Positions 1-64,000 of a DNA stretch of 64,000 nt are shown here, piece by piece. This DNA comes from Candidatus Haliotispira prima (GTDB taxonomy: Bacteria; Spirochaetota; Spirochaetia; SP-2023): the NCBI GenBank assembly GCA_029867005.1, contig CP123443.1, positions 744,001 to 808,000 of the forward strand. Reading direction: 5' to 3'. Position numbers and translations under genes: made by a program. Position 1 is the stretch's first letter. The number at the start of each line of letters is the position of its first letter. Below the pieces are notes generated by a model. The model saw nothing but the letters and a program-made list of their open reading frames with translations, did no database searches and had not been told where the DNA came from.

Positions 1-2
1 GT

Positions 3-791
3 AATTTGTATTGGTTAATGTTCCTTTGGTTTTTACCAGCTGTTTTTATATTTATGGTTTTTATTGATATTGATAAGTCTAGAAAGAATATTTGGTTGGC
101 AGGATTTACAATAGTAATTTTTATTAAATCCTTATGTGGTTATGAATATTTAAGTACAATAGTGTTATTTTCATTAGCTATATTTTTTATAGCACCTTTT
201 TTAGAAGAAAAACCATTAACTAAGGTACGATCTATAAAATATATTATATTAATATTTTCACTGGCTTTATTAGGTTTTAGTTTAGCTATCTTAATTCATG
301 CATATTTACGGGGTGAGGGCAACTTATTATTAGGGCTAAAGTCAATCTATGAAAAAGATGTCCTGAGAAGAACATTAATGGGAGATACAACGAGATTTAA
401 TCCTGAACTTGATGGTTTTCGGCTTCATGATTCATTAAATAGCAGTATATTTGAAGTATTAAAAATATATATATTGGGTTGGTATGACGATCTCCTAAAA
501 AATATAAGTAGTCATAATTTCAAATTTTTAATTTTATTAAATATATACATTATATTTTTTAGTACTGAGATGTTACAAAAGAAAAAATTAAATATGGCTA
601 TATTTATTGTGTATTTAGCTGTACCTCTTAGTTGGTTTATTTTGGGCAAATCTCATTCATTCATACATACAGGGCACAATTTTGTCCTATGGTATTTGGG
701 TTTTGTTGGTGTTTTATTCTATATACCAATTCAATATATTTATAATTTTTGTGTAAGATGCTTAAGAGAGATAAATGAAACAAATCCCTAG
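3..791 (+). CDS. Polytopic membrane protein, 5'-truncated by window edge
   Basis: The reading frame is open to the left edge, so the true start is outside the window. At least 262 residues remain, with about six or seven hydrophobic segments (for example WLMFLWFLPAVFIFMVF near the start and WYLGFVGVLFYIPIQYIY near the end) and a His-rich loop (HSFIHTGH). This resembles the C-terminal part of large inner-membrane proteins of polysaccharide clusters such as GT-C enzymes or polymerases, but no catalytic motif is visible. The stop overlaps the next gene's ATG by 17 bases, which suggests translational coupling. Base composition is very AT-rich, unlike the core genes after 7.3 kb. Function unassigned. 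Confidence 0.6.
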   Translation, partial: NLYWLMFLWFLPAVFIFMVFIDIDKSRKNIWLAGFTIVIFIKSLCGYEYLSTIVLFSLAIFFIAPFLEEKPLTKVRSIKYIILIFSLALLGFSLAILIHAYLRGEGNLLLGLKSIYEKDVLRRTLMGDTTRFNPELDGFRLHDSLNSSIFEVLKIYILGWYDDLLKNISSHNFKFLILLNIYIIFFSTEMLQKKKLNMAIFIVYLAVPLSWFILGKSHSFIHTGHNFVLWYLGFVGVLFYIPIQYIYNFCVRCLREINETNP

Positions 792-1545
792 ACATGTAAA
801 AACATTATTAAAGAGTAAATCTAATTGTTACTGTATAATAGTGCCAGTGATAAATGAAGGTAGACAGATACGTTTACAACTAAAAGAAATGTCTAATTTT
901 TCAGATAAAATAGATATAATTATAGCTGATGGTGGAAGTACTGATGATTCTCTGGATGTTAACTATTTAAAATCTTGTAATGTGCGAGTTTTACTCACGA
1001 AGAATGATAAGGGAAAGCTTTCTGCACAACTCCGAATGGCTTATAGTTTTGCTTTGGAAGAAGGGTATGAAGGTATTATTACAATTGACGGTAATGGTAA
1101 AGATAGTATAGATAGTATTCCGATATTTATAGAAAAACTTGCTGATGGATATGATATGATTCAGGGAAGTAGATTTGTTCTTGGTGGTGATGCTGTAAAT
1201 ACACCAAAGACAAGATTACTTGCCATAAAATTACTTCATATACCTTTTATTTCAATGATTGCTGGATTTAAATATACAGATACAACAAACGGTTATAGAG
1301 GATATAGTAAGAAGTATTTAGAATATCCAGGTTTAGAGCCCTTTCGAGATATATTTGATACATATGAATTATTAGCTTATTTATCTGTAAAAGCTCCAAT
1401 GTTAGGATTAAAAGTTTGTGAAGTACCTGTTACCAGGAGTTACCCAGTTTCCGGAAAAGTGCCGACCAAAATTAGTCCAATTAAGGGAAATCTTTTGTTG
1501 ATAAAAATTCTTTGGAACCTGGCTTTTGGAAAATATAATCCATGA
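775..1545 (+). CDS. Glycosyltransferase family 2 (DPM1-like)
   Basis: This is a 256-residue GT-A fold glycosyltransferase. The nucleotide-sugar binding strand is seen at residues 20-30 (CIIVPVINEGR), the acidic ADGGSTDD motif at 51-58, and a metal-binding region around TIDGNGKD at 103-110. The layout matches dolichol-phosphate-mannose synthase-like GT2 enzymes that move a sugar from a nucleotide carrier to a lipid phosphate at the inner membrane. There are no obvious C-terminal membrane helices. It overlaps both neighbours (17 bases upstream, 4 bases downstream) and so belongs to one translationally coupled polysaccharide operon. With the GtrA-like gene downstream, a lipid-linked sugar donor role is reasonable, but the sugar is unknown. 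Confidence 0.85.
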   Translation: MKQIPRHVKTLLKSKSNCYCIIVPVINEGRQIRLQLKEMSNFSDKIDIIIADGGSTDDSLDVNYLKSCNVRVLLTKNDKGKLSAQLRMAYSFALEEGYEGIITIDGNGKDSIDSIPIFIEKLADGYDMIQGSRFVLGGDAVNTPKTRLLAIKLLHIPFISMIAGFKYTDTTNGYRGYSKKYLEYPGLEPFRDIFDTYELLAYLSVKAPMLGLKVCEVPVTRSYPVSGKVPTKISPIKGNLLLIKILWNLAFGKYNP

Positions 1546-2678
1546 AAAATTATGATTGTATAATTATAGGAGGTGGATTTTATGGAACTATATTAGGACT
1601 TTTTTTAAAAGAATATTTTAATGATATTATTATTTTGGAAAAGGAAAATGATATTTTACAGAGAGCCAGTTTTGTGAATCAAGCGAGAGTTCATATGGGA
1701 TATCATTATCCTAGAAGTTTAATAACAGCATATAGATCATCAGTAAATTTTCCTAAATTTATAACAGATTTTGAGAAAGCCATCAAAAATGATTTTGATA
1801 AATATTATGCAATTTCAAAAGTTAATTCAAAAGTAAGTGCAAATCAATTTTATTCAATATGTAAAAATTTAGGATCACCTATTAGTAGGGCTCCTAATAA
1901 TATAAAAGAAATTTTTAGTGATAGAATGATAGAGGATGTTTTTAAAGTAAAGGAATTTGTGTTTGATGCAAAAATATTAAAAGAAATAATTTGGGATAAA
2001 CTTGAAGAAAATAAGTGTGAATTAAAGCTTAATACCGAAGTTAGAAGTGTTAAAGTAAATAATAATTTATTAAATGTAAAACTTAATGATAATAATACTA
2101 TAAATGGAAGATTTATTTTTAACTGTACATATTCAGGAATAAATACAGTTTTACAAAATTCAGGTCTTCCTTTATTGAGTTTAAAGCATGAGATTACAGA
2201 AATGGCTTTAATTAAACTTCCTGATGGCTTCAAAGATTTTGCTATTACAGTGATGGATGGTCCATTTTTTTCTATTATGCCTTTCCCTTCCAGAAATTTA
2301 AATACATTGAGCCATGTGAGGTATACTCCTCATGTGAGCTGGGTAGATAATGAAGAGTATCATAATGGATATAATATTCTAACAGATTATAAAAAAAGAT
2401 CTAATTTTCGCTATATGATTAATGATGTAAAAAGATATATACCAATGTTCAAAAATATAGTCTATGAAGATAGCTTATTTGAAGTAAAGACTGTACAGGT
2501 AAAAAATGAAAGAGATGATGGTAGACCTATACTTTTTATGAAAGACTATGGGATGAAGAATTTCTCAAATATTTTGGGAGGTAAAATTGATAATATTTAT
2601 GAAATTTTAGATGCAATAAAAGAGACTGAGATATTACTAAATATAAAAAAACAAAATCTTTGGAATATCTTTTCATGA
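1542..2678 (+). CDS. FAD-dependent oxidoreductase (DAO-type)
   Basis: A 378-residue flavoprotein. The dinucleotide-binding fold starts at residue 5 with IIIGGGFYGT (GxGxxG type), followed by an acidic end of strand two (IILEKEND). DAO-superfamily proteins oxidise amine or hydroxyl groups on small substrates. Homologous genes occur in O-antigen and teichoic-type clusters with unknown substrates. The ATG overlaps the stop of the GT2 gene (ATGA) and its own stop overlaps the GtrA start (ATGA), so it is firmly part of the operon. AT-rich codon use matches its neighbours and differs from the core chromosome, suggesting acquisition. The exact reaction cannot be read from the sequence. Confidence 0.75.
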   Translation: MKNYDCIIIGGGFYGTILGLFLKEYFNDIIILEKENDILQRASFVNQARVHMGYHYPRSLITAYRSSVNFPKFITDFEKAIKNDFDKYYAISKVNSKVSANQFYSICKNLGSPISRAPNNIKEIFSDRMIEDVFKVKEFVFDAKILKEIIWDKLEENKCELKLNTEVRSVKVNNNLLNVKLNDNNTINGRFIFNCTYSGINTVLQNSGLPLLSLKHEITEMALIKLPDGFKDFAITVMDGPFFSIMPFPSRNLNTLSHVRYTPHVSWVDNEEYHNGYNILTDYKKRSNFRYMINDVKRYIPMFKNIVYEDSLFEVKTVQVKNERDDGRPILFMKDYGMKNFSNILGGKIDNIYEILDAIKETEILLNIKKQNLWNIFS

Positions 2679-3078
2679 AAAAGTATATTTTATTAAAACA
2701 GTTAATAACCTATGGAATGGTTGGTGTGGTTACGACACTCTTAAAACTAATTACTCTATATGTACTAAGAGATGTATTTCAGATTGTAACTTTTGTAAGT
2801 CTTTCAGTTTCATATCTTGTTGCAGTAATCATACATTTTATTGCGAATAATTATCTTACTTTTAAAAAAAATAGAAAAAAATTACAAGAATGATAATAAT
2901 AAGATATCTGTTAGCTTTTTGTATTGCCTTTTTATTTTATACTGGAAATATTTGGATATTAAATGATGTTATTGGTCTAGTATTTTATATAGCAGTTGCA
3001 ATAGGCCTTTTTCTAAGTTTTATTTTTAACTATTTCTTATATAAAAAATGGGTCTGGACAAGTTTAGATGATTTATAG
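2675..3078 (+). pseudogene. GtrA-family membrane protein, frameshifted in a poly-A tract
   Basis: Two overlapping frames together make one GtrA-like protein. The first (2675-2893) has two membrane helices ending with the typical NNYLTFKK. The second (2890-3078) has the other two, ending NYFLYKKWVW. GtrA proteins are about 130 residues with four helices and flip or assist lipid-linked sugars. One extra A in the A7 run at 2875-2881 would fuse the halves into about 134 residues. The last codons lie inside the left inverted repeat of the IS element, so the insertion landed at the gene's end. Either a genuine frameshift, an A-tract on/off switch, or a sequencing error. The two halves could also be translated separately via the ATGA overlap. 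Confidence 0.7.
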
Positions 3079-3782
3079 AGAGTCTAAACTCTGTCTAAAC
3101 AATGAAAATAAATACTGTAGGTATACGCATATTTCGGAGTCAAAATTTCGGCAGATTTTATTCTATTTTTCTAATGATGAGACGGCGGCTAAGAAAGCCG
3201 CATACACAAAAATATCTCGAAATACCATCAATTCGATTTTTGCTAAACTCCGTGTAAAAATCACTGAATTAAGTTTTAGTAAATAAATAGAAGCAGTGAC
3301 TTTGAAGTTGACGAGTCCTATTCTGATGCGAGAAGAGTTTGTGGAAAACGTGAGTGTGGTGCGGTTGGTAAAACTCCGGTCTTTTGTATTTTGAAACGTG
3401 AAGGAAAAGTTACTATAAATATTGTCAAAAACTGTACAAAGAATGAACTATTACCGATAATGGAAGGCAATATTCTTGAAGGTTCAACGACTTACAGTGA
3501 TAGTTGGCGTGCTTATGACGTCTTGATTTTAAATGGTTATGAACATTATAGTGTCTACGACAGCAAGAATAAGTTTACACGTGGTAAGAGTGATATTAAT
3601 GGTCTTGAGTCGTTTGGGAGCTTTTCAAAAAGGTGTTTAGCTAAATTTAATGAGCTTAGTAATGAGACTTTTCATTTGCATTTGAAGGAGTGTCAGTTTA
3701 GATGGAACCACAGACAGACAGATTGGTATGAGGCTCTGCTAAAAATTCTGAGGAAGAATCCATTCTAATACTTATCCAGACC
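3051..3782 (+). mobile_element. Decayed IS1595-family insertion sequence
   Basis: The ends form 13-bp inverted repeats: GGTCTGGACAAGT at 3051-3063 and ACTTATCCAGACC at 3770-3782 (12 of 13 match). Between them lies a frameshifted IS1595-type transposase. The length of 732 bp fits the short ISXO2/IS1016-like members. No clear 8-bp target duplication is seen in the flanking bases, so the element is old or one end has changed. It sits exactly at the 3' end of the GtrA gene and supplies that gene's final codons and stop. Confidence 0.7.
3068..3768 (+). pseudogene. IS1595-family transposase, frameshifted
   Basis: The N-terminal part (3068-3286) carries ISESKFRQILFYFSNDETAA, the helical region typical of IS1595 transposases. 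After a frame change near 3286 the second frame (from about 3289) reads FEVDESY, the first catalytic Asp context of the DDE/DDEK domain. It continues with GKTPVFCILKREGKV, then STTYSDSWRAYDVL (second Asp), and ends with HLKECQFRWNHR. At least one frameshift and a stop at 3280 (in the second frame) break it, so it is inactive. Confidence 0.8.
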
Positions 3783-3947
3783 TCAAAAATTTGTATTTAT
3801 GCAGTATTTTCAAAATATATTAAGGTTTCTCTAATTAGGCTGTAATTTGGGGTAGGTTTTTTTGGGGGGATATCGAAATTCTAGAAAAGTGAGTGGATAG
3901 AAGTGAAGATATTTTTAAAAGAGTCTGCTAATGGGGAGGAGTATACA

Positions 3948-4013
3948 AAGTCGTAACAAGCTAGCCCCAGGTAAATAACACGGGTGCGGTACGGCCTGGA
4001 TCACCTCCTTTCA
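3948..4013 (+). rRNA. 16S rRNA 3'-end fragment, copy 1 (degenerate)
   Basis: The sequence begins AAGTCGTAACAAG (3948-3960) and ends GGATCACCTCCTTTC (near 3998-4012). These are the highly conserved last stretches of bacterial 16S rRNA including the anti-Shine-Dalgarno core CCTCC. The middle is expanded and altered relative to a real gene, and nothing upstream resembles the rest of 16S, so this is a relic and not a functional gene. Confidence 0.75.
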
Positions 4014-4265
4014 GAGTAAAAGGGCCTCGTAAGAGATAAACGGGAGTTTGTACACTTCAAAACAGACAGCCTCCTTAGCTGTCGAAAATGTCATGTCTTC
4101 CCGTTCTCATTTTTTGAAACCCCTCGGTTATTTAACTGTAGGGTTTATATTTTATATTTATTCAAAAAAGTCTCTGATGGATAGGTCTAAGACTTTGGTA
4201 AGCGTATTCAGCACAATGAAGCTTAGAATTTTTCTTTTATATTCAATAGAAAATAGATGATTGTA
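3962..4265 (+). repeat. Module copy 1: 16S tail, hairpin, opposing XRE remnant
   Basis: This segment aligns closely by eye with 5428-5722. Shared parts in order are the 16S tail, the spacer AGGGCCTCGTAAGAG, a hairpin module and the C-terminal codons of an XRE-type regulator on the minus strand. In this copy the outer stem AACGGGA (4039-4045) pairs with TCCCGTT (4099-4105) and the inner stem GACAGC (4065-4070) with GCTGTC (4078-4083). The two copies flank the nuclease gene as direct repeats about 1.47 kb apart. A shorter relative of the hairpin lies at 6824-6870. Confidence 0.65.
4158..4265 (-). pseudogene. XRE-family HTH regulator, C-terminal remnant 1
   Basis: On the minus strand the codons just before a TAA (complement of 4158-4160) read LTKVLDLSIRDFFE. 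This is the typical end of a small helix-turn-helix XRE/HTH_3 regulator (consensus like 'AxALxVSLxDFF'). Upstream the frame decays and no start is present. It faces the 16S tail fragment, suggesting that at the ancestral locus such a regulator gene converged on an rrs gene. Confidence 0.55.
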
Positions 4266-4332
4266 GGGCATAGCTCTAAAGTCGGAGAAAATTTGTAGAA
4301 TGGCTTGGAGTAGGTCTGGTCATAGGGTGGGA

Positions 4333-4385
4333 TTGCAATTTCGTACATTCCAAAGAGTGCCATGTCTTTCTTACTCTGGTTCATT
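4333..4385 (+). repeat. Short relative of the hairpin module upstream of the nuclease gene
   Basis: TTCGTACATTCCAAAGAGTG followed by CCATGTCTTTCTTACTC resembles 5895-5935 and the arms of the hairpin module at 4048-4105, without the inner hairpin. It ends about 70 bases before the nuclease start, as the sister copy ends about 60 bases before the TM2 gene. Function unknown; possibly a leader or a recombination scar. Confidence 0.35.
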
Positions 4386-4455
4386 TTTGTGTTGAGTAAA
4401 GTACCATTTTATAATAGATTATGGTGGAATATTTGTCGTATACGATGAGGTTGTC

Positions 4456-5430
4456 ATGAGAGAAAATATTTTTGAGAAGTTAATCAAAGATGAAGATACA
4501 GCAACTGAAGGACTAGTAAATATTATTTCGCAGTTTAAAAAACCTCGGGTTATTTTTTGTGAACTGGTGCCAGGGATAGATGACATCAATGCTGATACGA
4601 TTGAGACACAAATAAGACAAGGGAATCAAAAACCGGATATAATAGCAAAATGTGGCAGTACACTTTTGATAATTGAAGTAAAGGTCAAAACCTGTACAGA
4701 TTTACAAGATTCGCAAAGGGATGGTTATACCGATTTCTATAAAGAGTATAGAAAAAATCATAGTGATATTACCGATAAGAAATTAATATATTTAATTCCT
4801 AAAAATTATAAGCATAAAAGAAACTTGCCTAAAAATAGTTTTATAATTTCCTGGGAAGACTTACTGTCTAAATGGGAAACTGAGGGTTCTGTAGAAGGTG
4901 CGCCTGAGGGAAACATAGTATTAGCCGCATATTGCGAAAAACTGCGTGAGATTCTGGAGAGTGATATGGAAGTAAAGCTGAATAAAGAGGATATACCCCA
5001 ATTTCTCTCATATTCTATGAATTTCTGGCGACTCTTGGCTATTGTCAACACTATCAAGAAAAAGACGATAGATGGTTATAAAATAGAATTGTGTAATGAT
5101 GAGAATGAGTATTCTATCTACATATCAAAAGATAAAAAATATATTTTAGGTTTTGGTATATGGTATGAACTTGGGGAAAAATCTGAGGCAGGACCGCTGA
5201 ATTTATGGTTTAGTGACTACAAAGATTGGAACAGCGAGAGAACGAGTCAGATTAAGGAGTTATTGACTAACTCACCCGGTAGATGGCATTTAGAAAAAAG
5301 AGAAGAAGATGATTGGAATAGTGAAACTATCTGGGTTTTGACAAAGGATTTTTACGTTGCGGACGAAGATTTAATCAGTTCCGCTTGGGGTATCATAGAG
5401 TCTATTATCACGGAGACGGATGAAGGGTAG
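4456..5430 (+). CDS. PD-(D/E)XK nuclease superfamily protein
   Basis: A 324-residue protein with the nuclease signature in its N-terminal third: D61 in QKPDIIAK, then E74-V-K76 in LLIIEVKVKT, a spacing typical of the PD-(D/E)XK fold. The C-terminal half (from about residue 190) has a DNA-end or substrate-binding-like mixed fold with no known motif. Members include restriction-like and phage- or island-borne defence nucleases (PDDEXK_4-like), so a defence role is an inference. No methyltransferase or partner gene is adjacent. AT-rich. Its stop codon lies inside the second 16S-tail module, so the gene is bounded on both sides by the direct repeats. Confidence 0.65.
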   Translation: MRENIFEKLIKDEDTATEGLVNIISQFKKPRVIFCELVPGIDDINADTIETQIRQGNQKPDIIAKCGSTLLIIEVKVKTCTDLQDSQRDGYTDFYKEYRKNHSDITDKKLIYLIPKNYKHKRNLPKNSFIISWEDLLSKWETEGSVEGAPEGNIVLAAYCEKLREILESDMEVKLNKEDIPQFLSYSMNFWRLLAIVNTIKKKTIDGYKIELCNDENEYSIYISKDKKYILGFGIWYELGEKSEAGPLNLWFSDYKDWNSERTSQIKELLTNSPGRWHLEKREEDDWNSETIWVLTKDFYVADEDLISSAWGIIESIITETDEG

Positions 5431-5480
5431 CCCAAGTATTAACACGGGGGAGCTGCGGCCGGACCACCTCCTTCCAGAGT
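5428..5480 (+). rRNA. 16S rRNA 3'-end fragment, copy 2 (more degenerate)
   Basis: The stretch around GGACCACCTCCTTCC at 5461-5475 is a mutated 16S 3' terminus (compare GGATCACCTCCTTTC). It is followed by the same spacer as copy 1 (AAAGGGCCTCGTAAGAG). It begins with the stop codon of the nuclease gene. Confidence 0.6.
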
Positions 5481-5611
5481 GAAAGGGCCTCGTAAGAGGT
5501 AAACGGGAGTTTGTACACTTCCAAACAGACAGCCTCCTTAGCTGCCAAAAATGTCATGTCTTTTCCTCTCTTTTTATCGCTTTTCCCGGCCATTTGACTT
5601 AGGGAGGGCAC

Positions 5612-5722
5612 TCATTCAAAAAAATCTCGCATGGATACACCTAAGATTTTTGTAATTTGATTCAATACCACCAGAGTTGGAATCTTCTTTATTGTGCTCA
5701 AATGGAAAACAGATAATTGCTA
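5612..5722 (-). pseudogene. XRE-family HTH regulator, C-terminal remnant 2
   Basis: The minus-strand frame ending at the complement of 5612-5614 reads LSTIKKIPTLVVLNQITK and then ILGVSMRDFFE before a stop. This is the second half of an HTH_3 domain ('xLSxIExGxxxPTLxxL' followed by 'IAxxLxVSxxxFF'). An in-frame TAG at the complement of 5720-5722 ends the open frame upstream, so it is a remnant. It is clearly related to the remnant at 4158-4265 and better preserved. Confidence 0.65.
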
Positions 5723-5875
5723 GCCATCACCGGAATCTGTGGGAAACTTCAATATCATTATTTTATTTTTATAATATGATTTACATATTTTCTTAAAAAT
5801 TTTTGAACTGATTTATTCTTCTATTATTGAATATTGAAAGATAATTTGTATAATAATGGTCAAAGGTTACTTTGG

Positions 5876-5935
5876 AAAGAAGGCGAAGTTGTAACTTTGT
5901 ACATTTCAAAGAATGTGATGCCTTCTTTACTCTTT
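5876..5935 (+). repeat. Stem-loop upstream of the TM2 gene
   Basis: A perfect 9-bp stem AAAGAAGGC (5876-5884) / GCCTTCTTT (5920-5928) encloses TTTGTACATTTCAAAGAATG, related to 4333-4385 and to the arms of the 16S-tail module. It ends about 60 bases before the TM2 start and is followed by T-rich sequence. It could be a terminator or a leader structure. Confidence 0.45.
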
Positions 5936-5992
5936 TTTATTTTGGGTTAGAGAGATGGCCGTAAAAAAGGCCATCCGGAATTGGAGTAGGAA

Positions 5993-6253
5993 ATGTCTGA
6001 ATTGGATACAAAAAAGGAAGAAAGCGCGGATGTTTCTCCCAAGAGTCGTTTAGTGGCTGTTTTGCTTTCTTGGTTCTTGGGATACTTTGGTGTCCATCGA
6101 TTCTACTTGGGACGGACCAAATCGGCAATTATGCAAATATTATTTGGTTGGCTGACTTTTTTTATTTGGAATGTCGTAGATCTGATTATGTTGCTTTGCG
6201 GTACTTTCAGAGATAACGAGGGGAAACTGGTAAAAGATTGGGCTGTTAAATAG
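5993..6253 (+). CDS. TM2 domain-containing small membrane protein
   Basis: An 86-residue protein with a hydrophilic N-terminus of about 20 residues, then the TM2 signature. Helix one (LVAVLLSWFLGYFGVHRFYL) contains the conserved GxHRFYLG, a tight turn GRTKSAIMQI follows, and helix two is WLTFFIWNVVDLIML with the conserved W-x-x-D. TM2 proteins are small inner-membrane proteins, mostly of unknown function. The ATG follows GGAGTAGGAA, a good ribosome site. A strong terminator follows at 6300-6335, so the gene is probably a single transcription unit inside the accessory region. Confidence 0.85.
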   Translation: MSELDTKKEESADVSPKSRLVAVLLSWFLGYFGVHRFYLGRTKSAIMQILFGWLTFFIWNVVDLIMLLCGTFRDNEGKLVKDWAVK

Positions 6254-6299
6254 CTAGTTTGCTGTTTCAATATTATATTTTTCTTAGTTTTTCTCTTTT

Positions 6300-6335
6300 G
6301 AACCCCCCAATCATTTGATTGGGGGGTTCTGTTTT
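6300..6335 (+). terminator. Intrinsic terminator after the TM2 gene
   Basis: Perfect stem GAACCCCCCAATCA / TGATTGGGGGGTTC with a TT loop, followed by TGTTTT. Confidence 0.9.
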
Positions 6336-6429
6336 AATGCTTATTTAAAATTTTTAGTTAAACCTGCTGAATAATAGGTCCGTTTAGTGATTTATCTGAA
6401 CGTTATCCTATCATGGAAATAAATGGTAA

Positions 6430-6825
6430 AGAAAGGATCGTTTAGGTTCTGTTTTAGAGCAGTTTCGCAATTCTGAGGATGATGGCACATTAGAGCATAT
6501 TTCACCTCAGTCCAAACATGAACGGGAAGACGATGGTTGGGCTACCAGTGATGAATCTTATGGCAGACGTAAAAAAGAGTTAGATTTGCTTGAAAATGAC
6601 GGCTATATACCATATATAGGGAATTTGTGTCTTTTAGAGAAGAGTGCGAATAGCCGAGCAAGTAACCAAACATTCATGGAAAAGCGTAAAATCTATGAAG
6701 AGGAAGACTCTCTATTACATGTTCAGGAAATATCTAGCTTTGCGAGAAAGCTTTGGGGAACAAAAGCTATCGATGCGCGGGCTGACAAATTAAAAGAATT
6801 TATTACAGAACATTTTTCTGGGTAA
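6430..6825 (+). pseudogene. C-terminal remnant of DUF262/DUF1524 (GmrSD-type) nuclease
   Basis: The open frame starts after a stop at 6427 with no usable start codon. It reads LEHISPQSK near 6495-6521, equivalent to the HxxP nuclease motif (His-Ile-x-Pro) of DUF1524 HNH-like domains. The typical tail follows: IGNLCLLEKSANSRASN, then MEKRKIYEEEDS. In GmrSD-type systems the DUF262 domain senses or hydrolyses nucleotide and the DUF1524 domain cleaves modified phage DNA. Only the nuclease C-terminus remains here, so this is a dead defence gene. A hairpin module and a strong terminator follow at once. Confidence 0.7.
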
Positions 6826-6870
6826 GAGATGTAACAGCCTTCTTAGCTGTCAAAAAGGTGATATCTTCCT
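6824..6870 (+). repeat. Third relative of the hairpin module
   Basis: AAGAGAT (6824-6830) can pair with ATATCTT (6861-6867), and the inner stem ACAGC (6834-6838) with GCTGT (6846-6850). The loop CTTCTTA is close to CTCCTTA in copy 1. The stem letters differ from copy 1 while pairing is kept, which hints that the structure matters. It sits directly before the terminator. Confidence 0.45.
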
Positions 6871-6880
6871 GACTCTTTTG

Positions 6881-6915
6881 AAAACCCCCCGGTCATTTGG
6901 CCGGGGGGTTTTTTT
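6881..6915 (+). terminator. Intrinsic terminator closing the accessory island
   Basis: Stem AAAACCCCCCGG / CCGGGGGGTTTT with loop TCATTTGG, followed by a T run. Degenerate versions of the same sequence follow the hairpins at 4110-4145 and 5575-5605. Confidence 0.9.
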
Positions 6916-7327
6916 GAGGTGTTGTTGTGAAAATGCAGGCCGGCTGTCTAAATCTTCGGTGCCGGACCGGCCCAACCTGCTATGTAACGAGTGTCAAACG
7001 GCCTGAATCCAATGAATCCTATTTTGTACCAACGCCGCACAACAAATACGCTTACGTTCTTTTCTCTGCAACAACGATTTGCTATAATAGACTTCTTTAC
7101 AAAGGCCCGTTTCAATAGAATCACTTAACAGAGGAGGACAATACCTTCTGTCAAACCCAATTTTGCGGCAGATTGGCCTTTCTCTGATTTCGCAAGGTTT
7201 CTCATGGAAATGTGCCCTGCAAGCTAAGGAAGTTTCCCTAAACCGGTTTGGCCGGTTTGGCCGCAAGCTCGCTGCCGAACGGTGAGCAGCACCACAAAAA
7301 TCGTGACAAAAACGATGCGGAGTTTTT
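6916..7327. other. Intergenic transition from AT-rich island to GC-rich core
   Basis: No convincing gene is seen. Composition changes here from AT-rich to GC-rich. A TGCTATAAT extended -10 promoter lies at 7080-7088. Confidence 0.6.
7080..7088 (+). promoter_or_regulatory. Possible extended -10 promoter for the aminotransferase
   Basis: TGCTATAAT matches the extended -10 consensus TGnTATAAT. No good -35 box lies 17 bases upstream, which is tolerated for extended -10 promoters. It would give a leader of about 230 bases before the gene at 7328. Confidence 0.4.
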
Positions 7328-8821
7328 ATGCCCGAACGTTACTTTACAGAAGATTCTGTACCCGGATTACAACTACCCGCCGCCGACTCCCAAGCGGAAG
7401 CGTTGAACCGTCAGCTATGCAACACGGCACCTGCCGTATACAACATGCTTTCTCCCTGTGGCAAGAGCTTATACTACCCGAGACAGGGCCTGCTCCTGCA
7501 AGCCGAAGAAGCGGCCGAAAGCCGCTACAACGGTACGGTCGGCGTAGCCCTGGATGATGAAGGCAAGCACATGCATTATAATGGCATATCGAGCATGCTC
7601 AACATTGATGTCCACCGCTGCATACCCTACGCCTCCAGCTATGGCCTGCCCCCGCTGCGCCAACTGTGGTTGGAGCAGTTACAGGAAAAAAATCCGATCT
7701 TGCGGCAAAAGTTGGAACAAAACGAAATTTCACTCTCTCTGCCCGTAGTGACTGGCGGAATCACCCACGGATTATGGATGGCCTTTCAAATGCTTTTGGG
7801 CCGGGGCGAAGAGCTATTGTTGCCGGACCTGTTCTGGCCCAATTACCGCCTGATTGCGCAGAGCAACTGCGGGGCGTGCCTCAAAACGTATAACACTTTC
7901 AGCAAGGGCCGCCTGGACTTGGAAGCCATCCGGAACGAGCTGTTGGCCCCGGGAAACAAGAAGGTGTTGCTGTTCAACTTCCCCCACAACCCGACCGGCT
8001 ATAGCCCGCAAAAAGAAGAAGTCGGGTACTTGCAGGAAATTCTGAGCGAAGCGGCCCAGGCCGGCAAACACATTGCCGTTATCTGTGATGATGCCTACTG
8101 GGGTCTCTGCTATGAAGAAGGCACAGAGCGGCAATCTCTCTTTTCTTTTGTCGTGGGGCTGCACCCCAACATTTTGGCTGTAAAACTGGACGGCGCAACC
8201 AAAGAAGACTTTGCCTGGGGCCTGCGCATTGGTTTTATTACATTTGGCTTGCTCAAGACGCAATCCCCAACTGATTTGCCGCCTCAACAAGGGTCGGAGA
8301 ATAAAGGGTCAGAGAATGAAGGGCCGGGAAACGAAGGACTCGCAAATGAAGGCCCGGAAAAAGTGCTGGAGCAAAAGGCCGGGGCTATGGTGCGGCTCAG
8401 CACCTCCAATTCCAGCCGTCTGAGTCAGGAAATCTTATTGAACACCTACAACGCGCCGGAAACCAAGGCAGAACGCAAAAAGCTCCAAGATGTTCTGGCC
8501 ACGCGCTACCGCACCGTCCGGCAATACTTGGACAGCGCAGAAGCCCGGCAGGAATGGAGCCGCTACCTCAAACCTCTGCCCTTCAATTCCGGCTACTTCA
8601 TGACCTTTGAGATGCAGCAGCACGGCTTCAGTGCCGATGTGTTTCGCAAGCATCTCCTGGCCAAGCATGATATCGGCCTAATTGCCTTGCAGGACAAGTA
8701 TCTGCGTTTTGCCTTCTCTGCGGTGGCCGCCAAGGACATTCCTCACGTTTTGGGGACCCTACACCAAACGTATGTAGACTTTCACAACTCACAGCAGCAG
8801 GCAGAGACGAAATCGTCCTAA
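7328..8821 (+). CDS. PLP-dependent class I/II aminotransferase
   Basis: A 497-residue fold-type I enzyme. Visible landmarks are VVTGGITHGLWMAF (cofactor phosphate region), NFPHNPTGYS near residue 216 (conserved NPTG), CDDAYW near 255 (Asp that contacts the pyridine nitrogen) and KLDGATKEDF near 290, where the Schiff-base lysine is expected, followed by WGLRIGF. It transfers amino groups between an amino acid and a keto acid; the substrate is not readable. A low-complexity insert of repeated GSEN/GNEG units (about residues 318-345) interrupts the fold after IGF and probably arose by slippage. It is followed after 12 bases by the DjlA-like gene, so the two may be cotranscribed. Confidence 0.85.
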   Translation: MPERYFTEDSVPGLQLPAADSQAEALNRQLCNTAPAVYNMLSPCGKSLYYPRQGLLLQAEEAAESRYNGTVGVALDDEGKHMHYNGISSMLNIDVHRCIPYASSYGLPPLRQLWLEQLQEKNPILRQKLEQNEISLSLPVVTGGITHGLWMAFQMLLGRGEELLLPDLFWPNYRLIAQSNCGACLKTYNTFSKGRLDLEAIRNELLAPGNKKVLLFNFPHNPTGYSPQKEEVGYLQEILSEAAQAGKHIAVICDDAYWGLCYEEGTERQSLFSFVVGLHPNILAVKLDGATKEDFAWGLRIGFITFGLLKTQSPTDLPPQQGSENKGSENEGPGNEGLANEGPEKVLEQKAGAMVRLSTSNSSRLSQEILLNTYNAPETKAERKKLQDVLATRYRTVRQYLDSAEARQEWSRYLKPLPFNSGYFMTFEMQQHGFSADVFRKHLLAKHDIGLIALQDKYLRFAFSAVAAKDIPHVLGTLHQTYVDFHNSQQQAETKSS

Positions 8822-8833
8822 AAGGAGACCGGA

Positions 8834-9637
8834 GTGGGCTGGTTTAATCGCATATTGGGAGGAGGCCTGGGCTTCTTGTTTGGGGGACCCATTGGGTCCA
8901 TGATTGGCCTGGCCATTGGCCACATGCTGGATCGGGCCAATCAGGTGGGAGAGACCGAAGGCTCCTCCATCTTTTCCGGGGCTCGGACTTCTTCTGAATC
9001 CGTACAATTTGCCTTCTTTGCCGCTATGTTTTCCCTGCTGGCCAAAGTGGCCAAGGCCGACGGTCGCATCAGCGAGCAGGAGGGTCGGCACTTTCTGCAC
9101 ATTCTGGACAGTATGCAGCTCAGGGGCGAGCTGCGACAGTTTGCCATTTCTACTTTCAACGAAGCCAAGAGCAGTCCTTATACTCACGAAGACTTTGCCC
9201 GACAGCTCAAACAGATAGCCACTAAAGTCACAACGGCTTATGGCCAAAGCACCACAGCTTTGTTACAGCAGTTCTTTTATACCTTGGTCAGCATGGCCGC
9301 TGTGGACGGCCACATCAGCCGCTCGGAGGACCGTTTACTGCGCGAGATTGCCGACGCATTTGGCTTTGGCGAAACCATTGTCCGTCAAACCTACACCCAG
9401 TTCCAATTCCGGGGACAAACCGTACATTTGGACACGGCCTATGAAGTTTTGGGGGTTTCCCCTCAGGCCGGCGAAGACGAACTCCGCAGTGCCTACCGTA
9501 AACTAGCCAAAGAAACCCACCCGGACAAGTTGGTACAACAGGGGCTGCCTCCGGAAATGAAGGCCAGTGCCGAAAAACGCTTCCGCGAAATCCAGGATGC
9601 CTGGGAGCAGATTCGCAGGCAGCGTGGCATTGGCTAA
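8834..9637 (+). CDS. djlA: DjlA-like co-chaperone (TerB and J domains)
   Basis: A 267-residue protein starting at GTG after a clear AAAGGAGA ribosome site. The N-terminus is a glycine-rich hydrophobic segment (ILGGGLGFLFGGPIGSMIGL) that could anchor it to the inner membrane. Residues about 55-180 form a TerB-like all-helical domain with the two acidic motifs KADGRISEQE and AVDGHISRSE. The C-terminal J domain holds AYEVLGVSP and the HPD tripeptide in AKETHPDKL, needed to stimulate DnaK. This order is that of DjlA, a membrane-attached DnaK partner linked to envelope stress. It is preceded after 12 bases by the aminotransferase gene. Confidence 0.85.
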   Translation: MGWFNRILGGGLGFLFGGPIGSMIGLAIGHMLDRANQVGETEGSSIFSGARTSSESVQFAFFAAMFSLLAKVAKADGRISEQEGRHFLHILDSMQLRGELRQFAISTFNEAKSSPYTHEDFARQLKQIATKVTTAYGQSTTALLQQFFYTLVSMAAVDGHISRSEDRLLREIADAFGFGETIVRQTYTQFQFRGQTVHLDTAYEVLGVSPQAGEDELRSAYRKLAKETHPDKLVQQGLPPEMKASAEKRFREIQDAWEQIRRQRGIG

Positions 9638-10098
9638 TAAAATTGGTTTTGGTTAATAAAATTGGTTAGGGGTGGCCGGAGTTTGTCAGAATTGTTCAGA
9701 TCACCCATAATGTGCAGATGTTCGTTTACACATGCCCGAAGACACAGTGCCGGTGGGATTTTATAAATGGAATTTGGATCGGGTATTAGGCTAAGTACGG
9801 TGAAGGCCGCTCTGCCTGTCGCTGTGGATCAAACTTCTCCCGGATGGTACGGGGCAAACGAACCCTACCGGTTTTGCTTGCTGTCAGGTACCACATTGAT
9901 ATTGTGCGAAATTGGTATTGTGCGAAAAATTATTGTTCGTTATACTCATGCCGCTTGTGACTCGTCTCCCCACCATTTTGTCGCTATTGTAGAAAAATCC
10001 GATGTGGTAAAATGTAATGCGGTAAAGCTTGGGGACGAGAGTTTCCCGGCGGGACAACAAAGTACTTAAAGTATGCAGGAGCATTACAGGAAAACCTT
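9638..10098. other. Intergenic region with short tandem repeats and a promoter
   Basis: No coding signal. Two copies of TTAATAAAATTGGTT-like sequence lie at 9637-9670, and ATTGTGCGAAA is repeated at 9901-9926. A sigma70-like promoter for the SPFH gene is marked separately. Confidence 0.5.
9918..9946 (+). promoter_or_regulatory. Putative sigma70 promoter of the SPFH gene
   Basis: TTGTGC at 9918-9923, a 17-base spacer, then TATACT at 9941-9946. The implied leader to the ATG at 10099 is about 145 bases. Confidence 0.45.
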
Positions 10099-10986
10099 AT
10101 GGGTATTGTCGCTATAACTTTAATTATCATCGTGTTAGTTGTGTTCTTTTATAATCTGCGCATTGTCTCCCAGTCCGATGCCTACGTGTTAGAACGTCTG
10201 GGCTCTTACCTGTGCAACTGGGAACAGGGCCTGCACTTCAAAATTCCTTTGCTCGACCGCATCGCGGCTAAAGTCTCGCTCAAAGAGCATGTGGTGGACT
10301 TCGCCCCGCAGCCTGTGATTACCAAAGATAATGTGACCATGCAGATCGACACGGTGGTTTTTTACCAGATCACTGATCCAAAGCTGTTTGTTTATGGTGT
10401 ATCAAATCCTCGTGCCGCACTGGAAAACCTTTGTGCTACGACTTTACGCAATATTATTGGCCAGTTGGAATTGGATGACACGCTCAGTTCACGCGATATA
10501 ATCAATGCCCGGATGCGTTCCATTCTAGACGAAGCTACAGATCCTTGGGGTATCAAGGTCAACCGGGTGGAAGTGAAAAATATTTTGCCGCCTCAGGATA
10601 TCCAGAATGCAATGGAAAAACAGATGCGAGCGGAGCGTGAGCGTCGTGAGCAAATCCTGAGAGCCGAAGGCCAAAAGACAGCGGCGATCCTTGAGGCCGA
10701 GGGTCATAATAAGTCCATGATCTTAGAGGCTGAAGCCGACAAGACCGCCAAGATTTATCGCGCCGAAGGCGAGGCCGAAGCCCTGCTGCGGGTGCAGGAG
10801 GCCACAGCCAAGACCATTGAATTGATTAAACAGGCCGCCCCCGACCAAGGTTACCTGGCTCTTAAAAGTTTGGAGGCCATAGGAGCCTTGGCTAATGGCC
10901 AAGCTACCAAAATCGTGGTGCCCGCTGACATGAAGGACCTTGCATCTTGGGCTGTTTCCCTGAAAGAATTGAGTAGCGGCAAGTAA
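10099..10986 (+). CDS. SPFH/Band 7 membrane protein (stomatin/QmcA-like)
   Basis: A 295-residue protein with one N-terminal helix (residues 2-19) followed by the SPFH domain: VSQSDAYVLERLGSY, QPVITKDNVTMQID and VVFYQITDPKLFVYGV. The EMEL-like helical region is rich in Ala, Glu and Arg (RERREQILRAEGQKTAAILE and EAEADKTAKIYRAEGEAEAL) and would form a long coiled coil. Bacterial stomatin/QmcA proteins form large membrane rings that organise microdomains and partner with proteases of the NfeD or FtsH type. No NfeD gene is adjacent. Length matches the family. Confidence 0.9.
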   Translation: MGIVAITLIIIVLVVFFYNLRIVSQSDAYVLERLGSYLCNWEQGLHFKIPLLDRIAAKVSLKEHVVDFAPQPVITKDNVTMQIDTVVFYQITDPKLFVYGVSNPRAALENLCATTLRNIIGQLELDDTLSSRDIINARMRSILDEATDPWGIKVNRVEVKNILPPQDIQNAMEKQMRAERERREQILRAEGQKTAAILEAEGHNKSMILEAEADKTAKIYRAEGEAEALLRVQEATAKTIELIKQAAPDQGYLALKSLEAIGALANGQATKIVVPADMKDLASWAVSLKELSSGK

Positions 10987-11146
10987 CCTTACCACTTGAG
11001 CAGAGCAAAGCGAAGCAAACGAAAGCACAAGCACAAACAGAAGGGCAGGGCCGCAGACAGGGATTTTCCGCTGCTTGTTTGCCTTGGTACTCCTCGGTGT
11101 ACCCGAATCCTACTGAAATTACCGATTGCCGGGACAAAGACGCAAC

Positions 11147-12909
11147 ATGACCACGACAGATCAAGTTCAAGCCTCTGCCAATCCTACGTCGCCTTCCGGT
11201 GACTTTGTGGACTCTATGCGTTTTTACCCGGGCTGGCGTTTTTTCTTTTTTTTTCTGTAATTCTCTACACCCTGTGGTGGCATAATCCCAAGTTTGGCAA
11301 TTCTTGGGAAAATATCTGGGGTCTGACCCTGCTGCTGATCTTAGCCTATCTCTGCCTGAGTTTCGGCATACAGGTTTTCGTCTTTAGTGGCTTGCTGGCA
11401 CGCAGGGAACTGTACCACTCCCTGATCTTCCCCCGGATACTGGCCCCCAGCGCGGTGCAACTGCGAAAACCGCACGATGCCCGGCCGGAAATTGTTCTCG
11501 AAGCCCGATTACCCAATATCCTCTTTGGTGTTCAGGTTTTCTGGGAACTAAAATTGCGCGACCCCCAAACCCGACAAACGATCAAACTGTGCTGTCGTCT
11601 GCACAGCGGGCACAACCGGTTTAGTTTCCCCTTGAATCTGCACGAATTACAGTTGGGTGATGCCGGCAGGGAGTTGGCGGAGCAGCACAAAAAGCTGCTG
11701 GCCCAGTTTCAGCGTGGTCTGTATCACGGTGAATACCAGAGCTTTTCCGTCCGCGATTGTTTTTCCTGTTTGCACATGCGCTACCGCGTTAAGCGACACT
11801 TTGAATTGGCAGTGCTTTCGCCCGGCAGAGTCTCTCTCAACAGCCGGAGCCTGCCGGCCAATGTCAGCCAGGATCCGCTCAGCATTGCCGTCCAAAAGTT
11901 TGCTCAAGAGGGTTTCAACGAGCAGCGTCCGTACTATCCGGGTGATGATCCCAGACGCATTAACTGGAAGTTGTATTCACGTTTCAATGAGTTATATGTC
12001 CGTATTCCGGAAGAACAGCAGATCTGTTCGCAAGACCTGCATTGCTATTTTGTACCGGATATGGCTTGCTACCCCAAATCCTTGCGCAGCAGTGTCTTGG
12101 GCCAAGCCGGTGCTTATTTTCTCCGCAAGATGAAAGATTTACATGGTCGGGGGCACCGTATATTGGTGCACATCCCCGGCGAAGGGCCGCAAAATCCGGA
12201 GGGATCCATGCTTTACGAGGGCCCTCTGCTCTATCAAGAGCAAAACGAAGAAACAATCCTCCGGGCTTTGACAGCCTACCCTTACAGTTGTAGCCTGAGC
12301 AATAGGAGTTTGAGCGGTGGCAGTTTGGGCAATGGCAGTTTGAACAATGGCCGAAGCCGTACGTGGCAGAATCCGCTTTTACGGCTTCTCCAAAGTGTGG
12401 ATGGCAGGGAAGGGCCCGCAACCGACAACAGTTTTCACTTGGTCTTTGTCAGCCCTCACAGTCTCGGCAGTGGGGAAATAAAAGAGGGGGCGGAAGCGGT
12501 TCAAACCGATTATGCAGATTATTTTCCCGCCGGTCGGACCTTGTTCCTGCCCCTGCCGGAACCCAGTGTCGAGCTGCGGGAAGTGCTGTTGTCCCGTTCT
12601 TCATCACCTCTCAGAGTATTGCCCGTAGCCCTCTTTTGGCGTTGGCTGCTGCGGTCGGGTGTCCCGGAACGCCTGCACCCGGGTTCTCCCGGCCACCGGC
12701 TATATCAGAAATTGGGTATTCCGACTGTGCAGGTCAGCGGCTCCGGTTCCGGCCGGAACCGGGCGCAGAGCTATTGCAGCCCGTTGGGTTTCCAATCGTA
12801 CCCCCGGTTGCTGTGGCTGCTCCGTGCTTGGCAAAAATATTACAGACAACCGGAAAGACGATATCCGGTCGGCAAACGCAAAAGATCAAATTCAGCCGGG
12901 AACCTGTAA
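11147..12909 (+). pseudogene. DUF58-domain membrane protein, frameshifted in a T9 tract
   Basis: The domain-bearing frame (open through 12909) contains the DUF58 signature RPYYPGDDPRRINWKLYSR near 11930-11988. Upstream, the frame from ATG 11147 runs MTTTDQVQASANP and onward into FFFFFL and hits TAA at 11258-11260, right after a run of nine T (11246-11254). One extra T (or two fewer) would join the frames into a protein of about 587 residues. It would have two N-terminal helices (one starting in FFFFFSVILYTLWW and one near LTLLLILAYLCLSFGI), as in other DUF58 proteins. Such genes pair with transglutaminase-like proteins, as the next gene shows. A slippage-type insert (SNRSLSGGSLGNGSLNNG) lies near 12298-12354. 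This may be a phase switch, a lesion or an assembly error. Confidence 0.75.
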
Positions 12910-12963
12910 CACAGGCAACGATCTGCGACCATAGCTTCAGAACGGAACATCGAACGAATATAT

Positions 12964-15708
12964 ATGATGCGACATTCATCCTTTACTCCCCGCAAACTAC
13001 TCTCACCACGCCGGAAGATCGGCAATCGCTTCCGGAAGCGGTTGCCGATCTTCCGGCCGGAAGTTTTGTATCTCTTGTTGCACGGGGTTCTCTGTAGCAT
13101 GCTGCTCCATTTGTTTGTCCTGAGTCTGGGAAATGGGGGCGGTGGCAGCCAAATTACCATTCCGCTGTTTGTCGCGGCCAATTTGATCTTTGGTGTCCTC
13201 CTGCTCAGTCCCAAACTCTCTCTACGCATTGTTTGGGCCGCAGGTGTCTTCCTGCTGCTCTATCTCACTGTCCAGGGTCTGGGTGACTCCATGGCCGGTC
13301 ACAGTCCGGATTCCGGCCGAGCCATCGAAATTCTGTATAATATCTTACAGGCGAGAATATCTCTGGCCTTGGCTTCGGTTTTCCTCGTCAGCAGCATTTT
13401 TTCCCTGCGCTTCGGCAAGTATCGCAGCATTGAAGCCGTGGCGTTGCTGATGCTCAGCTTTTTCTTGTTGACGCGCGATGAGCTGAGCCTGAGTTTTGAG
13501 GATCGTTACGGCCTGTACCGTTTGTTTTGGCTCAGCATTCCCGCTTTGAGTTTGCTGCTGTTGGGTCTGACTCTGGGCCCCTCCCTGAGTCGTGAGCTTG
13601 GATGGTTGTCTCCCTCGTTTTGTCGCAGGCCAAGTCCGGTTGCCTATACCGGGCTCCGGCAGCGGCTGGTGAAGCGTGGCAGGCAAATTGGCAGTTTTGC
13701 GGCTCTCTCGCTCCTGCTGTTCCTGCTCCTGTGGTGGACCAAAATTTCACCGATTAATTGGCATAATTCTGTCCGCAGTTCCGGCTCCGGTAACGGTCTG
13801 CTGGAAAAGGATTTGAACAACCAGTTTGATTTTGGTGAGTATTTGCAGCTTGACAGCTCGCTGGAGCAGAATCGCCAGTTGGTAATGATGACCAAGATCG
13901 AAGGTCTGAGGGATGATCGCCCCGCCTACTTGACCCGGTTCACTCTCAGCGGTCTGGATTCTAAATCGTCAGTCAAGCGCGGATTTTTCCGCGATTCCAA
14001 AGAGCCCAACATGCCGGGTGAAAGCCCCTTGCCTTTGGAGCTGGAACGCGGCACCAGCTTGTTTCAAATGCCGCAATACGACTTGCGCCAAAGCATGGAA
14101 GCCCAGATGTTTTTGCTCAATATCAAACCCAGTTCGCTGTTTGTGCCCAATTACCCCACCGAAGTCCGCACCTTTGAAAACTGGCCGGACTCGTCGTTTA
14201 GCCGGGTCTACCTTGTCCGGGCCCGTACTTTGCCGGAGTTTTTCCCTCTCGGTGAGCCGCTGCGAAATTATCCGAAGGTCATTCCGGAAGAACATCTGAG
14301 CTACTATACCAAGCTCCCGGAGGAATACAACGATATCGGTGATTTTACCTTGCAGTTGCTGGGGGAATTACAGGGTGTTAGCGGTGCAGACCTCGATGAT
14401 CTCATTGCCCGAATGGAACCTCTGCAACTGGCCCGGATTCTGACCAACTACTTCCACCGCGAATACCGCTATACCCTAAAACCGGGCCTTGCGGAGGATG
14501 GAGACCAGTTGCGCCATTTTCTATTTGATTCGAAAAAAGGTTACTGTACTTATTTTGCTTTTAGTGCGGCTCTGATGCTGCGTTCTTTGAGTATACCCAC
14601 CAGGGTTACCGTTGGTTTCCTGGTCAATCCGGGACTGCGCATTTTGGACTATTACCCCCTCTTTGCGGACCAAGCCCATTCTTGGGTAGAGGTCTTCGAT
14701 CCCCACCAAGGTTGGGTTACATTTGACCCCACCACCTTTGAATTGGCTCCCGGTGAAGAGTTGAAATTTGGTCTGCCCGATGGGGCCAAGGAAGATTTGG
14801 CCGCTCTGACGGAAGAACTGCTGCGCAACGATGTCTTGAATGCCGAAAACGGTCTGAAACAGTTGGTAGCGGAAGAATCCGCATCCGAGAGACTGTTGAC
14901 TCGGTTTTGGGAGACGATCAACCAACGCAGTTGGTTGCTGCCTGTCTTGCTGTTGTTGCTGTTTATTGGTTTGCTGCTGTCGTTTCGTTTCCGTTTGCTT
15001 TATCTCGCTTTACGCGCCGAACTGCCGCTCTTTGCGGCTACAGCGTCGGAGATACGGGAGACCGGGACCCCAAGAAGCCCAAGGACTCAGAATATTCTGA
15101 AGGATTGCCCTGAGCGGCGGCACCGTGATTTTGCCAAAATTATGGCGGCGATGTACCATTATTTGTGGCTGCTCAACTGTGGTCTGTTTGCGGCCTGCAA
15201 TAGTCGGAGTGGCCGAAACGCTGTTTCGGATTCGGCTAAACGGTTGTCGCATCGATTTAAGCCACCGTCCCAGTTGTATGCTTGGCAAAATGCTTTGAAT
15301 GCTTTGAATGTTTTAAATAGGGGAGATGTTTCGGGCGTTTGGGAGAGTCCCGCCGGGCCTGCCGAAAAAACGGAAGAAGCCGTGTCAGCCGCCGCTTCGG
15401 CAAAGCCGGCGCGGCGGCAAAGAGAACTGGCAGCTCTGTTGCACAGCAGCCGGACTTGTCTGGCTCTGCTGCAAAAGTACTGTTTTGATTCTCGTTTTGG
15501 CACAGAAGATGCCGCTCGGCTGCGTCGGCATTTAGAGGCCCTACAGGAGGCCGGCACGGCCGGCTCCCTGTGCCAACGAACGTGCTGGAATCCAGTGTAT
15601 TTGTTGCACAGCTTTTATGGCTACTACTTCTCGGCAGAGTGGAAAAATGCCCGCAACTGGTTTAGACCTTTGGAACCGGAGCCCTTGGGACAAGAGAATT
15701 TGGAATAA
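12964..15708 (+). CDS. TgpA-like membrane transglutaminase
   Basis: A 914-residue protein with several N-terminal helices (about residues 33-215), a large periplasmic part and one more helix near 658-680 (SWLLPVLLLLLFIGLLLSF). The transglutaminase-like core shows the catalytic Cys in KKGYCTYFAFS (about residue 527), the His in DQAHSWVEVFD (about 571) and the Asp in VTFDPTTFE (about 586). This order matches TgpA/DUF3488-transglutaminase proteins, usually found beside MoxR and DUF58 genes and thought to modify envelope proteins or peptidoglycan. The C-terminal cytoplasmic tail is repeat-rich (ALNALNVLN). It starts 55 bases after the DUF58 gene, suggesting one operon. Confidence 0.85.
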   Translation: MMRHSSFTPRKLLSPRRKIGNRFRKRLPIFRPEVLYLLLHGVLCSMLLHLFVLSLGNGGGGSQITIPLFVAANLIFGVLLLSPKLSLRIVWAAGVFLLLYLTVQGLGDSMAGHSPDSGRAIEILYNILQARISLALASVFLVSSIFSLRFGKYRSIEAVALLMLSFFLLTRDELSLSFEDRYGLYRLFWLSIPALSLLLLGLTLGPSLSRELGWLSPSFCRRPSPVAYTGLRQRLVKRGRQIGSFAALSLLLFLLLWWTKISPINWHNSVRSSGSGNGLLEKDLNNQFDFGEYLQLDSSLEQNRQLVMMTKIEGLRDDRPAYLTRFTLSGLDSKSSVKRGFFRDSKEPNMPGESPLPLELERGTSLFQMPQYDLRQSMEAQMFLLNIKPSSLFVPNYPTEVRTFENWPDSSFSRVYLVRARTLPEFFPLGEPLRNYPKVIPEEHLSYYTKLPEEYNDIGDFTLQLLGELQGVSGADLDDLIARMEPLQLARILTNYFHREYRYTLKPGLAEDGDQLRHFLFDSKKGYCTYFAFSAALMLRSLSIPTRVTVGFLVNPGLRILDYYPLFADQAHSWVEVFDPHQGWVTFDPTTFELAPGEELKFGLPDGAKEDLAALTEELLRNDVLNAENGLKQLVAEESASERLLTRFWETINQRSWLLPVLLLLLFIGLLLSFRFRLLYLALRAELPLFAATASEIRETGTPRSPRTQNILKDCPERRHRDFAKIMAAMYHYLWLLNCGLFAACNSRSGRNAVSDSAKRLSHRFKPPSQLYAWQNALNALNVLNRGDVSGVWESPAGPAEKTEEAVSAAASAKPARRQRELAALLHSSRTCLALLQKYCFDSRFGTEDAARLRRHLEALQEAGTAGSLCQRTCWNPVYLLHSFYGYYFSAEWKNARNWFRPLEPEPLGQENLE

Positions 15709-15859
15709 GAGTCCTTGGGACAAAAATGCTTGGGACAAGAGAACTGGCAAAACGAGCCGAAAAGACTAAGACACACGCCGCAGAACGGCGGTGCCCAAAT
15801 ATCCAAGTCTCCAATTGTTCGAGTCTTCCAATTGTTTGAGTACCTCGGTACGGCAAGAA

Positions 15860-17443
15860 CTAATGATAAAAATGGCGCACACCGGTGCAGATCATAATGA
15901 GGCCGTGTTCATCGGCAGCCTGAATGACTTCCCGGTCGCGCACGGAACCGCCGGGATGAATGATGGCCCGCACTCCGTATGTTGCCGCTTGGTCCACGGT
16001 GTCCCGAAAGGGGAAAAAAGCATCTGAGGCCATGTAGCTGTCCTCAAGTGAAAAACCCATGCTTTCCATCTTCTGTGCCGCAATCCTGACAGAATCAATA
16101 CGGCTCATTTGGCCCGCGCCGACACCGGGAGCGGCAAAGTCCTTGCTGAAAACGATGGCGTTGGATTTGACGCGACCGGCGATCTTCCAGGCAAAGAGTA
16201 GTTCCTGCATATCTCGTTCGTTTGGTTGTTTTTTAGAAAGGCAGCGGAAACCTTCCACTTCTTTGGTCTCATTCATTGGGCTTAGACTGTCATCCAGTTC
16301 CTGGATGGCAAACCCACCACTCAGGGGCCGGAAATCCAGGGAAGGAAGCTCGATACCTGCAATTTGACCGGGGATTTGCAGGATGCGCAGATTCTTTTTC
16401 GATTGCAATTTCTGCAAAGCATCTTTGGTATAATTAGGGGCCAGGATGATTTCGTAAAAGGTTTCACACAACTTTTCAGCCAGAGGCAAGGTGACCTCGC
16501 GATTGATGGCGACAATCCCGCCGAAGGCCGAGACCGTGTCGCAGGCCAAGGCGCGTTGATAGATGCTGAGCAAGTTCTCTTTACTGTGGCGTTCCAGTGC
16601 GGAACCGCAGGGATTTTGATGTTTGATAATAATGACCGCACTTTTGCGGAACATGCGCAGGAAGCTTAGAGCGGCCTCGGCATCGAGGAAATTGTTATAA
16701 GACATTTCCTTTCCATGCATTTGTTTACAATGGGTTACCACACCGTTTCCGGCGTTTGCGGTTTTGTAAATGGCACCAAGTTGGTGGGGGTTTTCACCGT
16801 AGCGAGTCAGTTGGGTGCGCTCTCCGGCGATCAGCAGTTTCTCGGGGAATAATTCACCGTTTTGTCGGTTGAGCCAAGAACCGATGAGGGCATCGTAGTG
16901 GGCGGTGTGGCTGTAGACTTTGGCCGCCAATTTGCGCCGGGTCTCCGGGGAAATTTGGCCGTTTTCACCCCACTCGGCGATGAAGTCGGCATAGTCGGAT
17001 GGTTGGCACAGCGCGCTGATGTTCCGGTAATTTTTAGCAGCGGAACGCAGCATCGAAGGCCCGCCGATGTCAATGTTTTCTACTATATGAGCCTCGTCAT
17101 TGCTATCGGAGGCAGCCTGAGCAAACGGATACAAATTGACGGCCACCACAGCGATGTCGCGTAGGTTGCTGCGCTGCTGTTCTTCGAGATGTTCTGCCTT
17201 GTGGCGCAGGTAGAGCAGGGAGCCATGGATTTTCGGGTGGAGAGTCTTGACCCGGCCGTCGAGAATTTCCGGTGCATCGGTGAAATCGGAAACATTTTCG
17301 ACTTCGAGTCCGGCACGGCGCAGGAATTTAGCGGTTGAGCTGGTAGCCATCAGGCCCAATCCCTGTCGGTGCAGGAATGTGGCCAGTTCAACGGCCCCTT
17401 CGGTGTCGGAAAGGCTAAATAGGGCGTATTGTTCGTACTGCAT
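15860..17443 (-). CDS. purH: Bifunctional AICAR transformylase / IMP cyclohydrolase
   Basis: Catalyses the last two steps of purine synthesis: formylation of AICAR to FAICAR and closure to IMP. The N-terminal IMP cyclohydrolase domain shows STAKFLRRAGL and GRVKTLHPKIHGSLL. The C-terminal transformylase domain has the catalytic KHQNPCGSA motif and AFGGIVAINR. Length (about 527 residues) is normal. An ATG exists five codons earlier (17458), but GGAGGA lies 7 bases before the ATG at 17443, which is preferred. It is last in the minus-strand his gene row, 170 bases after hisC. AICAR is a by-product of the HisHF reaction, so the placement makes metabolic sense. Converges with the transglutaminase gene. 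Confidence 0.95.
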   Translation of the reverse strand: MQYEQYALFSLSDTEGAVELATFLHRQGLGLMATSSTAKFLRRAGLEVENVSDFTDAPEILDGRVKTLHPKIHGSLLYLRHKAEHLEEQQRSNLRDIAVVAVNLYPFAQAASDSNDEAHIVENIDIGGPSMLRSAAKNYRNISALCQPSDYADFIAEWGENGQISPETRRKLAAKVYSHTAHYDALIGSWLNRQNGELFPEKLLIAGERTQLTRYGENPHQLGAIYKTANAGNGVVTHCKQMHGKEMSYNNFLDAEAALSFLRMFRKSAVIIIKHQNPCGSALERHSKENLLSIYQRALACDTVSAFGGIVAINREVTLPLAEKLCETFYEIILAPNYTKDALQKLQSKKNLRILQIPGQIAGIELPSLDFRPLSGGFAIQELDDSLSPMNETKEVEGFRCLSKKQPNERDMQELLFAWKIAGRVKSNAIVFSKDFAAPGVGAGQMSRIDSVRIAAQKMESMGFSLEDSYMASDAFFPFRDTVDQAATYGVRAIIHPGGSVRDREVIQAADEHGLIMICTGVRHFYH

Positions 17444-17613
17444 GTTGGGATCCTCCATTTGCTGAAATCGGATTTTTTGATATTGAAATGCTTGTGTGGG
17501 TCTGTCGGTTTTTTTTCTTTCCTTCCTTTAAGCAGCGGGAAGAAAACAAGGGGCAGATAAAGGGCAGATAAAAAGGGCAGATACTCCACTCTCGAATCTG
17601 CCTGTTGCGGGCT

Positions 17614-18981
17614 CTATGTCTGAAGGGCCGGGAAACTTTTCAGGGCCCGGCACAGTCGTTCCATCTGCGGGGCATTGCCGACAGAAATGCGGATAGCACC
17701 TTCCAAGCTTCGGCTGAAATCACGGAGAATGAAGTTTTGCTCCCGGCAATGTTGTAACAAGCTCGGACCCTGCCGGGACACAACTTGAATCATGATAAAA
17801 TTGGTCGCACTGCAAAAAACTTTTTCTACGTAGGGCAGGGTCTGCAAAAATGCAAAGAGCTTTTGCTGTTCAGAGCATAGCTCTTTGATGTGAGCGGCCA
17901 TGCTGCGCATGGCCGCGGCATCTTGGATCAGGCAACTGACGTAGCGGCTGACGGAGCCGGGCACCGGGTAGGGAGACTGGGCTGAGCGCAGCATTTTTAC
18001 CAGTGGTGCTGCCGCCACCAGGCTGCCAATGCGCTCGCCGGCCAAGCCGTAGGCTTTGGACAGGGTGCGTAAAATTACCAGGTTGGGGTACCGGGAGAGC
18101 AGGGGCATAAGGCTGTGGTAGCCTTGGTCCGGAAGAGAGTCCTCGCCGGAAGCGTGCAGAACCCGGGCAAACTCGGCGTAGGCCTCGTCTGCCACCAGTA
18201 GTATGTCATTTGCCGCACAGAGTTCGAGCAGTTCGAGTAGCTCCGGTTTGGGAATCAGGCTGCCCAAGGGGGCCAAAGGACTGGGAATGAAGAGCAGTTT
18301 GGGTGTTTGTCCGGGAGCCTCGGCCGTTTCCAATAGACGGCGCAGCGCGGTTAGCGGGAGTTTTGCTTCCAGAACGGAGGTTTGCAAGGTACGGGAAGCT
18401 TGGTCTGAGGAGTTTTGTGGCCGTTCTCGGATTTCCAGCGGGATATCGATGATGCGGCAGCCCTGAATTTCGGCATAGCTGCGGTACATGCCAAAAGTCG
18501 GGCTGCAAATGGCGATTGCATCTTGCTCTCCGCAGAAGGCTCGAATTAGCAGGTCGATACCCTCGTCACTGCCGCGCCCGACAATGATTTGCTCACTGTG
18601 CACGCCGTAGAGTAAGGCCAAAGCCTCCACCAATTTTCGGGGCTGGGGTTCGGGGTAGTAGTTGTAGCCCTTGGTATCCCCGGCCCCTCCGGGGCAATCG
18701 GCAGGCTGCCCCGGAGGAGGATAGGGGTTTTCGTTAGCGTTGAGCAATATACTGCTTTGCAGTTCTTCGGCACTGGCGTGGAGCCGGGCCGAAGAATAGG
18801 GTTTCAGTCTTTGTATGTTGGGCCGTGCCCGGCTCAGCAACCGCGCCATTTTATTATCTTGGCCATCTTGGGCATTTGGGCCATCCGGGATGTTGTCTCT
18901 GACGGTATCACATCCGCTGTGTTGCGGATGGGGACTTTGTTTCGTTCCGGGTATTCCGGGTTTCTGCGGCATCCGAGGCAT
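17614..18981 (-). CDS. hisC: Histidinol-phosphate aminotransferase
   Basis: A class II PLP aminotransferase converting imidazole acetol-phosphate to histidinol phosphate. Landmarks are LNANENPYPPP (substrate arm), GYNYYPEPQP, IVGRGSDEGIDLL, VADEAYAEF (cofactor Asp) and RTLSKAYGLAGERIG holding the Schiff-base lysine. The first 44 residues are extra and low in structure. Translation may begin at the internal ATG (complement of about 18849, MARLLSRARPNI), which gives the family's usual length near 410. An insert with TLQTSVLEAKLPLT-type sequence and a Gly/Pro-rich stretch near residue 75 lengthen the protein. Nine bases separate it from hisIE, so cotranscription is very likely. Confidence 0.92.
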   Translation of the reverse strand: MPRMPQKPGIPGTKQSPHPQHSGCDTVRDNIPDGPNAQDGQDNKMARLLSRARPNIQRLKPYSSARLHASAEELQSSILLNANENPYPPPGQPADCPGGAGDTKGYNYYPEPQPRKLVEALALLYGVHSEQIIVGRGSDEGIDLLIRAFCGEQDAIAICSPTFGMYRSYAEIQGCRIIDIPLEIRERPQNSSDQASRTLQTSVLEAKLPLTALRRLLETAEAPGQTPKLLFIPSPLAPLGSLIPKPELLELLELCAANDILLVADEAYAEFARVLHASGEDSLPDQGYHSLMPLLSRYPNLVILRTLSKAYGLAGERIGSLVAAAPLVKMLRSAQSPYPVPGSVSRYVSCLIQDAAAMRSMAAHIKELCSEQQKLFAFLQTLPYVEKVFCSATNFIMIQVVSRQGPSLLQHCREQNFILRDFSRSLEGAIRISVGNAPQMERLCRALKSFPALQT

Positions 18982-18989
18982 GGCTAGCT

Positions 18990-19871
18990 CTATTCGTTTT
19001 CTGTTCTCTGTTTGTCCAGCGATTTGCGGTGGCGTTGTTCCAGTATCTCAATGGCATCCTGCAAGCTCATATCACAGGCCTGCAATAACACGGCCAGATG
19101 GAATAGCAGATCCCCGGCCTCTGCGGCCAATTCGTGGCGCAGTTCCTGCTCTGTTTGCTTCTGTGTATTGTCTGAGGTTTGGGCCTGTTTGAGTGCCATT
19201 GCCGCCAAGGCTACTTCCACACCTTCTTCTCCGACTTTCTGGGCCATACGCTGCAAACCTTGCGCAAATAGATGTTGCACGTAGCTGTCTTTCTGAGTGC
19301 CGTTGCTATGCGTTTCGGAGTCATGCGCTTTTAAGCGGCGCTGTCGAATGATTTGCTCCAAGGCTCCCAACCAGCCGAGACCCAAACTTTCCCGGCCCTC
19401 ATGGCCGGGCTGTTCCGGCGACAGACTAAATCCCGATCCGAGCCGGTGCAGCTCGGCGGGAGCATCGTTTTTGCACGGGACACTGTAGCAGGAGTTGCTG
19501 CCTTCGTGACAGGTCGGACCGCAGGGTTGGGCCAGAATTAACAGTGAGTCACGGTCGCAGTCCAGAGCCAACTCGCGAATATAGAGGAAGTTGCCTGAGC
19601 TTTCCCCCTTGCACCACAGACGCTGTCTGCTGCGGCTAAAAAATGTTACTTTGCCGCTATCCAGACTTTGTTTGAGGGACTCAGGATTCATAAAACCTTG
19701 CATGAGTACCTGTCGGGTCCGTTCATCCTGCACGATGGCGGGGAGGAGGCCGTTGATCTTCTCCCAGTCTATTGGATGGGCTCGCAGCCAGTCCTGCCAT
19801 TGCTCTTTGGTCGTCAGTTCAGACCGGCGGATGCGTCTGGGGGTGTCGTTTGGGAAAGACTCTGTGTTCAT
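18990..19871 (-). CDS. hisI: Bifunctional phosphoribosyl-AMP cyclohydrolase / phosphoribosyl-ATP pyrophosphatase
   Basis: A HisIE fusion performing steps two and three of histidine synthesis. The N-terminal HisI part reads LLPAIVQDE, QGFMNPESL, TFFSRSRQRLWCKGE and SSGNFL, with the metal-binding Cys and Asp in LDCDRDSLL and a following CGPTCHEG. The C-terminal HisE part has the MAQKVGEEGVEVALAA helix and EAGDLLFHLAVLL. The open frame extends to a GTG at 19949, but the ATG at 19871 (MNTESFPND) has AGGA about 10 bases upstream and is preferred. The linker between domains holds extra low-complexity residues. Next to hisC; hisF starts 135 bases upstream of the extended frame. Confidence 0.92.
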   Translation of the reverse strand: MNTESFPNDTPRRIRRSELTTKEQWQDWLRAHPIDWEKINGLLPAIVQDERTRQVLMQGFMNPESLKQSLDSGKVTFFSRSRQRLWCKGESSGNFLYIRELALDCDRDSLLILAQPCGPTCHEGSNSCYSVPCKNDAPAELHRLGSGFSLSPEQPGHEGRESLGLGWLGALEQIIRQRRLKAHDSETHSNGTQKDSYVQHLFAQGLQRMAQKVGEEGVEVALAAMALKQAQTSDNTQKQTEQELRHELAAEAGDLLFHLAVLLQACDMSLQDAIEILEQRHRKSLDKQRTENE

Positions 19872-20084
19872 GTCCGGATGTTCCTGTGATTCTGTGTTTC
19901 TGTCAAAGGTTTCCTCTGTTTTGCCGCAGTGCCTGTAGACTGTGGGCACTGTTCGGTAGTGGAAGGAGTGAAAATATCAATAGAGTCCGTCGGTTTCAAG
20001 GGTTTGGAGTCCAAGGAGTCGAAGATCCCAAGATCCAGAGAGCCTAAGGCTTTAGGACTTGAGGACTTGGACGGAGCAACGACT

Positions 20085-20864
20085 TCAGACACGGGTATGG
20101 ACACCGTTTTCCTGTAGGTACTGTTTCAGCTCCGGAATGGAGATTAGCCTTTTGTGAAATACACTGGCCGCCAAGGCGGCTTCGTTGTCTACCTTCCGGA
20201 ACAATTCGAGAAAATGTTCCTTGGTTCCGGCACCACCGGAGGCCACGATAGGAATGGAGACTTCTTCACGCAACAGAGTCAGTTGCTCAATGTCATAACC
20301 GTCTCTCTTTCCGTCCCGGTTCATACAATTTAACACGATCTCCCCCGCGCCGCGCTCCTGTACCTCGTGAGCCCAAGCTACCAGTTCGCGTGTGGTATCG
20401 CGCATCTTGTCCGGTCGGCCGGTGTATTGCTTGACGCAGTAGCGTCCGGTTTCTCCGTTTTGCTCCTGATAGCTGTCAATACCGACTACGACACACTGGT
20501 TGCCAAAAGTGTGGGCCATTTCGTCAATCAGATCGGGGCGTTCCAAGGCCGGGGAATTGATCGAAATCTTGTCGGCACCGTTGGCCAGTACGATGCGGGC
20601 CTGCTCCGGGCTGCGGATGCCTCCGGCCACGGCGAAGGGAATATCCAGTACCTCGGCCACTCCGGCCACCCAACTCTTGTCGACACTGCGCAGGTCACTG
20701 CTGGCGGTGATGTCGTAAAATACCAGTTCGTCCGCACCCTCAAGGCAGTACCGTCGGGCCAGTTCCAGGATCCCGCCCTGTACCTCGTGATTGCGGAACT
20801 CTACGCCCTTGACCACTTGGCCATCTTTTACGTCCAGACAGGGGATGATTCGTTTGCAAAGCAT
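20085..20864 (-). CDS. hisF: Imidazole glycerol phosphate synthase, cyclase subunit
   Basis: The (beta/alpha)8 barrel cyclase joins ammonia from HisH to PRFAR, releasing IGP and AICAR. Catalytic Asp residues appear in PCLDVKDG (start) and VVGIDSYQ (middle). Phosphate-binding loops appear as [10 protein letters not shown] and [12 protein letters not shown]. 259 residues, normal length. It lies 9 bases after hisA with AAGG as a weak ribosome site, so the two are coupled. The AICAR it makes can be used by PurH in the same row. Confidence 0.97.
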
Positions 20865-20873
20865 AATAATACC

Positions 20874-21635
20874 TTATTTCTCTTTGGGCAGATCTTCTGT
20901 CTTTTGTCGTACTGTATGTAGGGCCTCTTGCAGTGTAAATCGCCCTTCGAGCAGAGACTTGCCCAAAACCGCCCCGGAAATTCGGTTTTGGGCTAAGCAT
21001 TCCAAGTCGCTGAGGGTGGCTATGCCACCCGAAGCTTGGATATGAAGCAATGGGAAGCGTTGCTGAATATTTTGGTACAGGGAAAAGTTGGGGCCTTGGA
21101 GGGTACCGTCCTTAGCAATGTCGGTACACAGAAGCTGTCCGGTGTCGGGAAATTCTTCTAAGAGTTGCCACAGCGTTTTATCACTGAGTTCCTGCCAGCC
21201 GTGGATGGCCATGTAGGGCGTACCGTCCCGGTGATGGATGTCGAGGGCCAGGACAATACGCTCCGGGCCAAACTCGTCGAACCATTCCCGTACCAACTCG
21301 GGTTGTTTGATGCAAAGGCTGCCCACGATGGCCCGTTCGACACCGGCAGCAAAAATTTGTTGCAAGCGTTCCCGGCTCCGTATACCGCCTCCGCACTGGA
21401 CCTTCAGGCCGCCGATCTTCACGATACTCTGAATGGTTTCGAGCTGAGGCTTGAGGCCCCCGCTTCCGGCCGAGTCTAAGTCGATGACATGTAGCCATTC
21501 GCTGCCTGCCCGGCGGTAATTGGCGGCCAGCTCTTCGGGCGTGTTCTGATAGCTGCTCTGTCGGGCAAAATCACCCTGAGTCAGGCGCACACAGCGGCCA
21601 TCAATCAAGTCAATTGCGGGATAGAGTGTCAGCAT
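20874..21635 (-). CDS. hisA: ProFAR isomerase
   Basis: Phosphoribosylformimino-5-aminoimidazole carboxamide ribotide isomerase, a (beta/alpha)8 barrel of 253 residues. The catalytic acids lie in YPAIDLIDGRCVRL near the N-terminus and CTDIAKDGTLQGPN in the second half. Phosphate loops are QCGGGIRSRE and ASGGIATLSD. GAGGA lies six bases before the ATG. It sits between hisH and hisF in the order H-A-F seen in many bacteria. Confidence 0.97.
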   Translation of the reverse strand: MLTLYPAIDLIDGRCVRLTQGDFARQSSYQNTPEELAANYRRAGSEWLHVIDLDSAGSGGLKPQLETIQSIVKIGGLKVQCGGGIRSRERLQQIFAAGVERAIVGSLCIKQPELVREWFDEFGPERIVLALDIHHRDGTPYMAIHGWQELSDKTLWQLLEEFPDTGQLLCTDIAKDGTLQGPNFSLYQNIQQRFPLLHIQASGGIATLSDLECLAQNRISGAVLGKSLLEGRFTLQEALHTVRQKTEDLPKEK

Positions 21636-21696
21636 AGTGTGTCCTCAAACAGAGCCGGCGACTTTGGCATGTGCTCTGTGCTCTGTGTTATGTGCC

Positions 21697-22557
21697 TTAT
21701 GTCTTGTATTCTGTGTCAGCGTATTCCAGCCAGTTTCGCAGTATTCGGCTGCCGAAGCGGCCCGATTTTTCCGGGTGGAATTGGCAGCCCCAAATGTGAC
21801 TGTCGCCGTGTTTTGTGCCGCGCACGATGGCACTGATCTCCAGTCCGCCGTAGCGGCAAATGGCCAGTGTTTCCGGTCCGGGGGCCAGATAGTAGCTGTG
21901 GACAAAGTAGCCGGCCGTATCGGTGGATGTTTCGAGACCATCGCAGAGTGACTGCAAAACCCGGGAATTGGTTCGGCCGTCTGCGTTCCGTGTCTCCGTA
22001 TCATTGTCGGACCAGGCTTCAATCCGGTTCCAGCCCATGTGTGGGACGGCAACCTTCTGGGGGACAGCCATCTTTGTTTGCCTTTGCTTTGAGGCCGGCT
22101 CGGAAAGCCGGTCGAGTGCCGGACGCAGGGGGACTATACTGCCGGGCAGCAGTCCCAGCCCAAGCTGCCGGTCTCCTTCGCTCAGCTTTTCAAACAGCAG
22201 TTGCATACCCATGCAGATGCCCATCAGGGGAACACGGGCTTCGGCCACTTGGTGCAGTACCCGGTCCAGTCCGCTGCTGTATAGTTGTTTCATTATGTAA
22301 CCGGCGTGGCCTACACCGGGGAAAATCACACGGTCGGATTGCAGGATCTCCTGCGGATCGTGGCTGAGTTTTAGGGAAAAGGTTCGGCCTGTGCTGTCAT
22401 GTAGTTCGGTCTGAATGCGCCGGAGGGCGATGAAGATGGAGTTTAGATTGGCCGAGGGGCTTTCAATGATCGTGACGACTTGGGGTGATCGGCCTCTGCC
22501 TACCCGGTCGTGGGCGGTCACGTTTGGGTGTTTTTGCGTATCTGTGCCCGTATTCAT
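21697..22557 (-). CDS. hisH: Imidazole glycerol phosphate synthase, glutaminase subunit
   Basis: Class I glutamine amidotransferase that feeds ammonia to HisF. The nucleophile Cys is in MGICMGMQLLFE and the His-Glu pair in WGCQFHPEKSGRFG. The oxyanion region reads IFPGVGHAGY. At 286 residues it is longer than the usual 200 or so. It has an N-terminal extension of about 26 residues before VVTIIESP, and an insert near LSEPASKQRQTKMAVPQKVA in which MAVPQKVAVP looks like a small internal duplication. First gene of the minus-strand his row, reading away from the flagellar genes. Confidence 0.93.
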   Translation of the reverse strand: MNTGTDTQKHPNVTAHDRVGRGRSPQVVTIIESPSANLNSIFIALRRIQTELHDSTGRTFSLKLSHDPQEILQSDRVIFPGVGHAGYIMKQLYSSGLDRVLHQVAEARVPLMGICMGMQLLFEKLSEGDRQLGLGLLPGSIVPLRPALDRLSEPASKQRQTKMAVPQKVAVPHMGWNRIEAWSDNDTETRNADGRTNSRVLQSLCDGLETSTDTAGYFVHSYYLAPGPETLAICRYGGLEISAIVRGTKHGDSHIWGCQFHPEKSGRFGSRILRNWLEYADTEYKT

Positions 22558-23022
22558 GAGTAAGAAGGTTTCCCTGATGTAATAGTAATGGAATGGTCAA
22601 TATAGTAGCAAAATGCCGGCAGAAAAGAAAGAGACTTGTCGGGCATTCACAAAAGCTTTCTCCTGTCGTTCGTGCCTTTTGCTGTAGGTGCAGGTGCACC
22701 TACAGGTCGTCTGTTTGGACATAACCGGCGGGATTTACATCAATGACAAGACTCATCTAAGACTTATTTAAAACTATCTAAGAACTATCTAAAAACTATA
22801 ACGGCCGGAAATTGTTGGGAAATATTCTTCCCTGCCCCGGAATCCGAGAAAAGTCTAAAGCGTAAAAAGACAATACCCGACACTGGTCTAGGAGTTTTTG
22901 TATTGCTCAAAACTTGTCCGGAACGTTGTTTCGTTTGATTTGACGTTTTTGATCTTTGCCCGGAAATTTTGGGCCCGGAAATCCGGGATCGACAGGGCAC
23001 TACAGAACAAAGGAACGGCCTC
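22558..23022. other. Divergent intergenic region between his and flagellar genes
   Basis: It holds a perfect palindrome (22682-22705) and an AT-rich stretch with three near copies of AAACTATCTAA (about 22768-22800). No coding signal; presumably promoters for both directions. Confidence 0.5.
22682..22705. promoter_or_regulatory. Perfect 24-bp palindrome upstream of hisH
   Basis: CTGTAGGTGCA and TGCACCTACAG separated by GG, about 125 bases upstream of hisH. It could be an operator, since no T run follows it as a terminator would need. Confidence 0.35.
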
Positions 23023-23895
23023 ATGTTGAGAAGTTTTTATACCGGTACCAGTGGCTTAAAGGTTCAAGAGCAGCGCATGAATAATGTGGCGAACAACCTG
23101 GCCAATGTAAACCGTACCGGTTTCAAGCGCGATGTGTCGGTCATGAAGGCTTTTCCCGAGATGTTGATCAGCCGCCTGAATGATCAGGTGCAGCGTCTTC
23201 CGATCGGGAGCATCGACAATGCCCCTGTCATTGGCATGATGGGCACGGGGGTGGAATCCAACCAAACCTTTATCGATTTTTCTCAGGGTAGCTTGGTGGA
23301 AACTGAGCATCCCTACGACTTAGGGCTTGAAGGCCAAGGCTTCTTTGTGGTTGAGACACCTCAGGGAGAACGCTATACACGCAACGGTGAGTTTATCCTG
23401 GGAAAGGAAGGCTACCTTGAAACCAAAGATGGGTTGCGCGTCCTGGGAGAAAACGGTCCGATACAACTGAAGCTGCACAATTTTCGGATTGATCGCAGTG
23501 GCGATATCTTTTATAACCCTGTATTACAGGACGACCCGCAACGTCTCGTCAGCGAACGGGATAGCATTGCCCAAGGCCGTGAAGAGCTGCTCGACACCCT
23601 GAAGATTGTGGGTTTTGATCGACCGCAGCACCTTGAAAAAATGGGTTCCTCATTATTCAAGCCGGCTTATGAAAGTAATCTGGAGATTCCTCTCAGCGGT
23701 GAGGCTCAATCTCTGGAGGCTCTCCAACGCCCGGTGGTGCGTTGGAAGATGCTGGAGAAATCTAATATCAATGCTGTTGCTGAAATGGTTAGTATGATCG
23801 AAGTGCAACGTGCCTACGAAGCAAACCAAAAGATCATACAGACTGACGACCAACTGTTGGGGCGGCTAATCAATGGTGTTGGGGATTATGCCTAA
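23023..23895 (+). CDS. flhO: Flagellar rod protein, FlhO/FlgF type
   Basis: A 290-residue rod/hook family protein. The N-terminus MLRSFYTGTSGLKVQEQRMN and NVANNLANVNRTGFKRD is the conserved rod motif. The C-terminus has NAVAEMVSMIEVQRAYEAN, the coiled-coil tail that packs in the rod. The middle includes GQGFFVVETPQGERYTRNGEF. The start is the ATG after AAAGGAACGG. Spirochaetes carry this gene as an flhO-flhP pair apart from the main flg operons; the products build the rod of the periplasmic flagella. flgG follows after 48 bases. Confidence 0.93.
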   Translation: MLRSFYTGTSGLKVQEQRMNNVANNLANVNRTGFKRDVSVMKAFPEMLISRLNDQVQRLPIGSIDNAPVIGMMGTGVESNQTFIDFSQGSLVETEHPYDLGLEGQGFFVVETPQGERYTRNGEFILGKEGYLETKDGLRVLGENGPIQLKLHNFRIDRSGDIFYNPVLQDDPQRLVSERDSIAQGREELLDTLKIVGFDRPQHLEKMGSSLFKPAYESNLEIPLSGEAQSLEALQRPVVRWKMLEKSNINAVAEMVSMIEVQRAYEANQKIIQTDDQLLGRLINGVGDYA

Positions 23896-23943
23896 AAGAG
23901 AGCCGGCCGATAATCAGGCAGCATACATTTTCAGGAGATTTCT

Positions 23944-24738
23944 ATGATACGCTCGCTTTGGACTGCGGCCTCCGGTATGAATAGTACGCAACGGTACTTT
24001 GACACCATTGCCAACAATTTGGCAAACGTCAATACTGTGGGCTATCGTCAGGTACGTGCTGAATTTGAAGATTTACTCTATGCCCATCGGAAATTGGCGG
24101 GAACGCCGGCTACTGATGAGACGGTGCGCCCGTTGGATGTCTCCGTCGGCCACGGCAGCCGGGTTGCGGCCACACAGCGTATTTTTAACCAGGGTATTAT
24201 CAAAGCCAGTGACAGCCCGGTCGATATAGCCATCCGGGGCGAGGGTTTCTTTCGGGTGGAAATGCCCAACGGTGAGTATGCGTATACTCGCAATGGTGCT
24301 TTTAAAATTGATGCCAACAAGCAAATTGTGACGGCCCAGGGTTTCCGGCTTTCTCCTGAAATCATTCTGCCCGAGAATATTAACCTGGAAAAAGACCTGA
24401 TCGTCACCCGTGACGGCAAGGTCAATGTCCGTATCAATGACGATATTACAGGCGTGGGCCAGATCGAGTTGTTCCGCTTCGTCAACCCCGCCGGGCTGAA
24501 AGCTTTGGGGGAGAATGTGTATCAGGAGACCCAAGCTTCGGGTGAGGCCATTCAGGGGAGTCCGGAAGACGACAAGGGGATGGGTACTCTGTATCAGCGT
24601 TTTTTGGAGTATTCCAACGTCAATATGGCTAAAGAAATGGTGAATATGATCGTGGCCAATCGCGCCTATGAGTTCAATTCGCGGGCCATACAGACCAGTG
24701 ACAGTATGCTAAACACGGCAGTAAATATTAAACGTTAA
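23944..24738 (+). CDS. flgG: Flagellar distal rod protein FlgG (FlhP in spirochaetes)
   Basis: A 264-residue protein with all FlgG landmarks: MIRSLWTAASGMNSTQRYF, TIANNLANVNTVGYR, RGEGFFRVEMPNGEYAYTRN, EYSNVNMAKEMVNMIVANR and AYEFNSRAIQTSDSML. It polymerises as the distal rod crossing the envelope. AGGAG lies upstream of the ATG. The gap to the upstream paralogue is 48 bases, and the two proteins share the N- and C-terminal helices, as expected for axial family members. Confidence 0.96.
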   Translation: MIRSLWTAASGMNSTQRYFDTIANNLANVNTVGYRQVRAEFEDLLYAHRKLAGTPATDETVRPLDVSVGHGSRVAATQRIFNQGIIKASDSPVDIAIRGEGFFRVEMPNGEYAYTRNGAFKIDANKQIVTAQGFRLSPEIILPENINLEKDLIVTRDGKVNVRINDDITGVGQIELFRFVNPAGLKALGENVYQETQASGEAIQGSPEDDKGMGTLYQRFLEYSNVNMAKEMVNMIVANRAYEFNSRAIQTSDSMLNTAVNIKR

Positions 24739-24871
24739 TATTACTGCATTGTATTCGTATTTGACCAAGACAAAAGCGTTGCAAAATAAGGATGCTGCGC
24801 CGATAGTTCCCAAGACACCAAAGAAAACACCCCAAAATACACCAAGAGTGCTACGATTCGATTGACCTGCG

Positions 24872-27800
24872 ATGCCATCTATTCAAGACCTTAATGCCTT
24901 TAAAGGTGTAGTAAATCAGTTTGGCAATGAACCTGAAGTTGCACAATCCAAGGATGAAGTGCTTGAGGACATCCAACCTGGAGAAAATAGTTCTCCGCTT
25001 ATGCCGGAGCTCGCAGCGATGCGGGAAGCTCTGGAGCAGGAAAATCAGGCCAAGGCAGAAAATCAGCAACAACAGACAAATGAAGAGGCTCCGCCTGCTT
25101 CTGTAGAAGAACCGGAGACGGCTCCTGCCGAAATCGTGATGAGCGAAGAAGCGGTTCCTACAGAAGATTCGGACCCGGACTTTGATGTCAATCTTCCAGA
25201 TGACAGGGCTGACCGTGTAATAGAAGATGCCGATGAGCCGGATGCCGATGCTCTCGTCCTTCCTCAAACATCGGATGAACCTTCAGATTCCGGCGATACC
25301 GATCCGGAGCCCGTCACCCCCTTCGTCCCGGTCAATGAATCATTTCAAATTCCGGGCGAACCGGATGAGGAAGAGGCTTCGGATCCGGAGTTTCCGTCTG
25401 AGTCTGTCTACCGAATGTTGGATACCGGTTTTGGTGGCTTGGACAGCGAACGTCTGAATGCGGATATCCTTGAAAAAAAATCGGGAGACGGTTCGGCCGC
25501 TCTCGAACAGCCCCAATCGGAAGCTCCGGCGGAAGAGGCCCCCTCCGCAGATGTTGGGAATGAACGGCCTGAAGCTCTCTCCGATTTGCCGGTTGACGAA
25601 AATGAGGCCGAGAATGAGCTCGGGCTGCCGGAGGAACCGAGTGAGGTTGCGACAGAAGCAGGTGGACTTTCCGCAGACAGCAACCCATTTGTTGAACCTG
25701 ATTTCCCGGAAGATATGTTCCCCGGAGACGATGGCAGCTTGGTGGAAGGAGTATTTGAAGCGGGTTCACCCGGGGACTCACCCCAAGCCAATCAAGAATC
25801 TTCCGGAAATGCGGACTTCCTTGAGGTCAATGATGATCCGGTTTTTCCGAACGAAGACGATGACGAACGGGACGAGGGTTTCTTAAGTCCGCCGGAGGCC
25901 GCTATGTCGGCCCTCGACAGTATTGCCCAATTAGAACAAGCTCTCCAGCAGCATCGCAGCATTGATTTGCTGAACATTAACGAAGAACATGTAGAAGAAG
26001 AAAACGTATACGAGGAGCTGGAGTTTCATATCTCGCACGAGTATGCCCGGGAGTTTCTGCTTCAGTTAAGCTCCTATCCAATAGCCTTGAAGTTGGCTAT
26101 TGAAGAAGAAATTGGCGAGAACGAGCTTGACGAGACCACGATTGAAACCCTTGTGGAGATGGTCAGTGCCGGGGTTGATCCTCGCCGTGTTGCCAATTAT
26201 TTTTTCTCCCAGACAGGCAAGCGCATCCTCCTGCCGAAAGGCCACCGCTACCACGCTCATGACTGGGATGACATCAATTCCCGGTTCGATCGCCAGTTCG
26301 CCCAGATTGGTTTCCCGTTAATTCAGCGTGCCTTTCTCGGAGTCTTCCTGTTGGCCATTTTTTTCTGGCTGCCCTTCTATTATATCTATCGGCCGGTACA
26401 GTCTCATTTATATTACCAAAGAGGTTACTCCGAAATCAGTCAGGATCATTTTGATGAAGCCGAACGGTATTTTACCCTCGCATCAAATGGCTGGCCGCTG
26501 TTTAACGATACTTTTTTTGTCAAAGGCTGGCCGTATAGGTCTTGGTTCCTTAGGTATGCCGAAGCCTATGCCGCACGTAAAGATTTTGTGAAATCGACAT
26601 CCAAACTGGACGAAACTTTACGCTTCTACCCGGACTACAGGAGTGCCTGGTTTCAGTATATTGGTCTCCTCAGTCAGGAAATGGGCGAATACGCTGAGGC
26701 TGAAGAAGTTATACAACAGTATTATGACCGTTTTGGACGGGATTATGATTCTTTGATTGTCCGGGGCCAAAACTATCTGGACTGGGGAGACGTTGACCCG
26801 GTCTATTACGAAGAGGCCCGCCAGATTTTTGGTGCCACTTACGGTCTCGAAAGCAAAGATGATTTGCCCTTGCTCTATCTGCTGGATTATTATATTCGCA
26901 CTGCGTCTTATGACAATAATGAGACGCAACTACAGAAATTGACTTCTTTTTTCCTTAGTGCCGACCCGACCAGTCTTGAGGTTCCGTCCGAATTGTTTGC
27001 CCGGGTTATAAGTAGAACGGCGGATTATTACTTGCGGCGCGGCAAAGTTGAAGTGGCGAAAAAATTACTGCTGAATGCGGCCCAAACAAGCGAAAACAGC
27101 ATGGAGATATATCGTTCTTTTGCTCGTTATTACGACATGATTAACGATGACGAGAAAAAAATGGAAGCCCTGAACATGTCGCTGTTCTTTTTGGGCTATC
27201 GTGATGATCGCAGTACCACGCTGAACTTGCTGGAAAAATTTTCATTGACAAAGGAGCATGCGCAGTTTGTTTCCGGGCAGAATGATACATCTTTTGATGC
27301 CAGTGTTGTGTTTAATGACCTTTTGGTCCAGCTGAGAGCTGTAGAGCAGCGGCATTTGAACATTGACCGTTCCGAAGCCGCCGATGTTTATGCTATGTTT
27401 GGCAATTTTTACTACCGGAACATACCCGAGTCCCTCAGTGCGATTCCCTATTATCGGAAATCTATCGATCTTGGCATCAAGGACCCGTATATTAACTATA
27501 AGCTTGGCCACCAGTTTTATCAGCGAAGGGATTTTGAGCCTGCGGTTGAGCAGTTTTTGGAAAGTCAACTGAAGTTGACGGATAACAACAAGATCAAATA
27601 TGCTTTGGGCAATAGTCTGTTGCAGGTTGGCAGTTATAACAGTGCGCAGGGCATCCTTGAGGAGGTCTATTCTTCGCTTCAGGGAGAACTGCACCAAAGC
27701 TTTCTCATTGATCCGCAGCATTCTCAGGAAGCCCGCGACCGATTGTTCATGTTGGTGCGGCTGGCCAATGATTTAGGGGTTTCCTATCACAGTGAGAGGT

Positions 27801-28132
27801 TGCGGAGCCTGAATGTGAACAATGAAGATACGGCCATGGCTTATTTGATTCAGGGCATGGGTTACCTGGATATTCTGAGCCGCGAAGATACCGTTTCTCT
27901 GAAGCTCCCGCCCGAATTGCTGTTTCGTCCTCGCCTGCTGACGAAGAAAACCATCAACATGTTAGAAAATGCCATCCCGGCACAGGGCTTGGTTCCCGGC
28001 AGTCTTCCCGACCGCAATCTCAAAGAGATCCTGGAAAACAAGATTAGCACCCCTGTGTCGAGTGAGGAAATCCGGCCGTATTGGTTAGATATTCTCGACC
28101 CGATTGGGTTGCAGAAAACGATGGACTATTAG
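24872..28132 (+). CDS. Large TPR protein with acidic N-terminus and one membrane helix
   Basis: 1086 residues. Residues 1 to about 330 are acidic and Pro/Glu-rich, likely disordered. One transmembrane helix lies near 486-508 (AFLGVFLLAIFFWLPFYYIY). From about 509 to the end are TPR-like helical repeats (for example AERYFTLASNGWPLF, AEEVIQQYYDRFGRDYDSL, IPYYRKSIDLGIKDPYINYK). A cytoplasmic acidic tail and periplasmic TPR arm are predicted. It follows flgG and precedes another TPR protein. This build resembles the spirochaete flagellar collar protein FlcA of Borrelia (a membrane-anchored TPR protein); the link is an inference from position and architecture. Confidence 0.75.
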   Translation: MPSIQDLNAFKGVVNQFGNEPEVAQSKDEVLEDIQPGENSSPLMPELAAMREALEQENQAKAENQQQQTNEEAPPASVEEPETAPAEIVMSEEAVPTEDSDPDFDVNLPDDRADRVIEDADEPDADALVLPQTSDEPSDSGDTDPEPVTPFVPVNESFQIPGEPDEEEASDPEFPSESVYRMLDTGFGGLDSERLNADILEKKSGDGSAALEQPQSEAPAEEAPSADVGNERPEALSDLPVDENEAENELGLPEEPSEVATEAGGLSADSNPFVEPDFPEDMFPGDDGSLVEGVFEAGSPGDSPQANQESSGNADFLEVNDDPVFPNEDDDERDEGFLSPPEAAMSALDSIAQLEQALQQHRSIDLLNINEEHVEEENVYEELEFHISHEYAREFLLQLSSYPIALKLAIEEEIGENELDETTIETLVEMVSAGVDPRRVANYFFSQTGKRILLPKGHRYHAHDWDDINSRFDRQFAQIGFPLIQRAFLGVFLLAIFFWLPFYYIYRPVQSHLYYQRGYSEISQDHFDEAERYFTLASNGWPLFNDTFFVKGWPYRSWFLRYAEAYAARKDFVKSTSKLDETLRFYPDYRSAWFQYIGLLSQEMGEYAEAEEVIQQYYDRFGRDYDSLIVRGQNYLDWGDVDPVYYEEARQIFGATYGLESKDDLPLLYLLDYYIRTASYDNNETQLQKLTSFFLSADPTSLEVPSELFARVISRTADYYLRRGKVEVAKKLLLNAAQTSENSMEIYRSFARYYDMINDDEKKMEALNMSLFFLGYRDDRSTTLNLLEKFSLTKEHAQFVSGQNDTSFDASVVFNDLLVQLRAVEQRHLNIDRSEAADVYAMFGNFYYRNIPESLSAIPYYRKSIDLGIKDPYINYKLGHQFYQRRDFEPAVEQFLESQLKLTDNNKIKYALGNSLLQVGSYNSAQGILEEVYSSLQGELHQSFLIDPQHSQEARDRLFMLVRLANDLGVSYHSERLRSLNVNNEDTAMAYLIQGMGYLDILSREDTVSLKLPPELLFRPRLLTKKTINMLENAIPAQGLVPGSLPDRNLKEILENKISTPVSSEEIRPYWLDILDPIGLQKTMDY

Positions 28133-28138
28133 AGAATA

Positions 28139-29398
28139 ATGGAATCCCCGATTCATCAGAGTATTTTTATGCCAATTACCGCCTTTTCTGTCCGCCTTGT
28201 TGTTCTCCCGGCTCTGTTCTGGTGTTTGCTTTTGTCCCCGTTTTCTGTGGGAGACATTGGGGCACAGGATGTTGCCTCTGATACGGGTGAAACAAGTGCC
28301 AAGGGTGACAGTGCTCAGGAGACGACGGATGAGCTTTTGCCTATGGTGGCCGAGGAGCGGAGCCCCGGCTGGCTGCTGCTGGAGCAGGGCAAGCGTCTGT
28401 ACCGGGAAGGGGACTATGGTGAGGCCCTGCGCAAATTTCTGCTGGCACGGGGTTCCGGTACCTATGCCCCCGAAGCCAATTATCTGATAGGCAGTATCTT
28501 TGATACGGACAATGATTTGGCTTTGGCCGTTTCTCAGATGCGAGAGGCCTTGGACCAGAAAGATTTCTTTTACGATCAGAATGATGTTTATAATCTGTAT
28601 ATGACCCTGGCCAACTTGTACTATCGTCAGCAGAATTATCACGAATACGAGGCCACCATGCTAAAAGTGATACGCATGGAACTGCCGGCAACCCCCGAGA
28701 CGCTGCGCAAAGGCTTACAGATTCGGAATATGTTACAAAAGCAGGGGATTGATAATGTACTCTACTACTATGACGATTCATACTCGCACATCATTCCGGC
28801 TCTGAATGAGCTTTCTTTATACTATTACAAGGAAGCCCATTACAACGATGCCCTGCGCTTGAGTCTCTACTCTGTCATTTCCACTCTGTCTCAGGGCATA
28901 GGCTACCTGAAGCAAGAGCAATACATGACACTCATCCCCCAAACTCCGGACGAGTTGTATACCATTAATCCGGAGTACATCATTGACAAGTTGAGCACGG
29001 ATTTGGAAAGGGTGGGTATCGACTACCCATTTGAATGGGATATCCGGGACCTTTCCCTTAAAAACCCGAAGGAACAGTTGGCCGGGATTATTGCCAAAAT
29101 CCGAGAGGTGGACCCTTTGTATCAATTCAGCTTGTTGGGTTACTACCTAAACAGCCTGGAGCAATACCCCGTGACTTGGGAATTACTCGACAAGAACCAA
29201 CTGTACCGGCAACTGTATTTTATCGGGTCAGCCCTTTCTATTCAGGGCCATATGGATAGTGCAAACAATATCCTGAACGTATTGAATTATCAGCCCCAAG
29301 CCGGAGAATGGAGCTTCCGCGCCGGATCTCAGCTACGGCAGTCTTTTATCGACAAACAAATTCCGTTGGGTGTATTGTCTGTTCAGATAACCGACTGA
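28139..29398 (+). CDS. Exported TPR protein paired with the upstream TPR gene
   Basis: 419 residues with an N-terminal signal-like helix (LVVLPALFWCLLLSPFSVG, then GAQD, a plausible cleavage site) and TPR-like repeats (YREGDYGEALRKFLLARGSG, AVSQMREALDQ, LYMTLANLYYRQQNYHEYE). The start may be ATG 28139 or ATG 28169; the second leaves a more usual signal peptide. It begins six bases after the preceding gene, so cotranslation is likely. It probably acts in the periplasm with its neighbour. No enzymatic motif is seen. Confidence 0.7.
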   Translation: MESPIHQSIFMPITAFSVRLVVLPALFWCLLLSPFSVGDIGAQDVASDTGETSAKGDSAQETTDELLPMVAEERSPGWLLLEQGKRLYREGDYGEALRKFLLARGSGTYAPEANYLIGSIFDTDNDLALAVSQMREALDQKDFFYDQNDVYNLYMTLANLYYRQQNYHEYEATMLKVIRMELPATPETLRKGLQIRNMLQKQGIDNVLYYYDDSYSHIIPALNELSLYYYKEAHYNDALRLSLYSVISTLSQGIGYLKQEQYMTLIPQTPDELYTINPEYIIDKLSTDLERVGIDYPFEWDIRDLSLKNPKEQLAGIIAKIREVDPLYQFSLLGYYLNSLEQYPVTWELLDKNQLYRQLYFIGSALSIQGHMDSANNILNVLNYQPQAGEWSFRAGSQLRQSFIDKQIPLGVLSVQITD

Positions 29399-29492
29399 TA
29401 AGCATCGGGCAGGGGATGCTTCCTACAGGCCGAACCTGTATCTGTTTACCCGTTATTTGGGGCTGTTTGCTGTTTCCCGCGTTTTCCTTCTT

Positions 29493-31352
29493 ATGAGACT
29501 TCGATATTTGACATCTGTTGTGCATACATTATTCGGCAGGCGGCTGATTGGCAGCCCTTTGTTTTTGCTTCTGCTTGCCGGCCTGTTGTTCGCCCTGAGC
29601 TTTCCTGGTGATATTTTGGGAAGCACAAGCTTGCAGCACGGTTTGCCTCCTTTGGTATTTTTGTTTGCCCTGCCTCTGCTGCAAGTCTTGCGACAGTTGC
29701 GCAGCTTGCGGGAAGCACTGTTTTACGGGGCTTTTTACGGTTTTAGCAGTTATCTGATGCTGAGCCTCTGGCTGTTGGATTATGATTGGATTGCCTTTAT
29801 TCTGATTCCGGGCATCTATCTCTATTATTTCAGTATATTTTTTGCGGCCTACTACTTGCTTGTCAAAGTCTTGAGAAAATATGGACTACCCCCATTTCTC
29901 TGCTACATTGTCTTTGTTCTGTTCTGGATGGTCTTGGAATACACCAAGTCTACAGGTTGGGTCGCATACACCTACGGCAGTTTGTTGTACAGTCACTACC
30001 TCTTTCCTGCGGTTATGCACTTCAGCCGTAATTTTCTGCTACAGAATCTGTCTTACGTTCTTATTCTGGCTCCCGCAATCTGTCTCCACATTTTGCTCTG
30101 TCCCGCTCCTGTCGCTTGGCGGAGAGCGGTGACGCGATTAGAAACCAAGCGTCTGTCTGTCGGACTTCGGCAAATTTGTCGGGATAATAATGGTTGGTTA
30201 TGGTTGGTTATTGCCGGAACTGCCGTGGGCGTGTTGCATTTGAGTTTTGCCCTGGGGCACTCTGCGGAAACCGGTGCCCGGCCCGAAATTCGGGCCGATG
30301 TTCTGTCCGATGTCGAGTCTGAATTGTCGGCAAACAACCGATCTGAAACCTTAACCGCTTTGGCCGCTTTGCCGGTAAGCCCGGATAAATTGAACGTGGC
30401 TTTGCTGCAACATGACATTAACTCTTGGCAAACGGAAGAGAACACGAACCGTCAGGCCTTGGAACGGCTTTTGTATTTGAGCCGCAGAGCGGAGGAGCGT
30501 AATGCAGAGCTTATCGTTTGGTCGGAAACGGCGTTTGTTCCCAATTATCGCCTAAATCGCGACAGTGATACGGGGCCTGCACTGGAGAATATCCGGGAGC
30601 TTGAAGCCGAGTTGACGGAAGTTGAGAGTCAGGAAGAGCGCAGCGTTGTGGCGGATAACCTGCGTTATTTTCGCAATGTGTATGAGGAAATCTTGCAGGC
30701 CAAAGAGTTGCAGCAATACCTGCTTCAGGCCAAGGCCACATATTTGATTGGCACCAACGATTACGGCCGGCCCCAAGAATTTCCCGGAGAAAAACGGTGG
30801 GGCCTGTACAATTCACTATTGTTGATCCGGAATGGGGTAATTCTGGGAACTTACCATAAACAGCGTTTGGTGCCCTTTACCGAAGAGGGTAAGTGGGAGG
30901 ATATTCTGCCCCGTCTGAACGTCTTGTTGCGCAAAAATGGTTTTGCTCAGTACAGTGCCGGCACCGGCAGTCCGATTCTCCGCCTGCCTTTGCAGGGCAA
31001 AATACGCCCCACACTAAAAATCTATGCGATGATCTGTTATGAAGACTCTGTTCCCTTGTACCGGCCGCATAGACTGCCGGCATCCGGAGAGCCGCACCCT
31101 ACTTTGGCAGAGCGGGACTTTGACGTTTTGCTTTCGGTTTCCAATGATTCCTGGAGTCCTTCACCCATTGGTGGCTTGCAACATCTGAGCAGCGCGGTCA
31201 GCCGCGCTTGGGAAGTGAATCGTTATTTTCTGCGCGGGAGTACTTCCGGCCAGACTGCGGTGATTGGGCCCAAAGAAGGTTTGTTGGGCCGTCTGCCGCC
31301 CAATATTCCGGGGATTTTATATTTTCGGTTGCCATTGGCAGAGGCTCGGTAA
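29493..31352 (+). CDS. lnt: Apolipoprotein N-acyltransferase
   Basis: An inner-membrane enzyme that adds the third acyl chain to lipoproteins. About eight helices fill residues 1-260 (for example SPLFLLLLAGLLFALSFP). The nitrilase-like domain begins near LNVALLQHD. Catalytic elements visible are ELIVWSETAF (Glu), LGTYHKQRLVPFTE (Lys) and MICYEDSVP (Cys, about residue 513). 619 residues from the ATG at 29493; the open frame extends 12 codons further upstream. The insert RELEAELTEVESQEERS makes it longer than E. coli Lnt. Relevant to this window because eight predicted lipoproteins lie downstream. Confidence 0.92.
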   Translation: MRLRYLTSVVHTLFGRRLIGSPLFLLLLAGLLFALSFPGDILGSTSLQHGLPPLVFLFALPLLQVLRQLRSLREALFYGAFYGFSSYLMLSLWLLDYDWIAFILIPGIYLYYFSIFFAAYYLLVKVLRKYGLPPFLCYIVFVLFWMVLEYTKSTGWVAYTYGSLLYSHYLFPAVMHFSRNFLLQNLSYVLILAPAICLHILLCPAPVAWRRAVTRLETKRLSVGLRQICRDNNGWLWLVIAGTAVGVLHLSFALGHSAETGARPEIRADVLSDVESELSANNRSETLTALAALPVSPDKLNVALLQHDINSWQTEENTNRQALERLLYLSRRAEERNAELIVWSETAFVPNYRLNRDSDTGPALENIRELEAELTEVESQEERSVVADNLRYFRNVYEEILQAKELQQYLLQAKATYLIGTNDYGRPQEFPGEKRWGLYNSLLLIRNGVILGTYHKQRLVPFTEEGKWEDILPRLNVLLRKNGFAQYSAGTGSPILRLPLQGKIRPTLKIYAMICYEDSVPLYRPHRLPASGEPHPTLAERDFDVLLSVSNDSWSPSPIGGLQHLSSAVSRAWEVNRYFLRGSTSGQTAVIGPKEGLLGRLPPNIPGILYFRLPLAEAR

Positions 31353-31740
31353 GAGTGGGTCTGAAGTTCCCTCCGGCAGGCAGGGTTTTGTTTGAAGATC
31401 TTGTTTGGAAGCCCTGTTGGAATCTTCCGGCTGAAAGGCCCGTGTATCGTCCCGTGTCCCGTCTCCCGTGTGTCATCCTCGTGCCGTCCTAAAACGGGAC
31501 AACAACGTGATGATAAGGCAACAATAACACAATGATAAAACGATGGGGACTTTTTTGTGATGCCCTCAAATGGGACTGGTGAAAAGCCGCCTTTTTTGCT
31601 AGGATGCACAGTTCTTTCGTCACCGCTAATAGCATGGCTGTGGGGTCAGCCGGTATCTGTACTCCGAGCACCGACCCCAAAGCTCGTATACCAAAGTTCT
31701 GAAGTGTCAAAGTCTTTAGTTTCCCTTAAAAGGTCTTTCC
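31353..31740. other. Intergenic region before moxR
   Basis: No coding signal or convincing promoter. Repeated CCCGTGT/CCCGTC words occur at 31438-31475, and several direct repeats of ACAAYAAC type at about 31498-31535. Confidence 0.4.
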
Positions 31741-33036
31741 ATGAGTAAATTTAAACAGAAACGCCCGGAGCCGGCAACAGAAAGCCTGACGGATAAGGCG
31801 TTTGAGGTGTTGGACGACACGACAAAGCGCGATGTGTCGGAACTCGGGCTCGAGGCTCCGGCCGTTGGTTCCGATAGCGGGAAGAACACTGCGGCCCGGA
31901 CTCCGGCACTGAGCCCGAAAGGTGCGCCGGGCAAAGAAGACTTGGAGTTTTTCCAAAATCGGCTGGACGCAATACAAAGCAGTCTGCGCATGAATATCAT
32001 TGGTCAGGAGGGATTGTTGCGCCACCTGCTGTTGGTATTGGTCGGTGGCGGCCATATTTTAATTGAAGGTGTGCCCGGCTTGGCCAAGACTTTGGCTGTG
32101 CGCAGCATGGCCGAGAGCCTGCAACTCAACTGTAAGCGTATCCAGTTCACCCCCGACTTACTGCCTGCCGATCTGATCGGCACCATGATCTTCCACCAGA
32201 GCAAAGACGAGTTCGTGCCCCGGCACGGGCCCATTTTTACCCAGATACTGTTGGCCGATGAGATCAACCGAGCCCCGGCCAAGGTTCAGTCCGCGCTATT
32301 GGAGGCGATGGGGGAGCAGCAGGTAACCATTGGGGACACCAGCTACAAATTGCCCAAACCCTTTTTTGTCATGGCCACTCAGAATCCCATCGAGGAAGAA
32401 GGTACCTACCCGCTGCCTGCGGCTCAGCTGGACCGCTTCGACATGAAGTATGTGGTGCGCTACCCCAGCCCAAAAGATGAACTGGAACTGCTGATGCAGT
32501 ACCAGCATGGACAACTCGGCTTCCAAAAGACGGTCTGCGAGGCCGGGGAAACTCGGGGCGTTGAAGATGAGCCGCCAGGCAAAAAACGGAAAGACAAGCC
32601 CGAATCGCAAAGTAAGACGCAGAATAAGACACAAGTCGAGGGCCATGACGAGGCTCATGAGGATGTTCACGGCTACCGACTCAGTCCGCAAGACTTATTC
32701 CGTATGCGCGAGATTGCCGGGCAGATTCACCTTGGAGAACCTTTGGCACGCTATATTATCAACATTGTCAACGCCACGCGCGAGACGAATAGCCGCTTGG
32801 AATTCAGTCGTTATCTGGATTTGGGGGCATCTCCGCGTGCGAGTCTGGCCCTGTGCCGCTATGCGGCCCTGAACGCCTTGTTCTCCGGGCGCGACCATGT
32901 GTTGCCCCACGATATCAAAGTTGTTTGTCCTGCCGTACTACGCCACCGCCTGCTGCTCTCCTACGAAGCGGAGGCCGCGAATCAGAACGCAGATGACGTA
33001 ATTCAGCAGATATTGCAAACCGTGGTCGTTCCCTGA
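31741..33036 (+). CDS. MoxR-family AAA+ ATPase
   Basis: 431 residues. Walker A is GVPGLAKT near residue 109, Walker B is LLADEINRAP near 169, sensor 1 lies in VMATQNPIEEEGTYPLP and the arginine region in PAAQLDRFDMKY. The first 75 residues are a low-complexity extension. MoxR ATPases act as chaperones that insert cofactors or assemble VWA-domain partner complexes, and here DUF58 and two VWA genes (batA, batB) follow directly. A slippage-like Lys/Gln-rich insert (KDKPESQSKTQNKTQ) sits before the lid domain. Confidence 0.93.
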   Translation: MSKFKQKRPEPATESLTDKAFEVLDDTTKRDVSELGLEAPAVGSDSGKNTAARTPALSPKGAPGKEDLEFFQNRLDAIQSSLRMNIIGQEGLLRHLLLVLVGGGHILIEGVPGLAKTLAVRSMAESLQLNCKRIQFTPDLLPADLIGTMIFHQSKDEFVPRHGPIFTQILLADEINRAPAKVQSALLEAMGEQQVTIGDTSYKLPKPFFVMATQNPIEEEGTYPLPAAQLDRFDMKYVVRYPSPKDELELLMQYQHGQLGFQKTVCEAGETRGVEDEPPGKKRKDKPESQSKTQNKTQVEGHDEAHEDVHGYRLSPQDLFRMREIAGQIHLGEPLARYIINIVNATRETNSRLEFSRYLDLGASPRASLALCRYAALNALFSGRDHVLPHDIKVVCPAVLRHRLLLSYEAEAANQNADDVIQQILQTVVVP

Positions 33037-33094
33037 TTGTCCGTCCCACATAATGAAACTTGGCTGTCCATTTGTTTACTGTCTGCGATAATCT

Positions 33095-34018
33095 ATGATT
33101 GAAACCAGCGAAATCCACAAATATATCTGGCACCTCAATCTCACTGTCAACCGCTTGGTGGAAGAGATGTTTGCCGGTAACTACCGCGCTATCTTCAAAG
33201 GCTTTGGCTTGGAGTTCGCCGAAATCCGTGAATATATGGATGGCGATGACACGCGCATGATCGACTGGAATGTTTTTGCCCGTACAGGCCAGCTGCATTC
33301 CAAGACCTTTCAGGAAGAGCGGGAACTGGCGATGGTGATTATCGCCGATTGTTCTGCTTCCATGCTGGAAGCCAACATGAGCAACCGCAAATTTGATCTG
33401 CAACTATTCTTGTTTGCCCTGTTTGGTGCGGCCGCAGCCATGCACAATGATCGGGTTGGCAGCATTTTCTACCATCAGGATGTGGCAGAGTTTTTCCCTC
33501 CGAGGAAAGGCCGCAAATATGTTATGCAGCAACTGACCAGCCTGACCGCTCAGTTGGGCCGGGCTTACGACAATCGCGGCAGCAATCTGGGGCAAGCCTT
33601 GGGTTTGGCTGCGCAGAGGATGCGCAAGCGCGGCATCTGTATTATCCTGTCCGATTTTTTGTCTTTGGACTACGAAAAGGAATTGGCTATTCTGGCCCAC
33701 CGGCACGATGTCATCGCCATCCGTCTGGGCATGGAGTTTCACAACCGTTTTCCCTCTGTCGGTCTGTCCCGGCTCAGCGATTACGAATCGCAGGAGAGTC
33801 ACTTCTTTTGGGGACACTCCGCCGACTTGAAAAACCGCTACAAAGACTACTGGCAACGTCAGGAAGAACAGTGGCAACGGATTTGCCATCGCTGTGGCGT
33901 AGATAGCTACAGCATCTTTACGAACGAAAACATGGTGCAAAAAATTTACGAGTATTTGTGGATGCGCCGGAAAAATGGCCGGAATCATCACCATGTGCGC
34001 AATGTCAGGCGGTTCTGA
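33095..34018 (+). CDS. DUF58 (VWA-like) protein of the aerotolerance operon
   Basis: 307 residues, soluble. The DUF58 signature is EIREYMDGDDTRMIDWNVFAR near residues 46-66, and a VWA/MIDAS-like strand follows in VIIADCSASMLEA (DxSxS). It is the standard partner between MoxR and BatA in bat-type operons. It starts 58 bases after moxR and overlaps the frame of the next gene at its end. The second DUF58 protein of the window (11147-12909) has a different, membrane-bound form. Confidence 0.9.
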   Translation: MIETSEIHKYIWHLNLTVNRLVEEMFAGNYRAIFKGFGLEFAEIREYMDGDDTRMIDWNVFARTGQLHSKTFQEERELAMVIIADCSASMLEANMSNRKFDLQLFLFALFGAAAAMHNDRVGSIFYHQDVAEFFPPRKGRKYVMQQLTSLTAQLGRAYDNRGSNLGQALGLAAQRMRKRGICIILSDFLSLDYEKELAILAHRHDVIAIRLGMEFHNRFPSVGLSRLSDYESQESHFFWGHSADLKNRYKDYWQRQEEQWQRICHRCGVDSYSIFTNENMVQKIYEYLWMRRKNGRNHHHVRNVRRF

Positions 34019-34019
34019 T

Positions 34020-35234
34020 ATGCAGAGTTCGGTCCGTTCTGTCCGCCCGATTGGGATTGGGGTTGGGTTTGCGCAAATATTCTGTGGTCTTTTGTTGGCA
34101 ATTGTTTCATTGCTTTTGTTGGCCTCATTGACCCTATTGACTCCATTGGTTCCATTGGGGGCCTATCAACTGAAGTCTCAGCGTTTTGAGCCGGACAAAT
34201 ATTACATTGGCGAGCATGTGCGCATGATTCTGGAGGTGGAGGTTTCGCCCGCAGAGTTGGGGCCCGGTATTTTTCACAGCTACGCGAACAGTTTGGAGAG
34301 TAGCTCTCCCGATGGAAAATCGCAGGGAAGATCGGAGGAGAAAGTACAGGAAAAATTGCACGGGCAATTGCAGGGCCGGCTACGTGTTTCCGATCGGGGC
34401 CGGCTGCCCGACAACCTGAGCTACCGCATCCATAGCCTGAATATCTTTCCGGCCGGAGTACTCCATACTTATGTTGTCGAAATCAGCTATGCTGTTTTTA
34501 CCACGGAGATCGGCAGAATCTCCGCCTTTGAAATCGAAGGCTTCACCATTCCGCAACTGACCATCCCCCGAGCCCTTTCCAGTCTGACCAAAGACGGGCG
34601 CAGCCCCGATGTGGGCAATAACCCCATAGATCAAGGTCTTCCGTCCCTGGAGTCCACCCCGCTGTCTTTACCTCGGGTCGACTTGACTATTGCTTTGCTG
34701 ATTCAGGTTGTCGTCCTGTTGCCCATTTTTCTGCTCCAGAGTTCCAGACGTTTGCGGCTTTGGGCCGGGAACCTGCGGCAGAAGTATCTGCACAAAAGGC
34801 CCTATCGTCAGTTTCTGCGCCAGCTCAATATGCTGCAACAGAAAGAAGACCTGAGTGTCCGAGAGTACTACCGGATCCTCAGCTCCCAGGTGCGATATTA
34901 TTTGGGCCATCGCACTCGGCACCCGTGTTCTGCCTATACCACCGAAGAGTTGTCCCGGCTGAATATGAAATTCTTGGCAGAGCCGCAGAAACTATGGCAG
35001 CAGGTGCTCGCCGTGCTGCGGGCGGGTGATGATTTGCGCTTCCGTGGCGGGGATGTCCCCGGACGGGGACAGGACGGACAAAGCGGGCAATCGGATTCCC
35101 CGGCGCATCGGACTCCGGGCTTGGTTCCGGTCAGCCAAATGCAAAAAGACCGGGAAGTCGGTACAATCATTCAGTTTGCGAAGTTGATTGAAAGGCAATA
35201 CCAAAAGAAACAGCAGGAATTACTTCATGTTTAG
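34020..35234 (+). CDS. Bat-operon membrane protein of unknown family
   Basis: About 404 residues from the ATG at 34020 (MQSSVRSVRP); the frame also has an ATG at 33975 inside the preceding gene. A first helix (IFCGLLLAIVSLLLLASLTL) precedes a periplasmic part with beta-rich text (EVEVSPAELG and YVVEISYAVFTT). A second helix (IALLIQVVVLLPIFLL) leads to a cytoplasmic tail with FLRQLNMLQQKEDLSVREYY. This position between DUF58 and BatA is often filled by a similar two-helix protein (compare DUF4381), but family membership is uncertain. Overlaps batA by 8 bases. Confidence 0.65.
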   Translation: MQSSVRSVRPIGIGVGFAQIFCGLLLAIVSLLLLASLTLLTPLVPLGAYQLKSQRFEPDKYYIGEHVRMILEVEVSPAELGPGIFHSYANSLESSSPDGKSQGRSEEKVQEKLHGQLQGRLRVSDRGRLPDNLSYRIHSLNIFPAGVLHTYVVEISYAVFTTEIGRISAFEIEGFTIPQLTIPRALSSLTKDGRSPDVGNNPIDQGLPSLESTPLSLPRVDLTIALLIQVVVLLPIFLLQSSRRLRLWAGNLRQKYLHKRPYRQFLRQLNMLQQKEDLSVREYYRILSSQVRYYLGHRTRHPCSAYTTEELSRLNMKFLAEPQKLWQQVLAVLRAGDDLRFRGGDVPGRGQDGQSGQSDSPAHRTPGLVPVSQMQKDREVGTIIQFAKLIERQYQKKQQELLHV

Positions 35235-36231
35235 TTTTACTGAACCGGTCTGGTTGTTGCTGTTGTTGCCGGTGCCTGCCTGCCTGTTTTTCTACTTTGT
35301 GACCCTGCGACACAGGGGGGGGTTGCCATTCTCCTATCGCGTCTGGGGAGCTTGGGGCTTTTACCCGCGCCAGCCGTTGGTGGCACTGCTGATTTTCAGC
35401 AGCCGGCTTTGCTATATCCTCTCTTTTATTCTGCTGATTGTCGCTCTGTCCCGCCCCGGTATTTCTCGGCAGGAAGAGGTTTATATTGATACCGGGGCCG
35501 CCGTTTTATTTTTGCTTGACCTGTCTCCGAGTATGGCCGCGATAGATATTCCGCCCTATACCCGCATCGAGCGGGCCAAACAGGCCATCCGCGATTTTAT
35601 TTCCAACCGGGTCAATGACAGTATCGGCTTTGTCGGTTTTGGCAGCGAAGCGGCGTTGTTGTGGCCCGCCTCGTTGAACTATGACAGTGCGATAGAGCGT
35701 CTGGAAGACATTCATGTACCCAGTCTCGGGCAGGGTACGGCCATTGGTCTGGGGCTGGCAATCTCGGCGAGCCATTTGGGTAAACTGCCCAACGAACGCA
35801 AAATCCTGATCATGTTGACGGACGGGAGCAACAATACCGGGGAGATTCTGCCTGAGGGCGCAGCCGAAATTATCCGCAACAAAGAGATTGAATTTTACAT
35901 CATTGGTCTGGGACGGGCCGGCACGCAGTCGGCTTTGATTATCGACCCGAAGACCGAACGGCAGTTTCGCGGCAGACTGAGCGAGAGCTATAATCCGGAA
36001 CGTTTGCGCAAAATTGCCCGCATTGCGGGGGGTGTTTTTTATAATGGTATGAACCAAAAATTGTTACAACAAAATATGGCGGCAATCGACAAGGCCGAAG
36101 AAGGTCAGAATAATATCGCCATCCGAGTCAAACGCCGATCTCTGGAGCAGGGTTTTATTATTGTGACTTTGGTATTGGCCCTGTTGGGCTTTGTAATCCG
36201 CTGTGTCATTTTGCAGGAGCAGCACCTGTGA
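35227..36231 (+). CDS. batA: BatA, VWA-domain membrane protein
   Basis: 334 residues from ATG 35227; this start overlaps the preceding stop and leaves a normal N-terminal helix (VWLLLLLPVPACLFFYFV). A second helix is near RLCYILSFILLIVALS. The VWA domain holds the MIDAS motif LLDLSPSMAA near residue 97 (DxSxS) and MLTDGSNNTGE. A C-terminal helix closes it (FIIVTLVLALLGFVIRC). Bat proteins form an envelope complex with MoxR; in Bacteroides and Leptospira they are linked to oxygen or stress tolerance, though the mechanism is unsettled. Overlaps batB by 4 bases. Confidence 0.9.
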   Translation: MFSFTEPVWLLLLLPVPACLFFYFVTLRHRGGLPFSYRVWGAWGFYPRQPLVALLIFSSRLCYILSFILLIVALSRPGISRQEEVYIDTGAAVLFLLDLSPSMAAIDIPPYTRIERAKQAIRDFISNRVNDSIGFVGFGSEAALLWPASLNYDSAIERLEDIHVPSLGQGTAIGLGLAISASHLGKLPNERKILIMLTDGSNNTGEILPEGAAEIIRNKEIEFYIIGLGRAGTQSALIIDPKTERQFRGRLSESYNPERLRKIARIAGGVFYNGMNQKLLQQNMAAIDKAEEGQNNIAIRVKRRSLEQGFIIVTLVLALLGFVIRCVILQEQHL

Positions 36232-37298
36232 GCTTCCTTTACCCCGAGTATTTGTGGTACAGTCTTTTTCTGCTGCCCTATTTGGCTGTGCTTCCCCTAT
36301 ACTATCGCAAGCAATTGGATGTCCTGCACTTGCTCTGCCGCTCTAATCTGAATGCTAAAATGCGGGCAAGTTACCGGAAATATTTTACTTTGTTGGCAAC
36401 CTTTTTCGCCTTATTTATACTCTTTTTGGTACTGGCCCTGGCCAAGCCCCTTTGGGGCTATAACAGGAAGGCAGAGCCCCGGGCCAAGGGCTTACAGATC
36501 GTCTTTGTGCTCGATATTTCGCGCAGTATGTTGGCCCGGGATGTGGTTCCCAGCCGTCTCAGCCGGGCAATAGGGTTGCTGGGAGAGCTGCACGAGATCT
36601 TTGAAGGGGACGAACTCGGTCTGGTTGTATTCAAAGGCCGTGCCCAGACTCTGGTGCCCCTTTCCCATGATCGTTTGGTCTTTCCTTCACTCTTTCCTCA
36701 ACTTGACACCGAGATTTTACAGACCCCGGGTTCCAATTTGGCGGCGGCACTGGAGGAAGGCATTACGCAATTTGACAACAGAAGCAACACCAGTCAGGTT
36801 ATTATTTTACTCAGTGACGGGGAATCTCTGTCCGGCGACCCAAGCTATATTCGGCAACGTCTGGATAATTGGGACGGCACCCTAATGACTATTGGAGTTG
36901 GCACCAAGGAAGGAGCGGAGTTGCTGGATCAGGACGACAATATCATCACCAACTACCATGGTTTGCCGGTGCGCAGCCAGCTGCAAGAGGATGTTTTGCT
37001 GGATTTGAGCCACCGTACGTTTGGCAAATATTATCCCATTCAGGAGCTGAGTCTGGGCCGGAAATTACAGAATGAACTGGCACCCCTGACTCGTGGTAAC
37101 CATATCTTAAAATATAATCTCCGTGACCGTTACCAGATATTTATTACTCTGGCCCTGTTTTGCTTTCTGATTGTCGCCACGCTGAAACGTTTTGGTTTCA
37201 TGGGTTTCTATCAGTTCTCCAAGTCGGAGGGGCTGTCCGTGCTGCGCCACGGTAACCCGAATAGTTGGGATAAACCGAACGGTCGGAACAGGTTTTGA
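36228..37298 (+). CDS. batB: BatB, VWA-domain membrane protein
   Basis: 356 residues from GTG 36228, overlapping the batA stop. Helices near residues 7-24 and 53-72 precede a VWA domain with MIDAS VFVLDISRSMLARD (near residue 93) and IILLSDGESLSGD. A C-terminal helix lies near IFITLALFCFLIVATL. It is a paralogue of BatA with a shorter loop region. batC begins nine bases after the stop, so the genes are one transcript. Confidence 0.9.
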   Translation: MSFLYPEYLWYSLFLLPYLAVLPLYYRKQLDVLHLLCRSNLNAKMRASYRKYFTLLATFFALFILFLVLALAKPLWGYNRKAEPRAKGLQIVFVLDISRSMLARDVVPSRLSRAIGLLGELHEIFEGDELGLVVFKGRAQTLVPLSHDRLVFPSLFPQLDTEILQTPGSNLAAALEEGITQFDNRSNTSQVIILLSDGESLSGDPSYIRQRLDNWDGTLMTIGVGTKEGAELLDQDDNIITNYHGLPVRSQLQEDVLLDLSHRTFGKYYPIQELSLGRKLQNELAPLTRGNHILKYNLRDRYQIFITLALFCFLIVATLKRFGFMGFYQFSKSEGLSVLRHGNPNSWDKPNGRNRF

Positions 37299-37306
37299 GG
37301 TCCGGC

Positions 37307-38032
37307 ATGAATTATCGAGAAATAAGCCGGGTAAAGCGGCCGGCAAACAGCCCTTCCGGCAATCGGACATCTTTGATTCGCTTGGCCTTGCTGGCCGGAT
37401 GCGTTTTGATCTTCAGTTCCTGTAGCAGCTATCTGGCCGATGGTATTCGGGTGGCTTGGGCCAAGCAGTTGTTCCGGCAAGGCAGTTATCAGGAAGCTTT
37501 GCTCTATTTTCTCGATGCCGAACAAAATCGCAGCCAAAATATCCAAAGGCAGTATGGCAAGCTGCCTCCCGGTGACTCCAAATTACTGGTTTTGCATCGC
37601 ATTCGGTACAATATTGGTTTGGTCTACATTGCTCTGGGCCAGAGCAATGTGGCGATTGACAGTTGGCAGTCCATTTTGGACCGGGGTGGCTTGGATGCGG
37701 ACAAAACTTTGCAGTTCACTGTCCTTTACAATATTGGTTTGCTTTACAGCCAAGCCGGCCGGAACAAAGAAGCGAGGCTCCATTTGGTCCGGGCTGTTGA
37801 TCTGCGCCCGGAACACAATGATGCCCGGAAAGCTTTGGAGCTCTCCCTCCGGCACCTAAAGCAGAATCAGTTGAGCCAACAGTCCCAAAAGGACGATAAA
37901 ATTCCGATCGAGTCTCTGCCATCGCAGTCCGGCATCGGCGACGAACAGATCCTGCACTATATTTCCCGCCAAGCTAATTACCGCTTCAAGCGGGATGCCA
38001 AGATACAGCAGGTGTTGCGTAATGATTGGTAG
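37307..38032 (+). CDS. batC: BatC, TPR lipoprotein
   Basis: 241 residues from ATG 37307. An N-terminal signal helix LALLAGCVLIFSSCSS ends in a lipobox-like FSSC, so it is probably a lipoprotein. TPR repeats follow (LFRQGSYQEALLYFLDAE, YNIGLVYIALGQSNVAID, YNIGLLYSQAGRNKEA). In bat operons BatC is the TPR partner of the VWA proteins. It overlaps the batD start. Confidence 0.85.
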   Translation: MNYREISRVKRPANSPSGNRTSLIRLALLAGCVLIFSSCSSYLADGIRVAWAKQLFRQGSYQEALLYFLDAEQNRSQNIQRQYGKLPPGDSKLLVLHRIRYNIGLVYIALGQSNVAIDSWQSILDRGGLDADKTLQFTVLYNIGLLYSQAGRNKEARLHLVRAVDLRPEHNDARKALELSLRHLKQNQLSQQSQKDDKIPIESLPSQSGIGDEQILHYISRQANYRFKRDAKIQQVLRNDW

Positions 38033-41000
38033 GGTACGGCACCGCAATAAAGCTGTAAACGATCGGTTGCAATATGGCCTCCGAGTGGGTTTGCGGCGTA
38101 ATCCTTGTCCGTCTCTGTCGGCTATTGCCCTATTTGGGGTTGTTTGTTTGACTGTTTTCCCGGGATTGCCGGAAGTTTTCCGGTTGCCGATAGCCTCTGT
38201 GCTTGCGCAGGAAGAGCCGGATGCCCGGGAACAATACACTCCCGAGCCAAATATCCAAGAGCCGGATATTTGGGCAGAAAGTGCCCAAGAGCGGTATATC
38301 CAGGAACTGGGTATTCCGGAGTCGGGCATCCAAGAGCCGGATACTTGGGAACAAGGTGCCCGGGAGGGATCTGTTCCGGGGCCGGATATCCGAGAGTCCG
38401 ATATCCAAGAACAGAATCTTTTGGAATTGGAAGCCGATCTTCCGGAGCCGGGCACGGAACAAAGCCAAAGCCAAAGCCAAAGTCAGCAGGAAAACGACAA
38501 ACCGGTGACAGAAACAGCCCGGGTTGGCTCCGGTTTCCGTCCGCCGCTCAGTTTGCCGCCAAATATGAGTGAAGACAGTGGTCAGGCGGAGATTCTAAGC
38601 GATAAGGTGTATTTGCAGAGTTATTTTAATGTGCTGTTCAAGACACCTTTCCAACTTGAGGAAGATGTGCGCATTACGACTGTCGGGCAGAGTAATGTTG
38701 CCGGCCGTCCGCAGGTGCTGCGCACCGAGAGGTTGGATTATTCGCGCTATCGCACAGAGGAGGGCCGGGCCCGCCGGGCCTTTATCCTCGGTTTTTATAC
38801 GGTCAGCCCCGGGCTTCACCAGCTGCCTCAGATTCGCTTTCAAAGCACGGAGAGCCGCAGTGTCTGGCAAAGTCCGGCCCTGCCGTTTGCCTCCTTCCGG
38901 GTTGATGAAGGCGACTTGGTTCTGCCCGTGAATGTCGAGATGAACCGGTTGCCGGAGAAAGTGTATCCGGGCCAGAACATTCTGCTCAATATTTGGGCCA
39001 ATCGGGTGGAGGCCATCGACCAGAGTTCTTTGCCCCGGAACTTGGATTTTGCGGGTTTTCTGATACAGAAAAGCCCGGTTACGCCGGAAGTGGAGCGTGT
39101 GCAAATCCAAGGGAAAGATGTCTATCGGGTTTCTTTGGGCACTTGGCTGCTCAACCCCGTAGAACGGGGTTTGCTCAGAATCCCGCCCATTTCGGCCTTG
39201 GTCATGGGCTTGGAACGCCGCACTGCGGCCCGACAACTGGAAGTTCTGCCCTTGCCACCCAATAGGTATTTGTCCGGAGAGAGGGCGGAGCCCGATACCT
39301 CGCAGGCTTCCGGCTCTGCCGTTGCCATTGGTCAGTTTACGGTGTCTTTCCGGTTTGCCGGGCAGGAGACGGGGGAGACTCCCAAGATTCAGGAGCTTGA
39401 GGAAATTCAAGAGTCTCCGCTTGAGGAGGAACATCCCCAGACAGAACAGGGCCAAGTTCCGGAATTTGCCAAAGATGAGTTGATCCGTGTGGTGTTACGC
39501 ATCACCGGCCACGGCAATATTCATATTTTGTCCTTTCCCGATGTGGAGGTGCCTGCCAATTTGGTGTTGCTTCGAAGTGAAGAAAGAGAATCTCTTGCCC
39601 CGGACTTTGCCAAGGCGGAACTGTATGGCTGGCGCGAGAAGGAATTTATTTATAAAGCGAAAAGCTCCGGAGAATACCGGATCGGCGTTGACAGTTTCCA
39701 TTTCTTTGACCCGGAACGGGGGCTGTGGCTCCGCAGTGAGGTACAGGAGTTGACTCTTCAGGTGGTCAATCTGGTGACGCAGTCCTACTATTCCAACTTG
39801 GAGGATATGCATTTTTCCGGTGTGTCTGTGTTTTTCTTCAATTTGATGTACCGGTTGCAAAAATACGCCTTTTATATTTGTTTGGCGATTTTCCTTTTGA
39901 CCGGAGTTTACTTTTTGTCGGAAGTGCCCGGTCTGCCCGGTTTGCCGTTGTTGGACAGGCTGAAGGGACGGAAACAGATACAGCGCGGCCGCTACGCCCG
40001 CTTGCCGGCGGGGTTTGCAGACGGTGACAGGGCAGGGCAGGGGGGCCCGTCGGAGGGCCAAAGCAGAAACGGCCCGCCGGAGTCCGGGGCCTTGCCGGAT
40101 AAGCTTGCGGGGCTTTCTGTGCCCGACCGTTCGTTCCGTTCTGTCCGTTTCAGTATCCGGCAAAAGATTTTTGTGTCCCCATTGTGTCAGTCGGTGCTGC
40201 GATTTGGAACGGAACATCGCAGAGTTTTGTTTATGTTGCTGATTACGGTGTTTATTGGTTTGTTATACGGCTTTCTGTTGATGGCCGGTCTCAACTCGGA
40301 GTCGGGGGCGAAACAGTATTATTTACAGCTTCCCATTCCCGAGAGCAATAGTAATAATACCAGTACTAACAATAGTACTCGTATGGCGGGGCCGGAGGCA
40401 GGCCGGGAGACGGACAGAAACGGTCTCGGTGGGGCAGAACAGTTGGACAATATGTCTCATCTGCCGGGGAATTTGGCCAATGTGTCTCTGTCTTTTTACC
40501 GGAATGGTTTGCTGCCGGAAGCCTTGCAGGTTGCCTACCTCCATTATTTCTACCAGCCCCTGCAACCGGCTTCGCGCCGCTTGGTTTCTTCTTTGCGTAT
40601 ACAGCAGGGGCTGGACCCCGGTCTGCCGGGTTTCTTTTTCTGGCCGCTGCATTTCCACCATGCCTGGCGGTACTTGGCTGTCTGCTTGGTTTTGGCTGCC
40701 TCGGTCTACTGCCTTTACCGGAAAAAGAGAGACGGAGATGGCTCCCCATACGGTGGTTCTGAATTTCAGGATGATAAAGAAAATGATTTCCTCTCTGATT
40801 ACCGCTATACGGAACAACACCACCATTTGATCAAGACAAGGTTACTGCTGATTTATCGCAATTACGCTATTGTTGTGGGGTTGTTGCTCCTGAGTCTCAG
40901 CATACCGGTGCGTTTTTCGCTGGCCGTTAATACTTTGCCGGACTTGCACTTGGAGGCCATCCCTTACCACAGCAGTGGCCGTAAGCCCGGAGAACGAGTC

Positions 41001-41198
41001 GGAAACAATGTCGAAAACGGTGCCGCCACAGAAAAAGAAGAAACAGCAAGGCGCAAAAACCGGAAGAATCGCTTAGATGCAGGTGAGTTAGTCAAGATCA
41101 AAGGCCGGGCCGGTGATTCTTATACGCTGGTTATTGGCGAGAAACAGGACCAGGGTTGGCTGAAGGAACAGCAACTATTTTTACTGCCGGAGTACTAG
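38022..41198 (+). CDS. batD: BatD-like large membrane protein
   Basis: About 1058 residues from ATG 38022; an ATG at 37995 inside batC is the alternative. A signal-like helix (LSAIALFGVVCLTVFPG) is followed by a degenerate repeat stretch (EPNIQEPDIW, ELGIPESGIQEPDTW, GPDIRESDIQEQ) and SQSQSQSQ. Beta-sandwich domains typical of BatD follow (YRVSLGTWLLNP, FDFAGFLIQKSPV-like text). Helices lie near 620-640 (YAFYICLAIFLLTGVYFL) and several toward the C-terminus. The C-terminal tail has VKIKGRAGDSYTLVI, an SH3-like element. It completes moxR-DUF58-x-batABCD. Confidence 0.85.
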   Translation: MIGRVRHRNKAVNDRLQYGLRVGLRRNPCPSLSAIALFGVVCLTVFPGLPEVFRLPIASVLAQEEPDAREQYTPEPNIQEPDIWAESAQERYIQELGIPESGIQEPDTWEQGAREGSVPGPDIRESDIQEQNLLELEADLPEPGTEQSQSQSQSQQENDKPVTETARVGSGFRPPLSLPPNMSEDSGQAEILSDKVYLQSYFNVLFKTPFQLEEDVRITTVGQSNVAGRPQVLRTERLDYSRYRTEEGRARRAFILGFYTVSPGLHQLPQIRFQSTESRSVWQSPALPFASFRVDEGDLVLPVNVEMNRLPEKVYPGQNILLNIWANRVEAIDQSSLPRNLDFAGFLIQKSPVTPEVERVQIQGKDVYRVSLGTWLLNPVERGLLRIPPISALVMGLERRTAARQLEVLPLPPNRYLSGERAEPDTSQASGSAVAIGQFTVSFRFAGQETGETPKIQELEEIQESPLEEEHPQTEQGQVPEFAKDELIRVVLRITGHGNIHILSFPDVEVPANLVLLRSEERESLAPDFAKAELYGWREKEFIYKAKSSGEYRIGVDSFHFFDPERGLWLRSEVQELTLQVVNLVTQSYYSNLEDMHFSGVSVFFFNLMYRLQKYAFYICLAIFLLTGVYFLSEVPGLPGLPLLDRLKGRKQIQRGRYARLPAGFADGDRAGQGGPSEGQSRNGPPESGALPDKLAGLSVPDRSFRSVRFSIRQKIFVSPLCQSVLRFGTEHRRVLFMLLITVFIGLLYGFLLMAGLNSESGAKQYYLQLPIPESNSNNTSTNNSTRMAGPEAGRETDRNGLGGAEQLDNMSHLPGNLANVSLSFYRNGLLPEALQVAYLHYFYQPLQPASRRLVSSLRIQQGLDPGLPGFFFWPLHFHHAWRYLAVCLVLAASVYCLYRKKRDGDGSPYGGSEFQDDKENDFLSDYRYTEQHHHLIKTRLLLIYRNYAIVVGLLLLSLSIPVRFSLAVNTLPDLHLEAIPYHSSGRKPGERVGNNVENGAATEKEETARRKNRKNRLDAGELVKIKGRAGDSYTLVIGEKQDQGWLKEQQLFLLPEY

Positions 41199-41608
41199 AA
41201 GGTTCAACAGGCTCACCTACCATTCGACAAGCTCACCCGGCCCCTTGGTCTAATGGACCCCAATAATTTCTACTATTGTCAGGTGGGTGAGGCACTCGAA
41301 CTCCATCTAAGGCCCCCTTGCCAAGAGGTTCGACAGGCTCACCTACCGATAAGCCCACCTGGCCCTTGGTCTAATGGACCCCAATAATTTCTACTATTGT
41401 TAGGTGGGTGAGGTACTCGAACCCCGTCTAAGGCCCCCCCTTGCCAAAATTCGACAGGCTCACCTACCATTTTACAGGATCACCTACCATTCGACAGACT
41501 CGTCCACCGGCAAGCTCACCCGGCCCCTTGGCCTAATGGACCCCAATAATTTCTACTATTGTCAGGTGGGTGAGGCACTCGAACCCCGTCTAAGGCCCCC
41601 CCTTGCCA
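41199..41608 (+). repeat. REP-like array 1 (three units)
   Basis: Three imperfect units of about 86 bases start near 41239, 41361 and 41522. Each reads GGCCCCTTGGTCTAATGGAC, CCCAATAATTTCTACTATTG, AGGTGGGTGAGGYACTCGAA and ends with CCCCCTTGCCAA. Linkers hold TTCGACAGGCTCACCTACC, the near-inverse of GGTGGGTGAGGTACTCGAAC, so units and linkers can pair as BIME-like doublets. Small internal stems exist (GGTC/GACC, CAATA/TATTG). The last unit ends with the TTGCCA used as the -35 box of the next gene. Confidence 0.85.
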
Positions 41609-41631
41609 AAATCTCTAAACGAATATACAAT
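41603..41631 (+). promoter_or_regulatory. Promoter of lipoprotein locus A
   Basis: TTGCCA (41603-41608), 17-base spacer, TACAAT (41626-41631). The -35 box is the last six bases of a REP-like unit. AGGAG at 41658-41662 precedes the ATG at 41669. Confidence 0.7.
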
Positions 41632-41668
41632 CAGACTCTAAATCCAGACCAATTTGCAGGAGTACCCC

Positions 41669-42720
41669 ATGAAAAAGCAAGATAACGTATTGACGGATAT
41701 CGGACTAAACAGTAGAATATCCAATATCCAATATCCAATATCCAATATCACACTACTTTAGAAAGTAAGCACTTATTTCTTTGTATACTAACTAGTTATA
41801 AATATTTTTACTCCTTTTTCTTACATTCCCGTTTTCGCCTTTTTGTCTTTCTTTTTCTCTTTTCTACCGGTGTGACTTTGTTCGGCTGCGCCCCGATCTC
41901 GGACGACAGCAATGACCCGCCTGCGGCCTCTCCCGTAAAATCAACCGTTTCCCTTACTGCCACTGCTGTGGTCTCTTCTGTGCGGTTGGAAATGAGCAGT
42001 ACTTTAGCCATTGCCAATATAGGGGCGGTTATTCGTTTAGCTACGGAGGCGGCTCCCACCAAGACCCAAGCGGAAGCCAATGCGGGTTATGTAAATCTGG
42101 AGATTACAGCCGGCGGCACAAGGAAATTTAGTATCAGCCAACACTATGGCAGTGATTTTACTAATGGCCTTACTCTGGCTGATGTCCTTACCGCCAATAC
42201 CCAATACAAACTGTATCTGTTTTTTGACCCGAATGCCATTAATCCGATTGCAGGAGTAGACGGAGTCACCCTTACCAATGGTGTGGCAGCCCTTTCATTT
42301 ATCACCGCTACGCTACCATCGGCAGGGGATGTTGTATGGAATGACGCATGGACAAATGAGCAGTTTGTGGGAAGCTTGCCCGAATGGAGCTACAGCCAAA
42401 ATCAAAAAGGGGTCTTTGTCGCTTATACAAAAATCAATTTTTCTTCTTTTACTGGCATATCATTTACTAGTCGTGCAGCAAATGATATACTTTCTCAATC
42501 TATAGGATTTTTTGCGTTCAGTAGAGTTAGCTCTACCCCGGGATTTATTTTCAATATATCTAAACTGGGTGGTAGCTATCCTGATTCCGATGGATACTAC
42601 TATGTGATAAGTGCTGATGATACAAGGACAGTACTCGGAAACGCTTTTATGTTAGAAATTACAGAAACTCCTCCACCGGCTACACTCATAGTACCTCTTA
42701 CTCGTTATAGTAGTCCGTAA
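41669..42720 (+). CDS. Variable lipoprotein locus A, type 1, frame OFF
   Basis: From ATG 41669 (good ribosome site AGGAG) the leader reads MKKQDNVLTDIGLNSR and enters a 5-unit AATATCC tract, then stops at TAG 41759. The frame offset by one is open from the tract through RFRLFVFLFLFSTGVTLFGC, a lipoprotein signal peptide with its Cys codon at 41887. It continues to 42720 and has no ATG, GTG or TTG before the hydrophobic core. One more unit (or two fewer) would join them into 352 residues. The mature part (APISDDSNDPP, then AVIRLATEAAPTK, TAGGTRKFSISQHYGSDF) has no family I recognise. It is probably surface or periplasmic, anchored by lipid. Confidence 0.75.
41716..41749 (+). repeat. AATATCC tract, locus A, 5 units
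   Basis: Four full AATATCC units plus AATATC, beginning 47 bases after the ATG. The ATG frame and the lipoprotein frame differ by one base; +1 unit restores it. Confidence 0.9.
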
Positions 42721-42777
42721 TGGTATTTTGCTTGGGCCTGAGTTGTCTCTCTAAGCGGAATCTCTTTTAATTGTAGG

Positions 42778-42846
42778 AACCACGAAAGGTCCACTGGACA
42801 GAACCGGTTTTTACTCTTGTACATTTGTTTCGTGCTTTTCGTGGTT
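42778..42846. repeat. Inverted repeat AACCACGAAA
   Basis: AACCACGAAA (42778-42787) and TTTCGTGGTT (42837-42846) bracket 49 bases between loci A and B. CACGAAA-type repeats of this kind are scattered in many bacterial genomes; function unknown. Confidence 0.5.
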
Positions 42847-42908
42847 TAACAGACGGAATTAGTCTCTACTACAGTAGATTGGTTCGGGCATGTTGAGACA
42901 CACGCTCA

Positions 42909-42996
42909 CCCGGCCCCTTGGTCTAATGGACCCCAATAATTTCTACTATTGTCAGGTGGGTGAGGTACTCGAACCCGATCTAAGGCCCCCTTGCCA
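42909..42996 (+). repeat. REP-like array 2 (one unit)
   Basis: One unit of the family described at 41199-41608, preceded by GCTCACCC. It ends with TTGCCA at 42991-42996, the -35 box of locus B. Confidence 0.85.
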
Positions 42997-43019
42997 AAAT
43001 CTCTAAACGAATATACAAT
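42991..43019 (+). promoter_or_regulatory. Promoter of lipoprotein locus B
   Basis: TTGCCA (42991-42996), 17-base spacer, TACAAT (43014-43019). Confidence 0.7.
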
Positions 43020-43056
43020 CAGACTCTAAATCCAGACCAATTTGTAGGAGTACCCC

Positions 43057-44084
43057 ATGAAAAAGCAAAATAACGTATTGACGGATATCGGACTAAACAG
43101 TAGAATATCCAATATCCAATATCCAATATCCAATATCACACTACTTTAGAAAGTAAGCACTTATTTCTTTGTATACTAACTAGTTATAAATATTTTTACT
43201 CCTTTTTCTTACATTTCCGTTTTCGCCTTTTTGTCTTTCTTTTTCTCTTCTCTACCAGTGTGACTTTGTTCGGCTGCGCCCCGATCTCGGACGACAGCAA
43301 TGACCCGCCTGCGGCCCCTCCGGTAAAACCAAGCATTTCTTTCTCTGCCACCGCTGTAGTATCTTCTGTACAATTGGAAATGAGCAGTAGTGTAGCAATT
43401 ACAAAGATAGGGGCCGTTGTTCGCCTGGCAACGGAAATAGCCCCCACCAAAGCAGAAGCAGAAGGCAACGCAGGTTATGTAAGCCTTGATATTACGGCTG
43501 GCGGCACAAGGAAATTCAGGATAAGCCAACACTATGGCAGTGATTTTACGGATGGCCTTACTCCGGCCGATGTCCTCACACCCGGAGAGAACTATAAGCT
43601 TTACTTGTACTTTCCCGATATAGCCTCAAATACAGAAATTACGGGGATCAGTATTACGGACAATGTGGCAGAAGTTGGCTTTATGACCGCCAGCCTACCC
43701 GCCGAAGGTGATTCTAAATGGCTGAACAGTAATGGTGCATGTGTGGCGAGCATGGATGCATACTATTTTATGCAATCACAAACAGGTGTCGCAGTATGCT
43801 ACTTTTATATAAACTATATTCCTTCCGTCGTTGAAGTATCATTTAAAAATAACAATGGTACATTCGATAACATTGGCACTTATGTTGCTAATACAGCAAT
43901 TCCTGCTCGTGCTTTTCATTTTGCATATGGGTTAATTTCCGGCTATACATCCAACTCAACTAATTACTATGGCTATTGGATCGGTGGAGATAACAGGAGT
44001 ACTATACAAGATGTGATCAGGTACGAAATTACGAACAGTATAGGGATACCGGTAGGATTTGATATCCCCGTAACTCGTTATTAG
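43057..44084 (+). CDS. Variable lipoprotein locus B, type 1, frame OFF
   Basis: The 5' region is almost identical to locus A (same leader, same 5-unit tract, same signal peptide ending TLFGCAPISDD). From ATG 43057 the frame stops just after the tract; the lipoprotein frame is one base off and open to 44084. One added unit would give 344 residues. The first half of the mature part matches locus A (SISFSATAVVSSVQLEMSSS, RLATEIAPTKAEAE, TRKFRISQHYGSDF). The second half from about 43600 is unrelated in detail (YKLYLYFPDIASN, FYINYIPSVVEVSF). Shared front and divergent back suggest recombination between paralogues. Confidence 0.75.
43104..43137 (+). repeat. AATATCC tract, locus B, 5 units
   Basis: Four full units plus AATATC. 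Same phase as locus A: +1 unit would restore the frame. Confidence 0.9.
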
Positions 44085-44109
44085 ATATTCCCCCCGCCCA
44101 TTTCTCTCC

Positions 44110-44543
44110 GCTCAGTTGGCAAGGGGCTTTTGCAATCCCCCCCCTTGGTCTAATGGACCCCAATAATTTCTACTATTGTCAGGTGGGTGAGGTACTCGAA
44201 CCCGGTCTAAGCCCCCCTTGCCAAGGTTCGGCAGGCTCACCTACCATTTGACAGACCCACCTACCATTCGACAGACTTGTCCATCGACAAGCCCACCCGG
44301 CCCCTTGGTCTAATGGACCCCAATAATTTCTGCTATTGTCAGGTGGGTGAGGTACTCGAACCCCATCTAAGGCCCCCTTGCCAAGGTTCGACAGGCTCAC
44401 CTACCATTTGACAGACCCACCTACCATTCGACAGACTTGTCCATCGACAAGCCCACCCGGCCCCTTGGTCTAATGGACATAAATAACTTCTACCATTGCA
44501 GATGGGTGAGGTACTCGAACCCTGTATGAGGCCCCCCTTGCCA
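44110..44543 (+). repeat. REP-like array 3 (three units)
   Basis: Units start near 44140, 44299 and 44459, with two linkers of the form TTCGACAGGCTCACCTACC followed by ATTTGACAGACCCACC. An inverted piece of the unit end (TTGGCAAGGGGC, 44116-44127) opens the array. The third unit has the ACATAAATAACTTCTACCAT variant and ends in the -35 box of locus C. Confidence 0.85.
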
Positions 44544-44566
44544 AACTGTCTAAATGAATATATAAT
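44538..44566 (+). promoter_or_regulatory. Promoter of lipoprotein locus C
   Basis: TTGCCA (44538-44543), 17-base spacer, TATAAT (44561-44566), a near-consensus sigma70 promoter. GAGGAG (44608-44613) precedes the ATG at 44621 by seven bases. Confidence 0.75.
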
Positions 44567-44620
44567 CTGTTCTCAAGTCCACTTTGGCCGTTTTGGCCAC
44601 TTTCTCAGAGGAGTACATTC

Positions 44621-45691
44621 ATGAAAAATCAAAACAACATATTGACTAACATCAGTCAAAACAGTACAATATCCAATATCCAATATCCAATATCCAATAT
44701 CCAATATCGTTCACATTCGCTCACATTAATTCGATCCTTTTATCTAAATTTCCCCCGTTTCTTCTGCTTTTTTTCCATTTTTTTCGTTCATCTGTTTCTG
44801 TCCGCCTGTGTCGATCTGGCCACAAGCTCCACTCCTAATGCTACGTCCAAACACACCGTAAGCTTCCAGACGGACGGGGGCAGCGCAGTGCCTTCGATGG
44901 AAGTAACCAGTGGCACTGTGCTAAGCCAAACCATAACGGCCCCCACCAAAGCGGTAAGTGGCGGCACGACCTACTACTTTGGGGACTGGTACACCGTGGA
45001 CGCAGCCACGGGGCACACGGGTAAGACCAAGTACGATTACACCAAGCCGGTGACGGGCAATATGACGCTCTATGCCCGCTGGTACACCGAGCAACCTGCC
45101 GATAAGGCCGCCTTAAAGGTACTGATTACTACTTTGGGAGATACTGCGGACCTCAACCACATCGATGTGCGGAAAGTGACAGATCTGAGCCAACTCTTTA
45201 AAGATCAGTATACCTTTAACGGGGATGTTTCGGGTTGGGATGTTTCTAACGTGAAAAATATGGGAGAAGTGTTCCGAAGTGCTTCCGCTTTTAGCCAACT
45301 CATAGGAGATTGGGATGTCTCCGGTGCTACAAATATGTATGCTATGTTTTCCGGTGCTACAAAATTCAATCAACCCATAGGAGATTGGGAGGTCCCCAAA
45401 GTTAAAAATATGGTATTTATGTTTTATAATACCCCTTTTAATCAACCAATAGCATCCTGGAATGTTTCCGGTGTTGAAAATATGGATTCTATGTTTCATA
45501 CTGCCAAAAAATTCAATCAATCTATAAGAGATTGGAATGTCTCCGGTGTTGTTAATATGGACCATATGTTCCATGGGACCAGTGCCTTTGATCAGGATAT
45601 TTCAGGTTGGACTGTAAGTCAGGTAACGGGTCGTAACATGACTTTCTTGCGTAGTGGTATTAGAGAGGCTTATAAACCTGCGGGATTTTGA
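44621..45691 (+). CDS. Variable lipoprotein locus C, DUF285 type, frame ON
   Basis: The only locus of the eight read in one frame from its ATG: 356 residues. Leader MKNQNNILTNISQNST, tract-encoded ISNIQYP cycle, then signal peptide FFCFFSIFFVHLFLSAC with lipobox LSAC. A Listeria-Bacteroides repeat domain (about residues 85-145; VSFQTDGGSAVPSME, GDWYTVDAATGH, MTLYARWYTEQ) precedes six BspA-like DUF285 repeats of about 25 residues (FNGDVSGWDVSNVKNMGEVF style). Such repeats form LRR-like solenoids in surface proteins of spirochaetes and Bacteroidetes that bind host or neighbour molecules. In frame because of a 10-base near-duplication (GTTCACATTC) after a 6-unit tract. Confidence 0.85.
   Translation: MKNQNNILTNISQNSTISNIQYPISNIQYRSHSLTLIRSFYLNFPRFFCFFSIFFVHLFLSACVDLATSSTPNATSKHTVSFQTDGGSAVPSMEVTSGTVLSQTITAPTKAVSGGTTYYFGDWYTVDAATGHTGKTKYDYTKPVTGNMTLYARWYTEQPADKAALKVLITTLGDTADLNHIDVRKVTDLSQLFKDQYTFNGDVSGWDVSNVKNMGEVFRSASAFSQLIGDWDVSGATNMYAMFSGATKFNQPIGDWEVPKVKNMVFMFYNTPFNQPIASWNVSGVENMDSMFHTAKKFNQSIRDWNVSGVVNMDHMFHGTSAFDQDISGWTVSQVTGRNMTFLRSGIREAYKPAGF
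44668..44708 (+). repeat. AATATCC tract, locus C, 6 units
   Basis: Five full units plus AATATC. Followed by GTTCACATTCGCTCACATT, which has ten more bases than the same place in loci D and E. That shift replaces one missing unit and puts the gene in frame. Confidence 0.9.
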
Positions 45692-45702
45692 TAGCACATA
45701 CG

Positions 45703-45760
45703 GTAAGGATATTCAGAGAACGGCGTGCGGTACCGCACGCCGTTCTCTGAATATCCTTAC
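45703..45760. repeat. Perfect 58-bp palindrome after locus C
   Basis: Two 29-base arms (left arm GTAAGGATATTCAGAGAACG then GCGTGCGGT) are exact reverse complements with no spacer. The hairpin would be very stable and is followed by TTGTTCC, not a good T run. It could end transcription or be a mobile palindromic element. Related palindrome at 50231-50272, half copies at 47158-47195 and 48498-48530. Confidence 0.9.
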
Positions 45761-45830
45761 TTGTTCCCTGTATTCTCCCTCTCCTTCTTCCTCAATCGCC
45801 TCTTCGGGGTAGCCCCACTCCTTGCCAAAG

Positions 45831-45950
45831 TTCGGCAGGCTCACCTACCTTTCGACAGGCCCACCCGGCCCCTTGGTCTAATGGACATAAATAACTTCTA
45901 CCATTGTAGATGGGTGAGGCACTTGAACCCCGCCTGAAGCTCCCTTGCCA
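45831..45950 (+). repeat. REP-like array 4 (one unit)
   Basis: TTCGGCAGGCTCACCTACC linker then one unit (ACATAAATAACTTCTACCAT variant), ending in TTGCCA at 45945-45950. Confidence 0.8.
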
Positions 45951-45973
45951 AACTGTCTAAATGAATATATAAT
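45945..45973 (+). promoter_or_regulatory. Promoter of lipoprotein locus D
   Basis: TTGCCA (45945-45950), 17-base spacer, TATAAT (45968-45973). Confidence 0.75.
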
Positions 45974-46027
45974 CTGTTCTCAAGTCCACTTTGGCCGTTT
46001 TGGCCACTTTCTCAGAGGAGCACATTC

Positions 46028-47151
46028 ATGAAAAATCAAAACAACGTATTGACTAACATCAGTCAATACAGTATAATATCCAATATCCAATATCCAATAT
46101 CCAATATCCAATATCGCTCACATTAATTCGATCCTTTCATCCAAATTTTCCCCGTTTCTTCTGCTTTTTTTCCGTTTTTCTCATTCATCTGTTTCTGTCC
46201 GCCTGTTCAGACTTGGGCACGGGCCCCCAACGCCAATACACCGTCATCTTTCAGACGGACGGCGGCAGCGCAGTGCCTTCGGTGCAGGTAGCCGGCGGGA
46301 CTACACTGAGTCAAATCATCGTGGACCCCACCAAAGCGGCAAGTGGCGGTACCACCTACTACTTTGGAGACTGGTACACTGTGGACGCAGCCACGGGGCA
46401 CACGGGCAAGACCAAGTACGATTACACCAAGCCGGTGACGGGCAATATGACGCTCTACGCCCGCTGGTACACCGAGCAACCCGCGCGTCCTGAAGATTTG
46501 AAGCTACTGATTACCACTGATAATGGCGATTTCAACCACATTGATGTGCGACAGGTAACGGATATGGACGAACTCTTTGCAAGTAAGAATACCTTTAACG
46601 GGGATATTTCAGGTTGGGATGTTTCCGGTACTACTGATATGAATTTTATGTTTTTTCAGGCCACAGCTTTCAATCAACCCATAGGAGATTGGGATGTCTC
46701 CAACGTTACGAATATGAGTCGTATGTTTTATCGTGCCGAAAAATTCAATCAACCGATAGGGGATTGGGATGTCTCCGGCGTTATTAATATGTCTGATACA
46801 TTTTTTCGTGCTGAAGAATTCAATCAACCCATAGGAGATTGGGATGTCTCCGGTGCTACAAATATGAGTGCGATGTTTTATCGTGCCGAAAAATTTAATC
46901 AATCCATAGAATCCTGGAATGTCTCTAAAGTCACAAATATGAGTGCGATGTTTTTTGAAGCCACAGTTTTTAATCAACCGATAGGATCCTGGAATGTCTC
47001 CGGTGTTAGCTATATGTTTAATATGTTCAATAAAGCCATAGCCTTTAACCAAAATATCTCAGGTTGGACTGTAATCCGGGTAACAGGTTCTACAGACATT
47101 TTTAAAGACAGCGGTATTAGCACCGCTTTTAAACCTTCAAAATTTCGGTAG
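46028..47151 (+). CDS. Variable lipoprotein locus D, DUF285 type, frame OFF
   Basis: From ATG 46028 (after GAGGAG) the leader MKNQNNVLTNISQYS and 6-unit tract lead to TAA at 46124. The lipoprotein frame (one base off) is open from 46057, contains RFFCFFSVFLIHLFLSAC (lipobox LSAC, Cys codon at 46204) and ends at 47151. One more unit gives 376 residues. A Listeria-Bacteroides repeat domain is followed by seven DUF285 repeats (FNQPIGDWDVSNVTNMSRMF style) and a closing FNQNISGWTV. No ATG, GTG or TTG lies in that frame before the signal peptide, so the body should be silent as sequenced. Close paralogue of locus E. Confidence 0.78.
46075..46115 (+). repeat. AATATCC tract, locus D, 6 units
   Basis: Five full units plus AATATC; +1 unit restores the frame. 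Confidence 0.9.
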
Positions 47152-47157
47152 TCTTAA

Positions 47158-47290
47158 GGGTACGGTCCGCCGTTGCCTGAATATCCTCACTTGCCAAGGT
47201 TTCCGGCCCCTTGGTCGTAATGGACCCAAATGATTTCGACTATTGTAGATGAGTGAGGCACTCGAACCCCGCCTGAGCCGACCCCTTGCC
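47158..47290 (+). repeat. Half-palindrome and REP-like array 5 (one unit)
   Basis: GGGTACGGTCCGCCGTTGCC then TGAATATCC (47158-47187) is a decayed right arm of the palindromes at 45703 and 50231. One REP-like unit follows (GGTCGTAATGGACCC variant) and ends with the -35 box of locus E. Confidence 0.7.
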
Positions 47291-47314
47291 AAACTGTCTA
47301 AATGAATATATAAT
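47286..47314 (+). promoter_or_regulatory. Promoter of lipoprotein locus E
   Basis: TTGCCA (47286-47291), 17-base spacer, TATAAT (47309-47314). Confidence 0.75.
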
Positions 47315-47368
47315 CTGTTCTCAAGTCCACTTTGGCCGTTTTGGCCACTTTCTCAGAGGAGCACATTC

Positions 47369-48492
47369 ATGAAAAATCAAAACAACGTATTGACTAACAT
47401 CAGTCAATACAGTACAATATCCAATATCCAATATCCAATATCCAATATCCAATATCGCTCACATTAATTCGATCCTTTCATCCAAATTTTCCCCGTTTCT
47501 TCTGCTTTTTTTCCGTTTTTCTCATTCATCTGTTTCTGTCCGCCTGTTCAGACTTGGGCACAAGTTCTCAAGGCCAATACACCGTCAGCTTTCAAACGGA
47601 CGGGGGCAGCGCAGTGCCTTCGGTGACCGTAGCCGGCGGGACTACACTGAGTCAAATCATCGTGGACCCCACCAAGGCCGCAAGTGGCGGTACCACCTAC
47701 TACTTTGGAGACTGGTACACCGTGGACGCAGCCACGGGGCACACGGGCAAGACTAAGTATGATTACACCAAGCCGGTGACGGGCAATATGACGCTCTACG
47801 CCCGCTGGTACACCGAGCAACCCGCGCGTCCTGAAGATTTGAAGCTACTGATTACCACTGATAATGGCGATTTCAACCACATTGATGTGCGACAGGTAAC
47901 GGATATGGACGAACTCTTTGCAAGTAAGAATACCTTTAACGGGGATATTTCAGGTTGGGATGTTTCCGGTACTACTGATATGAATTCTATGTTTTTTCAG
48001 GCCGAAGAATTCAATCAACCCATAGGAGATTGGGATGTCTCCAACGTTACGAATATGAGTCGTATGTTTTATCGTACCGAAAAATTCAATCAACCGATAG
48101 GGGATTGGGATGTCTCCAACGTTATTAATATGTCTAATATATTTTATCGTGCCGAAGAATTCAATCAACCCATAGGAGATTGGGATGTCTCCGGTGCTAC
48201 AAATATGAGTTGGATGTTTTATCGTGCCGAAAAATTTAATCAATCCATAGAATCCTGGAATGTCTCTAAAGTCACAAATATGAGTGCGATGTTTTTTGAA
48301 GCCACAGTTTTTAATCAACCGATAGGATCCTGGAATGTCTCCGGTGTTAGCTATATGTTTAATATGTTCAATAAAGCCATAGCCTTTAACCAAAATATCT
48401 CAGGTTGGACTGTAATCCGGGTAACAGGTTCTACAGACATTTTTAAAGACAGCGGTATTAGCAGCGCTTTTAAACCTTCAAAATTTCGGTAG
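47369..48492 (+). CDS. Variable lipoprotein locus E, DUF285 type, frame OFF
   Basis: Same length and plan as locus D and nearly identical to it, including the leader, signal peptide (LFLSACSDLGTSS) and seven DUF285 repeats. Differences cluster in a few repeats (for example ATAFNQPIGDW in D against AEEFNQPIGDW in E) and in the first residues after the lipobox. From ATG 47369 the frame ends just after the 6-unit tract; the body frame is one base off. One more unit gives 376 residues. The pair D/E looks like a recent tandem duplication of about 1.34 kb including the REP unit and promoter, partly diversified since. Confidence 0.78.
47416..47456 (+). repeat. AATATCC tract, locus E, 6 units
   Basis: Five full units plus AATATC; +1 unit restores the frame. 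Confidence 0.9.
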
Positions 48493-48497
48493 TCTTA

Positions 48498-48849
48498 AGG
48501 GTGCGGTACGCCGTTGCCTGCATATCCTCACTTGCCAAGGTTTCCGGCCCCTTGGTCGTAATGGACCCAAATAATTTCTACCATTGCAGATGGGTGAGGC
48601 ACTCGAACCCCGCCTGAGGCCCCCCCCTTGGTCTAACGGACATAAATAACTTCTACCATTGTAGATGGGTGAGGTACTCGAACCCTGTCTGAGGCCCCCC
48701 TTGCCAAGGTTCGACAGGCTCACCTACCATTTGACAGGTTCACCTACCGGCAAGCCCATCCGGCCCCTTGGTCTTAATGGACCCAAATAATTTGGGCTAT
48801 TGTAGGTGGGTGAGGTACTCGAACCCCGCCTGAGTCCCCCCCCTTGCCA
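48498..48849 (+). repeat. Half-palindrome and REP-like array 6 (three units)
   Basis: A decayed palindrome arm (GGGTGCGGTACGCCGTTGCC, 48498-48517) is followed by three units starting near 48545, 48625 and 48762. The first two are directly abutted, sharing CCCCCCC. A linker with TTCGACAGGCTCACCTACC precedes the third, which carries the CCAAATAATTTGG variant. Confidence 0.8.
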
Positions 48850-48872
48850 AAATCTCTAAACGAATATACAAT
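48844..48872 (+). promoter_or_regulatory. Promoter of lipoprotein locus F
   Basis: TTGCCA (48844-48849), 17-base spacer, TACAAT (48867-48872). Confidence 0.7.
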
Positions 48873-48917
48873 CTACCTGCAAATCTATTTTGCCCATTTT
48901 CTCAGAGGAGCACATCC

Positions 48918-50218
48918 ATGAAAAATCAAAATAACATATTGACTAACATCAGTCAAAACAGTACAATATCCAATATCCAATATCCAATATCCAATATCCA
49001 ATATCACTCACATTAATTGGATCCTTTCATCCAAATTTCTCCCGTTTCTTCTGCTTTTTTTCCATTCTCTTCATTCACTTATTTTTTGTTGCCTGCGTCG
49101 ATCTGAACATAAACCCTTCTACACCCGGCTCTTCTACGGTCAAGTACACTATTAGTTTCCAAACGGCCGGAGGCAGCGCAATGCCTTCGGTGACGGTAAG
49201 CGGTGGCACTGCGCTAAGCAAAACCATTGTGGCCCCCACCAAGGCCGCAAGCGGTGGCACGACCTACTACTTTGGAGACTGGTACACCGTGGACGCAGCC
49301 ACGGGGCACACGGGTAAGACCAAGTACGATTACACCAAGCCGGTGACGGGCAATATGACGCTCTATGCCCGCTGGTACACCGAGCAACCTGCCGATAAGG
49401 CCGCCTTAAAGGTACTGATTACTACTTTGGGAGATACTGCGGACCTCAACCACATCGATGTGCGGAAAGTGACAGATCTGAGCCAACTCTTTAAAGATCA
49501 GTATACCTTTAACGGGGATGTTTCGGGTTGGGATGTTTCTAACGTGAAAAATATGGAAGAAGTGTTCCGAAGTGCTGCCGCTTTTAGCCAACTCATAGGA
49601 GATTGGGATGTCTCCGGTGCTACAAATATGTATGCTATGTTTCGTTTTGCTAAAGAATTCAATCAACCGATAGGAGCTTGGAATGTCTCCAATGTTGAAA
49701 ATATGTGGGGTATGTTCCATGGTGCTGTAAAATTCAATCAACCCATAGGAAGTTGGAATGTCTCCAATGTTAAAAATATGAAGTCTATGTTTAGTGAAGC
49801 CAAAGCTTTTAATCAACCTATAGAAGCCTGGGATGTCTCCAATGTTGCTAATATAACATATATGTTTAATAGTGCTTCAAAGTTCAATCAACCTATAGAG
49901 GGTTGGAATATTTCCGATAGTGCTACCAGTATGCTTGGTCTCTTTCGTCTGGCTGGAGAATTCAATCAACCCATAGAAGCCTGGGATGTCTCCAATGTTG
50001 AAAATATGGCGTATATGTTTAATCAGGCCCCGGCGTTTAATCAGCCGATAGGGGCTTGGAATGTCTCGAAGGTTGGAAATATGGAATATATGTTTAATCA
50101 GGCCAGAGTTTTTGATCAGGATATTTCAGGTTGGACTGTAACCCAGGTAAATGATTATACAGACATTTTCAAAGACAGCGGTATTGGCCTGACTCATAGA
50201 CCCCTAAGATTTCGATAG
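48918..50218 (+). CDS. Variable lipoprotein locus F, DUF285 type, frame OFF
   Basis: ATG 48918 follows GAGGAG. The 6-unit tract leaves the ATG frame one base off from the body frame, which runs through FCFFSILFIHLFFVAC (lipobox FVAC, Cys codon at 49094) to 50218. One more unit gives 435 residues. The body is a Listeria-Bacteroides repeat domain then nine DUF285 repeats, two more than D/E and three more than C. The second repeat (FRSAAAFSQLIGDWDV) is shared with locus C while the rest is shared with locus G, which is a mosaic pattern. An internal ATG (49181) lies after the lipobox and would give an unexported fragment. Confidence 0.78.
48965..49005 (+). repeat. AATATCC tract, locus F, 6 units
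   Basis: Five full units plus AATATC; +1 unit restores the frame. Confidence 0.9.
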
Positions 50219-50230
50219 TCTATGATACGG

Positions 50231-50272
50231 ATTCAGGCAACTGCGTGCGGTACCGCACGCAGTTGCCTGAAT
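50231..50272. repeat. Perfect 42-bp palindrome after locus F
   Basis: Two 21-base arms (left arm begins ATTCAGGCAACTGCGTGCGG) are exact reverse complements and share the core TGCGGTACCGCA with the 58-bp palindrome. The outer arm sequence differs from that copy at several places, but pairing is kept on both sides. Confidence 0.9.
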
Positions 50273-50512
50273 ATCTCCCTTGCCAAGGTTTCCAACCCCT
50301 TGGTCTTAATGGACCCAAATAATTTGGACTATTGTAGATGGGTGAGGCATCCGAACCCCGTCTGAGACCCCTCTTGTCCAATCCCCTAAAGGTTCGACAG
50401 GCTCACCTACCGGCAAGCCCATCCGGCCCCTTGGTCTTAATGGACCCAAATAATTTGGGCTATTGTAGGTGGGTGAGGTACTCGAACCCCGCCTGAGTCC
50501 CCCCCCTTGCCA
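50273..50512 (+). repeat. REP-like array 7 (two units)
   Basis: Units start near 50295 and 50424, with a TTCGACAGGCTCACCTACC linker between. The second ends with TTGCCA at 50507-50512, the -35 box of locus G. Confidence 0.85.
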
Positions 50513-50535
50513 AAATCTCTAAACGAATATACAAT
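50507..50535 (+). promoter_or_regulatory. Promoter of lipoprotein locus G
   Basis: TTGCCA (50507-50512), 17-base spacer, TACAAT (50530-50535). Confidence 0.7.
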
Positions 50536-50580
50536 CTACCTGTAAATCTATTTTGCCCATTTTCTCAGAGGAGCACATCC

Positions 50581-51895
50581 ATGAAAAATCAAAACAACAT
50601 ATTGACTAACATCAGTCAAAACAGTACAATATCCAATATCCAATATCCAATATCCAATATCCAATATCCAATATCCAATATCGCTCACATTAATTCGATC
50701 CTTTTCTCCAAATTTTCCCCGTTTCTTCTGCTTTTTTTCCATTTTTTTCATTCATCTGTTTCTGTCCGCCTGCGTCGATCTGAACATAAACCCTTCTACT
50801 CCCGGCTCTTCTACGGTCAAGTACACTATTAGTTTCCAAACGGCCGGAGGCAGCGCAGTGCCTTCGGTGACGGTAAGCGGTGGCACTGCGCTAAGCAAAA
50901 CCATTGTGGCCCCCACCAAGGCCGCAAGCGGTGGCACGACCTACTACTTTGGAGACTGGTACACCGTGGACGCAGCCACGGGGCACACGGGCAAGACCAA
51001 GTACGATTACACCAAGCCGGTGACGGGCAATATGACGCTCTACGCCCGCTGGTACACCGAGCAACCTGCCGATAAGGCCGCCTTAAAGGTACTGATTACT
51101 ACTTTGGGGGATACTGCGGACCTCAACCACATCGATGTGCGGAAAGTGACAGATCTGAGCCAACTCTTTAAAGATCAGTATACCTTTAACGGGGATGTTT
51201 CGGGTTGGGATGTCTCTAACGTGAAGAATCTAAGTGAACTGTTCCAGAATGCCATCGTCTTCGATCAACCGGTAGGAGATTGGGATGTCTCCGGTGCTAC
51301 AAATATGTATGCTATGTTTCGTCTGGCTAAAGAATTCAATCAACCGATAGGAGCTTGGAATGTCTCCAATGTTGAAAATATGTGGGCTATGTTCCATGGT
51401 GCTGTAAAATTCAATCAACCCATAGGAAGTTGGAATGTCTCCAATGTTAAAAATATGAAGTCTATGTTTAGTGAAGCCAAAGCTTTTAATCAACCTATAG
51501 AAGCCTGGGATGTCTCCAATGTTGCTAATATAACATATATGTTTAATAGTGCTTCAAAGTTCAATCAACCTATAGAGGGTTGGAATATTTCCGATAGTGC
51601 TACCAGTATGCTTGGTCTCTTTCGTCTGGCTGGAGAATTCAATCAACCCATAGAAGCCTGGGATGTCTCCAATGTTGAAAATATGGCGTATATGTTTAAT
51701 CAGGCGCCGGCGTTTAATCAGCCGATAGGAGCTTGGAATGTCTCGAAGGTTGGAAATATGGAACATATGTTTAATCAGGCCAGAGTCTTTGATCAGGATA
51801 TTTCAGGTTGGACTGTAACCCAGATAAATAATTATACAGACATTTTCAAAGACAGCGGTATTGGCCTGACTCATAGACCTCTAAGATTTCGATAG
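50581..51895 (+). CDS. Variable lipoprotein locus G, DUF285 type, frame OFF (other phase)
   Basis: ATG 50581 follows GAGGAG. Its tract has eight units, two more than its near-twin locus F, so the ATG frame runs on as an 83-residue product ending at 50832. The body frame, with FFHFFHSSVSVRLR-type sequence replaced by a normal signal peptide and ACVDLNINPSTP, needs one unit fewer (or two more). The repaired length is 435 residues, exactly that of repaired locus F. It carries nine DUF285 repeats; the second (LSELFQNAIVFDQPVGDWDV) differs from F and C, the others match F. Tract differences between twins show that the tract changes faster than the gene. Confidence 0.8.
50628..50682 (+). repeat. 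AATATCC tract, locus G, 8 units
   Basis: Seven full units plus AATATC, the longest tract of the family; -1 unit restores the frame. Confidence 0.92.
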
Positions 51896-51900
51896 TCTAT

Positions 51901-52264
51901 GGCAAGGGAGATATTCCGGCCCCTTGGTCTTAATGGACCCAAATAATTTGGACTATTGTAGATGGGTGAGGCACTCGAACCCCGTCTGAGGCCCCCCTTG
52001 CCCAATCCCTAAAGGTTCGACAGGCTCACCTACCGACAAGCTCATTCGGCCCCTTGGTGGTAATGGACCCAAATGATTTGGACTATTGTAGATGGGTGAG
52101 GCACCCGAACCCCGTCTGAGGCCCCTCTTGTCCAATCCTCTAAAGGTTCGACAGGCTCACCTACCGACAGGCTTATCCGGCCCCTTGATGGTAATGGACC
52201 CAAATGATTTGGACTATTGTAGATGGGTGAGGCACTCGAACCCCGTCTGAGTCCCCTCTTGTCC
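51901..52264 (+). repeat. Inverted fragment and REP-like array 8 (three units)
   Basis: GGCAAGGGAGATATTC (51902-51917) is the reverse complement of 50269-50284 beside the 42-bp palindrome, so part of that region has flipped here and the palindrome is missing. Three units follow, starting near 51919, 52047 and 52180, each separated by a TTCGACAGGCTCACCTACC linker. The last ends in TTGTCC, a weaker -35 box. Confidence 0.8.
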
Positions 52265-52287
52265 AATCCCCTAAATGAATGTACAAT
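52259..52287 (+). promoter_or_regulatory. Promoter of lipoprotein locus H
   Basis: TTGTCC (52259-52264), 17-base spacer, TACAAT (52282-52287). The -35 box is one base further from consensus than in the other loci. Confidence 0.6.
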
Positions 52288-52323
52288 CAGGCCCTAAATT
52301 TATTTTCTCAGAGGAGCACTTTT

Positions 52324-53297
52324 ATGAAAAATCAAAACAACACATTGGCTAACATTGGTCAAAACAGTACAATATCCAATATCCAATATCCAATATCCAA
52401 TATCCAATATCACTCACATTAATTGGATCCTTTCATCCAAATTTCTCCCGTTTCTTCTGCTTTTTTTCCATTCTCTTCATTCACTTATTTTTTGTTGCCT
52501 GCGCCCCGATCTCGGACGACAGTGACCCGCCCGCAAAATCAACCGTTTCCCTTACGGCCACCGCTGTGGTCTCCTCTGTGCAATTGGAGATGAGCAGTAT
52601 TTTAGCACTCACCAATATAGGGGCGGTTATTCGCTTGGCTGCGGAAACAGCCCCCACCAAGGCAGAAGCCGAAGCCAATGCGGGTTATGTCAGTCTGGAG
52701 ATTACGGCCGGGGGCACAAGGAAATTTAGCATAAGCCAACACTATGGCAGTGACTTTACGGATGGATTTACTCTGGCGGATGTCCTTAGTGCCAACACTC
52801 AATACAAACTGTATTTGTTTTTTGACTCCAATGCCATTAATCGGATTGAAGGGGCCACGCTGACAAATGGTGTGGCAGCCCTTTCATTTACCACCGCTAC
52901 GCTGGCCCCGGCAGGAGATGCGGTATGGGCCCGTTCACTGGCAGGGGAACAGTTGGTAGGCAGTCTGGCCGAATGGAGCTATAGCGAAAATCAGAAAGGG
53001 GTCTTTGTAGCCTATGCACAAGTGATCAATCCTTTTACTAATCTTGCATTGACTACTCGTACAGCAGAGGATGCCTTAAAATACACCTTAGGTACCATTA
53101 CGCTGGGTTCATTTGGCTCTGACCCGTTATTCCTTTCCGGTATTTATAAATTGGGGACTGGCTATCCTGATTCAGATAACTATTACTACATAATAGGTAC
53201 GGAAAAAACAGAAAAAATACTCGGAAAGACTTTCAGGTTAGAAGTTACAAGTTTCTCCCGGTCAATTCGACTCCAAGTACCACTCACGCGGTATTAG
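52324..53297 (+). CDS. Variable lipoprotein locus H, chimeric type 1, frame OFF
   Basis: ATG 52324 follows GAGGAG by seven bases. The 6-unit tract leaves the body one base off; +1 unit gives 326 residues. The 5' part (tract flank and signal peptide FCFFSILFIHLFFVAC) is that of locus F, a DUF285 gene. The body after the lipobox Cys (APISDDSDPP, then VSSVQLEMSS, TRKFSISQHYGSDF) is that of loci A and B. The switch falls at TGCG of the Cys codon. The gene is thus a fusion of one family's export signal with another family's mature domain. The body has no recognised family. Confidence 0.75.
52371..52411 (+). repeat. AATATCC tract, locus H, 6 units
   Basis: Five full units plus AATATC; +1 unit restores the frame. 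Confidence 0.9.
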
Positions 53298-53815
53298 ACC
53301 AAATCCGGGCCATCGTCCGCAAAAATAGAGTGAACCATAGTCGAGTGTATTACAATCAAGTGTACTGCATTGGACGGAAATTAATGGGCTTGAAATTAAG
53401 ATGAATTTCCGTGTGCCTTGCCATTTTTACGATAGTTTCACAGGGCACAAAAAAGACTAAAATTGGGTGAAACTTCGCTAAGGCAATCGGTCTCCCGACT
53501 CCGGAAATTGCTTCGGGCTTTCAAGTGTCTCATTCCGGCAAATACGGTTTGTTCCCTTGATGCTTGGTATTTGATGCTTGGGCCCGGTGCCAATTCCGCC
53601 ATTCCCGGTCCGGGGCAGGAATGGTCGAAACCGGAGAGTAGGGCAGAACCGGCGACCGGAATCTTCCGACCAACCGAGCGGTCCCCACTTGCAATGTAGC
53701 CCATTTCTTCGGAAAATGCGGCTCGGATTTGAGAGACAGACAGGGTGCTGCGGAATGGTAGCTGCCGCCTGTTTTTCCGTGCATTTCCGCCGTGCCGCCT
53801 GTTGCGGAGTAGCTC
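53298..53815. other. Intergenic region between locus H and the transglycosylase
   Basis: No convincing gene, REP unit or AATATCC tract. A loose inverted pair TGTGCC / GGCACA lies near 53412-53450 and might end transcription of locus H. Confidence 0.4.
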
Positions 53816-56290
53816 ATGCTGTCGGTCCTGGATGCAGAGTGCCCGGCCGTGCAGCAAGACGCGTTTTTGCACCCGTACCGTACACGAAACTATTTGCCGT
53901 TATTGCGATACCGGTATCTCCCGGTATTTTCCGGTATTTCAAAGAGTATATCTGTGCTTCTGAAACCCTGTCACCCCAACTATTGCCCAATCTTCCTCCG
54001 GCCAATCTTCCTCCTGTGGAAACTGCGGAGAAATAAAACTTTCTTCTTGCCAATGGCCTTGGTGCTGTCGTTAAGCTCCTGCAATACGGCCGGTACCGCG
54101 CAGAGCTTGGTCTGGGGTATGGCTCCGGACCAAGTGCAGGACCGTTTGGCCCAACGCAAGCTGGGGGAAATCAAAAACCATCTCGGTAGGAACAAAACAG
54201 AGGAAACCATGCAAGAGGCCCTGTTGTTAGGACAAGACAGCCTCTACACCATTGCCATGATCTTTGCCGAAGAAAAAGAATGGAACCTCTACCACCGTGC
54301 GATGGTGACGCAGGCCCATTCCGGCAGCGATTACGGCCGGAAAATTGCGTTTGACTACATGGCCGAACACCGAATTTTTAGTGCGAAGGACCGCCTCAAG
54401 AGCCTGCAAAAACACCTGAAAAATGAGCCTGAGGATGAAAAACAACTAACCAATGCGGCTTCTCTGGCCTTGGCCAGAGGTAAAGTGGACCTGGCAAGGG
54501 ATTACTGGTCACAGTCTGCGGCCTCCAAGCGAAAGCCGGGCGAGCATTTGAGTTTTGGCCAGGCGATATTGGGTCTGAAGTTGGCTTTATCGGAACGGGA
54601 CGGGCCGACCGCAAACGAATACATGCGCAGAGTCGTCTTGGATTTTCCGGTCAATAGCGGGCACCGCACCCTTCACAAAAATCTGGGCGTTCGACTCGCC
54701 TGGAGGGAGCTGCTGAAGAAAGGCCGGGATGGCCCGGAGTTGCTCCAAAGCCTGAATTGGAAGCGTGCCCTGTTACAAAAAAAGTTTTCGGAAACCCTTC
54801 CGGTTCTGTTTGCCTCCGGCGAACCGGACCGAAACCTCCGTTTCTGGTGGAGTCAGCATGTCCTGATAGAAGATACCGGACGGGCGATGCTTGCCGCCAA
54901 CAACTACCGTTCGCAGAGCCGCAATGTCGAAAACGGGCGCAAATATCTGAAAAATCTGCTGAGCCGGGAAAGCCCCCCGGATTCTCTCGACAAGCTTGCC
55001 CACAACAGCTTGGCCTACTGGTACATCCGCAACAACCGCAACTATGACGATATGGAAAAATATCGGTCTCAGTTTCGCGGCGATGCCGAACTGCGCCCTT
55101 GGCTGCTGACAGAATACCTCTACTTTTTCAAAAACTCCGCCCACTGGCCGGCCCTGCCGGCCTTCCTCAAATCCTGGTACGAAGAACAGCCCGGCGAAGT
55201 GAGTTTGAACAAAAACAGCATTCGTCTGTTCCGGGAACTCTACCGCAATATGTCTGCAAGTAAAAAAGTCGTGCCCCTACAGGAACTGTACCAATCGGCC
55301 CTGGAATGGGGCAACAAAGAACTGATTCTGGAAAGTGCCTGGAACTACCGGCTGGCCAAGGGCCGGCCGCTAAGCCGGGAAGAATGGCAGCAAATGCCCG
55401 GCAAACTGCGGAATCGGACACTTTCGGGCATCCGCCTGTTTATTCTGCGTGCCGACCATGCCGACCAGGGGGAAAAGTTGCTCTCCGACTTGCCCGACCA
55501 CGAGCCGAAAGGCATGCTGACTCCTTCCGAACAAATGTTGCACGATCTTCTTTCCTCTTTGATCGACAACGGGTTCGCCAATGAGGCCCTGCGTCTGGCC
55601 CGGCTCCACCACAAGGATCTGGCCCGGAGCAGCATTGTCGATTTCGCCCGCCGGATTCAGGCCGAAGGCCGTTACGATGTCAGCATGCGCATGGTGGCGC
55701 AGTTGACCTATGACGACAATTACAGGATATCGCGCGAGGCACTGGAACTGTTCTACCCCAAGGCGTTCTTTGAACTGATGAAGAACTTCAGCACCGAACA
55801 CAAGCTGCCCCTTCCCATTTTCTACGGTTTGGTGCGTCAGGAAAGTTACTTTGCCCCGGCCGTGGTCTCCCACGCCGGAGCCGTGGGCCTGAGTCAGCTA
55901 ATGCCGGCAACCATGCGAGAGGTTGCCGGCAAGATTGGCTACCGCGACCCGGATGCCAAGGACCCGGAAACGAATCTGAAAATCGGTTCCTACTACCTGC
56001 GCTACTTGGTCAACCACCGTTGGACCAAAGACTTTGGTCAGGCTCTGATGGCCTACAATGCCGGGCTGGGCAATATCCGCCGGTGGAAGGCCCGCCTTGG
56101 GGGCCGGAACAGCTTGGAGTTTAACAATGCCATCCCGGTGCGGGAAACTCGCCTGTACGTGCAGAAAATCAGCGTTGCGGCGATTTATTATTCGGTACTG
56201 TACGATTGGGATGACCCGATTTCTGTACTGCGCTCCATTTATCCGGATAATTTTCCGTCCGGTGAGGCTTCGCCTGAGAGCTCGGAGTAA
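53816..56290 (+). CDS. Soluble-type lytic transglycosylase (Slt-like), probable lipoprotein
   Basis: The frame is open from ATG 53816 (824 residues), but the true start is uncertain. A lipobox-like segment lies near residues 78-91 (FLPMALVLSLSSCNTAG), so translation may begin nearer to it at a TTG or CTG. The long middle is helical, like the superhelical U-domain of Slt70. The C-terminal GH23 domain shows LPIFYGLVRQESYFAP (catalytic Glu near residue 674), GAVGLSQLMPATM and ALMAYNAGLGNIRRW. It cleaves peptidoglycan between MurNAc and GlcNAc forming 1,6-anhydro ends. The next gene, yggS-like, follows by 78 bases. Confidence 0.88.
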   Translation: MLSVLDAECPAVQQDAFLHPYRTRNYLPLLRYRYLPVFSGISKSISVLLKPCHPNYCPIFLRPIFLLWKLRRNKTFFLPMALVLSLSSCNTAGTAQSLVWGMAPDQVQDRLAQRKLGEIKNHLGRNKTEETMQEALLLGQDSLYTIAMIFAEEKEWNLYHRAMVTQAHSGSDYGRKIAFDYMAEHRIFSAKDRLKSLQKHLKNEPEDEKQLTNAASLALARGKVDLARDYWSQSAASKRKPGEHLSFGQAILGLKLALSERDGPTANEYMRRVVLDFPVNSGHRTLHKNLGVRLAWRELLKKGRDGPELLQSLNWKRALLQKKFSETLPVLFASGEPDRNLRFWWSQHVLIEDTGRAMLAANNYRSQSRNVENGRKYLKNLLSRESPPDSLDKLAHNSLAYWYIRNNRNYDDMEKYRSQFRGDAELRPWLLTEYLYFFKNSAHWPALPAFLKSWYEEQPGEVSLNKNSIRLFRELYRNMSASKKVVPLQELYQSALEWGNKELILESAWNYRLAKGRPLSREEWQQMPGKLRNRTLSGIRLFILRADHADQGEKLLSDLPDHEPKGMLTPSEQMLHDLLSSLIDNGFANEALRLARLHHKDLARSSIVDFARRIQAEGRYDVSMRMVAQLTYDDNYRISREALELFYPKAFFELMKNFSTEHKLPLPIFYGLVRQESYFAPAVVSHAGAVGLSQLMPATMREVAGKIGYRDPDAKDPETNLKIGSYYLRYLVNHRWTKDFGQALMAYNAGLGNIRRWKARLGGRNSLEFNNAIPVRETRLYVQKISVAAIYYSVLYDWDDPISVLRSIYPDNFPSGEASPESSE

Positions 56291-56368
56291 GCCGTGCCTG
56301 AGAATAATATGTGGCCACGCAAAATTATGTAGGGCAATGAAAGCGGGCCAAATCGGAGGAGAAGGGCG

Positions 56369-57373
56369 ATGTTCTTACCGGAACGCTACTGGCAATTGGC
56401 CGGGGAAGTGACGGCAACGATGCGGGAGCAAGCCGCGCAACGGCTTGCTTTGGGCCAGAGCGTGGATATTCGTATTCTGTTGGTCAGCAAGTACCGGAGT
56501 CGGGAAGACATTTACAGCGTGTTGGACCACTTCAATGAGGCCGTCCAAATGCCGGCGGAAGCCTTGCAAGCGAAAGCTTTGCAAGCGGAAGCTTTAGAAG
56601 AGAAAGCCTTCGGACAAGGCCAAGAACAATCTCCGGGCAAGGCCATACCCGAATCGAAGCCATCGAATTTTGAGCTGCCGAATTTCGGGGAAAATTACGT
56701 TCAGGGAGCGGCCCTTCGCCGGGAAGAACTGGAGCAATACCAAGCAGACAAGGCGCAGGGCCTTGGCTCTCCGGGCTCTGCCAGCTCTGCGGAACTGCCG
56801 GAGCTGGAGTTGATTGGCCCGTTGCAAAGCAACAAAGCGGCCAAAGCCATTCGGTTGTTCCGGACTGTGCATAGTGTCTCTCGCATTAAATTACTCCAAG
56901 CCTTGGAAGCCGCCTGGCTCAAGCACAGTCAGGAGCTTGGGGATTGTGTCGAAGAGCGGGCAGAGACACCGCCGGACATTTTTTTCCAGTACAATGCCGG
57001 CGGCGAAGAACAAAAGAACGGTTGCCGCAGCTACGATGAGCTGCGGCAACTGACCGATGAATTGCTGAGAGTGGGGCCATTCCGTCTGCGCGGTCTAATG
57101 TGCATGGGCATAGCGGATGCGGATGCGGGAGCCAACCGTCGCGCCTTTGCCGAGTGCCGGGAACTGGCCCGGCGTTTGTGGCGTGACTACGCTCCGGCAG
57201 CGGCAACAAGCCTCCGTGATAATGGTGGGGTCAGAGAGGGAGGCAACGGAGGCAACGGAGGGCAATTATTGCCAAACTTTGAACTGTCCATGGGCATGAG
57301 CCGGGATTACCGTGAAGCTTTGGCGGAAGGGGCCAACGTTCTGCGTATCGGCAGCCTACTATTTGCCGGCTGA
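56369..57373 (+). CDS. YggS/PROSC-family PLP homeostasis protein
   Basis: 334 residues after a strong GGAGGAGAAGG site. Family landmarks are ILLVSKYRS (PLP lysine), NFGENYVQ, LELIGPLQSNKAAK, TVHSVSRIKLL, LRGLMCMGIAD, ELSMGMSRDYREAL and VLRIGSLLFAG. YggS proteins bind PLP without known catalysis and balance vitamin B6 and amino-acid pools. It is about 100 residues longer than usual because of two inserts: a slippage-type stretch ALQAKALQAEALEEKAF after the first helix, and a longer loop near the end (AATSLRDNGGVREGGNGGN). Confidence 0.88.
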   Translation: MFLPERYWQLAGEVTATMREQAAQRLALGQSVDIRILLVSKYRSREDIYSVLDHFNEAVQMPAEALQAKALQAEALEEKAFGQGQEQSPGKAIPESKPSNFELPNFGENYVQGAALRREELEQYQADKAQGLGSPGSASSAELPELELIGPLQSNKAAKAIRLFRTVHSVSRIKLLQALEAAWLKHSQELGDCVEERAETPPDIFFQYNAGGEEQKNGCRSYDELRQLTDELLRVGPFRLRGLMCMGIADADAGANRRAFAECRELARRLWRDYAPAAATSLRDNGGVREGGNGGNGGQLLPNFELSMGMSRDYREALAEGANVLRIGSLLFAG

Positions 57374-57391
57374 TTTCGCTAGGATGTCCGC

Positions 57392-58111
57392 ATGAAATAC
57401 CTGCCCGTGATGGCCTCGGCCCAAAGTTTGTCGGTACGGCCTTTCAGAGCTTTACGGAAACGGCCATGTTTCCTGCACAGTTTGGCACTCCTTTCCTTAC
57501 TGCTGTTTGCGGACTTGGGTTGGCCGACTCCGGCGGATGTTCTGTACTATCTCGGCCCGGCTAAGGCCCAATCGTATAGGCCGCTAAACAGCCAGGCCCG
57601 CGACCAAGTTCGCGACATAGAATACGGGGGGTCTTTCCTTGCCCCGTTGTCTGCACAAAGTATTAATAACAACAAAGATAACTTCAAACCGGTACCCTAT
57701 GGCAAAGATGAGTTTCCCATGTTTCTCCAACAGGTACGCCGCTTTGAAGTCATTCTGATTGGCTCTATACCGATTACGCTACTGTTTGGCTCGCTGATTT
57801 ACGACATTCTGTACAGCGTAACCGATCCGAACATCAATGGTATAATCACGGCTACGGACAATGATTCGATCCTCGGGAAGATTGGCATCAGTATCAGTGT
57901 CAGTGGTCTGCTGGCTGTGATCGACATGGCCATTCATCTGGGCCACCGAGGGAAAGAAAGGAAAGAGCGTGAGAGAATATTGCGTGACAGTGAGTTTATC
58001 GGAGGAGGAGATTCAGCAAAGCCGGGAGGAGGCCCTGACGAAGCTGAGAGAGAAGGCCCGGGAGAAGAGGCCGAACCGCCGGGGGGGGCTGCCGTACAGC
58101 AAGGCAACTAA
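57392..58111 (+). CDS. Hypothetical membrane protein with two or three helices
   Basis: 239 residues. An N-terminal signal-like helix ([17 protein letters not shown]), a periplasmic stretch, then helices near [20 protein letters not shown] and [20 protein letters not shown]. The C-terminal tail is Glu/Gly/Pro-rich. The last 143 bases overlap the frame of the following pseudouridine synthase, so this tail may reflect reading through that gene's 5' end; the true stop could still be used. No family recognised. It follows the yggS-like gene by 18 bases. Confidence 0.6.
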
Positions 58112-59354
58112 ACACACGGAAATTCTGGAGCAGCAACGGATATCTGCGGTATTGGTGCGGCAGGAAGCCCAAGTCGCGGCCCAAGCAGGCACGGAATTGA
58201 GCCGGATGAGACTTGACCGATATGTTTGCAGTTTGCAGTTAGACGGGCTGGAAAACCGCAGCCGGCTCAAGCATCTGAAGGCAGAGGTGTGGAAAGATGG
58301 TGCCCTTCTGAAGTTTTCCCATTTGGTGGAAAATGGGGAAGAATTGCTGATTCGCTGGCAGGAACCGGAATCCTTTGATGCCCGCTGTGCCGTGCCGATG
58401 GATTTGGATATTCTCTATGAGGATGCCGATTTGGTTCTGTTGAACAAGCCCTATGGGCTGGCTGTACATGGGGCCGTAGGTTTGCGTGAACCGAGCCTCG
58501 TACAGGGGTTGATTGCCAAGTATCAGGATTTGCCGCAAAATTTTGGCTCAGGGGGTGCTGGGGCTGACAGGCAAGAAGAGAATGGCACAGATGTGTCGGA
58601 ACACGAGTTCCGCCCCGGAATAGTACATCGTTTGGACAAAGATACTTCGGGTGTTTTGCTGGTGGCCCGAAACAGTGCCGGTTTGCGTAATTTGAGCGGG
58701 CAATTTGCCGCACGCCGGGTGCAAAAAACCTATTACGCCCTTGTGCACGGCTGCCCAACCCGGCCGGCGGGGCGGGTTGATTTGCCGCTGATGCGGGACC
58801 CGAAGGCACCCCAACGCTATACCGTGTATCAGTCAAACCGCCTGATTGGCCGCTTCGGCGGCCGGACATTGTGCCAAGAGGAATTAGCAGAATTTTACGC
58901 CGATTGCGAGCCCGGCGAGCGGCCGAAAGGGCTGAGAGACTTGAAAGGTCTGAAGGGCTCTGAGAATGGAGCCAAATGGCGCACTGCGGAGACAGAATAC
59001 CGGGTAGTGCGCAGTTGGCAGTTTACCGAAGGTTTGCCGGATGGTCGGAAACAGCAGGTTGTCAGCTTGATTCGTCTGCGTCCCGGTACGGGGCGCACCC
59101 ATCAGTTGCGTGTCCATGCCAAGCATCTTGGCTGCCCTATTGTCGGTGACCCGATTTACGGTAAGCGGCAGGAGGACCGCACACTGGCCCGGTTGTGGGG
59201 CTTGCCGCAGCCAAGCTTGATGCTGCACGCCTTTCGTCTGGAGTTTTACCACCCGGAGGACGGGCGCGCAATGCGCGGCCAGGCAGCGGTACCGGCCCGG
59301 TTCCGCAACTGGTTGCAATGCTTCTTCGGCGGGGTACCGGATAAGGCCGGTTGA
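57969..59354 (+). CDS. RluA-family 23S rRNA/tRNA pseudouridine synthase
   Basis: 461 residues from the furthest start. An N-terminal S4 RNA-binding domain begins near [14 protein letters not shown] (about residue 80). The catalytic domain shows [35 protein letters not shown] with the catalytic Asp, and [26 protein letters not shown]. It converts uridines in rRNA or tRNA to pseudouridine; the exact target is not readable. The first 80 residues are charged and overlap the previous gene; a later start (for example ATG near 58206) is possible. A slippage-like insert [13 protein letters not shown] is present. Confidence 0.9.
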
Positions 59355-59641
59355 GCTGAGCAGGGCCGGAGGGAAATCTGTATCTTCCAACAGGCGGACA
59401 AGCATTCCAAAAAAGGCAATAGAAAGCAGTGAACGATTGTACGGTTTTAGATATAATCACTTGGCTTGTCGATTGGCTGTCCAATGACAGTGTGGTCTAA
59501 GATGTGGGAGAGGATGCTGTTCGCGTCCGTCACCGCAGAGAGATAAAGGATAGACATTAAAATACCCGTCGAGTATCTGTTTCCAAAAATGGGACGGGAC
59601 GGACGGAATATAGGCACGAGAGTAAATTTGAAGGGAAGAAT

Positions 59642-60877
59642 GTGGAACAAGACGGAAAAGGGAAGCCGGGCTCGGAAGTGATTGAGAGTGGGATTAAGGC
59701 TGAGGTCAAAGCTAAGGTTCAAGCCAAGGCCCAAAACCGTGTAGCGACTGAAAAGGCTCCGGTTCCGGGGTCTCCCCGGACATTGCAGCAGAACGACAGG
59801 GCTCCCTCTGATACGGCTGACTCGCTGTTTCCCCAAGCTGACGAGAGTATTCTAAAAAATACCAAGTTGCTGCAAGTGCACCCGGAGTCAAACCTGCCTC
59901 CGGGAGGATCAGGTGCAGAGTCCGAGGGGAATCCTTGGGAGAATATTGAACCGGAAAGGGTTCGACTGAATAAGTACATACATTTGGGCTACATTTCCGA
60001 GCAAAGTATGAAGCTGGTAATAGAGAGGCTTTATAATATCCAAACAAATCGACAAAAACAATTTAAGAGAATCATTGAGGAAATGCAAAAGAGCGAAAGC
60101 AAAGATAAATCTCTGGAGTACAGTTCCCAAATTAGTAGTGAAAAAGAAAGTTATAATTTCAACATTCTGTTTCTGGATTTCTCTCGTTACCTGAAGACCT
60201 TGTTGCATCCGCCCACGCGTCGGATTTTACAGGTAGCGGATTTGGTCTACCCGCAGGGGGTTCTGATGCAATGGGCTTTTCGTACCCTGGCTGCGAAGTT
60301 GTACGGGATGAAAGGACACCATGACAATGACCCGGAGAAGCGTCCGACATACGAATTTCAGACAAAATTTGATTTTACCGTCAGCTTGCTGAGCGACTTG
60401 GATGAATACCACTGTTCTGTATTTTTGATCGGTAGTGTGGCTTCTCTGCTGAACCGGGTAGAAGATATTTTTAAGACATCTTTTAATAATATTAAAATAC
60501 TTGGGCGTTATACCACTCGTCATGGTAAAGGTAAGAACCTTAGCGAAATACGGACGGTAATTAACAAATCGTCGCCCACACTGCTGCTGGTGGCACGGAA
60601 TGCTAATATTCATGATTTTGTCGATGGAAAAAATGGCGAACGCAGAATGAAATCTTTTCTGGTTTTGGATTACCCGGAAGCTTTGCGTGACTTTTCGGGG
60701 AAGTACCGTCGTAAAAAACGAGAACTTTTAAAGACTCTGCTTCCAATAAGTTATCTGGTCTTTCCGTGGAAATGGCCGGAATTGTTGTGTATTTTAATAT
60801 TTCTGTTGAAAATTTTCTTTTTAACTTTGGTTGGTGTAAAAGGTCACATCAATGATACTACATTAGGAGATCGTTGA
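59642..60877 (+). CDS. WecG/TagA/CpsF-like (GT26) glycosyltransferase, divergent
   Basis: 411 residues from GTG. Residues 1 to about 100 are low complexity (KAEVKAKVQAKAQ). The middle reads ILFLDFSRYLKTL, ILQVADLVYPQGVLMQ, CSVFLIGSVASLLNRVEDIF, IKILGRYTTRHGK and SSPTLLLVARNANIHDFV. These correspond in order to the ADLV.PDG, 'VFLLGG' and 'LLVGLGxPKQE' blocks of GT26 enzymes that add ManNAc-type sugars to undecaprenyl-linked acceptors. Several consensus residues differ, so activity is uncertain. A C-terminal helix (LLCILIFLLKIFFLTLVGV) would tether it to the membrane. Overlaps the next gene by 4 bases. Confidence 0.55.
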   Translation: MEQDGKGKPGSEVIESGIKAEVKAKVQAKAQNRVATEKAPVPGSPRTLQQNDRAPSDTADSLFPQADESILKNTKLLQVHPESNLPPGGSGAESEGNPWENIEPERVRLNKYIHLGYISEQSMKLVIERLYNIQTNRQKQFKRIIEEMQKSESKDKSLEYSSQISSEKESYNFNILFLDFSRYLKTLLHPPTRRILQVADLVYPQGVLMQWAFRTLAAKLYGMKGHHDNDPEKRPTYEFQTKFDFTVSLLSDLDEYHCSVFLIGSVASLLNRVEDIFKTSFNNIKILGRYTTRHGKGKNLSEIRTVINKSSPTLLLVARNANIHDFVDGKNGERRMKSFLVLDYPEALRDFSGKYRRKKRELLKTLLPISYLVFPWKWPELLCILIFLLKIFFLTLVGVKGHINDTTLGDR

Positions 60878-61323
60878 TGGAGAGTAAACTGTATGCCCTT
60901 CTGAATAATCTGTTGAATCCGAAAAAATTTCCGGTTGCGTTGTCGCTGGCTGCGATGTTTTCCATACCGGCCATTTTGGAAGTTTTTTTAATTGGCTATT
61001 ACCTGAAAGACAACTACAGTATGCGGATGATTCTGACTTTGGAATCTTTAAGTGTTTTGGTTGGTTACGCCTATCTGTTTTTGCTGATTAAGGTTCGCAT
61101 TTACCAATCATTGAATCACTACAAAGAAAAACGAATATATCGTTTGATTGGTTCATTTCCGGCTATTATATATATGCTGATTCCCGGTATGATAAGTCTT
61201 TTACTGGGTATCATTTTATTGACTCCATTAGTTTCTAAATGTATAGGCCGGAAAATTATTCAAGTCAGTCACATAGATCCGAATATTATTTATACTCTGC
61301 TGGAGTTAAATAACGCCAAATAG
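60874..61323 (+). CDS. FxsA-like small membrane protein
   Basis: 149 residues (or 148 from the second ATG at 60877). Four hydrophobic segments, including IPAILEVFLIGYYL and LIPGMISLLLGIILLTPLVS. The last resembles the FxsA pattern 'PGxxTDxxGxxLLxPxxR', but the full FxsA signature is not present. ATGA overlap with the GT26-like gene shows coupling. Role unknown. Confidence 0.5.
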   Translation: MMESKLYALLNNLLNPKKFPVALSLAAMFSIPAILEVFLIGYYLKDNYSMRMILTLESLSVLVGYAYLFLLIKVRIYQSLNHYKEKRIYRLIGSFPAIIYMLIPGMISLLLGIILLTPLVSKCIGRKIIQVSHIDPNIIYTLLELNNAK

Positions 61324-61418
61324 GCTGTTTGACTTAACCTGCCTGGGCCGCCGGCCCCAGGCAAGGCGGAAGCGGGGTTCTCAAGCGAAAGCAGAATTCT
61401 CAAGTGGAAGCGTGATTC
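61324..61418. other. Convergent junction with hairpin and short tandem repeats
   Basis: GCCTGGG / CCCAGGC (about 61346-61367) can form a stem for either strand. Three near copies of AAGCRNRRTTCTCAAG-type sequence follow (61369-61424). Confidence 0.45.
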
Positions 61419-64000
61419 TCAGAAGTGGCCGAAATAATCGGAGTCAGTCGTCCGGTATTCTTCCTGTGTAAATTGTTTTTCAAATAGTTTGGCAGAGTTC
61501 TCTTCTCTTTCTTTGTCCTCCTCGTTTCCCGAAGTTTCCGAAGTTTCTGAAGACCAGGGCGAGGTGTCTGTGGGCGAGATGTCTGTGGGCAAGTGGGATT
61601 TGCCGGCACCTCGGTTGGTTCGGTTCGTGTTGTTCTCGTTTCTCTGTTTCCGGCCGGAAAACTCATGCCGCAGTTGTAGTCGGATGCTGAGCCTTGTGTC
61701 TAAAGGATGAGAAGTTTCAATAGTTTGAGGGTCTGTTCCGTCTTGCTTTAGGCTCCATTCGTCCAGCTCCAGAGCAAGCAGGAAGGACCATTGTCGGGAT
61801 AATTGTAAGCTGGCCCGGAATTTGGCTTGGAAAGTCAGTTTTGCACCTATGTTGTGGAAACTGGCCGGGTTTTCCGGTGCGCCGACATCTTGGAGAAAAT
61901 TCAACTTCAGGTTTAGGTTCAACTGCAATTGGAAGAATTTCCACCAGCCGGACTTCCGGGGGGTGTTGCCGCGTTGATACCTGCCATAATGCCAAGTCTG
62001 AAAAAAGAGGCTGAGTTTTAGACTGCCCTGTAGATTCTCTATCTTGCCAATATCCTGCTGATACATTTGTACCGGCCGGAACAGGTCCCCGTTCGATATC
62101 CCGGCCTCTTGGATTTCGATGGCGGCCTTCCAGCCAAAGCGGTGCACGGCTTGTCTTGTCGGGCTTGTTGTGGGGTTAGGAAAACGGTATCCGGGGTTTG
62201 GGTCCTTGGCCATTCGGGTTGGCTCTTTGTCGGGGGAGGGTGTTCCGGAAGTGGAAGAGGAGGAGGAAGGAGTGGAAAGCCGGTTTTGGGGTATCCTGGT
62301 GGGTGGTCTCTGTTGCCATCCGATCCCCCATTCCAATTTTCTTTGCCACAAGGCTTCCGGGAGTTCCGTCAATCGGATGTTTATATCTTCTGTTTGCGGT
62401 TGCTGTTGGGTCAAGTTGGCCCGGATCGTCAGGTACCAACTGCTGTCTGCCCCTCCGACAGAGTTATAGGGCATGGCCGTCTTGCGGTGCAGGAGACTCT
62501 GATATTGTAGGCCAAAATTCAGATATTCGGTCTGGCCGTCTTGCAGAAGGCGGATAGTGCGGAGCCCGCTGTCGAAATGCAGAGTTTGTTCTCGCAGTTT
62601 GGCGCGAAGCCGTGTCGGAGTTGGCTGACCGTTCTGTGATACTGCCCCGGCTTGCCGGGGCAGGGTCTCCTTTTGTCGGAAGTAGAGGCTCAGCCGATTT
62701 TGCAGGTACAGACGTCTGCCGTAGAGCTGACTGAGGACGGAACCGGCCAGTTTGCGCCGGGCATCGACCCAGTTGGCATCATAGTAGCTTGCCAAAAAAT
62801 CGTCTTCCAGCGTGACATTCTTTGATAACCGGAGTTTGCCCAAGTCTCGGGCCTGCTTGGCATACAGCGGCAAACGAAAACGAATATGATATTTTTGCAG
62901 ATTGCCCCAATAGTCTAAAGGGCTGACGCTGGCAGCTTGCTCCGTGCCTAATTGAAAGTATGGCTTGTGAAAGGGCGATGTATACAGAGGCAATTTGTGC
63001 TTTGCCGGCTCCTCTCCTTTTGCCGTACCGGTGGCGGGCAGCCGCGTTTGAAAATAGTGTTTCCAGCCGGCTTGGAGATAGAATTGTTTGACGGCTTGGT
63101 CGTAGCGCAGCAATTGAGTCAGACGTTCCATTGCCTCGGCCCGGTAGAGTTTCGCGTTCTGGAATTGCCCGGTATGAGTGAAATACCAATCTCCTGTTTC
63201 CTCCTGTTTGGCATCGGTTTTGCTGATATTCTGACTGAAGAGTGTGGCCGCACGCAAACGGTAAAGATTCTGCCCGGTGTTTTGCCCGATACTTTTGGGG
63301 GACGATGTTTGGTCAAGCCGTACAGCAAGGCCGGTGCTCAGGTTCTCTTCCCCGGAGCTGCGTCGGTGTAACAGCAGTGCGTGGAAGTTTCGTCCGTCCC
63401 AGCTCAGTCCAAAGTTTTGGCCCCACCCTTTATCTCTCTCGTACATGGTACTCATTGTGTTTGCCTTTGATCGGCCGGGGAAGCCGGTCATGGCCGTTTT
63501 GGAGCTTGGAAAATACGAGGCGTTGTCCAGCGTATACCAGAGACTGTCACTGCGTATCCGAATGCTGCCTGCTTGCAGGTATGAACTGCGCGGTGCCTTT
63601 CCGGTCGTGGGAATGGCTGTGTTCGGGTCCGCATCGGCCATTTTCACGGCCGGGGGAACCGGCACGAATGGTATGGCCCAGCGCAGGTACAGGCCACTGC
63701 GATACATGGTGTGCAATGCTTGCTGAAGAGCAGGCTGGCAATCCGGAACCAGACCGGAAAGTTCGTCGGGATAGCCGGAAAAATAGTCGGTATCCTGAAC
63801 CTGCCACAAGAGATGAAGTGGCAAATGGCCCCGAATCTGTACACTGCCGGGTCGGTCGGGATTCGGGCTTTCCAGCTCAAAGTGGGCCGATACATCATCT
63901 ATTTCCCGGAAGTAATCTTCCAATGCAGAGTCTCCACCTTGTTGGTTGGAGATTCCGGGAAGAGGGCTCTGTACATTCCACTGCCAGGCAAAGTACCAGG
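61419..64000 (-). CDS. Predicted outer-membrane beta-barrel protein, 5'-truncated by window edge
   Basis: The minus-strand frame is open to the right edge, so the N-terminus lies outside; about 860 residues are inside. It has many amphipathic beta-strand-like stretches with alternating aromatic residues (LYLRWAIPFVPVP, NFGLSWDGRNFHALLLHRR, LKLSLFFQTWHYGRYQRG, FFQLQLNLNLKLNFLQD). It ends in LDTRLSIRLQLRHEF and a short charged tail ending YFGHF. This fits a large outer-membrane barrel. No signal peptide can be seen because the start is missing. Ser/Pro-rich low-complexity insert near LSTPSSSSSTSGTPSPDKE. No family assigned; hypothetical. Confidence 0.55.
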   Translation of the reverse strand, partial: WYFAWQWNVQSPLPGISNQQGGDSALEDYFREIDDVSAHFELESPNPDRPGSVQIRGHLPLHLLWQVQDTDYFSGYPDELSGLVPDCQPALQQALHTMYRSGLYLRWAIPFVPVPPAVKMADADPNTAIPTTGKAPRSSYLQAGSIRIRSDSLWYTLDNASYFPSSKTAMTGFPGRSKANTMSTMYERDKGWGQNFGLSWDGRNFHALLLHRRSSGEENLSTGLAVRLDQTSSPKSIGQNTGQNLYRLRAATLFSQNISKTDAKQEETGDWYFTHTGQFQNAKLYRAEAMERLTQLLRYDQAVKQFYLQAGWKHYFQTRLPATGTAKGEEPAKHKLPLYTSPFHKPYFQLGTEQAASVSPLDYWGNLQKYHIRFRLPLYAKQARDLGKLRLSKNVTLEDDFLASYYDANWVDARRKLAGSVLSQLYGRRLYLQNRLSLYFRQKETLPRQAGAVSQNGQPTPTRLRAKLREQTLHFDSGLRTIRLLQDGQTEYLNFGLQYQSLLHRKTAMPYNSVGGADSSWYLTIRANLTQQQPQTEDINIRLTELPEALWQRKLEWGIGWQQRPPTRIPQNRLSTPSSSSSTSGTPSPDKEPTRMAKDPNPGYRFPNPTTSPTRQAVHRFGWKAAIEIQEAGISNGDLFRPVQMYQQDIGKIENLQGSLKLSLFFQTWHYGRYQRGNTPRKSGWWKFFQLQLNLNLKLNFLQDVGAPENPASFHNIGAKLTFQAKFRASLQLSRQWSFLLALELDEWSLKQDGTDPQTIETSHPLDTRLSIRLQLRHEFSGRKQRNENNTNRTNRGAGKSHLPTDISPTDTSPWSSETSETSGNEEDKEREENSAKLFEKQFTQEEYRTTDSDYFGHF

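What the first reader, a model, noticed from the sequence alone, without database searches (positions are those of the whole stretch)
41603..53297. Eight lipoprotein loci controlled by a 7-base repeat tract inside the coding sequence
Seen: each locus has a sigma70-like promoter, GAGGAG/AGGAG site, ATG, a conserved leader, an AATATCC tract (5, 5, 6, 6, 6, 6, 8, 6 units in A to H), then a lipobox signal peptide. In seven loci the ATG and body frames differ by an amount one 7-base unit corrects; in locus C they agree. The body frame is open from the tract through the lipobox, and I found no ATG, GTG or TTG there before the hydrophobic core. Known: tracts of non-multiple-of-three units mediate phase variation by slippage in other bacteria. 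Inference: this is a stochastic on/off system for surface lipoproteins, and I know of no described spirochaete system with this unit. Homology to known families was not searched.
Basis: partly seen in the sequence, partly recalled or inferred. Interest (0 to 1): 0.95.

Follow-up and report, generated by a model that had tools for sequence, protein, structure and literature searches.

The report
Hundreds of repeat-gated surface lipoprotein genes
In one spirochaete genome, hundreds of predicted surface-lipoprotein genes carry a seven-base repeat between their start codon and their coding body, and in about nineteen of twenty that were checked start and body are out of frame, so each of these is likely made only in the few cells whose repeat has changed length.

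Summary
AATATCC tracts occur at 231 places in 2.04 Mb read of a 3.25-Mb spirochaete chromosome, so about 370-410 in all. Of 215 loci with full data, 203 have a start codon exactly 47 bases before the tract and all 215 have a body frame open through the tract, but only 12 bodies are in frame with that start. Frame gating is supported by two controls: body-frame start codons are nearly absent between tract and signal-peptide core (2 of 4,926 codons; shuffles average 120), and 18 of 19 relatives with a decayed tract are fused in frame and tolerate such starts (15 of 361 codons). The free-flipping reading needs correction: the main body family (194 loci, hits listed only in this genome) is in frame in 3, its phase hardly changes among paralogues, yet its proteins are under purifying selection; the PARCEL/InlB family is in frame in 7 of 18 and labile. 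Best reading: a genome-scale, default-off, opa-like frame switch. Slippage itself was not observed.

The parts
41603..42720 (+). Locus A: promoter P1 from 41603, ATG 41669, embedded -35 41690 / -10 41713, tract 41716-41749, Cys 41887, body (family X) to 42720; out of frame, offset 2; leader frame 30 codons
42991..44084 (+). Locus B: P1 42991, ATG 43057, embedded -35 43078 / -10 43101, tract 43104-43137, Cys 43275, family X; offset 2
44538..45691 (+). Locus C: P1 44538, ATG 44621, embedded -35 44642 / -10 44665, tract 44668-44708, Cys 44807, PARCEL/InlB body; in frame, 356 codons
45945..47151 (+). Locus D: P1 45945, ATG 46028, embedded -35 46049 / -10 46072, tract 46075-46115, Cys 46204, PARCEL/InlB body; offset 2
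47286..48492 (+). Locus E: P1 47286, ATG 47369, embedded -35 47390 / -10 47413, tract 47416-47456, Cys 47545, PARCEL/InlB family by clustering; offset 2
48844..50218 (+). Locus F: P1 48844, ATG 48918, embedded -35 48939 / -10 48962, tract 48965-49005, Cys 49094, PARCEL body; offset 2
50507..51895 (+). Locus G: P1 50507, ATG 50581, embedded -35 50602 / -10 50625, tract 50628-50682 (longest of the eight), Cys 50771, PARCEL family by clustering; offset 1; leader frame 83 codons
52259..53297 (+). Locus H: P1 52259, ATG 52324, embedded -35 52345 (TTGGCT) / -10 52368, tract 52371-52411, Cys 52500, family X body behind an F-type tract and signal segment; offset 2

Best explanation
Each locus is a predicted lipoprotein gene whose only well-formed start codon lies, as a rule, 47 bases before an AATATCC tract, and the length of that tract likely decides, by slippage during replication, whether ribosomes from that start enter the lipoprotein frame or usually stop after about 30 codons. 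Seen in the sequence: the layout, the frames, the stop-free body frame, the near absence of bypass starts, the in-frame fusions in relatives without a tract, and the scale. Inferred: that slippage is the mutation, that out-of-frame copies are silent, and that cells switch. In the main body family X the system is probably held default-off, so that at any time only a few of some 400 lipoproteins would be made in a cell. The PARCEL/InlB family and the tractless, permanently in-frame relatives would be the freely variable and the locked-on forms of the same module. The promoter-like pair inside the leader, completed by the first repeat unit, goes with the switchable module; its job is not known.
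For: Start codon upstream in 215 of 215 loci, at -47 in 203. Body frame open from tract to Cys in 211 of 211 loci with a Cys by my rule, shuffles 44.7 on average. Body-frame ATG/GTG/TTG before the hydrophobic core: 2 of 4,926 codons against 119.8 in 30 dinucleotide shuffles, lowest 94. Tractless relatives: 18 of 19 fused in frame with the leader ATG, with 15 such codons in 361. PARCEL family: 7 of 18 in frame, offsets 7/6/5. Turnover of arrays: 0 of 231 arrays interrupted, yet 10 loci have arrays converted to CATATCC and 3 to CTATCCA units, the latter with different unit numbers. Purifying selection on X bodies, median dN/dS 0.28-0.43 by bin, shows that they are made at times. A known analogue, gonococcal opa, also has fewer in-frame genes than chance (PMC13183285).
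Against: No population, RNA or protein data. In X the offset changed about 10 times over 22.4 substitutions per site, which is slow for a contingency tract. Unit-number changes per divergence differ only about twofold between X (24 over 22.4) and PARCEL (6 over 3.1), and PARCEL shows more offset changes (10) than unit-number changes (6), so part of its lability comes from indels outside the tract. One locus with a nearly lost tract, L141 + 15954, is still out of frame. Part of the start-codon depletion is not frame-specific: the other two frames have 4 of 3,256 and 13 of 3,343 against 1 of 3,243 (132 loci); the tractless starts are mostly one shared TTG codon. The embedded promoter is unexplained by this model.
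Confidence: 0.62

Rival explanations
1. The out-of-frame state is the working state. The leader is a short upstream reading frame, mostly 30 to 33 codons, and the body is read from transcripts of the embedded promoter, with ribosomes entering inside the tract, all three frames of which are free of stops and encode the same heptapeptide.
For: Phase frozen in X while bodies are under purifying selection and intact. The embedded promoter is conserved in 211 of 215 tract loci (10 or more of 12 consensus bases) and in 1 of 19 tractless ones.
Against: No ATG, GTG or TTG exists there (2 of 4,926 codons); only near-cognate AUA or AUC without a ribosome site would be left. It does not explain why the leader start and its ribosome site are conserved or why bypass starts are purged. 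The AAT of the -10 box comes from the tract, so part of the promoter match is automatic.
Confidence: 0.13
2. The family X loci are a silent archive. Bodies are expressed only after recombination puts them behind an in-frame module; the tracts themselves are stable.
For: Locus H joins an F-type module to an A/B-type body at the Cys codon. On the X body tree the offset changes 27 times against 10 on the module tree, so modules and bodies have been exchanged; 112 of 191 X bodies have different nearest neighbours in their two halves.
Against: Strong mosaicism is rare: 2 of 191. The in-frame X loci have no near-identical copy among the sampled loci (best 79-84%). Each copy keeps its own promoter, ribosome site and start, which an archive does not need.
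Confidence: 0.1
3. The tracts are not a switch on the scale of a population. Loci are stably on or off, and phase changes only over evolutionary time by indels in or near the tract.
For: Offset changes per substitution are few (0.45 per substitution per site in X, 3.2 in PARCEL, my arithmetic); in-frame copies arose by different kinds of indel.
Against: Genes off for so long should decay, but 1 of 216 tract loci is broken and dN/dS is about 0.3 even between recent X copies; the purged bypass starts and homogenised arrays point to an active switch.
Confidence: 0.1
4. Sequencing or assembly error at the repeats makes the frames look wrong.
For: The genome is a single unnamed assembly and no reads are available.
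Against: Phase is consistent within sequence classes across many dispersed loci and differs between families; random error would not do this.
Confidence: 0.02

Closest known systems
Neisseria opa genes
   Same: A multigene surface family dispersed in the genome; a short repeat, not a multiple of three, in the signal-sequence region sets whether each gene is in frame; fewer genes are in frame than one third (mean 1.7 against 3.4 expected; PMC13183285, passages and section 45)
   Different: CTCTT pentamer and about 11 genes, against AATATCC and about 370-410 loci; here predicted lipoproteins, a repeat before the hydrophobic core, a promoter-like pair inside the leader and tractless locked-on relatives. 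That Opa are beta-barrel proteins is recalled
Mycoplasma gallisepticum vlhA
   Same: A large lipoprotein family with a repeat at each gene, most copies taken to be off (PMC6258824, abstract)
   Different: There a GAA repeat about 40 nt upstream of the transcription start acts on the promoter at exactly 12 units; here the repeat lies between start codon and body and changes the frame
PARCEL / DUF285 surface proteins
   Same: Body C matches PF03382 and TIGR02167, D and F match PF03382
   Different: 18 of 215 sampled bodies cluster with them; one family X body tested has no Pfam or NCBIfam match
Repeat-gated contingency loci of Haemophilus, Neisseria and Campylobacter in general
   Same: Tandem repeat inside the reading frame whose unit number sets the frame
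   Different: A review speaks of several host-restricted species with ten or more phase-variable genes (PMC11868660, passage); here one module at several hundred loci

Membership tests
Slipped-strand (contingency) phase-variable loci | Tandem repeat of a unit not divisible by three between start codon and gene body | tested here: met
   7-nt unit, start at -47 in 203 of 215 loci, body frame open through the tract in 215
Slipped-strand (contingency) phase-variable loci | No start that bypasses the repeat | tested here: met
   2 of 4,926 codons against 119.8 in shuffles; 15 of 361 in tractless relatives
Slipped-strand (contingency) phase-variable loci | Unit number labile between related copies | tested here: inconclusive
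   PARCEL family labile (2 of 7 close pairs share phase), family X not (80 of 84); unit-number changes per divergence differ about twofold
Slipped-strand (contingency) phase-variable loci | Reversible unit changes within a population, with change of expression | not testable with these tools
   No reads, RNA or protein data
Neisseria opa | CTCTT repeat and Opa protein family | tested here: not met
   Unit is AATATCC; the bodies tested match PARCEL/InlB models or none in Pfam
vlhA type (repeat upstream of the promoter) | Repeat upstream of the transcription start, exact number needed by the promoter | tested here: inconclusive
   The repeat lies downstream of P1 and of the start codon but at the -10 box of the embedded promoter; no transcription data
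Silent archive with gene conversion | Mosaic bodies with donor tracts | tested here: inconclusive
   2 of 191 strongly incongruent halves, but 112 of 191 with different nearest neighbours and evidence of module exchange
PARCEL / DUF285 proteins (bodies C, D, F) | PF03382 above the curated cut-off | tested here: met
   187.5, 232.6 and 294.3 bits, cut-off 25
Lipoproteins | Hydrophobic core and lipobox Cys | tested here: met
   Found by my rule in 211 of 215 loci; three of the four misses read HAC, the fourth is a glycosyltransferase-like body

The most novel reading that the evidence does not exclude
One bacterium devotes some 400 loci to leak-proof, default-off surface lipoproteins, each with a promoter whose -10 box is completed by the first repeat unit, so that transcription start itself opens the tract and drives the slippage that switches the gene: a transcription-driven, genome-wide surface-identity switch.
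Probability: 0.13. Interest if true: 0.93.

Novelty: new variant of a known kind. Interest (0 to 1): 0.8.

Why it matters
A recent review speaks of several host-restricted species with ten or more phase-variable genes (PMC11868660, passage). This genome would hold about 370-410 loci of one module, in a spirochaete, most of them a protein family whose listed homologues all lie in this one genome. The three states found side by side (variable, held off, locked on) give a natural experiment on how repeat switches are tuned, made leak-proof and lost. The promoter that shares its -10 box with the repeat makes a new question directly testable: whether transcription start affects repeat stability.

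Tried and rejected

Rows dropped before counts: 15 of 231 tracts lacked a closed body of 180 codons or enough upstream sequence (14 because fewer than 900 bases followed in the stretch, 1 because it began at the stretch edge); 1 of the other 216 has a broken body (L143 + 3103); 4 of 215 had no Cys by my rule. The 14 offset-0 loci became 12: one leader frame closes after 17 codons and one is the broken body. Of the 40 leader hits without a perfect 34-nt tract, 19 are the tractless relatives, 13 have variant units, 4 are short or altered tracts, and 4 with lost or remnant arrays (L158 - 5756, L090 + 19296, L141 + 15954, L112 + 8949) were left out of the tractless count; of these L141 is out of frame and L158 shows no body. 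In one search the 'Cys' accepted for L106 + 12904 is a Phe. The 34-44 nt range was chosen after seeing the lengths.

Full report
What is there. All eight AATATCC tracts are real. Each locus has, in order, promoter P1, a ribosome site, an ATG 47 nt before the tract, the tract, a pyrimidine-rich signal-peptide segment, a lipobox Cys and a mature body of 265-374 residues. Only locus C is in frame. The host is a spirochaete by its flagellar genes: FlcA (548.6 bits, cut-off 300) and the BB0259-type flagellar lytic transglycosylase (271.8, cut-off 234). The genome, 3,251,735 bp in one contig, is unnamed; the other 59 genomes drawn as its relatives are all marked 'same class', none nearer.

Scale. 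Three exact units occur 1,107 times in the genome (overlapping matches) and never in the reversed control; none of the other 391 genomes of a phylum sample has a match. I read 100 stretches plus the window, 2.04 Mb, and found 231 tracts. In the first 60 stretches, 33 hold tracts, and only one of these (L105) has them on both strands. Scaling by length gives about 368 loci; dividing the 1,107 matches by the 2.7 per sampled locus gives about 409 (my arithmetic). Arrays of variant units are not in these numbers.

Layout. Of 215 loci with full data, all have a start codon upstream: 203 at exactly -47 (200 ATG, 3 GTG), 8 at -45, 4 elsewhere. In the logo of 144 distinct leaders the letters of ATG are kept in 141, 142 and 141, TTGAC at -26 to -22 in 137-143, and TA at -3/-2 in 144. 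With the AAT of the first unit this makes a sigma70-like pair, TTGACn-17-TAnAAT, inside the leader. It is a nucleotide-level signal: codon 8 is TTG in 126 of 126 distinct leaders, while the 80 other Leu codons in those leaders are CTA 46, CTG 31 and three others. The AAT comes from the tract itself, so part of the match is automatic. Upstream, P1 is most often TTGCCA-17-TACAAT; 152 of 213 loci reach 10 or more of 12 consensus bases there, against 4 of 213 shuffled.

Frames. The body is in frame with the leader start in 12 of 215 loci. By body family: X (my label) 3 of 194, PARCEL/InlB 7 of 18, a two-locus family 2 of 2, one glycosyltransferase-like body 0 of 1. X differs from one third (p about 2e-29) and from PARCEL (Fisher p about 1e-6); loci are related by descent, so these p-values overstate the evidence. 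The in-frame copies differ in how they got there: tract length in some, a shorter leader in L092, an insertion after the tract in window C.

Why I think the frame gates expression. First, the body frame is open from tract to Cys in 211 of 211 loci (shuffles 44.7), which would not be needed if translation began later. Second, body-frame start codons before the hydrophobic core number 2 in 4,926 codons against 119.8 in shuffles; the other frames are poor in them too, so part of this is composition. Third, 19 relatives keep the leader but have a decayed tract; 18 are a single frame from the leader ATG or GTG into the body, the longest still open after 882 codons, one has an early stop, and there 15 start codons occur in 361 codons, mostly one shared TTG. 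So the leader start is a working start, a long amino-terminal extension is tolerated, and the absence of bypass starts goes with the tract. In these relatives the embedded promoter has decayed too: 10 or more of 12 consensus bases in 1 of 19, against 211 of 215 tract loci and 1 of 215 shuffled. Against this, L141 + 15954, with a tract remnant, is still out of frame.

What does not fit a simple stochastic switch. In family X the phase hardly changes: 10 offset changes over 22.4 substitutions per site, against 10 over 3.1 in PARCEL, and 80 of 84 X pairs with bodies at least 85% identical share phase against 2 of 7 PARCEL pairs (Fisher p 5e-5). The contrast is weaker for unit number itself (24 changes in X, 6 in PARCEL, about twofold per divergence), and many X changes are substitutions in the last unit, while PARCEL has more phase changes than unit changes. 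X bodies show median dN/dS of 0.28-0.43 in every divergence bin, and 1 of 216 tract loci is broken. Perfect runs of 34-43 nt are found in 205 of 215 loci. In 167 of 194 X loci exactly one in-frame and one out-of-frame length lie between 34 and 44 nt; 164 of these sit at the out-of-frame one, 2 at the in-frame one and 1 outside the range (range chosen after seeing the data). A switch between two neighbouring lengths, held off by selection but visiting the on length and returning, would give steady phase, intact bodies and pure arrays; arrays converted wholly to another unit show that turnover happens. I take this as most likely (inference). The rivals, reading of the present state from the embedded promoter, a donor archive, and slow evolutionary toggling, are kept with their odds.

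Module exchange. Locus H joins an F-type tract and signal segment, the same up to the Cys codon, to an A/B-type body, and X needs 27 phase changes on the body tree against 10 on the module tree. Strong mosaicism inside bodies is rare (2 of 191).

Known or new. It works like Neisseria opa, where a pentamer in the signal-sequence region sets the frame and fewer genes than chance are in frame (PMC13183285, passages and section 45 seen). It is not a member of that family. Of other papers I saw passages of PMC3711429 and PMC11868660 and the abstract of PMC6258824; the rest only as listings. Searches of the held library for a spirochaete system of this kind listed none that I recognised as such; the library lacks most subscription papers. 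Family X gives 106 hits with one sequence and 138 with an alignment among 5.8 billion proteins; all 106 and the 120 listed of the 138 lie on one contig of 3,251,835 bp, which I take to be this genome.

Noticed in passing
L168:4007 (+), genome 1219008: The leader and a seven-unit tract sit before a glycosyltransferase- and methyltransferase-like reading frame with its own ATG instead of a lipoprotein; names by my reading, not searched.
   Followed up: partly
L092:3468, L093 (-), L123 (-), L125, L143, L151; L114:15757-18771: Ten loci have arrays of CATATCC after a first AATATCC unit, and three neighbouring loci have CTATCCA arrays of different length: whole arrays converted to a new unit.
   Followed up: partly
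L112:8949 (+): A leader remnant without tract, with ATA in place of ATG, runs in frame into a reading frame that resembles a DNA methyltransferase by eye.
   Followed up: no
window 41199-41468, 44141-44544, 48548-48700, 51915-52275: Intergenic repeats of 75-160 bp between the lipoprotein loci; three copies fold no better than shuffles. Their role is unknown.
   Followed up: partly
window 37995-41198: A 1,067-codon reading frame with a 75-bp imperfect repeat and no Pfam or NCBIfam match lies just before the cluster.
   Followed up: no
window 1-4000: A stretch of 29% G+C in a genome window otherwise mostly at 45-55%.
   Followed up: no
   Followed up: partly
L104, L117, L122, L162, L165, L180 and others: The tractless relatives form their own clusters of long lipoproteins, some still open after 882 codons.
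   Followed up: partly
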